Below are positions 1 through 64,000 of a DNA stretch of 64,000 nt, piece after piece. Both the position numbers and the translations under genes were made by a program. Source of the stretch: Streptomyces phaeolivaceus (GTDB taxonomy: Bacteria > Actinomycetota > Actinomycetes > Streptomycetales > Streptomycetaceae). Position 1 is the stretch's first letter, and each line of letters starts with the position of its first letter. The notes beneath the pieces are model-generated. The model did no database searches. It was not told where the DNA came from and saw only the letters and a program-made list of their open reading frames with translations. The stretch is taken from contig NZ_CP045096.1 in the NCBI RefSeq assembly GCF_009184865.1, positions 3,782,001-3,846,000 on the forward strand. Direction: 5' to 3'.

Positions 1-135
1 GGGGACCAGGGCGGCGGCGGTGATCCAGCGGCGCAGGGCGTCCGGGGAGTCGAGTTGTTCCTCGGGGTGGGTGGTGGTGAGGAAGTCCAGGCAGAGGTGG
101 CCGCAGTCGAAGCGAGGGGGTTGCGGGTGTGCCAT
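1..135 (-). CDS. ABATE/CGNR-type putative regulator, N-terminal part only
   Basis: Reading leftwards from the ATG at 135, all 45 codons to the window edge are open. The peptide begins MAHPQPPRFDCGHLCLDFLT. The FDxGxLCLDFL block is the hallmark start of the ABATE domain found in actinobacterial CGNR zinc-finger proteins, which are putative stress-linked transcriptional regulators. A purine-rich GACAGG lies just upstream of the start. The rest, including the expected C-terminal CGNR zinc finger, lies outside the window, so the family call rests on the N-terminal block alone. Confidence 0.7.
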   Translation of the reverse strand, partial: MAHPQPPRFDCGHLCLDFLTTTHPEEQLDSPDALRRWITAAALVP

Positions 136-272
136 GTGCCTGTCACCGCCTTGGGGGGACGACCGGGGCGGGGTACGTCTCTGGGGTACGTACCCCTTGG
201 GGGGCCTGGCCGCACCCGGGGGTGGAACTCGGTGGGGTCCGGCCGGAATTGTTCGCCCCCGCCGCCCCTACC

Positions 273-505
273 CGTCCCGTCCTCAAGGGGCTGCGCCCCT
301 TCGACCCCCTTCGCGCTCCGCGCGGGGTGGGTGGGTATGCGCGCGTCCGGTGGGGGCTGGTCGCGCCCACGCGGCGGAGCCGCATATGTCACAGCCCCGC
401 GCCCCTGGAAAAGCAGGGGCTGCGCCCCGTGCTTTTCGGCTCGAAGGCGGCGATGGCCCTTGAGGGCCGTAGGCCCTCAAGGGGCGCGGGGAACTGCGCG
501 ACCAG
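273..505. repeat. Intergenic hairpin cluster (dispersed GGGGCTGCGCCCC-type repeat)
   Basis: The gene-free stretch 136-545 holds a series of inverted repeats: AAGGGG/CCCCTT near 285-301, GAAAAGC/GCTTTTC at 408-437 around GGGGCtgcGCCCC, and CCCTTGAGGGCC/GGCCCTCAAGGG at 457-483. The phrases gggggctggtcgcgc, cgcggcggagccgcat and ccccgcgcccctg recur at 5205-5272 and 62820-62878. This is a dispersed intergenic element that probably also terminates the leftward gene ending at 546. Open frames here have no credible protein features. Confidence 0.7.
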
Positions 506-545
506 CCCCCACGGGGCCGCGGGCGGACGACTCGCCGCGTCACCT

Positions 546-1796
546 TTACGCGTCGTACTTCGCGTCCGCCGCCGGGTCAAGGGCCAGGCGGTAGCCGCGT
601 TTTACGACGGTCTGGATCAGTTTCGGGGTGCCCAGGGACGTGCGGAGGCGGGCCATCGCCGTTTCGACGGCGTGTTCGTCGCGGCCGGCGCCGGGGAGGG
701 CCTTGAGGAGGTCGGAGCGGGGGACGACCCAGCCGGGGCGGCGGCAGAGGGCGCGAAGGAGGGACATGCCGGCCGGGGGGACGGGGCGCAGGGCGCCGTC
801 GACCAGGACCGCGTGGCCGCGGATCTCCACACGGTGGCCGGCGATGGGGAGGATGCGGGCGCGGCCGGGGAGTTCCTGGCAGAGGAGTTGGACGAGGGGG
901 CCGAGGCGGAAGCGTTCGGGCTGGACCGTGTCCACGCCGTGGGCCTGGAGGGGAAGGGCCGTCACGGGGCCCACACAGGCGGGCAGGACGTCGTGGTTCA
1001 GCGCGTTCAGCAGCTCCGGGAGCAGGCCCCGGTCCTCGGCACGGGAGAGCAGGGACGCCGCCGCCGGGGCGCTGGTGAAGGTGAGGGCGTCGAGGCCGCG
1101 CCCGACCGCTGCGTCGAGGAGGCGGTCCACGGGGGTGATGTCCTCGGGCGGCATCCAGCGGTAGACGGGGACGCCCACGACCTCCGCCCCGGCGGCCCGC
1201 AGGGACTCCACGAAGCCGGGGAGGGGTTCGCCGTGCAGCTGGATGGCGATGCGGAGGTTCTCGACGCCCTGCTCCAGCAGGCGGTCGAGTACCTCGGCCA
1301 TGGATTCGGAGGACGGGGACCACTCCTCCGTGAGGCCGGCGGCACGGATCGCGCCCTTCACCTTCGGTCCGCGCGCCAGGACCTCGACGCCGCGCAGCCG
1401 GTCGAGGAGCGCCTCGCCGAGGCCCCAGCCGTCCGCCGCCTCGATCCAGCCGCGGAAACCGATGGCGGTGGTCGCCACCACGATGTCGGGTGCCTGGTCG
1501 AGGAGGTCCTTGGTCGCGGCCAGCAGTTCGCTGTCGTCGGCGAGCGGCACGATGCGCAGCGCGGGGGCGTGCAGGACCGCCGCTCCGCGACGCTGGAGGA
1601 GCGCTCCGAGTTCGTCGGCCCGGCGGGCGGCCGTGACGCCCACGGTGAACCCCGCGAGCGGTCCGTGTTCCGGCTGCGCTGTCTGATCCGTCCGATCCAT
1701 CAGAACCGTCCTGTCTGGTCGATCGGCTCGATCTGATCGCTCGGGTCGCTGCTGTTCGTCGTACATGGCTCTCGTCCCGCAGTCGAGTCGTTGCAC
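546..1796 (-). CDS. Uroporphyrinogen-III synthase-like protein with C-terminal winged-helix domain
   Basis: A 416-residue protein. Residues about 50-300 match the HemD/uroporphyrinogen-III synthase fold (GFTVGVTAARRADEL start, TSAPAAASLL, ACVGPVTA). Residues about 315-405 form an OmpR-type winged helix (LVDGALRPVPPAGMSLLRAL, ending VVKRGYRLAL). Streptomyces commonly carry this fusion beside nitrate/nitrite genes, and here the next gene is a NarK transporter on the same strand. A regulatory role in nitrate assimilation is therefore more likely than tetrapyrrole synthesis; that is an inference. The first nine residues before an internal Met (start 1766, preceded by GGGACGAGAG) may not be translated. 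Confidence 0.8.
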   Translation of the reverse strand: MQRLDCGTRAMYDEQQRPERSDRADRPDRTVLMDRTDQTAQPEHGPLAGFTVGVTAARRADELGALLQRRGAAVLHAPALRIVPLADDSELLAATKDLLDQAPDIVVATTAIGFRGWIEAADGWGLGEALLDRLRGVEVLARGPKVKGAIRAAGLTEEWSPSSESMAEVLDRLLEQGVENLRIAIQLHGEPLPGFVESLRAAGAEVVGVPVYRWMPPEDITPVDRLLDAAVGRGLDALTFTSAPAAASLLSRAEDRGLLPELLNALNHDVLPACVGPVTALPLQAHGVDTVQPERFRLGPLVQLLCQELPGRARILPIAGHRVEIRGHAVLVDGALRPVPPAGMSLLRALCRRPGWVVPRSDLLKALPGAGRDEHAVETAMARLRTSLGTPKLIQTVVKRGYRLALDPAADAKYDA

Positions 1797-1929
1797 TCAG
1801 TCGATGCGCTCGGTGGAGGCGCCGATTGGTGCTCCCACATGCCGAACGAGCCTGTCAACGGCGCGTGACAGGCTCGGTTCGGCTTGATGTCGCTGGTGTT
1901 ACGTCACACGTGTCAAGGCATGGGCGATG

Positions 1930-3312
1930 TCACACCTCGGCATAGCTGAGCTGCGGCTTCGAATCCGTCGTGGCCGTCGTCGCGGAGGTGTTCGAGGCCG
2001 GGCGGCGAAGGTATACGGCCCAGGTCACCGCGAAGCAGATGCCGTAGAAGGCGAGGAAGGTGACGAAGGCGCCGGTGCCGGAGCCGACCGTGAGGAAGGA
2101 CTGGCGGAAGGCCAGGTTGATGCCGAGGCCGCCGAGGGCGCCGACCGCGCCGATGATGCCCATGGAGGCACCGGAGAGCCGGCGTCCGTAGGCGGCGGCC
2201 TCCTCGCCCTCCAGGCCCTGCGCGAGCGCCTTGGCCTGGAAGATGCCCGGGATCATCTTGAAGGTGGAGCCGTTGCCCAGGCCGCTGAGGACGAAGAGGG
2301 CGATGAACGCGGTGGTGAAGAGGGGCAGCGACTTCTGCATGGAGGCGACGACGATGACGCCGGTGGCGCCGGCCATGGCGACGTAGTTCCACAGGGTGAT
2401 CTTGGCGCCGCCGTACTTGTCGGCGAGCGCGCCGCCGACGGGGCGGATCAGCGAGCCGAGCAGGGGGCCGATGAAGGTGACGTACGCGGACTGCAGGGGC
2501 GTACGGCCGAACTGGGTCTGCAGGACGAGGCCGAAGGCGAAGCTGTAGCCGATGAAGGAGCCGAAGGTGCCGATGTAGAGGAAGGACATGATCCAGGTGT
2601 GGGCCTCCTTGATGGAGTCCTTCGCGGCACCGGTGTCGTTCTTCAGCGACGTGATGTTGTCCATCTTGAGCCAGGCCAGGACGGCGGCGATCACGATGAG
2701 GGGGATGTAGATCCCGAGCAGCACGCGCGGACCGCCGCTCGCGCCGATGACGGCGAGGCCGATGAGCTGCACGACCGGGACGCCGATGTTGCCGCCGCCC
2801 GCGTTGAGGCCGAGCGCCCAGCCCTTCTTCCGCAGCGGGAAGAAGGCGTTGATGTTGGTCATGGAGGAGGCGAAGTTGCCGCCGCCGATTCCGGCGAGCA
2901 TCGCGCAGATGAGGAACGTGTTGAACGAGGTCCCCGGCTCCATCACGACGAACGCCGCGACGGTCGGGACGAGCAGCAGGCTCGCGGAGACGACCGTCCA
3001 GTTGCGTCCGCCGAAGAGCGCGACCGCGAAGGTGTACGGGATGCGGACGACGGCACCGACCAGGGTGGCCATCGAGACGATGAAGAACTTGTCGGCCGGG
3101 GTGAGCCCGTACTCGGGGCCCATGAACAGCACCATCACCGACCACACGGTCCAGATGGAGAAGCCGATGTGCTCCGAGAGCACCGAGAAGATGAGGTTGC
3201 GGCGGGCGACCTTCTCGCCGGTCTCGTTCCAGAAGGCCTCGTTCTCCGGATCCCAGTGCTCGATCCAGCGGCCTCCCCTGCTCGATGCGGGGGCAGTGCT
3301 CGGGGCTGTCAT
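1930..3312 (-). CDS. narK: Nitrate/nitrite MFS transporter (NarK family)
   Basis: A 460-residue, 12-helix major facilitator with the NarK-type opening (RWIEHWDPENEAFW), GIGGGNFASSMTNINAFFP in the middle and LGGLGINLAFRQSF near the end. These are typical of actinobacterial NarK nitrate/nitrite transporters. The ATG at 3312 is chosen because GGAGG lies 4 bases upstream; the frame runs open further upstream but that extension is unlike the family. It would move nitrate in or nitrite out across the cytoplasmic membrane. Its neighbour at 546-1796 supports a nitrogen-assimilation setting. The 133-bp gap between the two genes shows no obvious hairpin. Confidence 0.9.
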   Translation of the reverse strand: MTAPSTAPASSRGGRWIEHWDPENEAFWNETGEKVARRNLIFSVLSEHIGFSIWTVWSVMVLFMGPEYGLTPADKFFIVSMATLVGAVVRIPYTFAVALFGGRNWTVVSASLLLVPTVAAFVVMEPGTSFNTFLICAMLAGIGGGNFASSMTNINAFFPLRKKGWALGLNAGGGNIGVPVVQLIGLAVIGASGGPRVLLGIYIPLIVIAAVLAWLKMDNITSLKNDTGAAKDSIKEAHTWIMSFLYIGTFGSFIGYSFAFGLVLQTQFGRTPLQSAYVTFIGPLLGSLIRPVGGALADKYGGAKITLWNYVAMAGATGVIVVASMQKSLPLFTTAFIALFVLSGLGNGSTFKMIPGIFQAKALAQGLEGEEAAAYGRRLSGASMGIIGAVGALGGLGINLAFRQSFLTVGSGTGAFVTFLAFYGICFAVTWAVYLRRPASNTSATTATTDSKPQLSYAEV

Positions 3313-3556
3313 GACGCCTCCACGTTCTCCGGGCTCAGATGTTGCGATGCGGTGATGAGGGGTGATGAGTCCCGAAGGTAGGGAGAGCGCGTTTCCTGCC
3401 TGTGGCACCGGGTGACCGGTAAGGAACTTTGCTCTCACGACGACGAGGGTCCGCCGGTGAGGAAGACGCCACATTGGCCGCGCTTCGCGAGGGGCGCGGG
3501 GTCGGCCTCAAAATACCTGAGGGCCCGGCCGGCCCCGCCCGCGAAGGAGATTTCCC

Positions 3557-4174
3557 TCAGTCGGCGAGAGCCCCCGGCTCGCCTTCCGCGTAGAGCTTCC
3601 GGCACGTCTGCCGTCGTACCTTTCCGCTGGTCGTACGGGGCAGCGCGCCCCTGCGGACCACCACGACCTCGTCCGTGAGCAGCCGCTGCCCGTCGTGCAC
3701 GGCGGCACGCACCGCCTCGCGGACCCCCTCGGCCCCGGCCCGGCGGAGCACCCGTCCGTCCGTCTCCACTACGACGATCAGACGCTCGCGTTCGCCGTCG
3801 TCCACGGAGAACGCGGCGGCGCGGTTGGGCCGCAGGCCCGGCACCGACGACTCCGCGGACAGTTCGATGTCCTGCGGGTAGAAGTTGCGGCCGTTGCGGA
3901 TGGTGACGTCCTTCACACGGCCCGCGACGAACAGTTCGCCCTCGTGGAGGAAGCCGAGGTCTCCCGTGCGGAGATACGTCGTCGTCCCGCGCTCCCCCGC
4001 GATCCGGGCCCGGAACGTCTCCTCGGTGGCGCGCGGGCGCTCCCGGTAGCCGAGGGCGACGCACGGTCCGTCGATCCAGATCTCGCCGACGCGACCGGGT
4101 TCGCAGGGCGTGGCGGTGGCCGGGTCGACCACCCGGACGCGGGTCGTGGACGACGGGAAGCCGGAGCCCACCAG
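3557..4174 (-). pseudogene. C-terminal fragment of a fatty-acyl-AMP ligase
   Basis: About 205 residues of an adenylate-forming enzyme. The fragment starts at LVGSGFPSS, continues with GEIWIDGPCVALGYR, YLRTGDLGFLHEGELFVAGRVKDVTIRNGRNFYPQDIE, and ends with ALPRTTSGKVRRQTC, where K is the A10 catalytic lysine. This is the C-terminal third of the acyl-AMP ligase (FAAL) type. The N-terminal two thirds, with the AMP-binding P-loop and the usual acyl pocket, are missing. Just upstream the DNA switches without a gap to an MMPL transporter fragment in another frame, so this is a truncated remnant. Confidence 0.8.
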
Positions 4175-4705
4175 CGGCGAGGCCGAAGCCGATCATCTTG
4201 ACGAAGTCGTTGGCGTCGAGGATGAAGCCGGAGAAGACGCTCGCCATGATGATCGCGGCGGCGGAGACCACCCGGCCGCCGTGCCGGAAGCCGGTGACGA
4301 TCGCCTGGTCGGGGCGCTCCCCGTGGACGTAGGCCTCGCGCATGCGGGTGACGAGGAAGACCTCGTAGTCCATGGCGAGTCCGAAGACCACACCGATCAT
4401 GAAGATCGGCATCGTGCTCATGATCGGGCCGGGCTGGTCGATGCCGAAGACGTCCTTGAGTCAGCCCCACTGGAAGACGGCCACGACGGCACCGAGTGCC
4501 GCGGTGACGGACAGCAGGAACCCGAGGGCCGCCTTGAGCGGGACCAGGATCGAGCGGAAGACGAGGACGAGCAGGACGAAGGCGAGTCCGACGACCAGGC
4601 CCAGATACGGGACCATCGCGTCGTCGAGGGTCTGCGAGAAGTCGATGAGCAGGGCCGTCTGGCCGGTGACCAGGACGGTCGCGCCGATTCCGGGCAGCGG
4701 CTCGC
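4175..4705 (-). pseudogene. Internal fragment of an MMPL/RND-family transporter with in-frame stop
   Basis: The translated fragment has TALLIDFSQTLDDAMVPYLG, a transmembrane run (VVGLAFVLLVLVFRSILVPL) and then IFMIGVVFGLAMDYEVFLV and MREAYVHGERPDQAI, which are MMPL-family signatures. A TGA at 4461-4463 interrupts the frame exactly where the family has a Trp (FQWG-W-L), consistent with TGG to TGA. The frame continues correctly afterwards. Both ends are missing: the right end abuts an acyltransferase fragment of opposite strand and the left end abuts the FAAL fragment. Non-functional. Confidence 0.82.
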
Positions 4706-5168
4706 CTTCGTGGAGTCCGTCCGCAGCCGCCCGTGGGCGTTCCGGGGTGCGGCGGCGGTGGCGTACGCGCTGGCCAGCACCGAGTGGGCGGGCAGCATCG
4801 CGTCGATCTCGCTCACCAAGGAGGAGGCCGCGTTCAAGTACGTCTGCCATCCGGTGATCGCGGTCGGGCTCGCGGCGCCGCTGCTGCTGGCGCAGGGCAG
4901 TGGGCCCGAGCGGTTGCCGGCGCGGCCGACGATCGTGTGGCTCGGGCGGAACTCCCGCGGGATCTTCCTGTGGCACCTGGTCGTCATGCGGGTCACCGTC
5001 CGGTACCTGCTCGACAGTGACTTCGGGCAACTCGGTACGGGGGCGTTCTTCGCTCTGCTGCCGTTCGTGCTGGCGTTGTCGGTGCTGGCGGGGTGGCTGT
5101 CCTACACGTTGGGTGTGCGTGGACGCCGGTCCCTTGGGGGCCGGCGTTCACGTGTGCCTCGCCTATGA
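4706..5168 (+). pseudogene. C-terminal fragment of a membrane acyltransferase (acyltransferase 3 family)
   Basis: Starting at about 4706 the plus strand encodes FVESVRSRPW, then several hydrophobic segments (CHPVIAVGLAAPLLLAQG, NSRGIFLWHLVVMRV, FFALLPFVLALSVLAGWLSYTLG) and a TGA at 5166. The GIFLWHL motif is typical of the C-terminal half of OafA/YrhL-like O-acyltransferases. No start codon or N-terminal half is present; the fragment begins where the MMPL remnant of the other strand ends. A decayed gene piece. Confidence 0.68.
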
Positions 5169-5236
5169 CCTCGGGAGGTTCGGTTGTTCGGCGGGTGCGG
5201 GCTCGGTGGGGGCTGGTCGCGCGGTTCCCCGCGCCC

Positions 5237-5272
5237 CTGGGGAAGCGGGGGCTGCGCCCCCTGCTTCCCCAG
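5237..5272. terminator. Strong hairpin of the dispersed repeat, between convergent sequences
   Basis: CTGGGGAAGC (5237-5246) pairs with GCTTCCCCAG (5263-5272) around GGGGGCtgcGCCCCC. It lies downstream of the serine hydrolase stop at 5282 and could act as its terminator. The preceding 30 bp match the repeat also seen near 340-500. Confidence 0.6.
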
Positions 5273-5281
5273 GAAGACCGC

Positions 5282-6883
5282 TCACGCCGTCTTCGGGGCC
5301 GCCCTCATGCCGATGTAGGCGTACTTCGTGCCGTCGGGGGTGGTGGTGAAGACGACCGGCATCCAGTCCTCGGTGAAGGAGGCGCCGCCGCCGGCGCCGG
5401 CGAAGACCGTGTCGGTGAGGGGGACGAGGTCCATTTCGAGGTCCGGGGAGTAGCCGGCCATGCCGTCGACGAAGGCATGGACGAGGTGGGGCTTTCCGTC
5501 GCGTTCGGAGACGGTGATGAGGACGCCCTCGCGCTTGTAGGTGCCGGTCCAGGGGGTGATGTCGACGGTGGGGGGCTGTTCGGCGGGGGCGAAAGGGGCG
5601 GGCATGGTGACGTCGGCCAGGTCGGCGAGGAGTTCGCGCACGAGGTCGGCGCAGAGGAGGCGGGAGCCGCCGCCGTTGGTCAGGAGCGCGACGGCCACGC
5701 CCGCGCCAGGCACCACCCGGAGGTAGGCGTACTGGCCGATGGAGGCGCCGTCGTGGCCGAAGCCGGGGACGCCGTCCCCGTCGTAGAGGGTCCAGCCGAG
5801 GCCCCAACCGTCCGCGCTCACCGTCCACTTGTCGGGGACGTCCGTCTCGCGGTGCCGCATCGCGGCGACCGAGTCGGGGCCGAGGAGATGGGTGCCGTCG
5901 GCCGCCCGGCCGTCGGCGAGGTGCAGCCTGGCGAAGCGGACCAGGTCGCCGGCGGTGGCGCAGACCCGGGCGGCCGGGCCCGCGGCGCGCGGCATCAGGT
6001 CCCAGGCCGGGGCGAGCGCCTGCTCACCGTCCGGCCCGGTGAGATGCCCCATCGCCGCGCGGAACGGCAGCACCTCCTCCGGGAGCGTCATGGTGTGCGT
6101 CAGGCCGAGCGGGGTGAGCAGCCGGTCCTTGAGGGCCTGGTCCCAGGTGGTGCCGGTCAGCACCTCGACGACCCGGCCGAGCACCACGTACCCGATGCCG
6201 CTGTACGACACCGCCGTACCCGGCCGACAGTCCATCGCCACGCCCTTGGCGGCCTCGACGTACTTGGCCAGGCTGTCGTCGCCGCGTCCGGTGTCGAGGT
6301 GGAAGTCGCAGGTCAGGCCGCTGGTGTGGGAGAGCAGCATCCGGCTGGTGATGACCTTGGTGGCCTCGGGGTCGATGGTCGCGAACTCCGGCAGCACGCT
6401 GACCACCGGGGCGTCCAGGTCGAGGTCGCCGGACTCGGCGAGCCGCATGATCAGGGCGGCCGTGTAGACCTTGGCGATCGAGCCGAGCTGGAAGACGGAG
6501 TCGGTGGTGGCCTCCACCTCGGTCTGCCGGTTGAGGACACCGCTGGCCAGTTCCTGGACCTCGTCGTCGATCACGAAGGCGAGGGTCGCGCCGGGCACGT
6601 CGTGTGTCTCGCGCAGTTCGTCGAGGCGGTGCTGCCAGTGGCCGAGGTCGATGCGGCGGCCGGTGGCGAGTTCGACTACGTCGGCGGTGGGGGCGGCTTC
6701 AGGGGTTGGGGTGGGCTGCGGGGCCGGAGCCGGGTTCGTCCTGCCGAACGTGTCCCAGGTGCCCGAGGCGCCGTCCATCGTCCAGGTCCCGGTCAGGCCC
6801 CAGCTGTCACTGGCCTCCCAGCCGCCGGTCGCGATCCGGGTGCGGAGGTCGTTCCACTGCGAGCCCTGCGTCTTCTTCGACAT
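5282..6883 (-). CDS. Beta-lactamase-family serine hydrolase (class C/esterase type)
   Basis: A 533-residue protein. Residues about 90-430 form a penicillin-binding/beta-lactamase-like domain with the SxxK motif in FQLGSIAK, a YSGIGY motif in the place of YxN, and GFGHDGASIGQ near the third motif. The C-terminal about 100 residues (WTGTYKREGVLITVSERDGKPHLVH) look like the lipocalin-like tail seen in such hydrolases. There is no signal peptide, so a cytoplasmic esterase or amidase is more likely than a resistance enzyme. The ATG at 6883 has AAGGA 8 bases upstream. A 54-bp palindrome sits 37-90 bases upstream, and the TetR gene behind it is on the same strand, so repression by that TetR is likely. 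Confidence 0.85.
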   Translation of the reverse strand: MSKKTQGSQWNDLRTRIATGGWEASDSWGLTGTWTMDGASGTWDTFGRTNPAPAPQPTPTPEAAPTADVVELATGRRIDLGHWQHRLDELRETHDVPGATLAFVIDDEVQELASGVLNRQTEVEATTDSVFQLGSIAKVYTAALIMRLAESGDLDLDAPVVSVLPEFATIDPEATKVITSRMLLSHTSGLTCDFHLDTGRGDDSLAKYVEAAKGVAMDCRPGTAVSYSGIGYVVLGRVVEVLTGTTWDQALKDRLLTPLGLTHTMTLPEEVLPFRAAMGHLTGPDGEQALAPAWDLMPRAAGPAARVCATAGDLVRFARLHLADGRAADGTHLLGPDSVAAMRHRETDVPDKWTVSADGWGLGWTLYDGDGVPGFGHDGASIGQYAYLRVVPGAGVAVALLTNGGGSRLLCADLVRELLADLADVTMPAPFAPAEQPPTVDITPWTGTYKREGVLITVSERDGKPHLVHAFVDGMAGYSPDLEMDLVPLTDTVFAGAGGGASFTEDWMPVVFTTTPDGTKYAYIGMRAAPKTA

Positions 6884-6919
6884 GGCGTGTCCTTCGAGGG
6901 GGGGTGGGGTGTGCGTCGT

Positions 6920-6973
6920 GATGAACACTGTACGAAGTGCGCACAGTGTGCGCAAGTTCGTACGGCGTTCATC
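6920..6973. promoter_or_regulatory. 54-bp palindromic operator upstream of the serine hydrolase gene
   Basis: Nested, exactly concentric inverted repeats around 6946/6947: GATGAAC (6920-6926) with GTTCATC (6967-6973), GTACGAA (6930-6936) with TTCGTAC (6957-6963), and inner TGCGCAC/GTGTGCGCA arms. It is the obvious binding site for the TetR protein encoded at 7052-7852. A further palindrome with GTACG and TGCGCA elements lies in front of that TetR gene. Confidence 0.75.
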
Positions 6974-7051
6974 ACCGGCCAAGGAAAAACCGTCCACGGC
7001 CGGTACGGATCGCCGTGGACGGTTGGCCGGGAGCGCGGGCCGGGACCGGGG

Positions 7052-7852
7052 TCAGGCCTGCGCGGGGCCCCGGTCGAGGCGGGCCTGAAGTCCGTCGAGG
7101 ACCCAGTCGAGTCCATGGGTGAAGTTGTCCACCAGGACCTCGGACGAACGGCCGCCCTCCTGCGCGGCGTAGCGCCGGCGGAGGTGCGGATAGTCGCGGG
7201 TGGCCTGTTCGACGGCCGGCCACACCTTGCGCGTCCAGTCCTCCTGACTCTGCCCGCCGCGGGCGAGCATCGTGAGCCAGGCGGCCTCGCTGGTGGTCAT
7301 GCCCAGCACGTACGCGAAGAGGATCCGCACCACATGGTCGGCCTGCTCCAGGTCGAAGCCCGCCTCCTCCAGCATGGCGAGCATGCCCTCCGTGAGCCGC
7401 ATCGAGTTCGGCCCCAGGGAGACACCCACCTCGCCCAGCATCGGGGCGATCCAGGCATGGCGCAAGATCGTCGAGCGAACACCGTGGGCACAACGGGCCG
7501 CCGCCGCCCGCCAGTTCGCGGCGGCGTCCGGGCCCGGCGCCTCCATCTCGCCGTAGACATGGTCGACGACCAGCTCGATCAGCTCGTCCTTGCTCGCCAC
7601 GTACGAGTACATCGAGGTCGCGCCCGCGCCGAGCCGGGTGCCGAGGCGGCGCATGCTCAGCGCGGCGGCGCCCTCCTCGTCCAGCAGCTTCACGGCCTCC
7701 GCCACGATGACGTCCCTGCTCAGCACGGGTTGCTCGCGCTTCGGGCGCTTCGGGCGGGTCCACACGGACCGGATCACCCTCGCATCGGAGCGCGCCTCGG
7801 ACCGCGTCCTGGACTGCCCCTCGGACTGCTTCTCGGACTGCTTCTCGGGCAT
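7052..7852 (-). CDS. TetR-family transcriptional repressor (TetR_C type)
   Basis: A 266-residue regulator. After a polar 40-residue leader (MPEKQSEKQSEGQS) comes the TetR helix-turn-helix at about 45-95 (LSRDVIVAEAVKLLDEEGAA, SMRRLGTRLGAGATSMYSYV). A ligand domain of the TetR_C type follows, with DHVVRILFAYVLGMTTSEAAWL in it. The start at 7852 has GGGGGAGG 6 bases upstream. It sits immediately upstream of the serine hydrolase gene and the palindrome at 6920-6973, which suggests local control of that gene and probably autoregulation. The ligand cannot be inferred. Confidence 0.88.
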   Translation of the reverse strand: MPEKQSEKQSEGQSRTRSEARSDARVIRSVWTRPKRPKREQPVLSRDVIVAEAVKLLDEEGAAALSMRRLGTRLGAGATSMYSYVASKDELIELVVDHVYGEMEAPGPDAAANWRAAAARCAHGVRSTILRHAWIAPMLGEVGVSLGPNSMRLTEGMLAMLEEAGFDLEQADHVVRILFAYVLGMTTSEAAWLTMLARGGQSQEDWTRKVWPAVEQATRDYPHLRRRYAAQEGGRSSEVLVDNFTHGLDWVLDGLQARLDRGPAQA

Positions 7853-7898
7853 GCGGCCTCCCCCTCGCCCCTTCGCATCAGCCTATCGGCCTGGCGAA

Positions 7899-7924
7899 AC
7901 ATCGTACGGGATTGCGCACGATGT
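7899..7924. promoter_or_regulatory. Palindrome upstream of the TetR gene
   Basis: ACATCGT (7899-7905) pairs with ACGATGT (7918-7924), around GTACGGGATTGCGCA. It shares the GTACG and TGCGCA elements of the larger palindrome at 6920-6973 and lies about 50 bp upstream of the TetR start, so it is a candidate autoregulatory operator. Confidence 0.5.
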
Positions 7925-7975
7925 ACTCGCTCCATACAGCGTGCGACCTGTTGCGCACCGCACACTCGAAAGGCC

Positions 7976-8181
7976 GTGCGCACGCGAACCATGCCGCCGC
8001 GCGCACGCACGAGCAAAGTCCGGTGCGCCCCTTCGTCGACCCGGAGTGCCGGCGCACCGACGAGGAGTGCCCGTGCGCGGACGACACGGCCCACCGGGAC
8101 AGCTGGAAGGAGACCGGCCGGTCGCGACTCGCGGCGGACGCGGAGGCCGACGCGGACGAGATCGCCGCGCCGGTCGACGAC
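7976..8181 (+). pseudogene. Deleted copy of the XRE/zinc-finger locus at 60.8-61.9 kb
   Basis: 7976-8033 (GTGCGCACGCGAAC, then GCGCGCACGCACGAG, then CCCTTCGTC) closely matches the promoter-operator DNA at 60791-60855. From 8034 it is followed at once by codons matching the C-terminus of the protein at 61125-61910 (ECPCADxTAHRxSW, LAADAxADADEIAA). In the intact locus these two segments are 870 bp apart, and both joint points carry CGTCAA. So this is a remnant with an internal deletion. No complete gene remains. Confidence 0.7.
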
Positions 8182-8334
8182 ACCCTCCTCCAGCGTGCCG
8201 ATCAGACGGACAAGGCCCTCTCCGACCACGAGGACCGCCCCGACACCCTGGAAGGCTCCCGTCGGCCCCTCCCGTCCCTGGCCACCCTGGCGCCGTGCGC
8301 GGCGCCGGCGGTCACCGTGTGGTCGGCGACGACA

Positions 8335-8607
8335 TCACGGCGGGCGGTACGGGGCGGGAGCGGACCCTTCACCCCCGCCCCCGCCCCCGCCCAGATCCCA
8401 CATCCCCACCACACGCGCGCGGTCCGCCTCCTCCGCCGCCTCGAACAGCTCGTACAGCTCGTACGCGGGCTCGCTTCACGCATGGACCACGAGTGCGGCG
8501 TCGTCCGCGCTCCACCCCCGGGTGCACAGGAGGTCACGGATATGCCCAAGTCGGCGCAGATCAGCGGCTGTCGGTGCTTTTTCCCCGCAGGCGGACCAAG
8601 TGTCCAT
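8335..8607 (-). pseudogene. Small conserved-looking ORF split by an in-frame stop
   Basis: From ATG 8607 the minus strand reads MDTWSACGEKAPTAADLRRL, GHIRDLLCTRGWSADDAALVVHA, then TGA at 8476-8478. The same frame then continues with coding-like sequence EPAYELYELFEAAEEADRA, RVVGMWDLGGGG to a TGA at 8335-8337. The acidic, helical continuation and shared frame suggest one gene of about 90 codons broken by a stop. I do not recognise the family. The first 43 codons could still be made as a short protein. Confidence 0.35.
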
Positions 8608-8637
8608 TTCCAGCCGATCACCGTGCACAGGCCACTG

Positions 8638-8657
8638 CAAACCGCATCGTCGGTTTG
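8638..8657. promoter_or_regulatory. GBL autoregulatory element (ARE), perfect palindrome
   Basis: CAAACCG-catcgt-CGGTTTG is a perfect 20-bp palindrome of the autoregulatory-element type bound by ArpA/ScbR-like receptors. It lies 45 bp upstream of the TetR-type receptor gene starting at 8702, so autoregulation or control by the receptor at 57427-58074 is expected. Confidence 0.78.
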
Positions 8658-8701
8658 TTAGGCTGGACTTTCGACGCCGAACCCGGAGAGTGACGGAGCC
8701 C

Positions 8702-9337
8702 ATGGCCACGCAGGAACGCGCGATCCGTACGCGCAACGCCCTCATCAAGGCTGCGGCCGAACTGCTGGACCAGGAAGGCCCGGCCCCAGTCTCGCTGGCG
8801 ACCATCAGCGCCAAGGCCGGTGTCAGCAACGGGGCGTTGCACTTCCACTTCCCCAACAAGGCGGCGCTCCTGGACGCAGTCGTCGTCGAGGCGGAGGCGC
8901 GGCTGCGCCAGATCACCCGCCCGCGCGACCTCCACACCGTGCAGGCGCTCATCGACGCCACCCACGACCTCGTGCGGGCGCTCGGGCGGAACGTGGTGCT
9001 GCGGGTCGGCTTCCGGCTCAGCGGCCGCGGCGAGCGCTCCGAGGCGGCGCCGGACCTGTGGGGCGACTGGCAGCAATGGGTCGAGGCCACGCTCGCGCGG
9101 GCGGACGGCGAGGGGGCCCTGGTATCCGACCCCTCGCCCGAGGAGCTGGCGGCCGTCGTGGTGGCCGTGGGGGCCGGCCTGCAGGCCCGGGCGGAGAGCG
9201 ACGCCCGCTGGCTGGAGCGGGGCGTGCTGACGCAGTTCTGGGCGCTGCTACTGCCCCGCATCGTGGGCAGCGCCGCGCGGCACGACTTCAGCCCGGCCGG
9301 GTTCGCGCCGGCGAGCGGCGAGGATCAAGGGCCCTAA
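8702..9337 (+). CDS. Gamma-butyrolactone receptor-like TetR regulator
   Basis: A 211-residue TetR protein with an N-terminal helix-turn-helix (MATQERAIRTRNALIKAAAE, then SLATISAKAGVSNGALHFHF). That recognition helix and the RLSGRGERSEAAPDLWGDW region follow ScbR/ArpA-like receptors. A perfect ARE precedes it and two ARE-like sites follow in front of the SARP gene. It most likely represses itself and the SARP gene at 9519. With the second receptor at 57427-58074, the cluster has a receptor/pseudo-receptor pair; which of them binds ligand cannot be told from sequence. The start has GAGAGTGACGGAG upstream. Confidence 0.85.
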   Translation: MATQERAIRTRNALIKAAAELLDQEGPAPVSLATISAKAGVSNGALHFHFPNKAALLDAVVVEAEARLRQITRPRDLHTVQALIDATHDLVRALGRNVVLRVGFRLSGRGERSEAAPDLWGDWQQWVEATLARADGEGALVSDPSPEELAAVVVAVGAGLQARAESDARWLERGVLTQFWALLLPRIVGSAARHDFSPAGFAPASGEDQGP

Positions 9338-9338
9338 A

Positions 9339-9356
9339 AAACTGGCATACCGGTTT
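9339..9356. promoter_or_regulatory. ARE-like operator upstream of the SARP gene (distal)
   Basis: AAACTG-gcatac-CGGTTT differs from the AAACCG-N6-CGGTTT palindrome by one base. It begins at the end of the receptor gene and lies about 165 bp before the SARP start. Confidence 0.6.
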
Positions 9357-9454
9357 CTTTGTAAGGGGCGACACCTCTCCAGCCTGGCGTCGAGCGGATT
9401 TTGTCCGTTTCTGTGGTGGCTGTCAAGAGGATCTACGGTCGAGAATCGCTTGAC

Positions 9455-9472
9455 AAACATCACGGTCGGTTT
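9455..9472. promoter_or_regulatory. ARE-like operator overlapping the probable SARP promoter
   Basis: AAACAT-cacggt-CGGTTT, with the right half extended as CGGTTTGTTT, overlaps a TTGACA -35-like hexamer at 9450-9455. Receptor binding here would occlude the promoter. The left half-site is weak. Confidence 0.5.
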
Positions 9473-9518
9473 GTTTCATGGGAGTAAGTAATCGGACTGT
9501 CAAACGCGTGGGGGAAAG

Positions 9519-10298
9519 ATGCAGTTCAACCTGCTGGGCCCGCTCGAAGTCGTCGCCGACCGGGCGCTGCCGCTGGGCGGCGTCGTCCAACGGGCCACCC
9601 TTGGCTACCTCGTGCTCAACCCGAACAAGGTCGTCGCCACCAGCCGCCTCATCGAGGCCCTGTGGGGCGGCGACGCACCGATGACCTCGCGGAAGATGGT
9701 GCAGAACGCCATCTCCGGCATCCGCAGACTCCTCGATCAGGCGGCCCCCGACAGCCGTGGCATCCGCCTCGTCACCGCCCCGCACGGCTACCAGCTGCAC
9801 CTCGACACCGAGTGCGTGGACGCCTTTCGCTTCCGTCGGCTCGCCGCCGCGGGGCGCGCCGAGCTCGGCGCCGGCTTCCCGGAACAGGCCGTCGAGTCGC
9901 TGGCCCAGGCGCTCGGCCTGTGGCGCGACTCGGTCCTGGTCGACCTCGCCGAGGGCGGCATCGGCTGGCCCGCCTTCGCCCAGTTGGAGCGGGAGCGGCT
10001 CACCGCCTACGAGGACTGGGCAGCCGCCGGGCTCGAACTCGGCCGGCACCGCGAGCTCGTCGTGGACCTGGAGCAGGCCGCCGCCACCACGCCGACCCGC
10101 GAGCGGCTGTGCCACCAGCTCATGCTTGCCCACTACCGCTGCGGTCAGCAGACGGAGGCGCTCGCCGCCTACCGCCGTACCCGCCAGGCGCTCGTCGACA
10201 TCCACGGGCTCGACCCGACGCGCGACCTCCAGGAGATGGAGCGCGCGATCCTCAACCAGGAGCCGCGCCTCCTGGGCCGCCGCCCGCAGCTCGTCTGA
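9519..10298 (+). CDS. SARP-family pathway activator
   Basis: A 259-residue Streptomyces antibiotic regulatory protein. The N-terminal winged helix spans about 1-95 (MQFNLLGPLEVVADRALPLG, SRLIEALWGGDAP, NAISGIRRLL, RLVTAPHGYQLHL), followed by the bacterial transcriptional activation domain to about 250 (EDWAAAGLELGRHRELVVDL, CHQLMLAHYRCGQQTEALAAY). The length matches small SARPs such as ActII-ORF4. GGGGGAAAG precedes the ATG. Two ARE-like sites in the promoter put it under GBL-receptor control, making it the likely link between GBL signalling and ansamycin expression. Confidence 0.92.
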   Translation: MQFNLLGPLEVVADRALPLGGVVQRATLGYLVLNPNKVVATSRLIEALWGGDAPMTSRKMVQNAISGIRRLLDQAAPDSRGIRLVTAPHGYQLHLDTECVDAFRFRRLAAAGRAELGAGFPEQAVESLAQALGLWRDSVLVDLAEGGIGWPAFAQLERERLTAYEDWAAAGLELGRHRELVVDLEQAAATTPTRERLCHQLMLAHYRCGQQTEALAAYRRTRQALVDIHGLDPTRDLQEMERAILNQEPRLLGRRPQLV

Positions 10299-10453
10299 GT
10301 GCGTTCCGGGCCGGAAACGAAACCGGGAATGGGTCGGCTCACGAGAAATACAGGGGTGGGCTAGGGGATTTCCCCGGCGGCCGGAACTCCTATCTTTTCC
10401 ACAAGGGCTTTTCCATAAGGGAGAGTTCCGCGGCCGGAAAGGGAGGGGTCGTC

Positions 10454-10642
10454 ATGTCCACCGAGTCGTTCGATAACGTCACCAGTTCCGCGATAAGCCT
10501 GAACGTCGCGCTCGACGCCGCGATCGGTATTTTCACCGGCCGGCTCGACTCGTACTCCGGTGATGCGCAGGAGAGCACCGCGGCGCGCGCCGAACGGTAC
10601 ACCACGCTCGCCTGGCGCCACCCCGCCCTCCTGCCGGAATGA
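10454..10642 (+). CDS. Small protein of unknown function, coupled to the PPTase gene
   Basis: A 62-residue ORF starting at ATG 10454 (MSTESFDNVTSSAISLNVAL, ending RHPALLPE). GGGAGGGG lies 7 bases upstream. Its stop overlaps the PPTase start (ATGA at 10639-10642), a normal translational-coupling arrangement, which is the best evidence that it is real. I do not recognise the sequence; it has no clear membrane segment or motif. Confidence 0.6.
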   Translation: MSTESFDNVTSSAISLNVALDAAIGIFTGRLDSYSGDAQESTAARAERYTTLAWRHPALLPE

Positions 10643-11340
10643 CCGAGCGGGCCGTCATCACGCCGCTGCTGCCGCCGGCCGTCGTCTTCGCCGAGGAGCC
10701 TGGGGACCCGCCGTACCCGGACCTGTCGGCCGAGGAGTTCGCCCAGGTGGCCGGGGCCGTGCCGGAGCGCAGGCGTGAGTTCGCCACCGTACGACTGTGC
10801 GCCCGCCGGGCCCTGGCGCAGCTCGGGCTCCCCGCGCTCCCCCTGCTGCCCGGGCCCGGCGGGGCGCCGCGCTGGCCGGCCGGTGTGGTCGGAAGCATGA
10901 CGCATTGCCCCGGCTATCGGGCCGCCGCGATCGCCCGGCGGCGCGACGTCGTGGCCCTCGGCATCGACGCCGAGCCCGCCGAACCGCTCGCCGGCGGCCT
11001 GCTGGAGGCCATCGCGCTGCCCGGCGAACGGGCGCATGTACGGCGCCTGTCGCGCAGTCGGCCCTCGATCGCCTGGGACCGGCTGCTGTTCAGCGCCAAG
11101 GAGGCGGTGTACAAGTCGACGTTCCCGGCTACCGGTGTGCGGCTCGGTTTCGAGGACGCGGCGATCACGTTCGACCCCGTCGACGGATCCTTCCGTGCCC
11201 GGCTTGTGGTCCCCGGCCTGCTGGTCGACGGGAAGCCCCGCGTCGTGCTCGCCGGACGGTGGACCGCCGCCCGCGGACTACTGCTCACCGCGATCGCCCT
11301 GCCCGCCGCCGGCCGCGCGCCGCCCGGCGACCGGCCCTGA
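10639..11340 (+). CDS. 4'-phosphopantetheinyl transferase
   Basis: A 233-residue Sfp/EntD-type enzyme. The diagnostic blocks are GSMTHCPGYRAAAIA at about 91-105, GIDAEP (Mg-binding Asp) at about 112, and FSAKEAVYKSTFPATG at about 151-166. It would transfer phosphopantetheine from CoA to the ACPs of the PKS at 13983-37185. It is coupled to the small ORF upstream and followed by a very strong bidirectional hairpin separating it from the convergent aminoDAHP synthase gene. Confidence 0.9.
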   Translation: MTERAVITPLLPPAVVFAEEPGDPPYPDLSAEEFAQVAGAVPERRREFATVRLCARRALAQLGLPALPLLPGPGGAPRWPAGVVGSMTHCPGYRAAAIARRRDVVALGIDAEPAEPLAGGLLEAIALPGERAHVRRLSRSRPSIAWDRLLFSAKEAVYKSTFPATGVRLGFEDAAITFDPVDGSFRARLVVPGLLVDGKPRVVLAGRWTAARGLLLTAIALPAAGRAPPGDRP

Positions 11341-11347
11341 AGAGGGC

Positions 11348-11409
11348 GTACGAGAAGGGGGCGCCCGGACTCCTGGGGTTCCAGGAGTCCGGGCGCCCCC
11401 TTCTCGTAC
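11348..11409. terminator. Bidirectional terminator with 29-bp perfect arms
   Basis: Arms at 11348-11376 and 11381-11409 are perfectly complementary (outer GTACGAGAAGGGGGCGCCC) around the loop GGTT. It lies between convergent genes (PPTase ends 11340, aminoDAHP synthase ends 11419). Confidence 0.92.
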
Positions 11410-11418
11410 CCACCGCTG

Positions 11419-12822
<1,404 letters not shown>

Positions 12823-12895
12823 CTAAGGAGACGGCGGCCACGCTGGGGGAACCGCGGCGGCACTCGCCGGGAACCCCGGGGCAGCGCCGACGCGC

Positions 12896-13729
12896 TCAGC
12901 CCGCCTGCTCGGTGGGGTGCAGGTCGAAGAACTCCCGGTACAGATCCAGCTGCCGGGACAGCATGTGGGCACCCGGGTGGACCGGGAGGCCCAGGGCGGA
13001 GGCCGTGCGCAGCAGGCGGGTCTCGGGCGGGGTCATGATGACGTCCGCGACCAGGGTGCCGGGGCCCAGCCGCGCCGGGTCGAAGGGGAGCGGGTCGTCG
13101 TCGCGCAGGCCCAGCGGGGTCGCGTTCACCACGATGTCCGCCTTCCCGGCGGTCGCGGGCGGGCTGTGCCGTACGACGCCCGGGGCATGGTCGGACAGGC
13201 GGTCCAGGAGGGCGCGGACCCGGGCCGGGTCCAGGTCCACGACGTCTAGGCGGGCCACCCCGGCCAGCACCAGCGCGGCCGCGATCGCGCCGCCCGCCCC
13301 GCCCGCGCCGACCAGCGTCACCGACCGGCCGGCCGGTGGGTGACCGGCGGCGACCAGACCGGCGACGAAGCCGACGCCGTCGAAGTTCTCCGCGTACCAG
13401 CGCCCGTCCCCGCCGCGCCGCAGCACGTTGGTGCCGCCCGCCAGCCGCACCGCGGGACTGAGCACGTCGGCGAAGGCCCGGGCCGCGGCCTTGTGCGGGA
13501 CCGTCACCAGCAGGCCGTCCACGTTGGCCGCCCGCTGCAGGCCCCGCACCACCTCGCCCAGGTGGGCGGCGGGGGCATGCACCGGCACCAGGACCGCGTC
13601 CAGGCCGAGTTCGGCGAAGACCGGGTTGAGCATCTCCGGCGCCCGCACCTGCCGTACCGGGTCGCCGAGCACCGCGAACAACCGGGTACGGCCGGTGATC
13701 CTCGGGACCGCCCCAGGGGAATGCGACAT
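12896..13729 (-). CDS. rifI: Shikimate/aminoquinate dehydrogenase, RifI-like
   Basis: A 277-residue AroE-family protein. It has GDPVRQVRAPEMLNP at the substrate-binding N-terminus, VTVPHK with the catalytic Lys at about 77-83, NFDGVGF with the partner Asp, a GAGGAGGA NADP-binding loop at about 141-148, and VNATPLG. In rifamycin-type clusters RifI reduces aminodehydroquinate to aminoquinate, a side branch or salvage step rather than an essential one. It reads away from the PKS, first gene of a leftward pair with rifH. The ATG at 13729 is preceded by GGAGG. Confidence 0.87.
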   Translation of the reverse strand: MSHSPGAVPRITGRTRLFAVLGDPVRQVRAPEMLNPVFAELGLDAVLVPVHAPAAHLGEVVRGLQRAANVDGLLVTVPHKAAARAFADVLSPAVRLAGGTNVLRRGGDGRWYAENFDGVGFVAGLVAAGHPPAGRSVTLVGAGGAGGAIAAALVLAGVARLDVVDLDPARVRALLDRLSDHAPGVVRHSPPATAGKADIVVNATPLGLRDDDPLPFDPARLGPGTLVADVIMTPPETRLLRTASALGLPVHPGAHMLSRQLDLYREFFDLHPTEQAG

Positions 13730-13870
13730 CGAAAGACCTCCGATTCAATTCGCGCCGGGAGAGCACCGCTTGAGTCTCCGGGCGAGCAGCGGAAATTACC
13801 TCTGCATTGCGCCACACTCGCCCGGCGCATACCCCTCGCATACCCGGACGGCCACCGATGCAGGGCCCTT

Positions 13871-13880
13871 ATAGGGGGGT
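13871..13880 (+). promoter_or_regulatory. ATAGGGGGGT motif in the rifI/PKS divergent promoter
   Basis: The 253-bp divergent region 13730-13982 contains ATAGGGGGGT at 13871-13880. The identical 10-mer occurs at 41012-41021, and related copies lie at 53822-53850, each in a divergent promoter of the same pathway. It is a candidate binding site for the LAL activator at 46975-49674. Confidence 0.5.
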
Positions 13881-13982
13881 TGATAGTGGTCCACGGACAC
13901 GGCCGGAATGTGACTCTGAAGTCTCCGTCAAGAGTCTGCCCGTGTAGTCCACGAGTCTCCTTTCCCTGAGAGGTGTTCCGCC

Positions 13983-16900
13983 ATGCTGCGAACCGAATTG
14001 ATCCGGCCGGTGCCCCAGCTGCTGAAGGCGAACGCCGATCGCTTCGGAGCGAAGACCGCCTACCGTGACGCCACCCGCGAGGTGACCCACGCCGAACTGG
14101 AGGCCCGTACCCGCAGGCTCGCCGGTCATCTGGCGGCGCTGCGGCTGCAGCCCGGCGACCGGGCCGCGATCCTGCACGGCAACAGCGTGGAGTTCGTCGA
14201 GAGCTATCTGGCGATCACGAGGGCGGCAGCCGTCGGCGTCCCCCTCAACCCCCGTCTGACCGAGCCCGAACTCGCCCACCTCCTGGACGACAGCGGGGCC
14301 CGGGCCCTGATCACCGAGCCCGCCCTGCTGGATGTCGTCGGCCGCCTGGTGAAGGACCGCCCGCACCTCAGGGTCGTCGTCACCGGAGACGGGCCCGCCC
14401 CCGCCGGCACGGTCTCCTTCGAGAAGCTCGCGACGACCGAACCGGCCGAGCCCGCACGCGACGACCTCGGCCTCGACGACGTCGCCTGGATGCTCTACAC
14501 CTCCGGCACCACCGGCCGCCCCAAGGGCGTGCTGTCCACCCAGCGCAACTGCCTGACCTCGGTGGCCGCGTGCTACGCCCCGATACCCGGCCTCACCCAC
14601 GAGGACCGGGTCGTCTGGCCGCTGCCGCTGTTCCACAGCCTCTCCCACATCGTCTGCGTGCTGACCGTGACGGCCGTCGGCGCCACCACCCGGATCGTCG
14701 ACGGCTTCTCCGCGGACGAGATCCTCGACGCCGTACGCGAGGAGCGGGCGACGTTCCTGGCGGGCGTGCCGACGATGTACCACTACCTCGTGCAGGCCGC
14801 GAAGGCCGGCGGCTTCACCGCGCCCGATCTGCGGATGTGCCTGGTCGGCGGGGCCGTCACCACCGCCGAGCTGCGCCGCTCCTTCGAGGAGGTCTTCGGC
14901 GCCCCGCTGCTCGACGCCTACGGCTCCACCGAGACCTGCGGCTCCATCACCATCAACTGGCCCACGGGCGCCCGGGTCGAGGGCTCCTGCGGGCTGCCCG
15001 TGCCCGGCCTCGACGTCCGGCTCGTCGACCACGAGAGCGGCCAGGACGTCCCCGTCGGCGCCGAGGGCGAGGTCTGGGTCAAGGGCGCCAGCGTCATGGT
15101 CGGCTACCACAACCAGCCCGAGGCCACCGCCGCCGCCCTGGGGGACGGCTGGTTCCGCACCGGCGACCTGGCCCGCCGCGACGAGCAGGGCTACTTCACC
15201 GTCACCGGCCGCATCAAGGAACTGATCATCCGCGGCGGCGAGAACATCCACCCCGGCGAGGTGGAGGACGTCCTGCGCACCGTGCCCGGCGTCGCCGACG
15301 TGGCGGTCGCGGGCCGGCCCCACGAAGTGCTCGGCGAGGTCCCGGTCGCCTTCCTCGTCCCCGGCCCGCGGGGCGTCGACCTGGAGCGCCTCTTCGAGAC
15401 CTGCCGGCAGCACCTCGCTTATCACAAGGTCCCGGAGGAGCTGTACGAGATCGACCGCATCCCCCGCACCGCCTCCGGCAAGATCATGCGGCACGTCCTG
15501 CTCGGCCGCCCGGCCCGGCTGCGCGCCTCCGGCGACGGCCGCTACGAGTCCCTCCTGCGCACCGACTGGCTGCCGCTGCCCTCGGTCGCCGCCCCGCAGC
15601 CGGTGCCCGGCCGCTGGGCGCTGGCCGGTGACATCCACGGCAGTGAACTCACCGGCGCCCTGCGCGAGTCGGGCAACACCGTCGAGACCCACCTCTCCCT
15701 GGGCGGCCTGGCAGACCTCGCCGAAGTCGACGCGTTGGCCGGGATCGACGCCCTCGACTCGCTGGTGGAGGACCTCGCCGCCGGAGCCGAGGCCCCGGAC
15801 ACCGCCGTACTCCTGCTCGGGGATGTGCACGGCACCGGGCCGGTCGGCCGCACCGAGGGGATCGAGGCGCTCGTCGCCCGGCTCGGCGAGGCGCTCGACG
15901 GCTGGCTCGCCGAGCAGCGCACCGCCGGACTGCCGCTCGTCGTCGCCACCCGGGACGCCGTCGCCACCGGGCCCGACGACGCCCTCGACGGCCTGACCCA
16001 CGCTGCCGTGTGGGGGCTCGTGCGCACCTATCAGACCGACTTCCCCGACCGGTTCGTACTGGTCGACCTCGGCGCCGACGAGGAGGACGAGGCGCCCAGG
16101 CTCGCCGCCGCCCTGTCCCTCGCCGTCGCCTCCCAGGAACCGCAGAGCGCCGTCCGCGACGGAGTCGTCCTGCGCCCCCGGCTGGTGCGCGCCGCCGCCG
16201 TCGGCAGCGCGCACGCCGCAGCCGGTGCGCGCCGCACCGGCATGCCCGACACCAGCGGAACCGTCCTGGTCACCGGCACCGACCCGGTCACCGCCGAGCA
16301 CCTCACCCGCCACCTCGCCGCGGTGTACGGCGCCCGCCGCATCCTGCTGGCCGGCAAGGACGGCCGGGCCCACGCCGATCTGCGCGACGAACTCGCCCGC
16401 GCCGGTGTCGACATACGCGTCGAGACCTGCGACACGGCCGACCGCAAGGCGCTCGCCAAGCTGATCGCCCGGGCCGCGGCGCCCGTCACCGCGATCGTGC
16501 ACACCGCGGGCCGTGAGGACCTCGGCACCCGCGAGGGCCGCCACGTCGCCCTCCAAGGCGCCCTCTCCCTGCACGAGTTGACCAAGAACTCCATGCTCGC
16601 CACGTTCATCGTGGTGAGCCCCGCCCACGGCCTGGCCGGCATCCCGGGCCACGGACCCGCCGCTGCCGCCGCCGCGGCCCTCGACGCCCTCGCCGGCCAC
16701 CGCCACGCCCGCGGCCTGCCCGCGCTCTCGCTGGCCCTCGGACCTGTGTCGGAGACCGCGCCCGCCGGGCCGGGCACCGAGGGCACCGCGCAGGGCCTGC
16801 CCTGGCCCGTCCGCTCCCTGTCGGTGCCCGAGGCACTCACCATGTTCGACGCCGCGCACACCGTCGCGCAGCCCCAACTGGCCGCCCTGCGGCCCGACGC

Positions 16901-19900
16901 CGGCGCGCTCGGCGACCGCGAGGTGCCCGCGCTCCTCGCCGACCTCATCGACGTCCCGCGCACCGCCGCCGCCCCCGACGAGCACGCCACGGACGCCCTG
17001 CGCGCCCGGCTCTCCGGTCTCACCAGGACCGAGCAGGAGCGCCACCTGCTGGAGCTGGTGGCCGAACAGGTCCGCGCCATCGCCGGACCGGCCGCGCGCG
17101 ACACCAGCCGCAGCTTCAAGGAACTCGGCTTCACCTCCGCGACCGCCGTCGAGCTGCGCAACCGGCTCACCGAGCGGACCGGGCTGCGGCTGCCCGTCAC
17201 CCTCGCCTTCGACCGGCCCAGGCCCGCCGCCGTCGCCGCCCAGCTGCGCCGCCTGCTGTTCGGCCTGCTCGAAGAGGAGCCCGTCGTCGAGGTGCCGGAG
17301 ACCGCCGCGTCCGACGAGCCGATCGCGATCGTCGCCACGGGCTGCCGACTGCCCGGCGGCGTGGCGAGCGCCGAGGAGCTGTGGCGGCTGGTCGCCGACG
17401 GCACCGACGCCATCAGCGAGTTCCCCGACGACCGCGGCTGGGACCTGGAACGCCTGCACCATCCCGACCCCGACCACCCCGGCACCTCGTACACCCGGCA
17501 CGGCGGATTCCTCCCGCAGATCGCCGAGTTCGACGCGGGCTTCTTCGGGATCTCCCCGCGCGAGGCCGTCGCCATGGACCCCCAGCAGCGGCTGCTCCTG
17601 GAGACCTCCTGGGAGACCTTCGAACGCGCGGGCGTCGACCCGACCGGCCTCGGCGGCGCGCACATCGGCGTCTTCAGCGGCCTCATGCACCACGACTACG
17701 GCAGCAACGTCCAGCAGGTCCCCGAAGGCACCGAGGGCTACATCGGCATCGGCATCGCCGGCAGCGTCGCCTCGGGCCGTGTCTCCTACACCCTCGGCCT
17801 GGAGGGCCCCGCGGTCACCGTCGACACCGCCTGCTCCTCCTCCCTGGTCGCCCTGCATCTCGCCGTCCGCTCCCTGCAGAGCGGCGAGTGCTCCATGGCC
17901 CTCGCGGGCGGCGCCGCTCTGATGCCGACCCCCGGCGTCTTCATCGAGTTCTCCCGTCAGCGCGGCCTCGCCGCCGACGGCCGCGCGAAGGCCTTCTCGG
18001 CCGCCGCCGACGGCACCGCCTGGTCCGAGGGCGTCGCCGTGGTCCTCCTGGAGAAGCTGTCCGACGCGCGCCGCAACGGCCACCCCGTGCTCGCCGTGGT
18101 CCGCGGCTCGGCCGTCAACCAGGACGGCGCGTCCAACGGCCTGACCGCACCCAACGGCCCCTCCCAGCAGCGCGTCATCCGCCAGGCCCTCGCCAACGGC
18201 CGACTGGCGTCCACGGACGTCGACGTCGTCGAGGCGCACGGCACCGGCACCACGCTCGGCGACCCGATCGAGGCCCAGGCGGTCATCGCCGCGTACGGCC
18301 AGAACCGGCCGGAGAACCGCCCCCTGTGGCTCGGCTCCCTCAAGTCGAACATCGGGCACGCGCAGTCGGCCGCCGGGGTCGCCGGGGTCATCAAGATGGT
18401 CATGGCCCTGCGCAACGAGGAGATGCCCAAGACCCTCCATATCGACGAGCCCACCCCGCACGTCGACTGGTCCGAGGGTTCGGTCGAACTCCTCACGGAG
18501 GCACGCCCTTGGCCCCGCGAGGAGGGGCGTGTGCGGCGGGCGGGCGTCTCGTCCTTCGGGGTGAGCGGCACCAACGCGCATGTGGTGATCGAGGAGGCGC
18601 CGGCCGAGGAACCCGCCCTGGAGGAACGGGGGTTCACTGGTCCGCTGCCGTTCGTGGTCTCGGCCCGGTCCGCTGCCGCCCTGAAGGCGCAGGCCGAGCG
18701 AGTCGCCGACCACCTGGAGAACGAGGAGTCCGCCCCGGCGGACGTCGCGTACTCCCTGCTCACCTCCCGCGCGGCGCTCGACCACCGCGCCTCCGTCGTC
18801 GCGGACGACCTGCCCGAGGCGGTGGCCGCCCTGCGGTCGCTCGCCGCGGACGACGGCGGGATGGTCGCGGGTGGTCGTCTGGCGGTGCTGTTCACCGGGC
18901 AGGGTGCTCAACGGGTGGGGATGGGCCGGGAGTTGTACGCGACGTATCCGGTGTTCGCCGCCGCCTTCGACGAGGTCGTGGCGGAACTGGACCGGCACCT
19001 GCCCGTCCCGCTCAAGGACATCGTCTTCGAGGGTGCGGGCGATGTGGACCGTACGGAGTTCACGCAGCCCGCGCTGTTCGCGGTCGAGGTGGCTCTGTTC
19101 CGGCTGGTGGAGTCGTGGGGTGTCAGGCCGGACTTCGTGGCCGGGCACTCCATCGGCGAGCTGGCGGCGGCGCATGTGGCCGGGGTGTGGTCGCTCGCGG
19201 ACGCGGCGCGGCTGGTGGCCGCCCGGGGCCGGCTGATGCAGGCGCTGCCTGCGGGCGGCGCGATGATCGCCGTGCAGGCGACCGAGGACGAGGTGCTGCC
19301 GCTGCTGACCGACGGGGTGGGCATCGCAGCCGTCAACGGACCCACCTCCCTGGTGATTTCGGGTGAGGAGGGACCCGCGGAGTCCGTCGCCCGGGTCATC
19401 GCCGGAATGGGGCGCAAGACCAAGCGGCTGACGGTCAGTCACGCGTTCCACTCGGTGCTGATGGACCCGATGCTGGAGGAGTTCCGGCAGATCGCCGCCA
19501 CCCTCACCTACCACGAGCCGCGAATCGGTGTCGTCTCCAACGTCACCGGAAAGCCCGCGACCTCGGACGAACTGACCTCCCCCGACTACTGGGCCCGCCA
19601 TGTCCGCGAAGCCGTCCGCTTCGCCGACGGCATCACCTCGCTGCACGAGCAGGGCGTCACCGTCTTCCTGGAGGCCGGGCCCGACGGGATCCTCACCGCC
19701 CTCGCGCAGGGCGTCGTCACGGACTCGGCAGGCACCGGGTTCGTCACCCTGCTGCGGGGCGGTGCCGCCGAACCGCGTTCCGTCGTCACCGCGTTGGGGC
19801 GGCTCTTCGAGTACGGCGTCGCGCTGGACCCCGAGGCGGTCTTCGCCGGCGCCGGTGCGCGCCGGGTCGATCTGCCGACGTACGCCTTCCAGCGCGAGCG

Positions 19901-22900
19901 GTACTGGCTGGAGGACGTGGGCCGGAGCGCGGACGTCTCCGGCGCCGGGCTCGCCGGGGCGGAACACCCCCTTCTCGGTGCGGTCACGCAACTGCCGGAG
20001 TCGGGTGGGGTGTTGGCGACGGGTCTGCTGTCGCTGCGCAGCCATCCATGGCTGGCGGACCACGCGGTGGCCGGGACGGTCGTCGTCCCGGGCGCCGCAC
20101 TGGTGGAGTTGGTCGTGCGGGCCGGCGACGAGGCGGGCACGAGCACCGTCGAGGAACTGGTGATCGAGGCCCCGCTGGCGCTTCCCGCCGCGGGCGGAGT
20201 ACGGGTCCAGGTGGTCGTGGGCGGACTGGAGGACGGGCGGCGTGGGGTCAGCCTGTACTCGGCCGCTCACGACGCCGGGCCGCAGTCGCCCTGGACGAGG
20301 CATGTGACCGGCTCGCTCGTCGAACAGGCCAATGACACAAGGGAGTTCGACTTCTCCGCCTGGCCCCCGGCGGGTGCCGAGAAGCTGGACCTCGCCGGGT
20401 TCTACGAGGACCGCCGTGCGGCCGGTCTGGAGTACGGACCCGCCTTCCAGGGCCTGAAGCAGGTCTGGCGGCGCGGTGCCGAGGTTTTCGCCGACGTCGA
20501 GCTCGCCGAGGGGCGGACCGGCGACGGCTTCGGCATTCACCCCGCGCTGCTCGACGCGGCCCTGCACAGCGGGATGTTCCTGGCCGGGCAGGAGACCGAC
20601 ACCGGGCGGACCCTGCTGCCGTTCGCCTGGAACCAGGTGTCCCTGCACGCCTCCGGCGCCACCGCGCTGCGCGTTCGGGCGGTCGCGTCCGGCGCCGACG
20701 GCGTCTCGCTGAGCCTCGCCGATCGGAGCGGCGCGCCCGTGGCCGACATCGGGGCGATGGTGCTGCGGCCCGTCTCCGGCGAACAGCTGGGCGCCGCGCG
20801 CACACCGGTGCACGACTCGCTGTTCCTGGTCGACTGGGTGCCGCTGACCGCGCCCGCCGACGAGACCGTGACGGCGGACGTCGACGACGCCGTCGTCGAC
20901 GTCACCGCTCCCGTCGCCGACGGCTCCGCCGGCGCCCTCGAACTGGCCGGCCGGGTGCTCGCCGTCGTGCAGGCCCACCTCGGTGGCTCGGACGGCCGCC
21001 TGGTCGTGCTGACCCGTGACCCGCTCGCCGATCCGGCCGCCTCGGCGGTCTGGGGTCTGGTGCGGTCCGCCCAGTCCGAGAACCCCGACCGGATCGTCCT
21101 GGCCGCGATCGACGACGACCCCGCCTCCCGCGACGCGCTGCCCGCCGCCCTCGCCACCGGCGAGCCGCAGCTGGCCGTCCGCGCGGGCCGAGCGAGCACC
21201 CCCCGGCTGGCCCGGGCCGCCGCCTCCGAGGCCCTGGCGGTCCCGGCCGGCACCGACGCCTGGCACCTCGACGTCACCGCGACCGGCACCCTGGAGAACC
21301 TGGCGCTGCTGCCCAGCCCCGAGGTCCGCGAGCCGCTCGCCGAGGGGCAGGTCCGGATCGCCGTACGGGCGGCCGGCCTGAACTTCCGTGACGTGCTGAT
21401 CGCCCTCGGCATGTACCCGGGCAAGGCCCACTTCGGCGGCGAGGGCGCCGGTGTCGTCCTGGAGACCGGCCCCGGCGTCACCTCGCTCGCCCCCGGCGAC
21501 CGGGTGATGGGCCTGCTGCGTGACGGCTTCGGGCCCGAGGCCCTCGCCGACCACCGCCACCTCGTACGGATGCCCGCCGGGTGGACGTACGAGCAGGCGG
21601 CCAGTGTGCCGATCGTCTTCAGCACGGCGTACTACGGCCTGTTCGACCGGGCCGGGCTGCGGGCCGGCGAGTCCGTGCTGGTGCACGCCGCCGCGGGCGG
21701 GGTCGGCATGGCCGCCGTCCAGCTGTGCCGGCAGGCCGGCGCCGAGGTGTTCGGCACCGCGAGCCCCGGCAAGTGGGACGCTCTGCGCGCGAACGGCCTG
21801 GACGAGCCGCACATCGGCAACTCCCGCACCCTCGACTTCCGGGAGCGCTTCCTCGCGGCCACCGACGGGCGGGGCGTGGACGTCGTACTCGACGCGCTGG
21901 CCCACGAGTTCGTGGACGCCTCCCTCGACCTGCTGCCGCGCGGCGGACGCTTCCTGGAGATGGGCAAGACGGACATCCGTGACGCCGACGAGGTGGCCGC
22001 CGCCCACCCCGGCGTCGCCTACCAGGCCTTCGACCTCGTGGAGGCCGGACCGGACCGGGTCCAGGAGATCCTCACCGAACTCGTCACCCTCTTCGAACGG
22101 GGCGAGCTGACCCCGCTGCCGGTCCGGGCCTGGGACGTCCGCAAGGCCCCCGAGGCATTCCGGTACGTCAGCCGGGCCCGCCACATCGGGAAGGTCGTCC
22201 TCACCGTGCCGCGCGCCCTCGACCCCGAGGGGACGGTGCTGGTCACGGGCGGTCTGGGGACGCTGGGCCGACTGGTCGCCCGGCACCTGGTCACCTCGTA
22301 CGGGATACGGCATCTGCTGCTCGTGGGGCGGCGGGGCATCGCCACCGAAGGCGCGGCCGAACTCGTCGCGGAACTCGGCGAGTCGGGTGCCGAGGTGCGG
22401 GTCGAGGCATGTGACGTCTCGGACCCGGAGGCCCTTCGGGCGCTCATCGCCTCGGTGGAGCGGCCGTTGACCGCGGTCGTGCATACGGCCGGTGTGCTGG
22501 ACGACGGTGTGATCGCGGCCCAGTCGCGCGAGCGGCTGGAACGGGTTTTCCAGCCGAAGGCGGAAGCGGCATGGCAACTGCACGAGCTGACGAAGGGCCT
22601 GGACCTCGCGGCCTACGTCGTGTACTCCTCGGCAGCCGGTGTCCTCGGCAACCCGGGCCAGGCCAACTACGCGGCCGCCAACGGGTACCTGGACGGCCTC
22701 GCCGGGCACCGTCGCTCGCTGGGGCTGCCTGCCACTTCGCTCGCCTGGGGCATGTGGTCCGAGGGCATGGCCGGGTCGCTCGACACGGCGGCCCTGCAAC
22801 GGAACAAGCGCGACGGCATGCGCGGCCTCACCGCCGAGACCGGCAACGCCCTCTTCGACGCCGGTCTGCGTTCGCCCGAGGCCGCGCTCGTCCCGGCCCG

Positions 22901-25900
22901 GCTGGACCTTGAGGGCCTGCGGTCCAGGGCCGCGAGTCAGGCCGTACCGCAGCTGCTGCGCGGTCTCGTACGGCAGGGCCGGCAGACCGCGAAGGCGGGT
23001 GCCGCGGCGGAGGGTTCGCTGCGGCAGGAGCTGGCGCCGCTGTCCCGGGACGAGCGGGAGCTGCGTCTGCTCGACCTGGTCCGCGCCCAGGCGGCGACCG
23101 TCCTCGGCCACTCGGCCGCCCACACCATCGACGGCGAACGCGCCTTCAAGGACGCCGGCTTCGACTCGCTGACCTCCGTCGAACTCCGCAACCGGCTCAC
23201 GGCCGCGAGCGGGGTCAAGCTCTCGGCGACCGTGGTCTTCGACTACCCGACGCCGACCGCCCTGGCCGGCCACCTGCACGACGAACTCGGCCTCGACGAG
23301 GGGGCCCGGGCCGCCGCCGGCACGACACCCGCGCGGCCCGCCACCGCGACGCCCGAGGCCCCCGACGAGCCGATCGCGATCGTCGCCATGGGCTGCCGCT
23401 TCCCCGGCGGAGCCACCGGCCCCGAGGAGCTGTGGCGGCTGGTCGCCGACGGGCTCGACGTCATGGGCGGCTTCCCCGACAACCGCGGCTGGGACCTGGA
23501 CGCCCTCTTCGACCCGGACCCGGACGCCATCGACCGGTCGTACGTCGACCGTGGCGCGTTCCTGCACGACGTCGGCGAGTTCGACGCGGGCTTCTTCGGG
23601 ATCTCCCCGCGCGAGGCCCTCGCCATGGACCCGCAGCAGCGGCTGCTCCTCGAAGTCAGCTGGGAGACCCTGGAACGGGCGGGCATCGACCCGACGACCC
23701 TGCGCGGCTCGGACACCGGCGTCTTCACCGGCCTCATCAGCCACGACTACACCGTCCGCCTCCAGCACGCGCCCGCGGAACTCCAGGGCCTCAGGCTGAC
23801 CGGCACCGCGGGCAGCGTCGCCTCCGGCCGCGTCTCCTACGCGCTGGGCCTGGAGGGCCCTGCCATCAGCGTCGACACCGCGTGCTCGTCCTCGCTGGTC
23901 GCCCTGCACATGGCCGTACAGTCCCTGCGCGGCGGCGAGTGCTCGATGGCCCTCGCGGGCGGCGCGATGGTCATGGCGACGCCGGACACCTTCATCGAGT
24001 TCTCCCGTCAGCGCGGACTGGCCAGGGACGGCCACGTCAAGGCGTTCGCGGCCGGGGCCGACGGCACGGCCTGGTCCGAGGGCGTCGGCGTCCTGCTGGT
24101 GGAGAAGCTGTCCGACGCGCGCCGCAACGGCCACCCCGTGCTCGCCCTGGTGCGCGGTACGGCCGTCAACCAGGACGGCGCGTCCAACGGCCTGACCGCC
24201 CCCAACGGCCCCTCCCAGCAGCGCGTCATCCAGGCGGCCCTGGCCAACGGCCGGCTGACCCCGGCCGACGTGGACGCGGTCGAGGCACACGGCACCGGCA
24301 CCGCCCTCGGCGACCCGATCGAGGCCCAGGCGCTCCTCGCCACCTACGGACGGGACCGCGGCGACCGCGATCCCCTGTGGCTCGGCTCCGTGAAGTCGAA
24401 CATCGGTCACTCGCAGGGCGCCGCCGGCGTGGCGAGCCTGATCAAGATGGTGATGGCGTTGGAGCACGAGGTGCTGCCGAAGACGCTGCATGTGGATGAG
24501 CCGACGCCGAAGGTGGACTGGTCGGCGGGTGCGGTGGAACTGCTCACCGAGGCGCGTGCGTGGCCTCGGGAGGAGGGGCGTGTGCGGCGGGCGGGCGTCT
24601 CGTCCTTCGGGGTGAGCGGCACCAACGCGCATGTGGTGATCGAGGAGGCGCCGGCCGAGAAACCCGCCCTGGAGGAACGGGGGTTCACTGGTCCGCTGCC
24701 GTTCGTGGTCTCGGCCCGGTCCGCTGCCGCCCTGAAGGCGCAGGCCGAGCGAGTCGCCGACCACCTGGAGAGCGGGGAGTCCGCCCCGGCGGACGTGGCC
24801 CGTGCGCTGGTGGTCTCTCGTGCGGCTCTGGAGCACCGTGCCGTGGTCGTGGCCGCGGATCGTGCGGAGGCCGTGGCCGGACTGCGGTCGCTGTCCGGCG
24901 AGGTGCCTGCGGTCGCGGGCGGTCGTCTGGCGGTGCTGTTCACCGGGCAGGGTGCTCAACGGGTGGGGATGGGCCGGGAGTTGTACGCGACGTATCCGGT
25001 GTTCGCCGCCGCCTTCGACGAGGTCGTGGCGGAACTGGACCGGCACCTGCCCGTCCCGCTCAAGGACATCGTCTTCGAGGGTGCGGGCGATGTGGACCGT
25101 ACGGAGTTCACGCAGCCCGCGCTGTTCGCGGTCGAGGTGGCTCTGTTCCGGCTGGTGGAGTCGTGGGGTGTCAGGCCGGACTTCGTGGCCGGGCACTCCA
25201 TCGGCGAGCTGGCGGCGGCGCATGTGGCCGGGGTGTGGTCGCTCGCGGACGCGGCGCGGCTGGTGGCCGCCCGGGGCCGGCTGATGCAGGCGCTGCCTGC
25301 GGGCGGCGCGATGATCGCCGTGCAGGCGACCGAGGACGAGGTGCTGCCGCTGCTGACCGACGGGGTGGGCATCGCAGCCGTCAACGGACCCACCTCCCTG
25401 GTGATTTCGGGTGAGGAGGGACCCGCGGAGTCCGTCGCCCGGGTCATCGCCGGAATGGGGCGCAAGACCAAGCGGCTGACGGTCAGTCACGCGTTCCACT
25501 CGGTGCTGATGGACCCGATGCTGGAGGAGTTCCGGCAGATCGCCGCCACCCTCACCTACCACGAGCCGCGAATCGGTGTCGTCTCCAACGTCACCGGAAA
25601 GCCCGCGACCTCGGACGAACTGACCTCCCCCGACTACTGGGCCCGGCACGTCCGCGAGGCCGTCCGCTTCGCCGACGGTGTGGCCGCGCTCCACGAGCAG
25701 GGCGTCACCGTCTTCCTGGAGGCCGGGCCCGACGGGATCCTCACCGCCCTCGCGCAGGAGATCCTCGACGGCGCCGACGCCCGGCTCGCGACCCTGCTGC
25801 GGCGGGGGCGCGGTGAGGCCGAGTCCGTGCTGGCCGCGCTCGGTGCGCTGCACTCCGCGGGGCGCGCGGTCGACTGGACCGCGCTCTTCGCGGGCAGCGG

Positions 25901-28694
25901 GGCGCGCCGGGTGGAGCTGCCGACGTACGCCTTCCAGCGCGAGTGGTACTGGCCGCGGGACCGGGGCGGGGCCGGTGACGCCTCGTCGCTGGGGCTGAGC
26001 GGCGCGGACCATCCGCTCCTCGGGGCGTTCGCCCAGCTACCGGACTTCGGCGGAGTGTTGGCGACGGGTCTGCTGTCGCTGCGCAGCCACCCGTGGCTGG
26101 CGGACCACGCGGTGGCCGGGACGGTCGTCGTCCCGGGCGCCGCACTGGTGGAGTTGGTCGTGCGGGCCGGCGACGAGGCGGGCACGAGCACGGTCGACGA
26201 GCTGGTCGTCGAGGCGCCGCTGGTGCTGCCCGAGACCGGTGGCGTACGCCTTCAGGTGTCGGTGGCGGCCCTCGACGAACTCGGCCGGCGCCCGGTCACC
26301 GTCCACTCGGCCCCGCAGGACGCCGGACCGGAGACACCGTGGACGCGGCACGTCACCGGGTTCCTCACCGAGCAGGCCCCGGACGCCGGTTTCGACCTGG
26401 GCCAGTGGCCGCCCGCCCAGGCGGAGCAGGTCGCCGTCGACGGGTTCTACGACCGCCAGCTCGACACCGGTTACGCCTACGGGCCCGCTTTCCAGGGCGT
26501 CCGGGCCGTGTGGACCAAGGGCGAGGAGGTGTACGCGGAGGTCGTGCTGCCCGAGGGACAGTCCGCCGAAGGCTTCGGCATCCACCCCGCGCTCCTCGAC
26601 GCCGCCCTCCAGACGACCGGACTGCTCCCGGCGACCGGCGACCCGGCCCCGGGGACGACCCGGCTGCCGTTCGCCTGGAACGAGGTGTCCCTCTACGCGT
26701 CCGGCGCCACCGCGCTGCGCGTCCGCGCGGCCCGCAGTGGCGCCGACGGACTCACCCTGGACATCGCCGACCACACCGGCGCCCCCGTCGCCGGCATCGG
26801 CACCCTCACCATGCGCGAGGTGTCCGCCGGGCAACTCGGAGCGGCCGGTGTCCCGGCCCATGAGCACCTGTACCGCGTGTCCTGGAACCCGGTCGCGCTG
26901 CCCGAGCCCGCCGCGGCGGGCCGGCCGGCCCCGGTCGCCGTCGCCGACGGACCCGCCGTCCGCGCACTCGCCGCGTCCGCGCCCGAGTGGCTGCTGCTGG
27001 AACTACCGGACGGGGAGGGCGCCTTCGAGGCGACGGCCCGGACGCTCGACGTACTCCAGGCCTGGCTGGCCGAACCGCGGTTCGACGGCTCCCGGCTTGC
27101 CGTCGTCACCTGCGGCGCGGTCCGCGACGTGACCGACCCGGCGGGCGGCGCGGTCTGGGGGCTCGTGCGCACCGCGCAGTCCGAGAACCCCGGCCGGATC
27201 GCCCTGGTCGACCTGGACGAAGCATCCGCCGACCGTCTGCCGGCCGCCCTCGCTTCAGGCGAACCCCAACTCGCCCTGCGTGACGGCGAGGCCACCGCAC
27301 CCCGGCTCACCCGCGAACCCAGGGCCACCGAGGACACCTTCGGCGGCCTCGACCCGGAGGGGACCGTCCTGATCACGGGCGGTCTCGGGACGCTGGGCCG
27401 GCTGGTGGCCCGGCACGTGGTGGCGAAGCACGGCGCCCGGCATCTGCTGCTGGTGGGCCGACGCGGCCCGGAAAGCGAGGGGGCGTCCGAACTAGCGGCG
27501 GAACTAGGCGAGTTGGGCGCAACCCAGGTGCGGATCGAGGCGTGCGACGCCTCCGACCGTACCGCGCTCCAGGCCCTCCTGGCCTCCGTGGAACGGCCGT
27601 TGACGGCGATCGTGCACACGGCGGGCGTACTCGACGACGGTGTCATCGCGGCCCAGAGCCCCGAGCGGCTGGAGAAGGTGTTCCGCCCGAAGGCGGACGC
27701 CGCCCGCCATCTGCACGAGCTGACCCGGGGGACGGATCTCGGCGCCTTCGTCCTGTACTCCTCTGCCGCAGGCGTCCTCGGCAACCCCGGCCAGGCCAAC
27801 TACGCGGCTGCCAACGCCTACCTGGACGCCCTCGCCGAACAGCGCCGCTCGCAGGGCCTGCCCGCCACCGCCCTCGCCTGGGGCATGTGGGCCGAGGCGA
27901 CCGGCATGACCGCTCACCTCGACGGCACCGACCACGACCGCGGCAGGCGCGGCGGCATGCTGGGCCTGCCCACCGCCGAGGGTCTGGCGCTGCTCGACGC
28001 CGCGCTCGGCTCGACCGAGGCGCTTCTCGTACCGGCCCGGCTCGACCTGGCCGACCTGCGCTCCCGCTCCTCGGACGGCACCGCGGTCCCGCCGATGCTC
28101 CAGAGTCTCGTACGGCCGTCCGCCCGCCGTACCGCCAAGGCCGCCGTCGCACCGGCGGGAGAGACCCTCCTCCAGCACCTCGCCGGCAGGACCCCGCAGG
28201 AGCGCGCGCAGCTGCTGCTCGAGGTGGTGCGGGTGCACGTCGCCGCGGTGCTGGGGGTGGCCAACCCGGCCACCGTCGACGCCTCCCGGGCGTTCAAGGA
28301 CGCGGGCTTCGACTCGCTCACGGCCGTCGAGTTCCGCAACAGGCTCACCGAGGCCACCGGCGTGCGGCTGCCCGCGACGCTGGTCTTCGACCACCCGACG
28401 CCGGCCGCCCTGGTCGAACTCCTCCAGGAGCAACTGCGGCCCACGGAGCCCGAGAGCGCCGAGTCGCTGTCGGTCCTGAACGAACTGGACCGCCTGGAGC
28501 GGGCGATGACGGCCGGCCCCGGCGACGACGGCACCGACCCCGCCGAACGGGCACGGCTGGTCACCGAGCGGCTCAAGGCGCTCACCGCCAAGTGGCAGAA
28601 CCTCCACCCCGACCGCCTTGAGGACGTGGACCTGGAGACGGTCTCCGACGACGAGATGTTCGCCCTCGTCGACAACGAGCTCGGTCTGTCCTGA
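13983..28694 (+). CDS. Type I PKS: AHBA loading module and extension modules 1 and 2
   Basis: A 4903-residue RifA-like synthase. Loading: CoA-ligase domain 1-515 ([11 protein letters not shown] near 171, [12 protein letters not shown] Lys near 500), a KR-like domain about 759-920 without the nucleotide loop or catalytic Tyr, and an ACP with GFTS near 1049. Module 1: KS (Cys1284), AT (Ser1723, HAFHS near 1820: malonyl), DH (His2027), ER about 2424-2742 ([10 protein letters not shown]), KR (GGLGTLG, LDD, Tyr near 2896: B-type), ACP (Ser3062). Module 2: KS (Cys3301), AT (Ser3739, HAFHS), DH (His4042), KR (LDD), ACP (Ser4778). A helical docking tail ends DNELGLS. AHBA plus two malonyl units gives a saturated then an olefinic unit. 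The fully reducing first module fits benzenic rather than naphthalenic ansamycins. Confidence 0.95.
18869..19629 (+). repeat. AT-encoding block, copy 1 of 3 (module 1)
   Basis: From GGTCGTCTGGCGGTGCTG to the end of the AT this DNA is nearly identical to 24917-25677 and very similar to 30419-31180, including synonymous positions. The preceding KS-AT linker (18520-18718) is shared as well. Confidence 0.85.
19975..20462 (+). repeat. DH-encoding block, copy 1 of 2 (module 1)
   Basis: From CGGTGCGGTCACGCAACTG to AGGGCCTGA this matches 31513-31996 of module 3 base for base as far as I can follow. Module 2 shares only the central 26047-26195 part. Confidence 0.8.
24917..25677 (+). repeat. AT-encoding block, copy 2 of 3 (module 2)
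   Basis: Near-perfect copy of 18869-19629, including rare synonymous choices such as GTGATTTCGGGTGAGGAG. Divergence resumes just past the AT, where GTGTGGCCGCG replaces GCATCACCTCG. Confidence 0.85.
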
Positions 28695-28743
28695 ACGGAC
28701 GGCAAGCGGACCACACGGAGAGCGAAGGGACACAGGGACAGAC

Positions 28744-31700
28744 ATGAGCACAGACACCGCACACGACGCCCAAAGCAGTGAGGACAAGCTCCGCGAGTAC
28801 CTCAAGAAGGCGCTCACCGACCTGCGCAGGGCCAACGGTCGGCTGCGCGAGGCCGAGGACGCCAGACATGAGCCGATCGCGATCGTCGGCATGGCATGCC
28901 GGCTCCCGGGCGGGGTCACCGGCCCGGCGGACCTGTGGCGGCTGGTCGCCGACGGCGCCGACGCCATCACCGCGTTCCCCGCCAACCGCGGCTGGGACCT
29001 GGACACCCTGTTCGACGACGACCCCGACCACGCCGGCACCTCCTACGCCCGGCACGGCGGATTCCTGCACGATGCGGGCGAGTTCGACGCGGGCTTCTTC
29101 GGGATCTCCCCGCGCGAGGCCCTCGCCATGAACCCGCAGCAACGGCTGCTCCTGGAGACCTCCTGGGAGACCTTCGAACGCGCCGGCATCGACCCGTCCG
29201 GCCTCGCCGGGCAGAACATCGGCATCTTCACCGGCGTCATGCACCACGACTACGCCCCCACCGGGCAGCGCATCCCGCCGGCCGTCGAGGGCATGCTCGG
29301 CATCGGCAACTCCGGCAGCGCCACCTCGGGCCGTGTCTCCTACACCCTCGGTCTGGAGGGACCCGCGGTCACCGTCGAGACCGCCTGCTCCTCCTCCCTG
29401 GTCGCCATCCACCTGGCCGCGCAGTCCCTGCGCGGCGGCGAGTGCTCGATGGCCCTCGCGGGCGGCGTCGCGGTGATGGCCACGCCCGACGGCTTCATCG
29501 AGTTCTCCCGCCAGCGCGGACTGGCCAGGGACGGCCGCGCGAAGGCGTTCTCGGCCGCTGCCGACGGCACCAACTGGTCCGAGGGAGCCGGCCTGCTGCT
29601 CCTGCAACGCCTCTCCGACGCGCGCCGCGACGGCCACCCCGTGCTCGCCGTCATTCGCGGTACGGCGGTCAACCAGGACGGCGCGTCCAACGGCCTGACC
29701 GCCCCCAACGGACCCTCCCAGCAGCGCGTCATCCGGGCCGCCCTGGCCGACGGCCGGCTGACCCCGGCCGACGTGGACGCGGTCGAGGCGCACGGCACCG
29801 GCACCGCCCTCGGCGACCCGATCGAGGCCCAGGCGGTCATCGCCGCGTACGGCCAGAACCGGCCGGAGAACCGCCCCCTGTGGCTCGGCTCCCTCAAGTC
29901 GAACATCGGGCACGCGCAGTCGGCCGCCGGGGTCGCCGGGGTCATCAAGATGGTGTTGGCGTTGGAGCACGAGGTGCTGCCGAAGACGTTGCATGTGGAT
30001 GAGCCGACGCCGAAGGTGGACTGGTCGGCGGGTGCGGTGGAACTGCTCACCGAGGCGCGTGCGTGGCCTCGGGAGGAGGGGCGTGTGCGGCGGGCGGGCG
30101 TCTCGTCCTTCGGGGTGAGCGGCACCAACGCGCATGTGGTGATCGAGGAGGCGCCGGCCGAGGAACCCGCCCTGGAGGAACGGGGGTTCACTGGTCCGCT
30201 GCCGTTCGTGGTCTCGGCCCGGTCCGCTGCCGCCCTGAAGGCGCAGGCCGAGCGAGTCGCCGACCACCTGGAGAGCGGGGAGTCCGCCCCGGCGGACGTC
30301 GCGTACTCGCTCGCGACCAGCCGCGCCGCCCTGGAGCACCGGGCCGTGGTCGTCGCCGCGGACCGTGCGCAGGCCGTGGCCGGACTGCGGTCGCTGTCCG
30401 GCGAGGTGCCTGCGGTCGCGGGTGGTCGTCTGGCGGTGCTGTTCACCGGGCAGGGTGCTCAACGGGTGGGGATGGGCCGGGAGTTGTACGCGACGTATCC
30501 GGTGTTCGCCGCTGCCTTCGACGAGGTCGTGGCGGAACTGGACCGGCACCTGCCCGTCCCGCTCAAGGACATTGTCTTCGAGGGTGCGGGCGATGTGGAC
30601 CGTACGGAGTTCACGCAGCCCGCGCTGTTCGCGGTCGAGGTGGCTCTGTTCCGGCTGGTGGAGTCGTGGGGTGTCAGGCCGGACTTCGTGGCCGGGCATT
30701 CGATCGGCGAGCTGGCGGCGGCGCATGTGGCCGGGGTGTGGTCGCTCGCGGACGCGGCGCGGCTGGTGGCCGCCCGGGGCCGGCTGATGCAGGCGCTGCC
30801 TGCGGGTGGCGCGATGATCGCCGTGCAGGCGAGCGAGGACGAGGTGCTGCCGCTGCTGACCGACGGGGTGGGCATCGCAGCCGTCAACGGACCCACCTCC
30901 GTGGTTGTTTCGGGCGTCGAGGTGGAGGCAGAGGCGATCGGTGCGCACTTCGCCGCACTGGGTCGTAGGACCAAGCGGCTGACGGTCAGTCATGCCTTCC
31001 ACTCGGTGCTGATGGACCCGATGCTGGAGGAGTTCCGGCAGATCGCCGCCACCCTCACCTACCACGAGCCTCGGATCGGTGTCGTCTCCAACGTCACCGG
31101 AAGGCCCGCGACCTCGGACGAGCTGACCTCCCCCGACTACTGGGCCCGCCATGTCCGCGAAGCCGTCCGCTTCGCCGACGGCATCACCTCGCTGCACGAG
31201 CAGGGCGTCACCGCGTTCCTCGAACTCGGGCCCACCGGTGTGCTCACCGCGCTCGGGCAGGAATGCGGCCCAGAAGACGCGCTGTTCGTTTCCTTCCAGC
31301 GCGCGGACATCCCCGAGGCGCGGGCCGCGGTGACTGCCGTCGGACGGCTCTTCGAGTACGGAGTCACCACCGACCTGGCCGCGCTCGCGCCGGGCGGGCG
31401 CCGGGTCGATCTGCCGACGTACGCCTTCCAGCGCGAGCGGTACTGGCTGCGCCCCCTTGAGACCCGTTCCGACGCCGTCTCGCTGGGTCTCGCCTCCGCC
31501 GGCCACCCTGCTCTCGGTGCGGTCACGCAACTGCCGGAGTCGGGTGGGGTGTTGGCGACGGGTCTGCTGTCGCTGCGCAGCCATCCATGGCTGGCGGACC
31601 ACGCGGTGGCCGGGACGGTCGTCGTCCCGGGCGCCGCACTGGTGGAGTTGGTCGTGCGGGCCGGCGACGAGGCGGGCACGAGCACCGTCGAGGAACTGGT

Positions 31701-34029
31701 GATCGAGGCCCCGCTGGCGCTTCCCGCCGCGGGCGGAGTACGGGTCCAGGTGGTCGTGGGCGGACTGGAGGACGGGCGGCGTGGGGTCAGCCTGTACTCG
31801 GCCGCTCACGACGCCGGGCCGCAGTCGCCCTGGACGAGGCATGTGACCGGCTCGCTCGTCGAACAGGCCAATGACACAAGGGAGTTCGACTTCTCCGCCT
31901 GGCCCCCGGCGGGTGCCGAGAAGCTGGACCTCGCCGGGTTCTACGAGGACCGCCGTGCGGCCGGTCTGGAGTACGGACCCGCCTTCCAGGGCCTGACCGC
32001 CGTATGGACCGAAGGCGAGGAGGTGTACGCCGAGGTCGCCCTGCCGGACGGACAGGAACCCGGGGCCTTCGGCATCCACCCCGCCCTGCTCGACGCGGCC
32101 CTCCAGGCCGGTGTCTTCCGTGGCACGGGCACCGGGGAGCCCCGGCTCCCGTTCGCCTGGTACGACGTGGCCCTGCACGCTTCCGGCGCCACCGCGTTGC
32201 GCGTCCGTGTGACCCCGGCCGGTGCCGACGGCGTCGCGCTGGAGATCGCCGACGACACCGGCGCCCCCGTCGCGTCGATCGGCACCCTCGTCACCCGCCC
32301 GCTGTCGCCCGAGACCTTCGGTGCCTCCCGTGCGCCCGACGCCCTGTTCCGGGTCGAGCGGACGCCCGTGGCCGTCGGTGCCGAGGACGTGCCGTTCGTC
32401 GTGACCGGCGCGGACCTGAGCGGGCTCGGGGCCGACCTGCCCGCCGTCGTCATCGCCGACCTCACCGAGGCAGAGGCGGCGGACGGGCCCTCCCGGGCCC
32501 TCGAACTCGCCGGCCGGGCACTGAAGTTGGTGCAGGCCTGGTCCGCCGGCCCCGGGTCGACCCTCGTGCTGCGTACCAAGGGCGCCGACGCCGCCGACCC
32601 CGCGGCCGCCGCAGTATGGGGACTGGTCCGTTCCGCCCAGACGGAGAACCCCGGACAGTACGTCCTCGTCGACGCCGACGACGGTGTCGCACCGGGGCGG
32701 ATCGCCGCCGCGGCCGTCGTGGGCGAGCCCCAACTGGTGATCCGTGACGCGACGGTCGCCGCCCTCCGCCTCGCCCGCGCGGCCGGCACCGGTACGCCGG
32801 CCGGCCGGACCCTCGACCCCGAGGGCGCCGTCCTGATCGTCGGCGGCACGGGCACCCTGGGCGCCCTCCTCGCCCGGCACCTGGTCACCTCGTACGGGGT
32901 GAAACACCTGCTGTTGGTGGGGCGGCGGGGTATCGCCGCCGAGGGTTCGGCCGAACTCGTGCATGAGCTGGGTGACTTGGGTGCCGTGGTGCGGGTCGAG
33001 GCGTGCGACGTCTCGGACCGCGAGTCCTTGCGGGCGCTGATCGCCTCGGTGGAGCGGCCGTTGACCGCGGTCGTGCACACGGCCGGTGTGCTGGACGACG
33101 GCGTGATCGCGGCCCAGAGTCCGGAGCGGCTGGCGAAGGTGTTCCGGCCGAAGGCGGACGCCGCCTGGCATCTGCACGAGCTGACCAAGGACCTGGACCT
33201 CGCGGCCTTCGTGCTCTACTCGTCCGTCGCCGGCACCGTCGGCAGCGCGGGCCAGGCCAACTACGCTGCTGCCAACGCCTACTTGGACGCCCTCGCCGAG
33301 CACCGTCGCTCGCTGGGGCTGCCCGCCACCTCGCTGGCCTGGGGCATGTGGGAGCAGAACGGCGGTATGCAGGACTCCCTCGCGCACAGCGACCGCGAGC
33401 GGATGAGCCGCAGCGGTATGCGGGCGCTGGCCGGTGACGAGGGGCTGGCCCTCTTCGACGCCGCGCTGCACGTCCCCGACGCGGCGCTGGTCGCGGCCCG
33501 CTTCGACTTCGCGGCCCTGCGCGACCGTACCGGACCGGACGCCGTACCCGCCCTGCTGCGGGCGCTGGTCCCGCCGGTCCGCAGGTCCGCGCGGGCGGCG
33601 GCCGGGGCGATGGCCGTGGAGTCCCTCGCCGAGCGGCTGGGCGGTCTGCCGCCCCAGGAGCGGCACCAGGCCGTGCTCGACCTGGTCGCCGAGCAGGCCG
33701 CCGCGGTGCTGGGCCTGGCGGGGGCCGACCAGGTGGCCGAGGACCAGGCGTTCAAGGACCTGGGCTTCGACTCGCTGACCGCGGTCGAGCTGCGCAACCA
33801 GCTCGCCGCCCGCACGGGCGTACGACTGCCCGCCACCCTCGTCTTCGACCACCCCACGCCGACCGCGCTCGCCCGGCGGCTGGACGAGGCGCTGGTGCCG
33901 CGGGAACCGCGGGAGACCGGCGAGGGGACGACGGCGTCCGGCTCGCCGGCCGGGACGGCGGACGAGCTGATCGCCGACATGGACGTGGAGAGCCTCGTGG
34001 CGCGTGCCCTGAGCGGCACGGCCAACTGA
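28744..34029 (+). CDS. Type I PKS: extension module 3 (KS-AT-DH-KR-ACP)
   Basis: A 1761-residue single-module synthase. It begins with a docking coiled coil ([20 protein letters not shown]). KS from about 43 has active Cys215 in ETACSSS (E replaces the usual D). AT has Ser653 and HAFHS, so malonyl. DH has His953 in [11 protein letters not shown] and the partner Asp in [11 protein letters not shown] from about 1357 has GGTGTLG, LDD and NYAAAN, active B-type. ACP carries Ser1677 in GFDSL. It should add a second double bond, creating a conjugated diene. The ATG at 28744 follows the PKS1 stop by 49 bp; the frame is open further upstream but inside the previous gene. Confidence 0.94.
30419..31180 (+). 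repeat. AT-encoding block, copy 3 of 3 (module 3)
   Basis: Matches copies 1 and 2 except for a replaced patch at about 30896-30970 (GTGGTTGTTTCGGGCGTCGAGGTG...), which instead resembles the module 4 AT. This is a mosaic suggesting gene conversion. Confidence 0.8.
31513..31996 (+). repeat. DH-encoding block, copy 2 of 2 (module 3)
   Basis: Same DNA as 19975-20462 in module 1; sequence diverges directly after AGGGCCTGA, inside the DH domain. Confidence 0.8.
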
Positions 34030-34056
34030 TTCGGTCTCGGACCGGGAGAGAAGATC

Positions 34057-37000
34057 ATGACTGTTTCCGACGAACGACTCGTCGAGGCGCTGCGCGCGTC
34101 CGTCACCGAGAACGAGCGGCTGCGACGGGAGAACGAACGGATCACCGCCGCGGCCCGGGAGCCGGTGGCCATCGTGGGCATGGCCTGTCGGCTACCGGGC
34201 GGGATCAGCTCGCCCGAGCAGCTGTGGGACCTGGTCTCCGGCGGCCACGACGCCGTCACCGGCTTCCCGACCGACCGGGGCTGGGACCTGGACGGCCTCT
34301 ACCACCCGGAGCCCGGCCACCCCGGCACCACGTACGTGAAGGAGGCGGGGGTCCTGCACGGCGCGGGCGCCTTCGACGCCGGCTTCTTCGGACTCTCCGA
34401 ACGCGAGGCTCTCGGCACCGACCCGCAGCAGCGCATCCTGCTGGAGCTGGTCTGGGAGACGCTGGAGCGGGCCGGCATCGACCCGCACACCGTCCGCGGC
34501 AGCGACACCGGCGTCTTCGCGGGCCTGATGTACCACGACTACGCGAACGGGGTGCGCAGACTCCCCGACGGCGTCGACGCGTTCCTCGGCCTCGGCCGGT
34601 CCGGCAGCGTGCTGTCCGGCCGGGTCTCCTACCTGTACGACCTGACCGGCCCGTCCGTCACCGTCGACACCGCCTGCTCCTCCTCGCTGGTCACCCTCCA
34701 CATGGCCGTCCAGGCGCTGCGCGGCGGAGAGTGCTCCCTGGCGCTGGCCGGCGGGCTCGCCGTGATGGCCACGCCGGACGCGTACGTCGGCTTCGCGGCG
34801 CAGCGGGCGCTCGCGCCCGACGGACGGATCAAGGCCTTCTCCTCCTCCGCGGACGGCACCAACTGGGCCGAGGGCGCCGGGGTGCTGCTCGTCGAGCGGC
34901 TGTCGGACGCGCGCCGCAACGGGCACCCTGTGCTCGCCGTGATCCGCGGCTCGGCCGTCAACCAGGACGGCGCCTCCAACGGTCTGACCGCCCCCAACGG
35001 CCCCTCCCAGGAACGGGTCATCCGGGCCGCCCTCGCCAACTCGGGCCTGACGCCCGCCGATGTGGACACGGTGGAGGGGCACGGCACGGGCACCGTCCTG
35101 GGCGACCCGATCGAGGCGCAGGCGCTGCTCGCGACGTACGGCCGGAACCGCCCGGAGGGGCGCCCGTTGTGGCTCGGTTCCCTGAAGTCGAACATCGGGC
35201 ACGCGCAGGCCGCCGCCGGGGTCGCCGGGGTCATCAAGACCGTGCTGGCGCTGCGCAACGAACGGCTCCCGAAGACGCTGCACGTGGATGAGCCGACGCC
35301 GAAGGTGGACTGGTCCGAGGGCGCCGTCGAACTGCTCACCGAGGCCCGTCCCTGGCCCCGGGAGGAAGGACGCCCGCGCCGGGCGGGCGTGTCCTCGTTC
35401 GGTATCAGCGGCACCAACGCCCACGTGCTGCTGGAGGAGGCCGCACCGGAACCCGTCGCCGAGGCCGCCTTCCCGCGGGCCGCCGGACCCGTCGCCTGGG
35501 CCCTGTCCGCGAAGACCGCCGACGCCCTGCGCGCCCAGGCCGCGCGGCTCGACGCCTTCCTGGACACGGCGGACGCCCCCGGCGACCCGTACGACCTCGG
35601 GCACGCCCTCGCGCTGACCCGTACCGCCTTCGACGAGCGGGCCGTGCTCGTCGGCGAGGACACCGGCACCCTGCGCGCCAAGGTCCGGGCCCTCGCCGAG
35701 GGCGGCGCGGGCTCGCTCCCGGGCGTGGCCCGCGGCAGCCGCGCCAAAGGCCACCTCGCGGTGCTGTTCACCGGGCAGGGAGCCCAACGCATCGGCATGG
35801 GAAGGGAGTTGTACGAGACGTATCCCGCCTTCGCGGCGGCCTTCGACGCCATCGCCGCGGAACTCGACCGGCGTCTGCCCGTCCCGCTCAAGGACGTCGT
35901 CTTCGAGGGCGTGGGCGATCTGGACCGTACGGAGTTCACCCAGCCCGCGCTGTTCGCGATCGAGGTGGCGCTGTACCGCCTCTACGAGTCCTGGGGCGTG
36001 CGTCCGCGCGCCCTGGCCGGGCACTCCATCGGCGAGCTGGCGGCCGCGTACGTCGCCGGGGTGTGGTCGCCGGCCGACGCGGCGCGGCTGGTGGCCGCGC
36101 GGGGCCGGCTGATGCAGGCGCTGCCCTCGGGTGGCGCGATGATCGCCGTGCAGGCGACCGAGGACGAGGTGCTGCCGCTGCTGACCGGCGGGGTCGGCGT
36201 CGCGGCCGTCAACGGGCCGCGGTCCGTGGTGGTCTCGGGCGTCGCGTCCGAGGCGGCGGCGATCGGCGCGCACTTCACCGGACTCGGCCGCAGGACAAAG
36301 GAGCTGACGGTCAGTCATGCCTTCCACTCGCCTCTGATGGACCCGATGCTGGAGGAGTTCCGGCAGGTCGCCGCCGAGCTGTCCTACGACGAACCGCGCA
36401 TCCCCGTCATCTCCACCCTGACCGGGGCGCCCGCGACTTCGCGGGAGCTCGCCTCTCCCGACTACTGGGTGCGGCACGCCCGCGGCGTCGTCCGTTTCGC
36501 CGACGCCGTGCGCACCCTGCGTGCCCAGGGCGTGGCCACCTTCCTGGAGGCCGGTCCCGCCGCGGTGCTGTCCGCGCTCGGCCCCGGCTGCCTGGACGAC
36601 GGCGACGACGGCGCCGTCTTCCTTCCCGCCCTGCGCGTCGACGCCCCCGACGCGCAGACCGCGCTCACCGCGCTGGGCGGGCTGCACACCCGGGGCGTAC
36701 CCATCGACTGGACGGCGCTCTTCACGGGAGCACGGCGGGTGGCCCTCCCGACGTACGCCTTCCAGCGCCGCGACTACTGGCTGGAGGCCGGCACAGTGAC
36801 CACCGAGACGATCAGCACCCCCGAGACGGAGACCGCCACCGACCCCGGCGCCGAGGCGCTGGAAGCGACCCGGCAGGCCCTCGTGGCCCGGCTCGCCGGA
36901 CTGTCCGCGGAGGAGCAGGTCGCCCACCTCGTCGACCTGGTCGCGGCCCAGGCCGAGACCGCCCGCACCGAGCAGAACCCCGACGATGTCTTCGACGACG

Positions 37001-37185
37001 AACTGGACGGCGACAGCCCCTTCTTCGAGGTCGGCTTCAACTCCCTGAGCGCCGTCGAACTGCGCAATCGGCTGGTCGAGGCCACCGGCCTCACCCTCAG
37101 CCCGATGCTGCTCTTCGACTACCCGACCCCGGCCTACGTCGCCGAGTTCCTCCAGGAGCAGCTCGCCGCCGAGGGAGGTGCCTGA
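34057..37185 (+). CDS. Type I PKS: terminal module 4 (KS-AT-ACP, no thioesterase)
   Basis: A 1042-residue minimal module. An N-terminal docking helix ([20 protein letters not shown]) is followed by KS from about 34 (Cys207 in DTACSSS), AT with Ser657 and [11 protein letters not shown] (malonyl), and ACP with Ser996 in [13 protein letters not shown]. There is no KR, DH, ER or TE, so the last beta-keto group is kept and the chain must be released by another enzyme; the RifF-like amide synthase at 49759-50532 fits. Unlike the other modules its KS and AT are not part of the near-identical repeat set. GGGAGAGAAG precedes the ATG. Confidence 0.94.
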
Positions 37186-37186
37186 G

Positions 37187-38794
37187 ATGCCCGCGCACTC
37201 CGACGTACTGATCGTCGGCTACGGCCCCGTCGGCCAGCTGCTCGCGCTGCTCCTCGCCGACCGAGGCCGCACCGTCACCGTTGTCGAACGCTGGCCGCAG
37301 GCGTACCCCATGCCGCGGGCCGTGGCCTTCGACGGCGAGGGCGCGCGGACGCTGTCCGCGGCGGGCATCGGCGGGCTCGTCGGCCGGATCGGGGAGCCCT
37401 CCGGCGAGTACCTGTGGCAGAACGCCGACGGCCAGGTCCTGCTGCACATCGACGGCGCCGAGCGGAGACTGGCCGGCTGGCCGGAGTCCACCTCGATGTA
37501 CCAGCCGGCCCTGGAGGCCGAGATGGAGGCGCGCGGCGCCGGGCACGGCAACATCACCGTGCACCGCGGCCACGAGGTCGTCCGCATCGACGAGGACAGC
37601 GCGCCGGACGGCACGGTCCGCGTCACCGCGACCACCCCCGACGGCGACGAACTGGTCCTGACCGCTTCCTGGGTCGTCGGCTGCGACGGCGCCAACAGCT
37701 TCGTACGTCGCGCGATCGGCACCGAGGTGGCCGACCTCGGGTTCTCCCACGACTGGCTGGTCTGCGACGTCGTCCATGACGACGGCCGCACCTTCGACCC
37801 CAACAACCTGCAGATCTGCGACCCGGCCCGCCCGCGCACCTCGGTGTCCGCGGGTCCCGGCAACCGCCGCTACGAGTTCATGCGGTTGGCGGGGGAGACG
37901 GTGGAGGGACTCAACACCCCGGAAGCCTGCTGGGAGTTGCTGAAGCTCTTCGACGTCTCCCCGGCCGACTCCACCCTGCGCCGCCACCACGTCTACAGCT
38001 TCCGGGCCGGTTCGGCCGAGCACTGGCACCGCGGCCGGCTGGTGATCGCGGGCGACGCCGCCCACGTCATGCCGCCCTTCGCCGGCCAGGGCATGTCCTC
38101 TGGATTCCGGGACGCGGGCGCGCTGGCCTGGCGGCTGGACGCGCTGCTCGCCGGGCAGGCCGGGCCCGAGGTCCTCGACCACTACGGGCAGGAGCGCCGC
38201 ACCCACGTCAAACACGCCATCACCATGTCGGTCAACCTCGGCCGGATCATCTGCCAGACCGACCCCAAGGCGGCGGCCGACCGCGACCTGGTGATGAAGG
38301 CGGCGGCGGAACGGGCCGCGGCGGCGGGCACCGCGCCCCCGCAGCGCTCCCCGCTCCAACCGCTGACCAAGGGCTTTCTGCACCGCGCCCCGAACGGCCG
38401 GCCCGCCGAACCCGCCGGCACCCTCGCCCCGCAGGCCCGGGTCGCCCAGGGCAACCGCGGCGGCCTGTTCGACGACATCGTCGGCCTCGGCTTCGTCCTG
38501 CTCACCACGGAGGACCCCGAACTCCTGCTCACCGAACCGGACTTCGCCTTCCTCGCGGGTCTCGGCACCCGCGTCGTACGCGTGCTTCCCTCCGGCACGG
38601 ACCCGGCCCTGACGGTCCCCGGCGAGGTGGTCGACCTCGACGACGTCTACCTCCCGTTCCTGACCGCCGCGGCCGCTACCACGGCCCTGATCCGGCCGGA
38701 CTTCTACGTCTACGGAACGGCCGCGGGACCCGAGGCCGTACGGTCCCTGCTCGACGGGGCCCGGACGGCACTGCGGGCCACGGTGGCCGCCTGA
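37187..38794 (+). CDS. FAD-dependent aromatic hydroxylase, Rif-Orf19/MhpA-like
   Basis: A 535-residue class A flavoprotein hydroxylase. It has GYGPVGQLLALLLADRG at the FAD-binding N-terminus, VVGCDGANSFVRR at about 160 and VIAGDAAHVMPPFAGQGM at about 285. The length and motifs match 3-(3-hydroxyphenyl)propionate hydroxylases. In rifamycin and related clusters this family (Orf19, GdmM) oxidises the AHBA-derived ring, during chain extension in the naphthalenic cases. It begins one base after the PKS3 stop, with GGGAGG 8 bases upstream of ATG 37187, so it is co-expressed with the PKS. Ring hydroxylation or quinone formation is the likely role. Confidence 0.88.
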   Translation: MPAHSDVLIVGYGPVGQLLALLLADRGRTVTVVERWPQAYPMPRAVAFDGEGARTLSAAGIGGLVGRIGEPSGEYLWQNADGQVLLHIDGAERRLAGWPESTSMYQPALEAEMEARGAGHGNITVHRGHEVVRIDEDSAPDGTVRVTATTPDGDELVLTASWVVGCDGANSFVRRAIGTEVADLGFSHDWLVCDVVHDDGRTFDPNNLQICDPARPRTSVSAGPGNRRYEFMRLAGETVEGLNTPEACWELLKLFDVSPADSTLRRHHVYSFRAGSAEHWHRGRLVIAGDAAHVMPPFAGQGMSSGFRDAGALAWRLDALLAGQAGPEVLDHYGQERRTHVKHAITMSVNLGRIICQTDPKAAADRDLVMKAAAERAAAAGTAPPQRSPLQPLTKGFLHRAPNGRPAEPAGTLAPQARVAQGNRGGLFDDIVGLGFVLLTTEDPELLLTEPDFAFLAGLGTRVVRVLPSGTDPALTVPGEVVDLDDVYLPFLTAAAATTALIRPDFYVYGTAAGPEAVRSLLDGARTALRATVAA

Positions 38795-38801
38795 CCGCAG
38801 C

Positions 38802-38842
38802 CCAGAGGCCGCACCCCCGTGATCCGGGGGTGCGGCCTCTGG
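38802..38842. terminator. Terminator hairpin after the PKS operon
   Basis: CCAGAGGCCGCACCCCC (38802-38818) pairs with GGGGGTGCGGCCTCTGG (38826-38842). It lies just behind the hydroxylase stop and before the convergent aminoDHQ synthase gene. Confidence 0.88.
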
Positions 38843-39001
38843 TCGTACACGCGTCGAACGGGCAGTGAATGTGCGGTCGTCGGGGCGGGGACGGCCCGGC
38901 GACGGCGGGTGGATGTGCGCCGGCCGCGGAGCCGTGACCGGGGGCGTACGGCGAAGGGCCCGCCCTCTGCCGCCGGGAGCGGGCCCTTCGCCGTACCGGA
39001 C

Positions 39002-40042
39002 TCAGTCCTCGCGCGGCATCCGCGCGAGGACGCCCATCACCACCTCCTCCGGTACGGAGGAAACCAGTTCGGGGCCCCGCGGGCCGCTCAGTACGAAAGA
39101 GAGGTCCGTCACCGCCTTCTTGTCCAGCCGCATCAGCGCGACCAGTTCGGCGTCCCGCACACCGGCCGGCAGCCGGTGCGGGAGCCCGTAGTCCCGTACC
39201 ACTTCCTCGTGTTCGGTGGCTTGTGCTTCGTCGACACGGCCCAGCGCTTCCGCCAGCCGGCCGGCGAAGACCGTGCCGATCGCGACGGCCTCGCCGTGCC
39301 GCAGCGCGAAACCGGTGGCCCGCTCCAGGGCGTGGCCCAGTGTGTGGCCGTAGTTGAGGATGTGCCGCAGCGAGGCGTCCCGCTCGTCCGCGGCGACGAT
39401 ACGCGCCTTGCACGCCACGCTCGCCGAGATCTGCTCGACGAGCGGCCGTCCCCGCAGGTCGCCGGTCCCGATGAAGTGCGCGCGGGCGATCTCCCCGTAC
39501 CCGTTGCGCCACTCGCGCTCGGGGAGCGTGCCGAGGAAGTCGGTGTCGCACAGCACCGCGGACGGCTGCCAGTACTGGCCGACCAGGTTCTTGCCCTGCG
39601 GCAGGTTCACCGCGGTCTTGCCGCCGACGCTGGCGTCCACCTGCGCGAGCAGGGTCGTCGGCAGATGGACCACCGGGAGCCCGCGGTGGTACAGCGAGGC
39701 GGCGAGCCCGACCGAGTCGGTCGTCGTGCCGCCGCCGACGGAGACGACGGCGTCCGCGCGGCTGAGCCCCCACTCGGCGAAGGCCCGGCACATCCGTTCC
39801 ACGGTGGCGAGCGACTTGTCCTCCTCGCCGTCCCGCGCCGACAGGTGCAGTGTGGGCAGCCCCGTGTCGGGAAGCAGCGACCGCGGCCGGGCGGAGACCA
39901 CCACGGCCTTGCGGGCGCCGAGCCCGGCGAGGATGCCGGTGAGCCGATGTCGTACGCCCGCGCCTATGTGGACCGGGTACGAGCGCTCACCCAGGTCGAC
40001 GTCGATGCGCGAGGCGCCGGTCGTAGCAGTCGTAGCAGTCAA
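39002..40042 (-). CDS. rifG: AminoDHQ synthase, RifG-like
   Basis: A 346-residue dehydroquinate synthase homologue. It has GGGTTTDSVGLAASLYHRG and LPTTLLAQVDASVGGKTAVN (NAD and substrate site), GKNLVGQYWQPS, the metal-binding HILNYGHTLGHALE and FALRHGEAVAIG. In the cluster it cyclises aminoDAHP to 5-deoxy-5-aminodehydroquinate. The start is placed at TTG 40042, because GAAAGGA lies 7 bases upstream and the gene before it ends at 40057. The frame stays open above this point but overlaps that gene. Transcribed leftwards with the 40057-40890 gene. Confidence 0.9.
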   Translation of the reverse strand: MTATTATTGASRIDVDLGERSYPVHIGAGVRHRLTGILAGLGARKAVVVSARPRSLLPDTGLPTLHLSARDGEEDKSLATVERMCRAFAEWGLSRADAVVSVGGGTTTDSVGLAASLYHRGLPVVHLPTTLLAQVDASVGGKTAVNLPQGKNLVGQYWQPSAVLCDTDFLGTLPEREWRNGYGEIARAHFIGTGDLRGRPLVEQISASVACKARIVAADERDASLRHILNYGHTLGHALERATGFALRHGEAVAIGTVFAGRLAEALGRVDEAQATEHEEVVRDYGLPHRLPAGVRDAELVALMRLDKKAVTDLSFVLSGPRGPELVSSVPEEVVMGVLARMPRED

Positions 40043-40056
40043 GGAGAGTCCTTTCG

Positions 40057-40890
40057 TCAGGCCGACTGGAGGGGCGTGACGCCCGGGAAACCCGTGAAAG
40101 GCGTCGGCACAGGGGTGTTGGCGGCCAGGGCCGAGCGGATCGTGCGGGCCGCCCGGGCGCCGGTGCGGGTGGGGACGCCCAGCCGTTCGTGGGTGAGCAG
40201 GACGTGGTCGTACAGCAGGAAGTTGACAGGTACGCCGTCCTCGCGGCCCGTGGCGACGGCGTCGCGGACCGCGGACAGGTAGCGCTCCCACAGCGCCGGG
40301 TCGCCGGGGACGCTCGCGTCCCCGGCCGGCGCGGCGGCGCGGGCGTCCGCCTCGGCCGCCTCCTCCGCCCGGTCCGCCGGGTCCAGGCCGGCCGCGCCGA
40401 ACTGCCAGAAGTGGAAGAGGAAGGCGCCCCGTTCGCGCTCGGGCACCAGCTTGCTGACCAGCCACAGGTGCGCGACGGCCAGCGACTGGCGCTGCGCCGG
40501 GTCCAGGCCGCCGTCCAGGAGCAGTTCCAGCGCGAACGAGCTGGAGCGGGTGGCCAGCCGGTGCGCCATCCGCAGGGTGCCCGGGGTCTGGTACTTGGCC
40601 GTCTCCGGGGCGTAAGTCCCGCTGATCAGCGGCCAGTTGTAGGCCGCGGTGTGGGCGAGCAGCCTCCGCTCCAGTTCCTTCAGCACTGGATCAAAGGAGT
40701 GGAACCACAGCCCGAGATCCCCCTGGCCCGCGGCGTCCGGCCGGCGGAACTCCCACAGCGCGTCCGGGTCCTGGGCGTGCAGATGGCCCACCAGGTCACC
40801 GACCATCGTGGTCACGACCCGGACGACGTGGGCCTCCGGCCTGCTCCGCATCGGGTTGGGCAGTCGGACGAAGAGCCATTGACGGTTCAT
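40057..40890 (-). CDS. Free-standing SpaB_C / thiopeptide-type domain protein (putative)
   Basis: A 277-residue protein starting MNRQWLFVRLPNP. The patterns WEFRRPDAAGQGDLGLWFHS, SGTYAPETAKYQTPGTLRMA and LATRSSSFALELLL resemble, in order, the WxFxRY...LRLRF, TYxxExxRYGGP and AxxLFxxDSxxxL blocks of the lantibiotic dehydratase C-terminal (SpaB_C, TIGR03891-like) domain. No LanB glutamylation domain, precursor peptide or YcaO is nearby. It lies 14 bp upstream of rifG in the same operon, with GAGGAG before the ATG. No known AHBA step is unassigned, so a post-PKS or pericyclic role is conceivable. The family call is by eye and uncertain; if wrong this is a cluster-specific hypothetical protein. 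Confidence 0.55.
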   Translation of the reverse strand: MNRQWLFVRLPNPMRSRPEAHVVRVVTTMVGDLVGHLHAQDPDALWEFRRPDAAGQGDLGLWFHSFDPVLKELERRLLAHTAAYNWPLISGTYAPETAKYQTPGTLRMAHRLATRSSSFALELLLDGGLDPAQRQSLAVAHLWLVSKLVPERERGAFLFHFWQFGAAGLDPADRAEEAAEADARAAAPAGDASVPGDPALWERYLSAVRDAVATGREDGVPVNFLLYDHVLLTHERLGVPTRTGARAARTIRSALAANTPVPTPFTGFPGVTPLQSA

Positions 40891-41011
40891 CGCGGAAATC
40901 TCCTCGTGGGATGGCGGGGCAGTGGACGGATGCCGTGAGGCTAGGGTCCGCGGGGCCCGAAATCTCCGGTGGGCGCGCAGCGGCCGTTCGGGGCCCGAGA
41001 ACAGGGCGGAG

Positions 41012-41021
41012 ATAGGGGGGT
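41012..41021 (+). promoter_or_regulatory. ATAGGGGGGT motif in the 40890/rifN divergent promoter
   Basis: The same 10-mer as at 13871-13880, inside the 194-bp divergent region between the SpaB_C-like gene and rifN. Candidate activator site. Confidence 0.5.
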
Positions 41022-41084
41022 GGGCCGGGGTTCGGTGGGTGCGCGGTTGCCGGCGGATGGGCGGGGCTGCCGAGACTCTCGGGA

Positions 41085-42020
41085 ATGAGTGGTATCTCGG
41101 GACTCCTCGGTATCGACATCGGCGGCACCAAGGTCGCCGTCCGGGTGGAGGGGGCGGGGGCCGAGCCGTACTCGGCCGGCTTCCGCTGGACGCCCGGCGC
41201 GGACGTGGGTGCGGACATCACCGCGCTGGCCGACTGCCTGGCGGTGGTACGGCGGCACTGGCCGGGTCCGTTGCGTGCGGCGGGCGTGGCCATGCCCGCC
41301 ACACTGGACCCGGAGGGCCGGGTGACGGCGTGGCCCAACCGTCCCGCCTGGGCGGGCCTCGGACTCGCGGCGGAACTGCGCGGCATGCTGCCCGGCACGG
41401 CCGTGGCCGTGGCCGACGACGGCGACCTCGCCGCGCTCGCCGAGGCGCGGGCGGCGGGCCTGACCGACGTGCTCTACGTCGGCGTGGGCACCGGCATCGG
41501 CGGCGGCAGCGTCCTCGGGGGCGAGCTGTGCCCCGGCCCCGCCCGCGGCTCCTTCGAACTCGGCCATGTCGTCGTCGACCGCGCCGGCGCCCGTTGCGAC
41601 TGCGGGCGGCGCGGCTGCGTCCAGTCCCGCGCCTCCGGTCCGGCGATCCTGCGCCGCGCGGCCGAACTGCGGGACGCGCCGGTGACGTACGCGGAACTCT
41701 GCGAGGCGTGGCAGCGGCGGCTTTCCTGGGCGGTGGTGGCGGTGGACGAGGCGTGCGCGGCGCTGGCCACGGCGATCGTCTCGGCCGCGGAACTTCTCCA
41801 CCCCGAGGCGGTCATCGTGGGCGGCGGCTTCCCCTCCGGCCTCCCGGGCCTCACCTCTCTCGTCTCCCGCCACGCGACCCGGCTCTCCCGCCCGGGCCAC
41901 CCCGCCCCGCCCCACCAGGACGCCCGCCTGGGGCCCCTCTCCTCGCTGGACGGTGCGCTGCTGCTGGCGCACGCGACATGTACGAGCGCGGAAGCGCTGG
42001 AAGCGGTGGTGAGGGGCTGA
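41085..42020 (+). CDS. rifN: ROK-family kanosamine kinase, RifN-like
   Basis: A 311-residue ROK sugar kinase: LLGIDIGGTKVAVRVEG (ATP loop) at the N-terminus, VADDGDLAALAEA, GVGTGIGGGSVLGG at about 138-151, the zinc-binding CDCGRRGCVQ at about 181-190 and EAVIVGGGF. In the AHBA pathway RifN phosphorylates kanosamine to kanosamine-6-phosphate, feeding iminoerythrose-4-phosphate formation. General glucokinases share these motifs; the cluster context gives the kanosamine assignment. It reads divergently from the SpaB_C-like/rifG pair. Confidence 0.88.
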   Translation: MSGISGLLGIDIGGTKVAVRVEGAGAEPYSAGFRWTPGADVGADITALADCLAVVRRHWPGPLRAAGVAMPATLDPEGRVTAWPNRPAWAGLGLAAELRGMLPGTAVAVADDGDLAALAEARAAGLTDVLYVGVGTGIGGGSVLGGELCPGPARGSFELGHVVVDRAGARCDCGRRGCVQSRASGPAILRRAAELRDAPVTYAELCEAWQRRLSWAVVAVDEACAALATAIVSAAELLHPEAVIVGGGFPSGLPGLTSLVSRHATRLSRPGHPAPPHQDARLGPLSSLDGALLLAHATCTSAEALEAVVRG

Positions 42021-42331
42021 CCCGCCGGGGGCATGGGCCCGGCTCCCTGGCCCACGCCGCCGGCCACGCCGCCTCGGCCGCACAACCGCGAGACCCCCGC
42101 CGGCCGACCCCACCGAAGACGCCCCCGACCGGCCGCCTCCACCGCCGTCCCCCGTTCCCCCACCGAAGCCGCCCCTCACATCCGCCCCGGCCACCCGCAC
42201 CAGTGGGCGCCCGATTCCCCGCCAATGGTCCGACCGCCCCCACAGTGAAGCCGCGCAGGCCACGCAACCCCCACCCCCCGGCCCGGCCTCGACGCCCCCC
42301 TTCCTATCCGTGACTCTCTTCGAGGAGTGCT
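42021..42331. other. Gene-free stretch with a CCGATTCCCCGCCAATGG site
   Basis: I see no coding sequence in these 311 bp, which are C-rich on the plus strand. CCGATTCCCCGCCAATGG at 42211-42228 closely matches CCGGTTCCCCGCCGATGG at 46897-46914 upstream of the LAL regulator, so it may be a shared operator. No clear hairpin follows the rifN stop. Confidence 0.5.
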
Positions 42332-43033
42332 GTGTACACACGTCGAAACGTTCTCCGGGCCGGAGCAGGAGCCGGGCTGGCGCTGGCCGCGTCGACCGCG
42401 GGGGCCGGTGCCGTCGCTCTGGGCGCGCCCGGTGCGGCCGTGCCCGACGCCGACTGGACGGGTCTCGGCGCACGGCTCCGGGGCGACCTCGTGCTGCCCG
42501 CCGACGCCGACTACGAACTCGCCAAGCAGAACCAGCTCGCCGAGTTCGACGCCGTGCACCCGCGAGGCCTACCGGTTCTTCGACAAGCCGTTCTCGCCGA
42601 CCGAGCTGAACCGGATCGTCACGGCGTGGGACGCCGACCGCCGGCCCGGCCAGCGCCGCTTCCCGCACCGCATGTCCGTCGGCGGCGCCGCCAACACCGT
42701 CGCCCCGGCCGCCACCGCCTTCCCACACCGCTCCGCCAACTTCATCGTCGGCTTCACCACCCAGCTCGACCAGCCGACGCACCCCGAGGACGAGCAGGCC
42801 GCGACCGCGTTCGTGGAGACCGGCGCAGCGCTGCTGAATCCGCTGGGAGACGGCGCGTACGTCAACTTTCCCGGCTCCGATCTGCCCGACTGGGCGACCC
42901 AGTACTACGGCGACAACTACCAGCGGCTGCTGTCCGTCAAGCGCCGCGTCGACCCCCAGAACTTCTTCCGGCACCCCCGCTCCATCGGCAGCACCACGCA
43001 GTGGCACCACACACCCAGACCGAGGAGAACTGA
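42332..43033 (+). pseudogene. Tat-exported berberine-bridge-type FAD oxidase, deleted and frameshifted
   Basis: The start encodes a twin-arginine signal (MYTRRNVLRAGAGAGLALAA) and a typical mature N-terminus ending AEFDAVHP. Coding then jumps at about 42560 into a second frame with the C-terminal BBE region (AYRFFDKPFSPTELNRIVTA, RSANFIVGFTTQLDQPTHP, DLPDWATQYYGDNYQRLL, KRRVDPQNFFRHPRSIG). The FAD-binding PCMH domain (some 250 residues) is missing and the two parts are out of frame. The stop of the first frame is at 43031. An oxidase once associated with the pathway that has been lost. Confidence 0.82.
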
Positions 43034-43035
43034 TC

Positions 43036-44631
43036 ATGAGCAACCCGACCGGCCGTGGTGCCGCCGTGGTCATCGGCGCCGGCATCGCGGGTCTGACCGC
43101 CGCCAAGTCGCTGTCCGAGGCGTTCGACACCGTCGTGGTCGTCGACCGCGACGAGCTGCCGGTCGGCGGCCGACCGCGCCGCGGCGTGCCACAGGGGCAG
43201 CACTCGCACGTCCTGCTCGTGGCAGGGCAGCGCGCCCTGGAGGAGCTCTTCCCTGGCCTCGGCGAGGAGCTCGTCGCCGCCGGCGCGCAGGTCTTCGACT
43301 CGGGCGCGGACCTCCACCTCTACCGGCTCGGCGCGGCCTGGAACCCGGTGCACAGCGGGCAGCCGTTCGTCTCCATGAGCCGACCGCTGCTGGAGTACAC
43401 GATCCGCCGCCGGGTCGAGGCACTGCCCAACGTCACGGTCCGCCCCGGCACTTCGGTGTCCGGGCTCGGCGGCACGGACGGCCGCGTCACCGAGGTGCTC
43501 CTGGACGGCGAGCGGCTCGCCGCCGACCTGGTCGTGGACACCACCGGCCGCGGCAGCCGCTCCGACCGCTGGCTCGCCGCCCTCGGCTTCCCCGCCCCGG
43601 AGGTGGAGGAGGTCAAGGTCAACGTCGGCTACGTCAGCCGCCTCTACCGGCACACGCCCGGCGACCTGGCGGTGAAGGCCGCGTTCGTGCAGCCCACCCC
43701 GCCCGCCGAGAAGCGCATCGGCGCCGCGCTGCTGATCGAGGACGACCAGTGGCTGGTCTCGGTCGGCGGCTGGCACCGCGACTACCCGGCCGCCACCGAG
43801 GAGGGCTTCCTGGCGCACGCGGAGAGCCTGCCGGACCCGGTCATCGCCAAGCTGGTCCGCCAGGCGGAGCCGCTCACCGAGCCGGTCGCCTTCCAGTACC
43901 CCGCCAACCGGCGGCGGCACTTCGAGGAGCTGGCGGAGGTGCCGGCCGGCTATCTGGCCCTCGGCGACGCCATCTGCAGCTTCAACCCGCTCTACGGGCA
44001 GGGCATGACCTGCGCCGCGCAGGAGGCGCTCGCCCTGGGCCGGCTCCTCGCCGAGCACGAGGGCGTCACGGCCGACCTTGCCCGCGCCTTCTACCAGGAG
44101 GCCGCCGGGGTGCTGTTCGTGCCGTGGCAGGCCGCGATAGGCGGTGACTTCGACTACGCCGAGACGGTCGGCAGGCGCCCGTACGCCGCCGAGCTGTTCG
44201 GCCGCTACTCCACCCAGGCGCAGCTGGCCGCGCAGGTCTCCGGCGAGGTCCGCAAGGTGATCCTCTCGGTGCAGCACCTGCTGGCGCCGCCCATGGCCCT
44301 GTGGGAGCCCTCGCTCACCGCCGAGATCGTCCGCGCCGCCCGGCACGCACCCGAGGGCGCACAGCCGGAGTTCGGGTACGGCGGCCACGGGCGTCCGCTG
44401 TGGACGGCCGAGGACCGGGACGCCGAGCGGATCCGGGCCGCGCTGCGCGCTGCGGGACTGCCGGAGTTCTCCGACCGGGCCCCCGGCTTCGCGGTCGAGG
44501 GCGGCGCGCCGATCCTGGTCGCCCGCCTCGACGGGGGCGACCGGAACGACTACGTCGAGGCCATCGCCGGGGCCGGTTTCACCGTGGCCGCCGACCCCGC
44601 CGACCCGACGACCCTGCGCGTGACGGCGTAG
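43036..44631 (+). CDS. FAD-dependent monooxygenase (epoxidase/hydroxylase type)
   Basis: A 531-residue flavoprotein: GAGIAGLTAAKSLSEAFDTVVVVDRD at the N-terminus, [30 protein letters not shown], and YLALGDAICSFNPLYGQGMT as the second FAD motif. This combination is typical of squalene-epoxidase-like/geranylgeranyl-reductase-related monooxygenases in polyketide clusters. It lies two bases behind the decayed BBE oxidase, so both were once one unit. A post-PKS oxidation of the ansa chain (epoxidation or hydroxylation of the diene) is plausible, but the substrate cannot be read from sequence. Confidence 0.82.
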   Translation: MSNPTGRGAAVVIGAGIAGLTAAKSLSEAFDTVVVVDRDELPVGGRPRRGVPQGQHSHVLLVAGQRALEELFPGLGEELVAAGAQVFDSGADLHLYRLGAAWNPVHSGQPFVSMSRPLLEYTIRRRVEALPNVTVRPGTSVSGLGGTDGRVTEVLLDGERLAADLVVDTTGRGSRSDRWLAALGFPAPEVEEVKVNVGYVSRLYRHTPGDLAVKAAFVQPTPPAEKRIGAALLIEDDQWLVSVGGWHRDYPAATEEGFLAHAESLPDPVIAKLVRQAEPLTEPVAFQYPANRRRHFEELAEVPAGYLALGDAICSFNPLYGQGMTCAAQEALALGRLLAEHEGVTADLARAFYQEAAGVLFVPWQAAIGGDFDYAETVGRRPYAAELFGRYSTQAQLAAQVSGEVRKVILSVQHLLAPPMALWEPSLTAEIVRAARHAPEGAQPEFGYGGHGRPLWTAEDRDAERIRAALRAAGLPEFSDRAPGFAVEGGAPILVARLDGGDRNDYVEAIAGAGFTVAADPADPTTLRVTA

Positions 44632-44694
44632 GGGCAACGACGTGCGGGAGGAGAGGAGTTGACGGCCATGAACCGCTCGTGGGAGACCCGCGTC

Positions 44695-45129
44695 TCAGCG
44701 CGGGACACGCACAGGCTCCTCCTCCTGGGCGACGGCGAGGGCGGCGCTGTCGTAGGCCGCCCGGGCCGCGGTGACGGAGCTGCGGTTGCGCTCCGCCCAG
44801 TCCATCAGCGTGACGAAGGCGTCGTGCAGTTCGCGCGCGCTGTCCGTGACGCTGTAGACGACCTTCGCCGGGACGGTGGGGTAGACGGTGCGCACCAACA
44901 GCCCGTCCCGCTCCAGGCTGCGCAGGGTCAGGGTGAGCATGCGCCGGCTGATGCCGGGGATGGTGCGCTCCAGCTCGGTGAAGCGGACCGGTTTCTCGGC
45001 TGCCGCCAGGACGATCTGGATGCTCCACTTGCCGCTGATCCGGTCCAGCACCTCCCGCACCGGACAGGCGTCTTCTCCATCCCCGACCTCCGCGACCTGG
45101 TCGGTAACACCGGTGTTCCGTTGGGACAT
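44695..45129 (-). CDS. HxlR-family transcriptional regulator
   Basis: A 144-residue winged-helix protein with the family's conserved Cys in EDACPVREVLDRISGKWSI, followed by RFTELERTIPGISRRMLTLT and LLVRTVYPTVPAKVVYSVT. It is transcribed divergently from the MFS exporter at 45265, and the gap between them has GTTAC/GTAAC repeats. Such regulators usually control the adjacent gene, here probably an exporter repressor released by the product or by redox signals acting on the Cys. Confidence 0.9.
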   Translation of the reverse strand: MSQRNTGVTDQVAEVGDGEDACPVREVLDRISGKWSIQIVLAAAEKPVRFTELERTIPGISRRMLTLTLRSLERDGLLVRTVYPTVPAKVVYSVTDSARELHDAFVTLMDWAERNRSSVTAARAAYDSAALAVAQEEEPVRVPR

Positions 45130-45158
45130 GAAAGTGCCTCCTTCCCTGTCAGGCCATC

Positions 45159-45192
45159 GTTACAGATGATGGAGTCAGTAACAAGGCGTAAC
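45159..45192. promoter_or_regulatory. GTTAC/GTAAC operator between HxlR and exporter genes
   Basis: GTTAC at 45159-45163 with GTAAC at 45178-45182, and a further GTAAC at 45188-45192, in the 135-bp divergent region. HxlR proteins commonly bind GTAC/GTAAC-rich inverted repeats. Confidence 0.5.
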
Positions 45193-45264
45193 GTCAGCGC
45201 ACCAACTGATACCTGACTGAACACCCACATCAACCCGCAATCCCCTCAGAAAGGAAAAAGGCAT

Positions 45265-46749
45265 ATGTCTGCCTCATCGCCTGCCCGGTCCGCCGGGCGG
45301 TCGGGTACGAAGATGGCGCTGCTGGCGTTCTGCATGCTCATCTTCTCCATCGACTACAACATCGTGTACGTGGCGCTGCCGGAGATCGGCCGTGACGTCG
45401 GCTTCTCGGCGCAGTCCCTGCAGTGGGTGGTCAGCGCCTACTCGGTCGGTCTCGGCGGCGCGCTGCTCATCGGCGGCCGCGCGGTGGACCGCCTCGGCGC
45501 CCGCCGGATGCTGGTGCTCGCGCTCGGCCTGTACGGCGTCGCCTCGATCGCCGGCGGCCTGGCCGGCTCCCCGGGGCTGCTGATCGGCGCGCGTGTGGTC
45601 CAAGGCCTGGGCGGCGCGCTGCTCTTCCCGGCCACTCTGTCGCTGATCAACACCAGCTTCACGGAGGACGCCGAGCGCAACAAGGCCTACGCCTGGTGGG
45701 GCACCGCCGGTGCCTCCGGCGCGATCATCGGCTCGATGGTCGGCGGTCTGCTCACCAACTACCTGGGCTGGGAGTGGGTGTTCTTCGTGAACGTCCCGCT
45801 CTGCCTCCTCGGCGTCGTCGGCCTGCTGTCGAACTTCGACGCCGACGCGGTGCAGGGCGACACCCGCGGCTTCGACCTGCCGGGCGCGCTGCTCGCCACC
45901 GGTGCCTCGACCCTGCTGGTCTTCGGCCTGATCAGCGGCCCCGAGGCGGGCTGGGGCTCGGCGAGCACGATCATCGTGCTGGCTGTCGGCCTGGCGCTGG
46001 GTGTCGGCTTCTTCGCCCTGGAGTCCCGTACGGCCGACCCGCTCGCCCCGTCCCGACTGTTCGGCTACCGCGGCCTGCTGACGGCGATCCTGATCATCTT
46101 CGTCTTCCAGGGCGCCATCAACACCCTGCACTACCTGTTCTTCATCCAGCTCCAGGACGTCATGGGCTACAGCCCGCTCCAGGCCGGTCTCGCCTTCCTG
46201 CCGATGAGCGCGGTCGCCATGCTCGGCTCCAACAAGCTCCTGCCGCTGGTGGTCAAGCGCTGGGGTCTGCGCACCGCGCTCTTCGCCGGCATGATCGGTG
46301 TCGGTACGTCGATGGTCGTGCTCGCGGCCACCATGTCCACCAGTCACAGCTTCTGGCCGCTGCTCCCGGCGGTCCTGCTGTGGGGCCTGTTCGCCGGCAT
46401 GATCTACCCGGCGATGTTCATGGCCGCCGGCTCGGACGCCGCCCCCCACGAGCAGGGCGTCGCCTCCGCCCTCGCCCAGACCTCCGCCCAGATCGGCGGC
46501 GCGATGGGTATGGCGGCCCTGATCGCGGTCGCGAACTCCGGACTCGACCTCAGCGAGGGCGCGGACAACCCGGTCTCCGACGTGGTCAACGGCCTCCAGC
46601 TGTCGGCCCTGGTCGGTGGCGTCGCGGCCATCGCCGGCGCGTTCCTGGCCTTCCGCGTCAAGTCCCGGAAGGCGGCGGCCCAGGAGGCCGACGCCTCCAC
46701 CGCGGCGGAGGCGTCGGCCGAGACGCCCCAGCCCCAGACGGTCAACTGA
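45265..46749 (+). CDS. DHA2-family MFS exporter (14 TMS)
   Basis: A 494-residue multidrug-type transporter. It has the DHA2 helix-1 motif (FSIDYNIVYVALPEIGRDVG), motif A (GGRAVDRLGARRMLVLALG), VQGLGGALLFPATLSLI, motif C (GTAGASGAIIGSMVGGLL) and about 14 hydrophobic segments, with an Ala/Thr-rich cytoplasmic tail. Divergent from the HxlR gene. It probably exports the ansamycin, comparable to RifP. No duplicated RNA-polymerase target is in the window, so export may be the main self-protection. The start has AAAGGAAAAAGG just upstream. Confidence 0.92.
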   Translation: MSASSPARSAGRSGTKMALLAFCMLIFSIDYNIVYVALPEIGRDVGFSAQSLQWVVSAYSVGLGGALLIGGRAVDRLGARRMLVLALGLYGVASIAGGLAGSPGLLIGARVVQGLGGALLFPATLSLINTSFTEDAERNKAYAWWGTAGASGAIIGSMVGGLLTNYLGWEWVFFVNVPLCLLGVVGLLSNFDADAVQGDTRGFDLPGALLATGASTLLVFGLISGPEAGWGSASTIIVLAVGLALGVGFFALESRTADPLAPSRLFGYRGLLTAILIIFVFQGAINTLHYLFFIQLQDVMGYSPLQAGLAFLPMSAVAMLGSNKLLPLVVKRWGLRTALFAGMIGVGTSMVVLAATMSTSHSFWPLLPAVLLWGLFAGMIYPAMFMAAGSDAAPHEQGVASALAQTSAQIGGAMGMAALIAVANSGLDLSEGADNPVSDVVNGLQLSALVGGVAAIAGAFLAFRVKSRKAAAQEADASTAAEASAETPQPQTVN

Positions 46750-46785
46750 CGGAGGATCCGCTCGTCTCCAGTCCCCGACCGGCTC

Positions 46786-46813
46786 GCCCGCCAGTGCCCG
46801 TGCGCTGGCGGGC
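46786..46813. terminator. Hairpin after the exporter gene
   Basis: GCCCGCCAG (46786-46794) pairs with CTGGCGGGC (46805-46813) over a 10-nt loop, 37 bp behind the exporter stop. Confidence 0.6.
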
Positions 46814-46850
46814 GATGGCGTGCGCGGACGCCGGCCCGCACGGTGGTCGG

Positions 46851-46915
46851 CCGATTCCCCGCGGGTTGGCCGACCGGTTCCCCGCCCGTTGGCCCGCCGG
46901 TTCCCCGCCGATGGC
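46851..46915 (+). repeat. Three 23-bp-spaced repeats upstream of the LAL regulator gene
   Basis: CCGATTCCCCGCGGGTTGGC (46851), CCGGTTCCCCGCCCGTTGGC (46874) and CCGGTTCCCCGCCGATGGC (46897) form an array about two helical turns apart, 60 bp before the regulator start. A fourth copy lies at 42211-42228. A regulatory array is likely. Confidence 0.65.
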
Positions 46916-46974
46916 CCCGCCCTCCCGATAGTGGTTGCGGGCCGCGAACGGCCACCACGTCTGGGGGATCAGCC

Positions 46975-49674
46975 ATGCTTGTCGAACGCGAGGAACATCT
47001 GGATCGGCTGCGCCGCGTCCAGGAGGCCGCGCTCGCCGGGAGGAGCCAGCTGGCGCTGGTCGAGGGCCCGTCCGCGACCGGCAGGACAGAACTGCTGCAC
47101 GCCTTCGCCGACCGCGCCGAGGAGGCCGGCTTCCGGCTGCTGCACGCCGTCTGCTCCCGGCCCGAGCGCACCCGCGCCCACGGGGTGGTGAACCAGCTGC
47201 TGCGCTACGCCGGTCCGGCCGGCCACAGCACCACGGCACGCTCCGCCGACGAGCTGTGGGCGGCACTGCTGGAACGTTCCGCCGAGGGTCCGGTGCTCAT
47301 CGCCGTCGATGACGTCCAGCACGCCGACGAGCCCTCGCTGCGCATGCTGCTGCAGCTCTCCCACAGGCTGCGCTCAGCCCGGACGGCCATGGTGTTCACC
47401 GACAACACCGACGTGGCCCCGGCCGGCCTCCAGCTGCGCGCGGAGCTGCTGCGCCGGCCCGGACTCACCCGGCTCAGGGTCGGACCGCTCGGCGAGGCCG
47501 CCGTCACCGCGTTCCTCACCCCGCGCCTCGGCCCCGAGACCGCGCGCCGCCTCACCCCGCACTTCCACCGGACCACCGGCGGCATCCCGCTGCTGCTCGC
47601 GGCCCTCGTTGACGACTGGGAGGCCGGCGACGACGAGAGCATCGGCCCCGCCTACTGCCTGGCCGTGCTCAGCTGCCTGCACCGCGGGGACGAGGCCGCC
47701 CTCGCCCTGGCCCGCGCCCTGGCGGTGCTCGGCCCCGACGCCGACGACGACACGGTGGCCGCCCTGGCCGACGTACCCCTCGAACCGTCCGTACGAGCGA
47801 TGACCGCCAGCGGACTCCTGCTGCCCGACGGATCGTTCCGCCACCCAGAGGTCCGGCAGGCGTTCCTGGAGGACCTCCCGCCGCGCGAACTGTCCGCCCT
47901 GCACCGGCGGGCCGCCGGACTGCTGTACGACGGCGGGGCACCGGTCGGCCGGATCGCCAGGCATCTGCTGGCCGCCGGGCGTGCCGACGAACCCTGGGCG
48001 GTACGGGTGCTGCTGGAGGCCGCCGACCAGGAACTGCTCGCCGACCGGCCCGACGCGGCCGGGGTCTGCCTGGAGCTCGCCCAGCGCTCCAGTGGCGATC
48101 TGACCGAACGGGCCGAGATCCTCGCCCGCCTCGCCCACACCGAGTTCCAGTCCGACCCGGCCACCGCGGCCCGCAGCCTGCCGCAGCTCGTCACGGCGGA
48201 CCGGGCCGGTCGGCTGCGGTTCGCCGAATCGGCGCTGCTGATACGGCACTTGCTGTGGCACGGTCGGACAGCGGACGCGGCCGAAGCGATCGCCCGGCTG
48301 CGTACCGATGCCCCGGCGCGAGCGACGGCCCCGGGAGAGGAGACCGACCTGGAGCAGTGGCTGAGCTGGGCACATCCGCCGCTCGCCCGCCCGGCCCGCA
48401 CCCCGGTCCCCGGACCGCGCCGCCCGGGCGGCGCCACCGTCGTGGCGCTGCGCAGCGAACCCTGGCTGGAGCGGGTCGCCGCGCTCGCCGGCGACCTGGC
48501 CCGGGACCGGCAGGTCGAGGTGGATCGCGCCGAGCAGGTGCTGTGGGACCTGCGGCTGAGCCGCTCGGCCTACTGGTCCGAGGAAGCGGCCCTGCTCGCC
48601 CTGCTCGCCCTGGTCCACGGCGACCGCACCGACAGCGCGGCCGAGTGGTGCGAACGCCTCACCCTGGACGCCGCCGAACGCGCCACGCCCACCTGGCAGG
48701 CCGTCTTCCAGGCGGTCCGCGCCACGATCGCGGTATGCCAGGGCGACTTCGCCGCGGCCGTCGAGCGGGGGCACTCCGCGCTGGACCTGCTGCCGGCCAA
48801 GTCGTGGGGGGTGGCCATCGGGCTGCCGCTGTCCAGCCTGGTCGTCGCCACGACCAGGCTGGGCCGGTACGACGACGCTCTGCGGCATCTGTCCCAGGCC
48901 GTGCCGACGGCGATGTACGAGAGCTGGTACGGGCTGCCCTTCCTGCAGGCCCGCGGCATCCACCACCTGGCCACCCATCACCACCGGGCGGCCCTCGGCG
49001 ACTTCCTGTCCTGCGGGGAGCTGCAACGCCAGTGGGGCGTGCGGGGCCTGGGACCGCTGCCCTGGCGGGCCGGTGCCGCCGAGGCCTGCATACGGCTCGG
49101 CAACACGGACCGGGCCAAGCAGCTCGTGCACGAACAGCTCTCCCGGTCCGGCGTGAGCGGCGGCCGGGCCCGCGGTCTCGTGCTGCGGCTGTACGCGGCC
49201 ACCTGCGCACCGGGCCGCGGGCTGCAACTGCTCAACGAGGCACTGGAGTTGCTGGAGTCGGCCGGAGACCGCTTCGAACAGGCGCGGGTCCTCGGCGACA
49301 TGAGCCGGCTGTACAGCGAGGTCGGCGAGCAGCGCCGCGCCCGGATGCTGTTCCGGCAGAGCCTGCACGTCGCCAAGGCCTGCGGGGCGCAGCCGCTGAC
49401 GCAGGAGCTGCTCGCGGGCTCCACCGACGCGAACGCGGAGCGGCAGCCGGTCCTGCCTTCGCACGAGGGGTCGGTGCGCGAACTCACCGGCTCCGAGATG
49501 CGGGTCGCCTCGCTCGCCGTCATGGGCTACACCAACCGCGAGATCGCGGCCCGCCTGTACGTCACGCCGAGCACGGTGGAACAGCACCTCACCCGGGTCT
49601 ACCGGAAGCTGAAGATACAGCGCCGCCAGGACCTGCCGTCGTTCCTGTGGCCGAACGCCTCCAAGGCTGGCTGA
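46975..49674 (+). CDS. LuxR-family LAL-type transcriptional activator
   Basis: An 899-residue large ATP-binding LuxR regulator. The N-terminal EREEHLDRL and EGPSATGRTELL form the P-loop (GxxxxGRT, slightly degenerate), with LIAVDDVQHADEPSL as Walker B. A long alpha-helical middle (TPR-like) follows. The C-terminal LuxR helix-turn-helix is at about 835-890 (ELTGSEMRVASLAVMGYTNR, EIAARLYVTPSTVEQHLTRV). LALs are pathway-specific activators in many macrolide and ansamycin clusters (GdmRI/II, RifZ). ATG 46975 has GGGGGATC upstream. Candidate targets are the promoters with ATAGGGGGGT. Confidence 0.92.
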   Translation: MLVEREEHLDRLRRVQEAALAGRSQLALVEGPSATGRTELLHAFADRAEEAGFRLLHAVCSRPERTRAHGVVNQLLRYAGPAGHSTTARSADELWAALLERSAEGPVLIAVDDVQHADEPSLRMLLQLSHRLRSARTAMVFTDNTDVAPAGLQLRAELLRRPGLTRLRVGPLGEAAVTAFLTPRLGPETARRLTPHFHRTTGGIPLLLAALVDDWEAGDDESIGPAYCLAVLSCLHRGDEAALALARALAVLGPDADDDTVAALADVPLEPSVRAMTASGLLLPDGSFRHPEVRQAFLEDLPPRELSALHRRAAGLLYDGGAPVGRIARHLLAAGRADEPWAVRVLLEAADQELLADRPDAAGVCLELAQRSSGDLTERAEILARLAHTEFQSDPATAARSLPQLVTADRAGRLRFAESALLIRHLLWHGRTADAAEAIARLRTDAPARATAPGEETDLEQWLSWAHPPLARPARTPVPGPRRPGGATVVALRSEPWLERVAALAGDLARDRQVEVDRAEQVLWDLRLSRSAYWSEEAALLALLALVHGDRTDSAAEWCERLTLDAAERATPTWQAVFQAVRATIAVCQGDFAAAVERGHSALDLLPAKSWGVAIGLPLSSLVVATTRLGRYDDALRHLSQAVPTAMYESWYGLPFLQARGIHHLATHHHRAALGDFLSCGELQRQWGVRGLGPLPWRAGAAEACIRLGNTDRAKQLVHEQLSRSGVSGGRARGLVLRLYAATCAPGRGLQLLNEALELLESAGDRFEQARVLGDMSRLYSEVGEQRRARMLFRQSLHVAKACGAQPLTQELLAGSTDANAERQPVLPSHEGSVRELTGSEMRVASLAVMGYTNREIAARLYVTPSTVEQHLTRVYRKLKIQRRQDLPSFLWPNASKAG

Positions 49675-49758
49675 GGCCGCGTTCCGCCTTCCCGAGCCAT
49701 TCCCGATCCCTGAGTTCCCTTTCCCTCGATTCCCGTTCCCTGCATGGAGGTTTTCCAG

Positions 49759-50532
49759 GTGTTCGACACAGATTCCTATCTGAAGAAGCTGGGGTACTCC
49801 GGTCCTACGGAGCCGACCCCGGAGCTGCTGCGGACGCTCCACAAGCTGCACCTGATGAAGGTGCCGTTCGACAACTCGCTCAACGCCGGGCGGGGGCTGG
49901 ACATCTGGGAGTACGTCGACATCGACGTCGACGAGACCTTCGACGCGGTGATCACCGGGGGCCGTGGCGGCGTCTGCCACGAACTCAGCGGTCTCTTCCG
50001 CAACCTGCTCACCCGGCTGGGCTTCGACGTGGCCGTCATGGCCGCCGGGGTCCGGATGGCGAACGGCGAGTTCGGGCCCGAGATGGAGCACATGCTCCAC
50101 GTCGTCCGGTTCGGCGAGGAGCGGTGGCTCGTCGACGTCGGCTTCGCCGGCCCCTCCTTCCTGGAGCCGCTGCGCCTGGCCGCGGGGAAGGAGCAGGAGC
50201 AGTACGGCTGCACGTACAGGCTGGACGCCGAGGACGGGCACTGGACCCTCAACCGGCGTCCGCTGGACGGCGCGTGGGAAGTCGTCTACCGCCTCCCCGA
50301 CGTCGTACGCGAGCTGTCGGACTGGCGCGGCGACCCGACCCTGCGGGAGTACGCGCGCGAGCTCAGCTCCGCAGTGACGTTGATCCGCGGCCGCGCCTTC
50401 GAGACCGGACAGCTGACCCTGATCGGCAAGCGCCTGATCACGGTGGCACAGGGCCGCCAGCAGATCCGTGTCCTGGTGAAGCCGGCGGACTACGAGAACG
50501 CCGTGGAGTCCATCCTGGTCACAGAGATCTGA
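49759..50532 (+). CDS. rifF: Amide synthase (arylamine N-acetyltransferase fold), RifF-like
   Basis: A 257-residue NAT-fold enzyme starting MFDTDSYLKKLGY. The catalytic triad is visible: Cys in GGRGGVCHELSG (about 74), His in EHMLHVVRF (about 112) and Asp in VDVGFAG (about 127). It would lift the finished chain off ACP4 and close the macrolactam with the AHBA amine, replacing a thioesterase. The start is GTG 49759, because GGAGG sits 8 bases upstream at 49746-49750; an upstream ATG at 49744 would overlap that ribosome-binding site. The 84-bp gap before it is a run of TTCCC repeats. Confidence 0.92.
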   Translation: MFDTDSYLKKLGYSGPTEPTPELLRTLHKLHLMKVPFDNSLNAGRGLDIWEYVDIDVDETFDAVITGGRGGVCHELSGLFRNLLTRLGFDVAVMAAGVRMANGEFGPEMEHMLHVVRFGEERWLVDVGFAGPSFLEPLRLAAGKEQEQYGCTYRLDAEDGHWTLNRRPLDGAWEVVYRLPDVVRELSDWRGDPTLREYARELSSAVTLIRGRAFETGQLTLIGKRLITVAQGRQQIRVLVKPADYENAVESILVTEI

Positions 50533-50563
50533 CGGGCCGGGCTGCAGCGGAACAGCGACGACG

Positions 50564-50643
50564 CCGAGGGCGCACTCCTGGGGGGAGGGCGCCCTCGGAC
50601 GCGTGGCGGCCCGGCCGGTGGAGGGGAGACACCGGCCGGGCCG
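50564..50643. terminator. Tandem hairpins between rifF and rifM
   Basis: CCGAGGGCGC/GCGCCCTCGG (50564-50573 with 50589-50598) is followed by CGGCCCGGCCGGTG/CACCGGCCGGGCCG (50607-50620 with 50630-50643). Two terminators separate these convergent genes. Confidence 0.85.
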
Positions 50644-50675
50644 CGGGAGGGGCGGATGGCGAAGAGGCTGCTGGA

Positions 50676-51392
50676 TCAGGCGACTTCGGCCACCGTCGGG
50701 CACAGGGCCAGCAGCTCGTCCGGCCGGTGCAGGGCCACGTCCGGGGCGGCGGCGAGGAGTTCGGCCGCGTCGCACTCGCCCCACAGCGCGGCCACCGTGG
50801 CGACACCGGCCGCGCGGGCCGCCGAGATGTCGGTGACGGCGTCGCCGACCATCATGGCCTCCTCGGGACGGGCACCGAGCAGTTCCAGCGCACGCAGCAC
50901 GATGTCGGGCGCGGGCTTGGCCCGGGCCACCTCGTCGGAGCCGAGCACATGGTCGAAGTGGTGCAGGACACCGAGGGTTTCCAGCAGGTGCCGGGCCCGG
51001 ACACCGGCCTTGCCGGTGGCGATGGCGGTACGGAAGCCACGCTCGCGCAGCTCCTCCAGCACCGGGGTGACGCCGGCGAACAGCGGAACCCGGCCGGCGA
51101 GCCGGTAGCTCTCCCGGACAAAGGGCTCCTCCATCTCCAGCGGCAGCCCCATGAGTTTCATGATGTCGGGAAAATATCGGCCGAGATGGCGCTCGTACTC
51201 CTCGAAGGGAGCCTTTCCGTCGCCGATGACCTCGGCATAGGCGATCGTGAACGCCTCCCGCATGACCGGAAAACTGTCCACGATCACACCGTCGAGATCG
51301 AAGACGACCACGCTCTTGGGGTGGCTGAACGGACCGTCGGCCGTGCCGACGGCGCCGGTCGTTTCGGGGGCGAAGGCGATACCAGAGTGCAT
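50676..51392 (-). CDS. rifM: HAD-superfamily phosphatase, RifM-like
   Basis: A 238-residue phosphoglycolate-phosphatase-like HAD protein: VFDLDGVIVDS (motif I, nucleophile Asp) at about 30-40, IATGKAGVRARHLLETLG (motif II Thr), and KPAPDIVLRAL with MMVGDAVTDISAARAAG (motifs III/IV). RifM homologues in AHBA clusters act with RifL and RifK in making UDP-kanosamine/kanosamine. The start at 51392 has AGGGAG nearby. Third gene of the leftward rifK-rifL-rifM set. Confidence 0.9.
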   Translation of the reverse strand: MHSGIAFAPETTGAVGTADGPFSHPKSVVVFDLDGVIVDSFPVMREAFTIAYAEVIGDGKAPFEEYERHLGRYFPDIMKLMGLPLEMEEPFVRESYRLAGRVPLFAGVTPVLEELRERGFRTAIATGKAGVRARHLLETLGVLHHFDHVLGSDEVARAKPAPDIVLRALELLGARPEEAMMVGDAVTDISAARAAGVATVAALWGECDAAELLAAAPDVALHRPDELLALCPTVAEVA

Positions 51393-51492
51393 GGGGATCT
51401 CCCTGACGTCGGTATATCGGTGCACGGCGGGGCTGGGAGCGCCGCGGGGCACTCCACGGCCCGCCGCACGGAGCTCGTGATGCCGGTCGGGT

Positions 51493-52590
51493 TCACACGG
51501 CGGCGGGCACCGCCGGCACGGGCCGGTACCGGCGCGCCGAGGCGTAGAGCCGTTCGATGACGCCGATGGTCCGGCGGGCCTCGGCGACGGCCCGGCCCTG
51601 GTAGCCGGGGTCGGTGAGCAGCCGGGGCAGGGCGCCGAGCTGACGGTCGTACTCCGCGCCGACCGGCTCCTCCTCGAACGGGACCGGCACGGTCTCACCG
51701 GCGCTCGCCAGCAGCAGTTCGGAGCCGCCCGCACGGTTGGGGCTGAACCCGAACGTGCACCGCAGCGAGATCGCCGCCGCGCTGCCCTCGACGCGGATCA
51801 TGGTGGTGTCCAGCACCTCGTGCGAGGCCCAGCTGGCCCGCAGGGCCACCGACACTCCGGTGGAGGTGACCAGGAAACCTCGCGCGGTGTCCTCGACGTC
51901 CCCGCCGCCGGCCAGGGCCGGACCCTCCCCGTGCCGCCAGGAGGTCCGGTGCGCGGCGGTGTCGAGGAAGTCACCCGAGACCGAGCCGAGGACCTGGTCG
52001 TAGTCGACGGCGCCGAGCAGCGGGGTGACCGTGTCCAGCAGATGCCAGCCGAGGTCGACCAGGGCACCGCCGCCGGACAGGTCGCCGCGGGTGAACCAGC
52101 CGCCCGCGTCCGGCACCCCCTTGGCCCGCACCCAGGACACGTCGATGTGCCGGATCTCGCCGGCCTTGCACGCCACAGCGGCGCCCAGTGCGGCGACGTC
52201 CGCGCGGTAGCGGGCGGCGCTTCCCGCGAGCAGCACAGCGCCGGCCTCGCGCTCGGCCGCGGCCAACTGGACCGCCTCGGCGGAGGAGAGACAGACGGGC
52301 TTCTCCAGGAAGACCGGCACTCCTCGCCGCAGCAGACCGGTGGCCACCGGAGTGTGCAGATGATTCGGTACAGCGACCACGGCGAGGTCCGCCAGATCGG
52401 TGGTCACGTCCGCGACGTCGGCCAGCACGCGGATGTCCGGCCAGGCCGCCGCGGCGGCCTCGCGGGCCGCCGGTGACGGGTCGGCCACCGCCACCACCTC
52501 GTACGCCGGGTGCGCGACCAGCCGCGACAGCCAGATCTCCCGCCCCGCCCAGCCGAGCCCCACGACGGCCACGCGCAGGCGCGCGGTCAC
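51493..52590 (-). CDS. rifL: Gfo/Idh/MocA oxidoreductase, RifL-like
   Basis: A 365-residue NAD(P)-dependent sugar oxidoreductase: VAVVGLGWAGREIWLSRL (dinucleotide loop), VVAVPNHLHTPVA, FLEKPVCLSS (EKP motif with catalytic Lys) and GGGALVDLGWHLLD. RifL is thought to oxidise C-3 of UDP-glucose so that RifK can transaminate it to UDP-kanosamine. It overlaps the AHBA synthase gene by 4 bases (ATGA at 52587-52590), which matches the known physical RifL-RifK partnership. Confidence 0.92.
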   Translation of the reverse strand: MTARLRVAVVGLGWAGREIWLSRLVAHPAYEVVAVADPSPAAREAAAAAWPDIRVLADVADVTTDLADLAVVAVPNHLHTPVATGLLRRGVPVFLEKPVCLSSAEAVQLAAAEREAGAVLLAGSAARYRADVAALGAAVACKAGEIRHIDVSWVRAKGVPDAGGWFTRGDLSGGGALVDLGWHLLDTVTPLLGAVDYDQVLGSVSGDFLDTAAHRTSWRHGEGPALAGGGDVEDTARGFLVTSTGVSVALRASWASHEVLDTTMIRVEGSAAAISLRCTFGFSPNRAGGSELLLASAGETVPVPFEEEPVGAEYDRQLGALPRLLTDPGYQGRAVAEARRTIGVIERLYASARRYRPVPAVPAAV

Positions 52591-53753
52591 AGCGTCGCCA
52601 GAGTGTCGGAGACGATGTCGGCGATCTGGTGCATCTCCCGCTCCCCGGCGAGCAGCGTGCGGTGGTGCAGCCAGATGGCGTCGGCGTACACCGCCTCGGT
52701 GTTCGGGCAGCGGGCGGCGATCGCCTCGACACTCTCCTCGGGTGCGCCGGCCTCCCAGAAGCCGTCCGAGCGGTAGATCGCGCGGAACGCGGCGAAGGCC
52801 GGCAGCCCGTGCTCGATCAGCGCGTCGACCAGCTGGTTACGGCGCTCGGCGGTCATACCGGGAATGCGGAACATCGCCATGTAGTGCGGGTTGCGGGTGG
52901 CCCGCTCGTCGACGGTCTGCGGCTGTACGCCGTCGATCTGGGCCAACAGACCCGACAGCACCGGCCAGTTACGCTCCCGGGTGTCGATCTGCCTGTTGAG
53001 CCGGGCCAGTTGGGCGCGCAGCACGCTCGCGGAGAACTCGTTCAACCGGAAGTTGGAGCCCGAGGTCTTGTGGTAGTAGTACCGGTCGGTGCTCGGACGG
53101 CCACAGCTGTGCCGCAGGAACGCCTGCTCGCGCTGCTCGGCGTCCACGAAGGTGACGAGACCGCCCTCGCCGGCCGTCATCAGCTTGCCGTTCTGGAAGC
53201 TGAACGCGGCGACCGCGCCCAGCTCGCCGACCTTCCGGCCCGCCCACTCCGCGCCGTGCGCGTGCGCGGCGTCCTGGATCAGCGGCACCCCGCTGTCCGC
53301 GGACAGTTTGCCCAGGGCGTCCATGTCGCACATCTGGCCGGCCATGTGGACCGGCATGATCGCCGCGGTGCGCGGGGTGATCGCGTTCGCGGCGGCCACC
53401 GGGTCGATGTTGTAGGTGTCCGGGTCGATGTCCACCGGCACGGCGACAGCACCGAGCCGCTGGGCCGCCTGCGACGAGGAGATGAAGGTGAACGCCGGCA
53501 CGATCACCTCGGTGCCGGGGCCCACGCCCAGGACCTGCAAGGCGAGTTCGAGGGCATGCGTGCCGTTGGTGACCGCCAGGGCGTGCGGGGTGCCGTGGTA
53601 GGCGCCGAACTCCTCCTCGAAGGTGTCGACCTCGCTGCCGCCCATCCGCCACCACTGGCCCTGGTCGAGAGCGCGAATGAGACCGGTGCGCTCCTCGTCC
53701 CCGAACTGCGGCCACGCCGGGAATTCAGGCTTCGGCCGAGAATTCTGAGTCAT
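52587..53753 (-). CDS. rifK: AHBA synthase (PLP-dependent aminotransferase fold), RifK-like
   Basis: A 388-residue DegT/DnrJ/EryC1-type enzyme, the signature gene of ansamycin and mitomycin clusters. It has GQWWRMGGSEVDTFEEEFGAYHG, NGTHALELAL, VPAFTFISSSQA, DAAHAHGAEW and the PLP lysine in FSFQNGKLMTAGEGG at about 188, plus the LNEFSASVLRAQL region. It aromatises aminodehydroshikimate to AHBA and, with RifL, makes UDP-kanosamine. It is divergent from the rifJ gene across a promoter containing CTAGGGGACCCCTA. Confidence 0.96.
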   Translation of the reverse strand: MTQNSRPKPEFPAWPQFGDEERTGLIRALDQGQWWRMGGSEVDTFEEEFGAYHGTPHALAVTNGTHALELALQVLGVGPGTEVIVPAFTFISSSQAAQRLGAVAVPVDIDPDTYNIDPVAAANAITPRTAAIMPVHMAGQMCDMDALGKLSADSGVPLIQDAAHAHGAEWAGRKVGELGAVAAFSFQNGKLMTAGEGGLVTFVDAEQREQAFLRHSCGRPSTDRYYYHKTSGSNFRLNEFSASVLRAQLARLNRQIDTRERNWPVLSGLLAQIDGVQPQTVDERATRNPHYMAMFRIPGMTAERRNQLVDALIEHGLPAFAAFRAIYRSDGFWEAGAPEESVEAIAARCPNTEAVYADAIWLHHRTLLAGEREMHQIADIVSDTLATL

Positions 53754-53821
53754 TTCTCTTTCACTCCTTCGCAGACAAAAACTGTGCCCCGAATCTACCG
53801 GGCCGGAAGTGAGCGGGTCAT

Positions 53822-53850
53822 CCCCCTAGGGGACCCCTATATCCCCCTTG
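53822..53850. promoter_or_regulatory. CCCTAGGGG/ATAGGGGTCC palindromic site between rifK and rifJ
   Basis: On the minus strand this reads AAGGGGGATATAGGGG, then TCCCCTAGGGGGA. It holds a TAGGGGtcCCCTA palindrome and a TATAGGGG element related to the ATAGGGGGGT at 13871 and 41012. It sits in the 181-bp divergent rifK/rifJ promoter and is a strong candidate for LuxR-type activator binding. Confidence 0.6.
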
Positions 53851-53934
53851 CCAAGGGTCGCGCTGCCGAATCACAATTCCTCTCCGCACGGCATTGCTCT
53901 AGCTTTTTCAGCAGTGCAGTCACCTGGAGGCGAC

Positions 53935-54378
53935 ATGAGCGAGCTGCTACTCCTGAACGGGCCGAACCTCGGCATTCTCGGGCGTCGTGAGCCCGAGATC
54001 TACGGCACGGAAACCTTGAACGACATAGCAGAAGCGGTGGCGGAAGAGATCGCCGACCGCGGCTGGAAGGTGAAGAATATTCAGCACGACTCGGAGGCGG
54101 AACTTATCCGCGCCATTCAGGACGGCTATGACACGGTGGGAGCCATCGTCAATCCCGGGGCGCTTATGATTGCGGGCTGGAGCCTGCGGGACGCACTGGC
54201 CAGTTACCCGCGCCCCTGGATAGAGGTGCACATTTCCAATATCTGGGCGCGGGAGTCCTTCCGGCACGCCTCGGTGATCGCCCCGATCGCCGACGGCCTG
54301 ATCGCAGGCCTCGGCTCCACGGGCTACAGGCTCGCGGCCCGGGCCCTGCTCGACCTGATCCCGGCCGAGGTCCGATGA
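53935..54378 (+). CDS. rifJ: AminoDHQ dehydratase (type II dehydroquinase), RifJ-like
   Basis: A 147-residue type II 3-dehydroquinase: LLLNGPNLGILGRREPEIYG (substrate loop with catalytic Arg and Tyr), NPGALMIAGWSLRDAL, WIEVHISNIWARESFRHAS with the catalytic His. It converts aminodehydroquinate to aminodehydroshikimate, the substrate of AHBA synthase. GGAGG lies 5 bases before ATG 53935. The gene overlaps the thioesterase start by 4 bases. Confidence 0.93.
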   Translation: MSELLLLNGPNLGILGRREPEIYGTETLNDIAEAVAEEIADRGWKVKNIQHDSEAELIRAIQDGYDTVGAIVNPGALMIAGWSLRDALASYPRPWIEVHISNIWARESFRHASVIAPIADGLIAGLGSTGYRLAARALLDLIPAEVR

Positions 54379-55154
54379 GCACGGCCACACCGGTGCACGG
54401 CCGCCCGACACCGGGCGGCCGTGCGGCCACCGATCCGTGGATACGGCGCTTCCAGGCGGCCCCCGACGCCCCCGTACGGCTGGTCTGCCTGCCGCACGCG
54501 GGCGGTTCGGCCGCGCTCTACGTCCCCTTCGCCCGCGCCCTGTCCCCCCTGGCGGACGTGCTGGCGATCCAGTACCCCGGCCGCCAGGACCGCCGCGTCG
54601 AGCCGGGCATCACCCGCCTCGACCACCTGGCCGACCTGGTGGCCGACGCGCTGGCCCCCTGGGCGGACCGCCCCCTGGTCGTCTTCGGGCACAGCATGGG
54701 CGCCCTCCTCGGCTACGAAGTGACGGCCCGCCTCGAATCGGCGGGCACCCCGCCCCGGGCCCTGATCGCCTCGGGCCGCCGGGCCCCCTCCCGCCACCGC
54801 GCGGAGTCGGTCCACCTGCGCACCGACGAGGGGGTCGTGGCCGAACTCAGACGACTGGGCGGCGTGGACCCCACCTTCCTCGACGACCCCGAACTCCGCG
54901 CGATGATCCTCCCGTCGGTCCGCACCGACTACGAAGCGATAGAGACCTACCGTCACCCACCCCGCCCACCCCTGAGCACCCCCCTCACGGTCCTCACCGG
55001 CGACATGGATCCCCAGGTCACCCCGGACGAGGCGAGGGCCTGGGCCCGCCACACCACGGGCACCTTCACCCTGCGCACCTTCACCGGCGGCCACTTCTAC
55101 CTCAACGAGCACATGCCCGAGGTGCGGGAGGTGCTACGAGGCATCCTGATGTGA
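54375..55154 (+). CDS. Type II thioesterase, RifR-like
   Basis: A 259-residue alpha/beta-hydrolase: VCLPHAGGSAALYVPFARAL, GHSMGALLGYEV with catalytic Ser at about 113, LTGDMDPQVTPDEA (Asp) and GGHFYLNEH (His). Editing thioesterases of this type remove stalled or mis-decarboxylated acyl groups from PKS ACPs. ATGA overlap with rifJ gives translational coupling. It is not a chain-release domain; release is assigned to the amide synthase. Confidence 0.92.
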   Translation: MSTATPVHGRPTPGGRAATDPWIRRFQAAPDAPVRLVCLPHAGGSAALYVPFARALSPLADVLAIQYPGRQDRRVEPGITRLDHLADLVADALAPWADRPLVVFGHSMGALLGYEVTARLESAGTPPRALIASGRRAPSRHRAESVHLRTDEGVVAELRRLGGVDPTFLDDPELRAMILPSVRTDYEAIETYRHPPRPPLSTPLTVLTGDMDPQVTPDEARAWARHTTGTFTLRTFTGGHFYLNEHMPEVREVLRGILM

Positions 55155-55574
55155 AGTGCCGTCGGGCCCGAGCGTCATGCCGTGGCTCGCAGTGGTCGTG
55201 ACACCGCGGCCACGGCCGCCGTTTCGGGTGTGTGCGGTGTCCGGTGGATCGTCGGTTCGCGCGTCGAGAGGTTGCCGTGCGCGCGGACGGACAGTCCGGC
55301 GCGTCCGGTACGGAACATCGCCAGGAACACCCGGCGGAGACCGGGGACGCAGGGGCCTACGCGGCTGCTCCGCCTCGCGGGCACGAACCTGGGTCGAAAA
55401 GGGTCGAAAAGCCGCTCGGCGCCCGCACGAGCCGTGCGACCGCCCGTGGTTCCGTCCCGCATGCACGGGCCGGCGGGGCTCCGTCCCGGTCGGCGCGGGG
55501 CAGCCGTCGTCGCCGTACATGGCCCCTCCCGGGGGACAAGCCGAAGCGGGCCCGCCCCACCCCGGGATCCCAAC

Positions 55575-55592
55575 AAACCACATGTGCGGTTT
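55575..55592. promoter_or_regulatory. ARE-like site in the gap after the thioesterase gene
   Basis: AAACCA-catgtg-CGGTTT differs from a perfect AAACCG-N6-CGGTTT palindrome by one base. No gene start is clearly associated, so its target is unknown. Confidence 0.55.
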
Positions 55593-56020
55593 ATAGAGGA
55601 TGAGGGCGCTCACCCGGCGGGCACATCAGCGCCAGCCGCCCTTCCCGTCGGGCACTCCCCCGCGGCGTCGACAACACCCGCCACAAGAGTGGGCAGGCCC
55701 CTTCGCTCGCACGACCGCGTTCCACACGGAGCAGGCCCTCCGCACGCTCCATCCGGCGGGCCTCCCTCCAGACGTCGACCGGGGGCACTCAAGAACGGCT
55801 GTGGACTCACCGGAGGCGGGACCCACCCGCGCGCACCCTCGACCCGCCGCACGGCCGAGAACGTACGCTTCACGGCACCACAGGCACCCCCCGGGACGAC
55901 CCACATCCCAGGGAAGACCCCGAGGTCAGCCCGCCCACCCGCGACCAGAGGGGCCGGAGTGCCGCCGACGGGAACCAGCCGGTCGCCGGGCCGCCCAGCC
56001 GGAATGACTGATACCGCTAG

Positions 56021-56045
56021 AAATTAAACCGGGTGGTATGTATCT
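56021..56045. promoter_or_regulatory. ARE-like operator of the AfsA-like gene
   Basis: Contains AAACCG (56026-56031) and GGTATGTAT. Its complement, ATACATACCACCCGGTTTAA, resembles ScbR sites in scbA promoters. It lies about 60 bp before the GBL synthase start. Confidence 0.6.
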
Positions 56046-56103
56046 TCACAGGCCTGAGGGACCTGCACATCAACTACACGCTTCTTGACTCAGGGGGAGA
56101 GAC

Positions 56104-57096
56104 ATGTCTGCGAGCACCTTCCGCGTCGAACATCCCATCACCGGCGCTCGTCCCGCCGAGAAGGGCAACGCAACGACGGGACGTGTCGTCCTGCCCCGTT
56201 TTCCGTCCCTGACCAGCACCGTTCCCAAGGAACTGGTGCACCGTGCCAGCGTCGCCGAGGTGATGCTCACCGACTGGGAACGCAAGGACGACACTCATTT
56301 CACCGTGGCCGCACAGTGGCCCCGTCGGCACGGCTTCTTCGACACCATCGACGGCTGCCACGACCCGCTTCTCATAGCGGAAACGGTCCGTCAGACCGGG
56401 ATCCTGCTGGCGCACGCGGAGTTCGACGTCCCGCTCGACCACCACTTCCTGATGTGGGACCTCGAAGTCGACGTCAGACCCGAGCACCTGCTCGTCGAGG
56501 CCACGCCGGCCTCTCTCGACATCGCGATCGCCTGCACGGACATCAAGCGCCGGGGCTCGAATCTCTCGGGGCTTCACTTCACGGCCGTGATCCACCGTGA
56601 CGGGCAGGTGGCGGCGACCGGGTCCGCCACCTTCACCTGCACGTCTCCGGCCGTCTACCGGCGCCTTCGTGCCGCCAGGATCAAGGACGGTGGCCCCACT
56701 CCTCTCGCGCTGACGAGCCCGACGGCACCGCAGACCGTCGGCCGGCTGTCGCCCACGGATGTCGTCCTGTCCCCGGTGCCGGAGCCGGGCTGCTGGCAGT
56801 TGAGAGTGGACACCCGGCATCCGGTGCTCTTCGACCATCCCGTCGACCACGTGCCGGGCATGGCGCTGCTGGAAGCCGTCCGCCAGGCCACGTCGGCGTT
56901 CCTGGGACGCGCCTGCCTGCCGGTCGGCATCACCACCGAGTTCATCCGCTATGCGGAGCTCGACGCCCCCTGCCTGATCGAGGTGTGCTCCCTTCCGCGG
57001 CACACGGACGGCGGGGAACGCGTGCTCGTGACCGGCCGTCAGAACGGCGGAATCGTCTTCACCTCCGCCGTGACCGTGGCACCGGCCTCGGCCTGA
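56104..57096 (+). CDS. AfsA/ScbA-family gamma-butyrolactone synthase
   Basis: A 330-residue protein with two AfsA repeats: VPKELVHRASVAEVMLTDWE followed by DPLLIAETVRQTGILLAHAE (first), and DHVPGMALLEAVRQATSAFL (second). AfsA enzymes join dihydroxyacetone phosphate to a beta-keto acyl group, the committed step of A-factor/SCB-type autoregulators. With the receptor, HAD and SDR genes that follow it forms a complete-looking GBL module. ATG 56104 has CAGGGGGAGAG upstream. Confidence 0.93.
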   Translation: MSASTFRVEHPITGARPAEKGNATTGRVVLPRFPSLTSTVPKELVHRASVAEVMLTDWERKDDTHFTVAAQWPRRHGFFDTIDGCHDPLLIAETVRQTGILLAHAEFDVPLDHHFLMWDLEVDVRPEHLLVEATPASLDIAIACTDIKRRGSNLSGLHFTAVIHRDGQVAATGSATFTCTSPAVYRRLRAARIKDGGPTPLALTSPTAPQTVGRLSPTDVVLSPVPEPGCWQLRVDTRHPVLFDHPVDHVPGMALLEAVRQATSAFLGRACLPVGITTEFIRYAELDAPCLIEVCSLPRHTDGGERVLVTGRQNGGIVFTSAVTVAPASA

Positions 57097-57194
57097 ACGG
57101 TCGGCCGTTCCCCGCCTTCGGGCGACGCACGGCACCACCGTCCGCCGGGGCGCGGCAGCAGCGGCCCGCGACCGCTCGGATGTCCGGCGGCCGA

Positions 57195-57237
57195 CCGCCC
57201 TCGTCCGGCCCCGTGGTACGGGGCCGGACGAGGGCGG
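57195..57237. terminator. Terminator between the convergent AfsA-like and receptor genes
   Basis: CCGCCCTCGTCCGGCCCC (57195-57212) pairs perfectly with its complement at 57220-57237 around a 7-nt loop. The 330-bp gap 57097-57426 has no other recognisable feature. Confidence 0.9.
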
Positions 57238-57426
57238 GGACGCCTTTGCCGCTCTCTGGACCGGCTTCGTGTCGTCATGCGAGATCGCGAGACGCGTATG
57301 TCTGTCCGAACCCGAGTCGCGTCAGTCGCCGCCACGGCCCCACACGGCCCAGGCATCCGTTCTGACCTGGCGTTTCAGCACAGCGACCGACAGCAGCCGA
57401 GGTGCGGCGGATCGCTGCCGGGCGCG

Positions 57427-58074
57427 TCAGACCGAGGTGGGCACGAGGGCCGCCGCCTCACGGATGAGGCGTTCCCCGCGGTCTGCGGCGACGTCCAGAC
57501 GCATCAGCACCGCGGGCGAGGCGATGGAGGGCAGCAGGTGCTGCAGCAGTACCGAGACGCGGTACTCGACGTCCTCCAGGTCGGTCTCCAACTGGGCATA
57601 GAGCTGCACCCCGTTGAACGCGCTGACCACCAGTTCGGCGACCTCGCGCGGCACCACGTGCGACAGGGTCTCGCCGCGTTCGTGGGCTCGGGTCACGATC
57701 TCGGTCAGCGCATCGACCCACAGCGGCCAGGCGCTCCCGTAGTGCTTGCGGCCGGTGGGATCCGCCGAGAGCCGGGCCCCGGCCCGCAGAACGGGATCGA
57801 GCCGCAGCCGGTGGGCCACCGACATGGCGATGTCCACCATCTCCTGGAGCTTGATCTCCTGTTCGGGCAGTCGCTGGTCGGCCTGGACCTCCAGAACCCC
57901 TCGGGCCAGCGCTTCCTTGGAGTCGAAGTGGAAGTAGAGCGCGCCCTTGGTCACTCCCGCGGTCTTGAGGATGTCCGCGACCGTCGCCGCCGTGTACCCG
58001 TAATCCGCGAAAACCGTGGCGGCAGCCTCCAGCACGGCACGGCGGGTCCTGACCGCTCGCTCTTGCTGGGCCAC
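57427..58074 (-). CDS. Gamma-butyrolactone receptor (ScbR/ArpA-like TetR repressor)
   Basis: A 215-residue TetR protein: QQERAVRTRRAVLEAAATVF, then ATVADILKTAGVTKGALYFH, the nearly invariant receptor helix-turn-helix. The ligand domain has RLSADPTGRKHYGSAWPLWV with the Trp expected near the GBL pocket. GTG 58074 is chosen, with GGGGAG 6 bases upstream; the longer frame upstream reads through the operator. It lies convergent to the AfsA-like gene, the usual scbA/scbR pairing, and probably represses the AfsA-like, SARP, SDR and HAD genes through the ARE sites until the GBL accumulates. Confidence 0.93.
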   Translation of the reverse strand: MAQQERAVRTRRAVLEAAATVFADYGYTAATVADILKTAGVTKGALYFHFDSKEALARGVLEVQADQRLPEQEIKLQEMVDIAMSVAHRLRLDPVLRAGARLSADPTGRKHYGSAWPLWVDALTEIVTRAHERGETLSHVVPREVAELVVSAFNGVQLYAQLETDLEDVEYRVSVLLQHLLPSIASPAVLMRLDVAADRGERLIREAAALVPTSV

Positions 58075-58127
58075 TGGATCTCCCCTTCCCTCAAGCGAAC
58101 TTCGCCGCGTGACACGCACCGACGAAG

Positions 58128-58152
58128 AAAAAACCGTCCAGAAGGTACTGTA
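58128..58152. promoter_or_regulatory. ARE-like operator upstream of the receptor gene
   Basis: AAAAACCG, a 7-nt spacer and GGTACTGTA, about 55 bp upstream of the receptor start. One half-site is good, the other weak. Confidence 0.5.
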
Positions 58153-58383
58153 CTCGTTCCTCCATGCCTTCACCAGTGCTACCGGCGAATCCCCCTCCGT
58201 CCCGCTCCACGGCCTCTGATGCCCACGCCCTCCCCTCGACAACAGCAACATGCTGGTCAGGTGGGCCGCGGCGGGACCTTCCGGGGCCTCACGCGCCCTC
58301 TGCGGCAGAGGAAACCGAGAAGCGTGCAAAAGCATCCGGAGTGCTGGTTTCCGTACCTGGTCGGCGATCGCTTCCCCGCCGTG

Positions 58384-59106
58384 TCACACCATCGCAGAGA
58401 CACTGCGGTCGGCGCGCCCGGCGTCCGCGAGCCGCGGTCGGCCGGCCTCGGCCTCGGCCTCCACGGTCCTCAGCAGCCATTCGTCTATCCCGTCGAGCGA
58501 CCCGACCACGTGCCGCACCCCGGCCTCGCGCATCAACTGCCGCTGGAAGCTGTGGACGTAGCTGGTCGGATGTCCGATGAAGGACGCTCCCAGCGTCTGG
58601 GCGACCTCGGCCACACGCGCCACGTCGTCGATGAACAGCGTCTCGTCGCAGGGCAGTCCGAAGATGTCCTCGGCGATCTCCCGTACCCCCGGACGGAATC
58701 CGTTGGTGCACACGTACCCGGGGCCGTCGAAGTACGCGGCGAACGGGGCCAGATACCGGTCGAAGTGGGTCCGCTCCAGGCCGCCGTAACAGACCAGGGA
58801 CGCCCCGGTGGCGCGCAGCCGCTCAAGCAGCCCGCCGACCCCCGGGAGGACCCGCACGGGATGCTCCCGGAGGTACTCCTCCCGCTCCCGGAAGTACGCC
58901 TCCACGACCTCCTCGGGCACCGCCCCGGGCCCGCCCAGGGCCGCGGCGGCCCGGAGTTGCGACTGCGACAGCACGGTCCGTTCCAGTTCAGCGGTGTAGA
59001 CGCCGCCACGGCCGACCACGAACCGGTGGAAGACCGGACTGAAGGTGTCGTTCAGCAGAACCCCGTCGATGTTCACCGCGATCAGACGCACATGCCGAAA
59101 GGCCAC
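58384..59106 (-). CDS. HAD-family hydrolase, probable GBL-pathway phosphatase
   Basis: A 240-residue HAD-like protein. Its motif I region reads IAVNIDGVLLND (NIDG in place of the usual DxDG, so the nucleophile Asp of motif I is replaced by Asn with Asp two positions later). SLVCYGGLERTHFD and GLPCDETLFIDDVARVAEVAQ (motif IV) follow. GTG 59106 follows AAGG at a suitable distance; a second GTG at 59091 is possible. It is divergent from the SDR gene over an ARE palindrome. AfsA-type synthesis needs a dephosphorylation step, and this is the obvious candidate, though the unusual motif I leaves activity open. Confidence 0.75.
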   Translation of the reverse strand: MAFRHVRLIAVNIDGVLLNDTFSPVFHRFVVGRGGVYTAELERTVLSQSQLRAAAALGGPGAVPEEVVEAYFREREEYLREHPVRVLPGVGGLLERLRATGASLVCYGGLERTHFDRYLAPFAAYFDGPGYVCTNGFRPGVREIAEDIFGLPCDETLFIDDVARVAEVAQTLGASFIGHPTSYVHSFQRQLMREAGVRHVVGSLDGIDEWLLRTVEAEAEAGRPRLADAGRADRSVSAMV

Positions 59107-59184
59107 TGGGACCACCTTGGGTCGAGCCGCACGGATGCGGGCCTGAGGATGTCGGGTGACGGGAGCATCACCCGGCTCATTATT

Positions 59185-59202
59185 AAACCGGTCATGCGGT
59201 TT
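59185..59202. promoter_or_regulatory. ARE operator between the HAD and SDR genes
   Basis: Perfect AAACCG-gtcatg-CGGTTT palindrome in the 223-bp divergent promoter region, flanked by TTATT and TTTTT runs. Receptor control of both GBL-processing genes is expected. Confidence 0.78.
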
Positions 59203-59329
59203 TTTCAACACCTGCTGGAGAGAGCTCGTCGCGTACGTCGGCCCACGCCGCCGCGCACGAGGCCGTACGGGAAACTTCCTGACGAGTCCGATCGAGACAC
59301 CGCTGTCACAGCGAACACGGGGGAAGACA

Positions 59330-60094
59330 ATGGCTGCGCTGAAGGGCAGAACGGCTCTGGTCACGGGTGCGGGGCGAGGCATCGGCCGGGCCACCGCCTG
59401 CCGTCTGGCCGCGGACGGCGCGCTCGTGGCCGTGCACTACGGAAGCGACGAGGCCTCGGCGCGAAGAACCGTCGACCGGATCACCGACGCGGGTGGGCGC
59501 GCCTTCCCCGTGCACGCCCCGTTCGGAGTGCCCCATGACGTCCGCACGCTCTACGAGCGCTTCGACGCCGGTCTCGAGGAACTGGGCGAGCCGACAGCCC
59601 TGGACATCCTGGTCAACAACGCGGGCTTCAACATCCGGGGCGGCGTGGCCGACGTGGCCCCGGAGGACTTCGACCGCCTCATGGCCGTACACGCCAAGGC
59701 ACCCCTGTTCCTGGTGCAGCAGGGTCTGCCACGGCTGAGGGAGGCGGGCCGCATCATCAACATCAGTTCGGCGGCCACCCGTGTGAGCTTCCCTTCCTCC
59801 CTCGCGTACTCCATGGCCAAGAGCGCGCTCGACGCCCTCACCCGCACGCTCGCCAAGGAGTTGGGTGCCCGCCGGATCACGGTGAACTCCGTGGCACCGG
59901 GCTTCGTCAAGACGGACCTGAACAAGCAGCGCTGGTCCACACCCGAGAACGAGGCCTCCCACGCGTCGCTGTCCGTGTTCGGCCGCATGGGACAGCCGGC
60001 GGACGTCGCGGACATCGTCGCCTTCCTCGCCTCGGACGACGCCCGTTGGATCACGGGCCAGTGCATCGACGCGTCCGGCGGCACGGGTCTGTGA
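59330..60094 (+). CDS. Short-chain dehydrogenase/reductase, probable GBL reductase
   Basis: A 254-residue classical SDR: TGAGRGIG (about 12-19), NNAG at about 90, the catalytic Ser in NISSAAT, Tyr-Lys in YSMAK, and the C-terminal DASGGTGL. ATG 59330 has GGGGGAAGA upstream; the longer frame extends into the operator. In GBL pathways SDRs reduce the 6-keto group of A-factor-like intermediates (BarS1-type), and the shared ARE with the HAD gene supports that role over a role in ansamycin tailoring. Confidence 0.85.
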   Translation: MAALKGRTALVTGAGRGIGRATACRLAADGALVAVHYGSDEASARRTVDRITDAGGRAFPVHAPFGVPHDVRTLYERFDAGLEELGEPTALDILVNNAGFNIRGGVADVAPEDFDRLMAVHAKAPLFLVQQGLPRLREAGRIINISSAATRVSFPSSLAYSMAKSALDALTRTLAKELGARRITVNSVAPGFVKTDLNKQRWSTPENEASHASLSVFGRMGQPADVADIVAFLASDDARWITGQCIDASGGTGL

Positions 60095-60283
60095 GCCTGA
60101 GCGGGATGTGACGGTCGGTCGAGTTCCGGGACGTGACGGCGCGGGAGGCAGGGCAGGGGCGGTGGAGGGCGGAGAGCGCGGTCAGCAGGGCCGGGGCGTC
60201 ACCCGCCGAGCGACGCCCCCGCCACCGTGCTCACCACCGGCCCGAGCCCCCTCCCCTTCCTCCTGCGCGGTACCGGAGGCGAC

Positions 60284-60748
60284 TCAGGTGCCCGCCTGGC
60301 CGTCCGCGCCCGCCTCCGGGATCGCCGGGCCCGCGGGCGCGCCGAGTCTGAGCTGTTCGGTGATCTGCACGAAGGCCGCCCGGAGGTGGTCCGGGATGCC
60401 GAGGGCGGTCGCCGCCTGGTCGGCGGAGAGCGTGTGGCCGCCGGGAACCGTGCCGGTCTCGGGTGGCGCCGGGGCCTGCGGCAGGTCCTGCTCGGTCAGC
60501 TTGCCCGATCGGATCAGGACATCCCGCACGGGAATGCCGAGCGCACGGGACAGACCCCGCATCGTCTCCAGGTCGGGCATGCTCTGGCGCTGCAGCAGCC
60601 GGGTGATGGCCGCCCGGTGCACCCCCGCGTCCTCGGCGAGCTTGGTCTTGCCGCCGCCGCGCGGGCTGTCGATGTCGTACCCACGCGCCCGCATCACGCC
60701 TTCGATCCAGGCTGCGAACTCGTCGATGTGCTCGGCATCGCTCTTCAT
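60284..60748 (-). CDS. XRE-family helix-turn-helix regulator of the tail locus
   Basis: A 154-residue protein with an N-terminal helix-turn-helix at about 35-85 (GGGKTKLAEDAGVHRAAITR, RQSMPDLETMRGLSRALGIP), followed by a Pro/Gly-rich linker and a tail (LSADQAATALGIPDHLRAAF). It reads divergently from the genes at 61125-62128, and the 376-bp gap has several GTTGCG/CGCAAC-type sites. By position it is the probable repressor of the phage-like locus. The 189 bp between it and the SDR gene hold nothing I recognise. Confidence 0.85.
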   Translation of the reverse strand: MKSDAEHIDEFAAWIEGVMRARGYDIDSPRGGGKTKLAEDAGVHRAAITRLLQRQSMPDLETMRGLSRALGIPVRDVLIRSGKLTEQDLPQAPAPPETGTVPGGHTLSADQAATALGIPDHLRAAFVQITEQLRLGAPAGPAIPEAGADGQAGT

Positions 60749-60790
60749 GTCGTGGACGCTCCCCTCGGCTACACCCCCACCTTAACGGTC

Positions 60791-60828
60791 GTGCGCACGC
60801 GAACTATGCAGTTGCGCGCACGCACGAG
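60791..60828. promoter_or_regulatory. Operator-like repeat pair next to the XRE gene
   Basis: GTGCGCACGCGAAC (60791-60804) and GTTGCGCGCACGCACGAG (60811-60828). The same pair, slightly changed, stands at 7976-8014 in the remnant. Probable XRE binding sites. Confidence 0.5.
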
Positions 60829-60974
60829 TAAAGGTTCAGTGAGGGCCCTTCGTCAATCCGGCCTTGTTCCGACCTCGCTCCCGCCCCGGCCGCCACCTCG
60901 ATCCGCCCCGAACCGGCCTTTGGCCGATTCTCGACGCAACCCCCTCCCCTCCGTCGAGGTGATCCCCGATCTCC

Positions 60975-60994
60975 GTTGCGCGCGAGATCGCAAC
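60975..60994. promoter_or_regulatory. GTTGCG-N8-CGCAAC operator, copy 1
   Basis: A 20-bp inverted repeat 130 bp before the gene at 61125, followed by a half-site CTCGCAAC at 61014-61021. The same 20-bp architecture recurs at 62207-62226. Confidence 0.6.
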
Positions 60995-61124
60995 ATGTGA
61001 AGCTGTGTGCGGGCTCGCAACAACAGGAGACTCCTCTTTCCCTTCAGTTGCCGCCGCCCCAGCTCTTGGTTGCCGTCGGTCGGCATCCGTCACCGACCGG
61101 CTTCCGTCGCTCGAAGGGCTTCTG

Positions 61125-61910
61125 ATGGCCCCAGATCGGAGTGTGTCCACCATGACCTCAGGCCTCGCCGCCCAGCACACCGCCCGCGCCGCCCGCTGGA
61201 TCGACATCCTGCGCCGCCAGTTCCCCGAGCTGCTGCACGAGTTGGCCCCGGGTCGGCCGGGCACCGGGACCCGCTCCCGCCCGCCGCTGGGCCCGGCCGC
61301 GCTCCGCGCCCTCGGCGAGCGGGACACCGTGGAGCGCGCCGAGGCGCTGCTCGGCGAGCGGCACGGCCTCGCCCCCCTGGGCGAGAGCGCCGCCCCGATC
61401 CGCCTCCATGTCTCCGACGCCGTACGGGACATCACCGACGGGGTGGTCGAGCTGGAGGAGGCGGTGTGGGAGAAGCTCGGACTCGGCCGGCCCCCGCGCG
61501 CGGACGTGCCGCGGCGGCTCGGCCGGATCGCCGCCCTGCTGGACGACGTCGCCGGACACCCCCTCCTCGCCCGGCACGTCCTCGACGAGTGCCGCCGGAT
61601 GGCCCGCCGCTGCGGCCGTACGCTCGGCGACCCCGAGACCCTGGTCCGCGTCAACGGCCGTTGCCCGTGGTGCGATTCGGTGTCGCTGCGGGCCATGCCG
61701 GCCTGGCGTACGGTCCTGTGCGTCAACCCCGGGTGCCGGTGCGTCGACGAGGAGTGCCCGTGCGCGGACAACACCGCCCACCGGCACAGCTGGACGGAGA
61801 CCGGCTGGGCGCAGCTCGCGGCGGACGCGGGGGCCGACGCGGACGAGATCGCCGCGCTGGTCGACGATGTGGACGAGTGCGGGGGTACGGCCGAGGCGGG
61901 TGCCGCCTGA
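61125..61910 (+). CDS. Hypothetical protein with Cys-rich C-terminal region
   Basis: A 261-residue protein, unrecognised as a named family. The N-terminal two thirds are helical and Arg/Leu-rich (RAARWIDILRRQFPELLHEL). At about 175-215 there are two Cys clusters: NGRCPWCDSVSLRAM and CVNPGCRCVDEECPCADNTA, probably a zinc-binding domain. It ends in an acidic Ala/Asp-rich tail. The gene overlaps the next one by one base (TGATG). ATG 61125 has GAAGGG upstream; ATG 61152 is an alternative. Position suggests a regulatory or structural accessory gene of the tail locus. A truncated paralogue lies at 8034-8181. Confidence 0.75.
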   Translation: MAPDRSVSTMTSGLAAQHTARAARWIDILRRQFPELLHELAPGRPGTGTRSRPPLGPAALRALGERDTVERAEALLGERHGLAPLGESAAPIRLHVSDAVRDITDGVVELEEAVWEKLGLGRPPRADVPRRLGRIAALLDDVAGHPLLARHVLDECRRMARRCGRTLGDPETLVRVNGRCPWCDSVSLRAMPAWRTVLCVNPGCRCVDEECPCADNTAHRHSWTETGWAQLAADAGADADEIAALVDDVDECGGTAEAGAA

Positions 61911-62128
61911 TGGGCAACTCCCTCGCGGGCCCGAGCGGTTCGTCCCCCGCGCTGGTGACCGGAGCCGCCGCGGCGGCAGAGGCGGGGGTGGCCCCCGCGA
62001 CCGTACGGAAATGGGTTCAGCTGGGCCATCTGGAGGCCGCCGGGCGGCAGGGGCGGACCCATCTTTACCGGCTGGAGGACGTGTTCGCGGCGGAGCGGGC
62101 CACGCGGGGGCGTGGACGTCGCGGCTAG
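61910..62128 (+). CDS. Small MerR/excisionase-like DNA-binding protein
   Basis: 72 residues: a helix-turn-helix of the excisionase/MerR type (GAAAAAEAGVAPATVRKWVQ, LGHLEAAGRQGRTHLYRLED). Overlapping start with the preceding gene (TGATG) indicates coupling. A very strong terminator follows at 62137. Such proteins in phage-derived loci regulate excision or late genes; no integrase is in view. Confidence 0.82.
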   Translation: MGNSLAGPSGSSPALVTGAAAAAEAGVAPATVRKWVQLGHLEAAGRQGRTHLYRLEDVFAAERATRGRGRRG

Positions 62129-62136
62129 AACGGGAC

Positions 62137-62178
62137 CACATCGCCCCGTCACACCACTTGGTGTGACGGGGCGATGTG
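62137..62178. terminator. Terminator with 20-bp perfect arms
   Basis: CACATCGCCCCGTCACACCA (62137-62156) pairs with the complementary arm at 62159-62178; only about 6 nt can form the loop. It closes the regulatory operon. Confidence 0.92.
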
Positions 62179-62206
62179 CGTTTCGGGGGCTTCACAAAAA
62201 CTCGTA

Positions 62207-62226
62207 GTTGCGCGCGCGCTCGCAAC
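62207..62226. promoter_or_regulatory. GTTGCG-N8-CGCAAC operator, copy 2, upstream of the tail genes
   Basis: Same 20-bp inverted repeat as 60975-60994, differing only in the spacer, placed between the terminator and the first tail gene. It should place the tail operon under the same repressor. Confidence 0.65.
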
Positions 62227-62329
62227 GTGTCACAGTTGGTGCAGCGGCGGAGCTGTGCCCCCAGGGACACGGCCCCGCCGTTTCGCATACCTCCGACGCA
62301 CACCTCCGACACAGAAGGGAGGTCTCACC

Positions 62330-62737
62330 GTGGCCGATCCGACGGTCACCTTCCCGGACGTCGAACGACTCGTCGTCGACTTCCTGACCGACCGCCCCGA
62401 ACTCTCCACCGCGACCGTGGACAACGTGCCGCCCGGCGGGTTCGACGGCACCCAGCGGGTCGTCCTGGTCTCCCGCGCCGGCGGGGCCTGGGTGGACGAC
62501 CTGCGTCTCGACCAGCCGCTCGTGGACTTCGAGGTCTACGGGCCGACCAAGACGGCGGCGCACACGCTGGCCCTGACGGTTCGTTCCGCGGTACTCGCGC
62601 TGCGGGGGACGTCGTACGGCGGCGCGGTCGTCTCCGACGTGGTCGAGGCGGACGGGCCCCGCTGGCTGCCGGACTGGAACCGGGCCGCGGCGAATCGCTA
62701 CTACGCGACGATCCGGCTGCACATCCGCCCCCTGTAG
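62330..62737 (+). CDS. Phage-like tail terminator/minor tail protein
   Basis: A 135-residue protein starting at GTG 62330, with GGGAGG 7 bases upstream. The order VERLVVDFLTDRPELS, QRVVLVSRAGGAWVDDLRLD, VDFEVYGPTKTAAHTLALTV and YYATIRLHIRPL fits the tail-terminator proteins of actinophages (siphophage type) that cap the tail tube. It is followed by a tail tube protein and a tail assembly chaperone, the usual order in siphophage tail operons. Confidence 0.75.
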   Translation: MADPTVTFPDVERLVVDFLTDRPELSTATVDNVPPGGFDGTQRVVLVSRAGGAWVDDLRLDQPLVDFEVYGPTKTAAHTLALTVRSAVLALRGTSYGGAVVSDVVEADGPRWLPDWNRAAANRYYATIRLHIRPL

Positions 62738-62819
62738 GGCTCCGCGTAGGGCTCCGCCTCGGGGCCGGTCCGCCTAATAACCCGGTCGGTCAGGTCGGTT
62801 CGCGTGTGCGGGTCCGATG

Positions 62820-62878
62820 TGGCTGATCACGCCCACGCGGCGGAGCCGCATGTCAAACACAGCCCCGCGCCCCTGTGG
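62820..62878 (+). repeat. Dispersed intergenic repeat inside the tail operon
   Basis: gatcacgcccacgcggcgga, then gccgcatgtcaaacacagcc, ccgcgcccct matches the element at 355-408 nearly base for base, and its GCGCCCCT core also occurs at 5230-5240. It lies in the 175-bp gap between two tail genes, which suggests a late insertion of the repeat. Confidence 0.7.
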
Positions 62879-62912
62879 GGCGCTTCATCTCACCTCTCCC
62901 AAGGAGTTACGC

Positions 62913-63491
62913 ATGGCAGGCAGCAACGCCAACGAGATCCGTGTCGCCGGTACCGGGCGGATTCTGGTCGCGCCGGTCGGGACGACCGCGCCGACCGATG
63001 TCACCTCCGCGTGGGGGTCCGGCTGGAAGGACCTCGGCTACACCTCGCAGGACGGCATCAAGCTGGCGAAGAAGGACAAGCTCGACCCGGTCGAGACCTG
63101 GCAGTCCGTGTCCCCGGCCCGGTTCATCTACTCGGACCGCGACCTGACGGTGAAGTTCCAGCTGCTCCAGCTGAACGAGGACACCCTGCCGTTCTTCATG
63201 GGCGGTGACGCGGTCGCGGAGACCACCACCGGTTCCGGCGTCTACAAGTACGAGCTGGCCGCCGACCCGAAGTTCAACGAGAAGGCGCTGGGCATCGAGT
63301 TCAGTGACGGTACGGACATCACGTACCGCTTCGTCGTCTCGCGCGGCCAGGTCACCGAGACCGAGGAGCTGTCCCTGACCCGTACGGCCTCCATCAAGCT
63401 CGGTGTCACCTTCACCGCGCTGGCCGTCGACAACACCAAGCCGCTGGCCACCTTCCTGATGAAGGACCCGGCGTACGGCACGGCCTCCTGA
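62913..63491 (+). CDS. Phage-like major tail (tube) protein
   Basis: A 192-residue protein with AAGGAG before ATG 62913. It opens MAGSNANEIRVAGTGRILVA, has GWKDLGYTSQDGIKLAKKDK and QSVSPARFIYSDRDLTVKFQ, and is rich in beta-strands, which matches tail tube subunits of actinobacterial siphophages (DUF-type major tail proteins with GYTSxDG). It would polymerise into the tail tube. Flanking genes support the call. Confidence 0.82.
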   Translation: MAGSNANEIRVAGTGRILVAPVGTTAPTDVTSAWGSGWKDLGYTSQDGIKLAKKDKLDPVETWQSVSPARFIYSDRDLTVKFQLLQLNEDTLPFFMGGDAVAETTTGSGVYKYELAADPKFNEKALGIEFSDGTDITYRFVVSRGQVTETEELSLTRTASIKLGVTFTALAVDNTKPLATFLMKDPAYGTAS

Positions 63492-63562
63492 TCCACCCTC
63501 CCCCACCGGGCGGGGCCGGGACCTCCCCCTCCCCCGGCCCCGCCCGGTACCTCTCGCACGTT

Positions 63563-63614
63563 CTTCGTCCTCACCCTTCGTCCTCACCCTTCGTCCTCAC
63601 CCTTCGTCTTCACC
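63563..63614 (+). repeat. Four tandem 13-bp repeats (CTTCGTCCTCACC)
   Basis: Four head-to-tail copies at 63563, 63576, 63589 and 63602 (the last with a C to T change), directly before the tail chaperone gene's AGGAG. Slippage-prone spacer or a leader element. Confidence 0.9.
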
Positions 63615-63634
63615 ACACCAAGAGGAGTAGCTCC

Positions 63635-63922
63635 ATGGCATTCGACGTCGGCGCCGCCCGTGCCCAGCGGCAGGAGGCGCTCGGTCGCGCCTGGTCCTTC
63701 ACCGTCGAGGGGGACACGTTCACGCTCCCCACCGAGCTGACCCGCAAGACCGCGCGCACCCTGCGCGACCTCGACGACAACGACGTGGACGGTCTGCTGC
63801 GCGCGCTCCTGGGCGACGCCCAGTACGAGCGCTTCGACCGCCTCGACGTCACCATGCAGGACATCGCCGCGATCATGGAGGCGTACGGCAAGGAGACCGG
63901 GCTCGGCCTGGGGGAAGGCTGA
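63635..63922 (+). CDS. Tail assembly chaperone, short (G-like) product
   Basis: A 95-residue protein (MAFDVGAARAQRQEALGRAW, then ELTRKTARTLRDLDDNDVDG, LLRALLGDAQYERFD, ending GKETGLGLGEG). This matches actinophage tail assembly chaperones located between the major tail protein and the tape measure. In siphophages this gene is normally read through by a -1 frameshift into a longer product, and the sequence here allows it: a run of five G followed by AA (63910-63916) near the stop. Confidence 0.82.
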   Translation: MAFDVGAARAQRQEALGRAWSFTVEGDTFTLPTELTRKTARTLRDLDDNDVDGLLRALLGDAQYERFDRLDVTMQDIAAIMEAYGKETGLGLGEG

Positions 63923-64000
63923 GCCTCGGCGTGTTCGTCGACGAACACGCCGAGGCCCTCGAAGCGGACCTGCTCCGCCACTACGGCGTGGACCTGCTCG
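63910..64000 (+). other. Programmed -1 frameshift site and GT-like extension (continues past window)
   Basis: At GGGGGAA (63910-63916), shifting back one base before the TGA at 63920 gives a continued frame: RLSLGVFVDEHAEALEADLL, RHYGVDLL to the window end. EALEADLxRxYGVDL is the typical second half of tail assembly chaperones (the T part of GT). An independent GTG start at 63931 is the alternative. Confidence 0.72.

Follow-up and report, generated by a model that had tools for sequence, protein, structure and literature searches.

A free-standing protein with a predicted SpaB_C fold encoded beside rifG in AHBA clusters, possibly a helper of AHBA supply

SPB, the name used here for a 277-aa protein of the SpaB_C/Lant_dehydr_C fold, is encoded in a 64,000-nucleotide stretch of the Streptomyces phaeolivaceus genome (the window), where its free-standing gene stands beside rifG, as had been observed in the preliminary description. 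In every locus whose surroundings are readable, the SPB family belongs to an AHBA cluster, and with a single exception the gene directly precedes rifG; its link is very probably with AHBA or the starter, not with the ansa chain. It is tentatively proposed that the aminoshikimate pathway has taken over a fold of RiPP chemistry (glutamate elimination, [4+2] aza-cyclisation) which, as an almost constant neighbour of the aDHQ synthase, constitutes a widespread yet overlooked part of AHBA supply, common to pentaketide ansamycins and quinolidomicin-like giant macrolides. If true, this would place a RiPP-type fold outside peptide chemistry and give a free-standing SpaB_C protein a non-RiPP role, while a RifG-tied helper or extra step would be useful for titre engineering; according to the available part of PMC13000494, ansamycin production can be limited by AHBA supply. 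Searches of the ansamycin/AHBA literature for lantibiotic-dehydratase or thiopeptide genes gave no published description of SPB, which is weak evidence; the same part of PMC13000494 does not mention thiopeptides and uses the word dehydratase only for PKS domains and in references.

The features of the window are as follows (coordinates, strand, feature).

11419..12813, minus strand: rifH, class II DAHP synthase type (PF01474, 1e-186)
12896..13681, minus strand: rifI, shikimate dehydrogenase type (PF08501)
13983..28694, plus strand: PKS with an AHBA-loading adenylation domain, KS-AT-DH-ER-KR-ACP and KS-AT-DH-KR-ACP (domain matches; order deduced from match positions, with a third KR stretch also reported)
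28744..34029, plus strand: PKS module KS-AT-DH-KR-ACP (domain matches)
34057..37185, plus strand: PKS terminal module KS-AT-ACP, beta-keto end (domain matches)
37187..38794, plus strand: FAD monooxygenase (FAD_binding_3)
39002..40042, minus strand: rifG, aminodehydroquinate synthase (PF01761/PF24621), with a TTG start 14 bp past the SPB stop
40057..40890, minus strand: SPB (ORF)
40900..40905, minus strand: GAGGAG, a Shine-Dalgarno-like site 5' of the SPB ATG (sequence reading)
41085..42020, plus strand: rifN-type ROK kinase, divergent from SPB (PF00480, 8.2e-37)
49744..50532, plus strand: rifF, NAT-type amide synthase (PF00797, 6.3e-41)
50676..53645, minus strand: rifM (HAD phosphatase), rifL (GFO/IDH/MocA oxidoreductase) and rifK (DegT-type AHBA synthase)
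53935..54378, plus strand: rifJ-type class II dehydroquinase, 147 aa (PF01220, 1.7e-46)

The window thus contains an AHBA-primed type I PKS with an adenylating loading region and four extension modules, together with rifF and the AHBA genes. The number of extension modules assigns the line to the pentaketide ansamycins, a class already known (PMC13000494, available part), and the consecutive DH-KR modules predict a conjugated diene. Some other genes of the window deserve mention. At 42327-43033 (plus strand), only two pieces of a berberine-bridge-type FAD oxidase gene are left, which differ in reading frame and correspond to residues 10-54 and 335-477 of a relative; relatives in L002, L003, L004 and L016 give near full-length matches. 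An HxlR regulator (PF01638) at 44695-45060 (minus strand) is common to several SPB-containing clusters. Close to the window end, a phage-type tail tube protein (PF25681, 3.6e-67) is encoded at 62913-63491 (plus strand), perhaps as part of a tail-like particle locus.

The assignment of SPB to the SpaB_C/Lant_dehydr_C family, made initially from the sequence, is supported by a Pfam profile search (PF14028, 8.7e-7), with a whole-protein score of 29.8 bits against the gathering cut-off of 24.4. An AF2 model with a pLDDT of 88.5 predicts the SpaB_C fold and finds TbtD and NisB as structural matches; the [4+2] cyclases PbtD and TbtD are among the top ones. The 14-bp distance to rifG is likewise as first described. 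Two other readings of the locus, the plus strand of 40057..40890 and an overlapping ORF at 40189-40938, gave translations without any Pfam match and were rejected. SPB is best regarded as a free-standing, non-RiPP protein with a predicted SpaB_C fold.

Successive protein searches yielded 13, 14 and 29 relatives of SPB (29 at E<=1e-3). Their named sources are Streptomyces, except for one Actinosynnema pretiosum protein (P0032); a precomputed PF14028 label is lacking for distant relatives such as P0017 and P0032. Statements on distribution rest on 32 loci whose surroundings were read, most of the 29 proteins being without genome placement. A rifG homologue is present in the same cluster in 32/32 of these loci, and in 31 of them SPB is the next gene upstream of rifG, both on one strand; the sole exception is genome G1051, where about 7 kb separates a short SPB from the rifG of its cluster. 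In the four named genome loci (L001-L004), SPB is situated between rifN and rifG. A scan of 392 Streptomyces genomes gave an SPB match in 11, nine of which, the window included, represent family members, each next to rifG on its upstream side; the remaining two (G109 and G258, 25 and 22 bits) are located within longer ORFs in RiPP-looking loci. In a second family, f37, 19 of 300 genomes match SPB; 18 matches adjoin rifG, the nineteenth is G1051, and three of the f37 clusters match Micromonospora quinolidomicin clusters. A class-wide sample added nothing new, its three matching genomes out of 394 being among the loci already counted.

The other neighbour of SPB varies: it is rifN in the window group, rifH in L062, L063, L065 and L100, and the loading PKS in L059, L076, L085 and 17/18 f37 loci. 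A candidate rifG start overlaps the SPB stop in 19/31 loci, which is compatible with translational coupling. No other gene near rifG co-occurs with SPB as cleanly (nine SPB-containing and 36 SPB-less neighbourhoods); an MFS group is present in 4/9 versus 0/36, the window span being wider than the others. Likewise, no RifG residue splits loci with and without SPB cleanly (31 versus 35), and the best position, A188 (23/31 versus 1/35), is confounded by relatedness. In a RifG tree of 67 rows, built by a quick method, the SPB label needs six changes, and the starred branches still allow a single origin. SPB might conceivably stand in for an AHBA gene that a cluster lacks: among 16 SPB-containing clusters, rifJ, rifK, rifL and rifM are found in 12-13, the others being only partly covered, and rifH and rifI in five and six, respectively, again with incomplete coverage. 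As for P0032 (CNX65_16535), this SPB relative from an ansamitocin-producing species may correspond to the gene that lies between asm45 and asm47 in the ansamitocin cluster; the asm45-47 operon is named in PMC12623338, the available part of which does not describe asm46.

The pairing does not hold in the opposite direction. rifG matches 39 of the 392 Streptomyces genomes at 45 places, nine with SPB and 36 without, and the latter include rif-type gene orders, so SPB is not generally present in AHBA clusters. Some of the SPB-less places are atypical AHBA loci, such as that of G097 with only 50% identity. The chaxamycin gene table, as far as PMC4551226 is available, has nothing between cxmF and cxmG. 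Given its absence from this table and from rif-type gene orders, SPB should therefore be considered accessory. A wider profile found no further member in 30 SPB-negative Streptomyces genomes, while 3/3 SPB-containing controls matched; its 72.8-bit match is a RiPP locus of G302 with YcaO and Lant_dehydr_N proteins, and five matches of 20-24 bits lie inside ORFs of 819-1208 aa. In family f18, SPB was found in 0/35 genomes, a set without a positive that shows little; eight f18 genomes of the class sample carry rifG. Also among the 36 places, five RifG homologues of about 319 aa (L070, L073, L074, L075 and L082) have no other recognised AHBA gene within 20 kb; a short gene, ferredoxin-like by eye, precedes each, LAL regulators are present in four, and the loci possibly represent another aminoshikimate-like pathway.

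The preliminary description had suggested that SPB performs a pericyclic ([4+2]-like) or elimination step on the diene of the ansa polyketide. This idea agrees with the structural similarity to PbtD and TbtD and with the predicted diene, but it is at odds with the distribution of the gene. Amide synthase was searched for with RifF in 57 genomes, no match meaning none at E<=1e-20. RifF is without a match in 12 of the 18 SPB-containing f37 genomes; in four others (G826, G902, G1036 and G1046) the matches are weak, distant or on another contig, and only two have a good match, in the cluster itself (G1052) or on another contig beside a KS-AT-ACP PKS (G861). Among the SPB-containing Streptomyces, one genome of nine lacks a RifF match (G073, a fragmented assembly). 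The PKS was read in three of the twelve RifF-less genomes, G573, G1048 and G798 (the last from fragmentary gene calls), where SPB belongs to long AHBA-primed PKS clusters. The order in G573 (loading-ACP, DH-KR, DH-ER-KR / DH-KR / KR x3 / DH-ER-KR x3, KR) is the one tabulated for a quinolidomicin-type cluster in the available part of PMC8698034. Four-module ansamycin clusters with SPB were read through in the window, G074 and G262 and in part in G133 and G332, while G065 and G053 have no SPB but have loading, three DH-KR modules and KS-AT-ACP, with rifF. Hence a link of SPB to the amide synthase or macrolactam is disfavoured by the RifF-less f37 genomes, and a link to the KS-AT-ACP terminus by G065/G053 and by the quinolidomicin-like clusters that possess SPB. 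Given these RifF-less and SPB-less clusters, SPB is tied neither to the ansa ring nor to the terminal PKS module; it follows rifG. A pericyclase role on the ansa chain is now unlikely, and the chance that SPB acts on the diene in any of these ways is very small, the more so as the protein misses the TIGR03891 cut-off (23.1 versus the curated 48.45 bits) and the residues for elimination are not retained.

In NisB, R786, R826 and H961 have a catalytic role in glutamate elimination. The residue numbers of the printed PDB alignment served to find R784/R786, R826 and H961, and 27 SPB family rows were aligned by sequence with five RiPP rows, which form a modest control, as only two of them show R786. 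The R786 position is Arg in 0/25 aligned family rows (two of the 27 have gaps), the R826 position is Arg in 3/27 and Lys in 4/27, and the H961 position is His in 7/27; the window SPB has W62, K99 and L231 at these places. The family has a motif of its own, with L158, F159, W162, R174 and R252 in 27/27, Y204 in 26/27 and Q163 in 25/27. Most of these invariant residues are of a hydrophobic or structural kind, and R252, together with R236 and S117, occurs commonly in the five RiPP rows as well. L115 and the rifG-adjacent L114 lack the N-terminal half.

The statement that LanB and YcaO genes are lacking also holds: no LanB N-terminal (glutamylation) domain was found among the window genes scanned, and the window's genome has no PF02624 match, while 5/14 control genomes do; a distance of at least about 0.6 Mb separates its other PF14028 loci from SPB. 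For the window, an ordinary RiPP tailoring gene was therefore rejected. SPB differs from the TclM type (TbtD/PbtD) in scoring below the TIGR03891 cut-off, in the lack of YcaO in the genome and in having rifG as a neighbour in an AHBA cluster, and from the C-terminal elimination domains of NisB, MibB and MadB in the absence of a glutamylation domain among the scanned window genes and of conserved equivalents of R786, R826 and H961. Sequence searches of PDB chains with P0002, A1, L115 and L178 gave no SpaB_C match. The thiopeptide-type resemblance is nevertheless substantiated by the structural matches to TbtD/PbtD and by the SpaB_C protein of the G302 RiPP locus (L178), to which SPB is 32% identical over 175 aa (E 5e-14). 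Unlike SPB, L178 passes TIGR03891 (58.4 bits), is encoded together with YcaO and Lant_dehydr_N proteins, and retains the HLRLR stretch and a His at the H961 position. The 32% identity suggests that SPB descends from the thiopeptide/LanB lineage.

SpaB_C domains elsewhere act on peptides, and SPB might accordingly perform PEARL-like or peptide-scaffold chemistry, its substrate being a carrier peptide or an aminoacyl-tRNA product that feeds into the pathway. In G1051, the short SPB relative adjoins a YcaO gene (PF02624) and a gene for a 50-aa peptide with three Cys-containing repeats; this stretch (L142, 5141-9674), which also encodes a JmjC protein (PF08007) and, by eye, an MFS-like protein, lies within an ansamycin cluster and is possibly a RiPP side branch of it. 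However, none of the other AHBA-cluster stretches compared contains a counterpart of the G1051 YcaO, tblastn otherwise finding only the RiPP locus of G258, and neither YcaO nor the LanB N-terminal domain accompanies SPB in the window's genome and scanned window genes, respectively, which leaves peptide chemistry highly improbable.

The sequence of SPB has changed much faster than those of the AHBA enzymes. Over 16 clusters, with the window as reference, the median identity is 33% for SPB (n=16), versus 71% for rifG (n=16), 75% for rifK (n=13), 76% for rifJ (n=12), 56% for rifN (n=14) and 49% for rifF (n=5). For three pairs, dN/dS is 0.80, 0.41 and 0.39 for SPB, 0.27, 0.16 and 0.26 for rifG, and 0.42, 0.32 and 0.38 for rifN. 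The high value of 0.80, obtained with the closest relative, and the existence of short family members would suit an evolutionary passenger, that is, a decaying RiPP-type gene kept by its operon position. Against this, dN/dS is below 1 in all three pairs, which points to loose selection, and in the L004 pair SPB (0.39) is close to rifN (0.38) and the last PKS (0.37); no internal stops occur in the SPB matches listed, and the pairing with rifG is retained while other neighbours shuffle. A mere passenger is thus improbable.

Taken together, the strict rifG pairing, the frequent possible overlap, the lost elimination residues and an N-terminal half that can be dispensed with speak for SPB as a partner or helper in the RifG step. 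SPB would work at or next to this step of the aminoshikimate pathway as an accessory protein whose synthesis is matched to that of RifG; it might bind either RifG itself or the amino-sugar acid that RifG consumes or forms (aminoDAHP/aminoDHQ) and thereby favour the flux to AHBA. A fold of the thiopeptide/LanB lineage would be used with its peptide chemistry lost, and SPB would be dispensable in lineages without the gene. This mechanism is put forward as a tentative one, somewhat short of an even chance, and for a protein with one fixed partner such fast divergence is odd. The many rifG places without SPB, the chaxamycin table and the four-module ansamycin lines of several SPB-containing Streptomyces clusters also count against it. 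The RifK-RifL complex provides a precedent for AHBA gene neighbours acting together (PMC8788734, available part). SPB is not among the named AHBA genes, rifG-N and rifJ, in the available parts of PMC8788734 and PMC4551226; compared with this set, it directly precedes rifG in nearly all loci read, yet is absent from 36/45 Streptomyces rifG-like places.

The main rival explanation makes SPB an enzyme whose substrate is AHBA itself or one of the first AHBA-primed intermediates on the carrier. Ansamycins and quinolidomicin-like macrolides would share this step, and linkage to rifG would just keep the starter genes together. Such an enzyme is compatible with the occurrence of SPB in RifF-less genomes, including G573, G798 and G1048, and fits the divergent arrangement of SPB and the loading PKS in 17/18 f37 loci, the conserved family motif and the fast divergence, which suits product-specific substrates. 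It is harder to reconcile with the largely hydrophobic or structural nature of the invariant residues and the sharing of R252, R236 and S117 with RiPP rows, with the truncated L114, and with two ansamycin clusters of pentaketide type that have a similar assembly line but no SPB; we consider it rather unlikely, with the RifG helper remaining the preferred reading.

Finally, a calcineurin-like phosphoesterase of about 270-285 aa recurs in the AHBA clusters of G573, G798, G1048, G074 and L053 (PF00149 confirmed for G573 and L053, the others by eye), and in L053 it is the called gene next to rifG on the upstream side.
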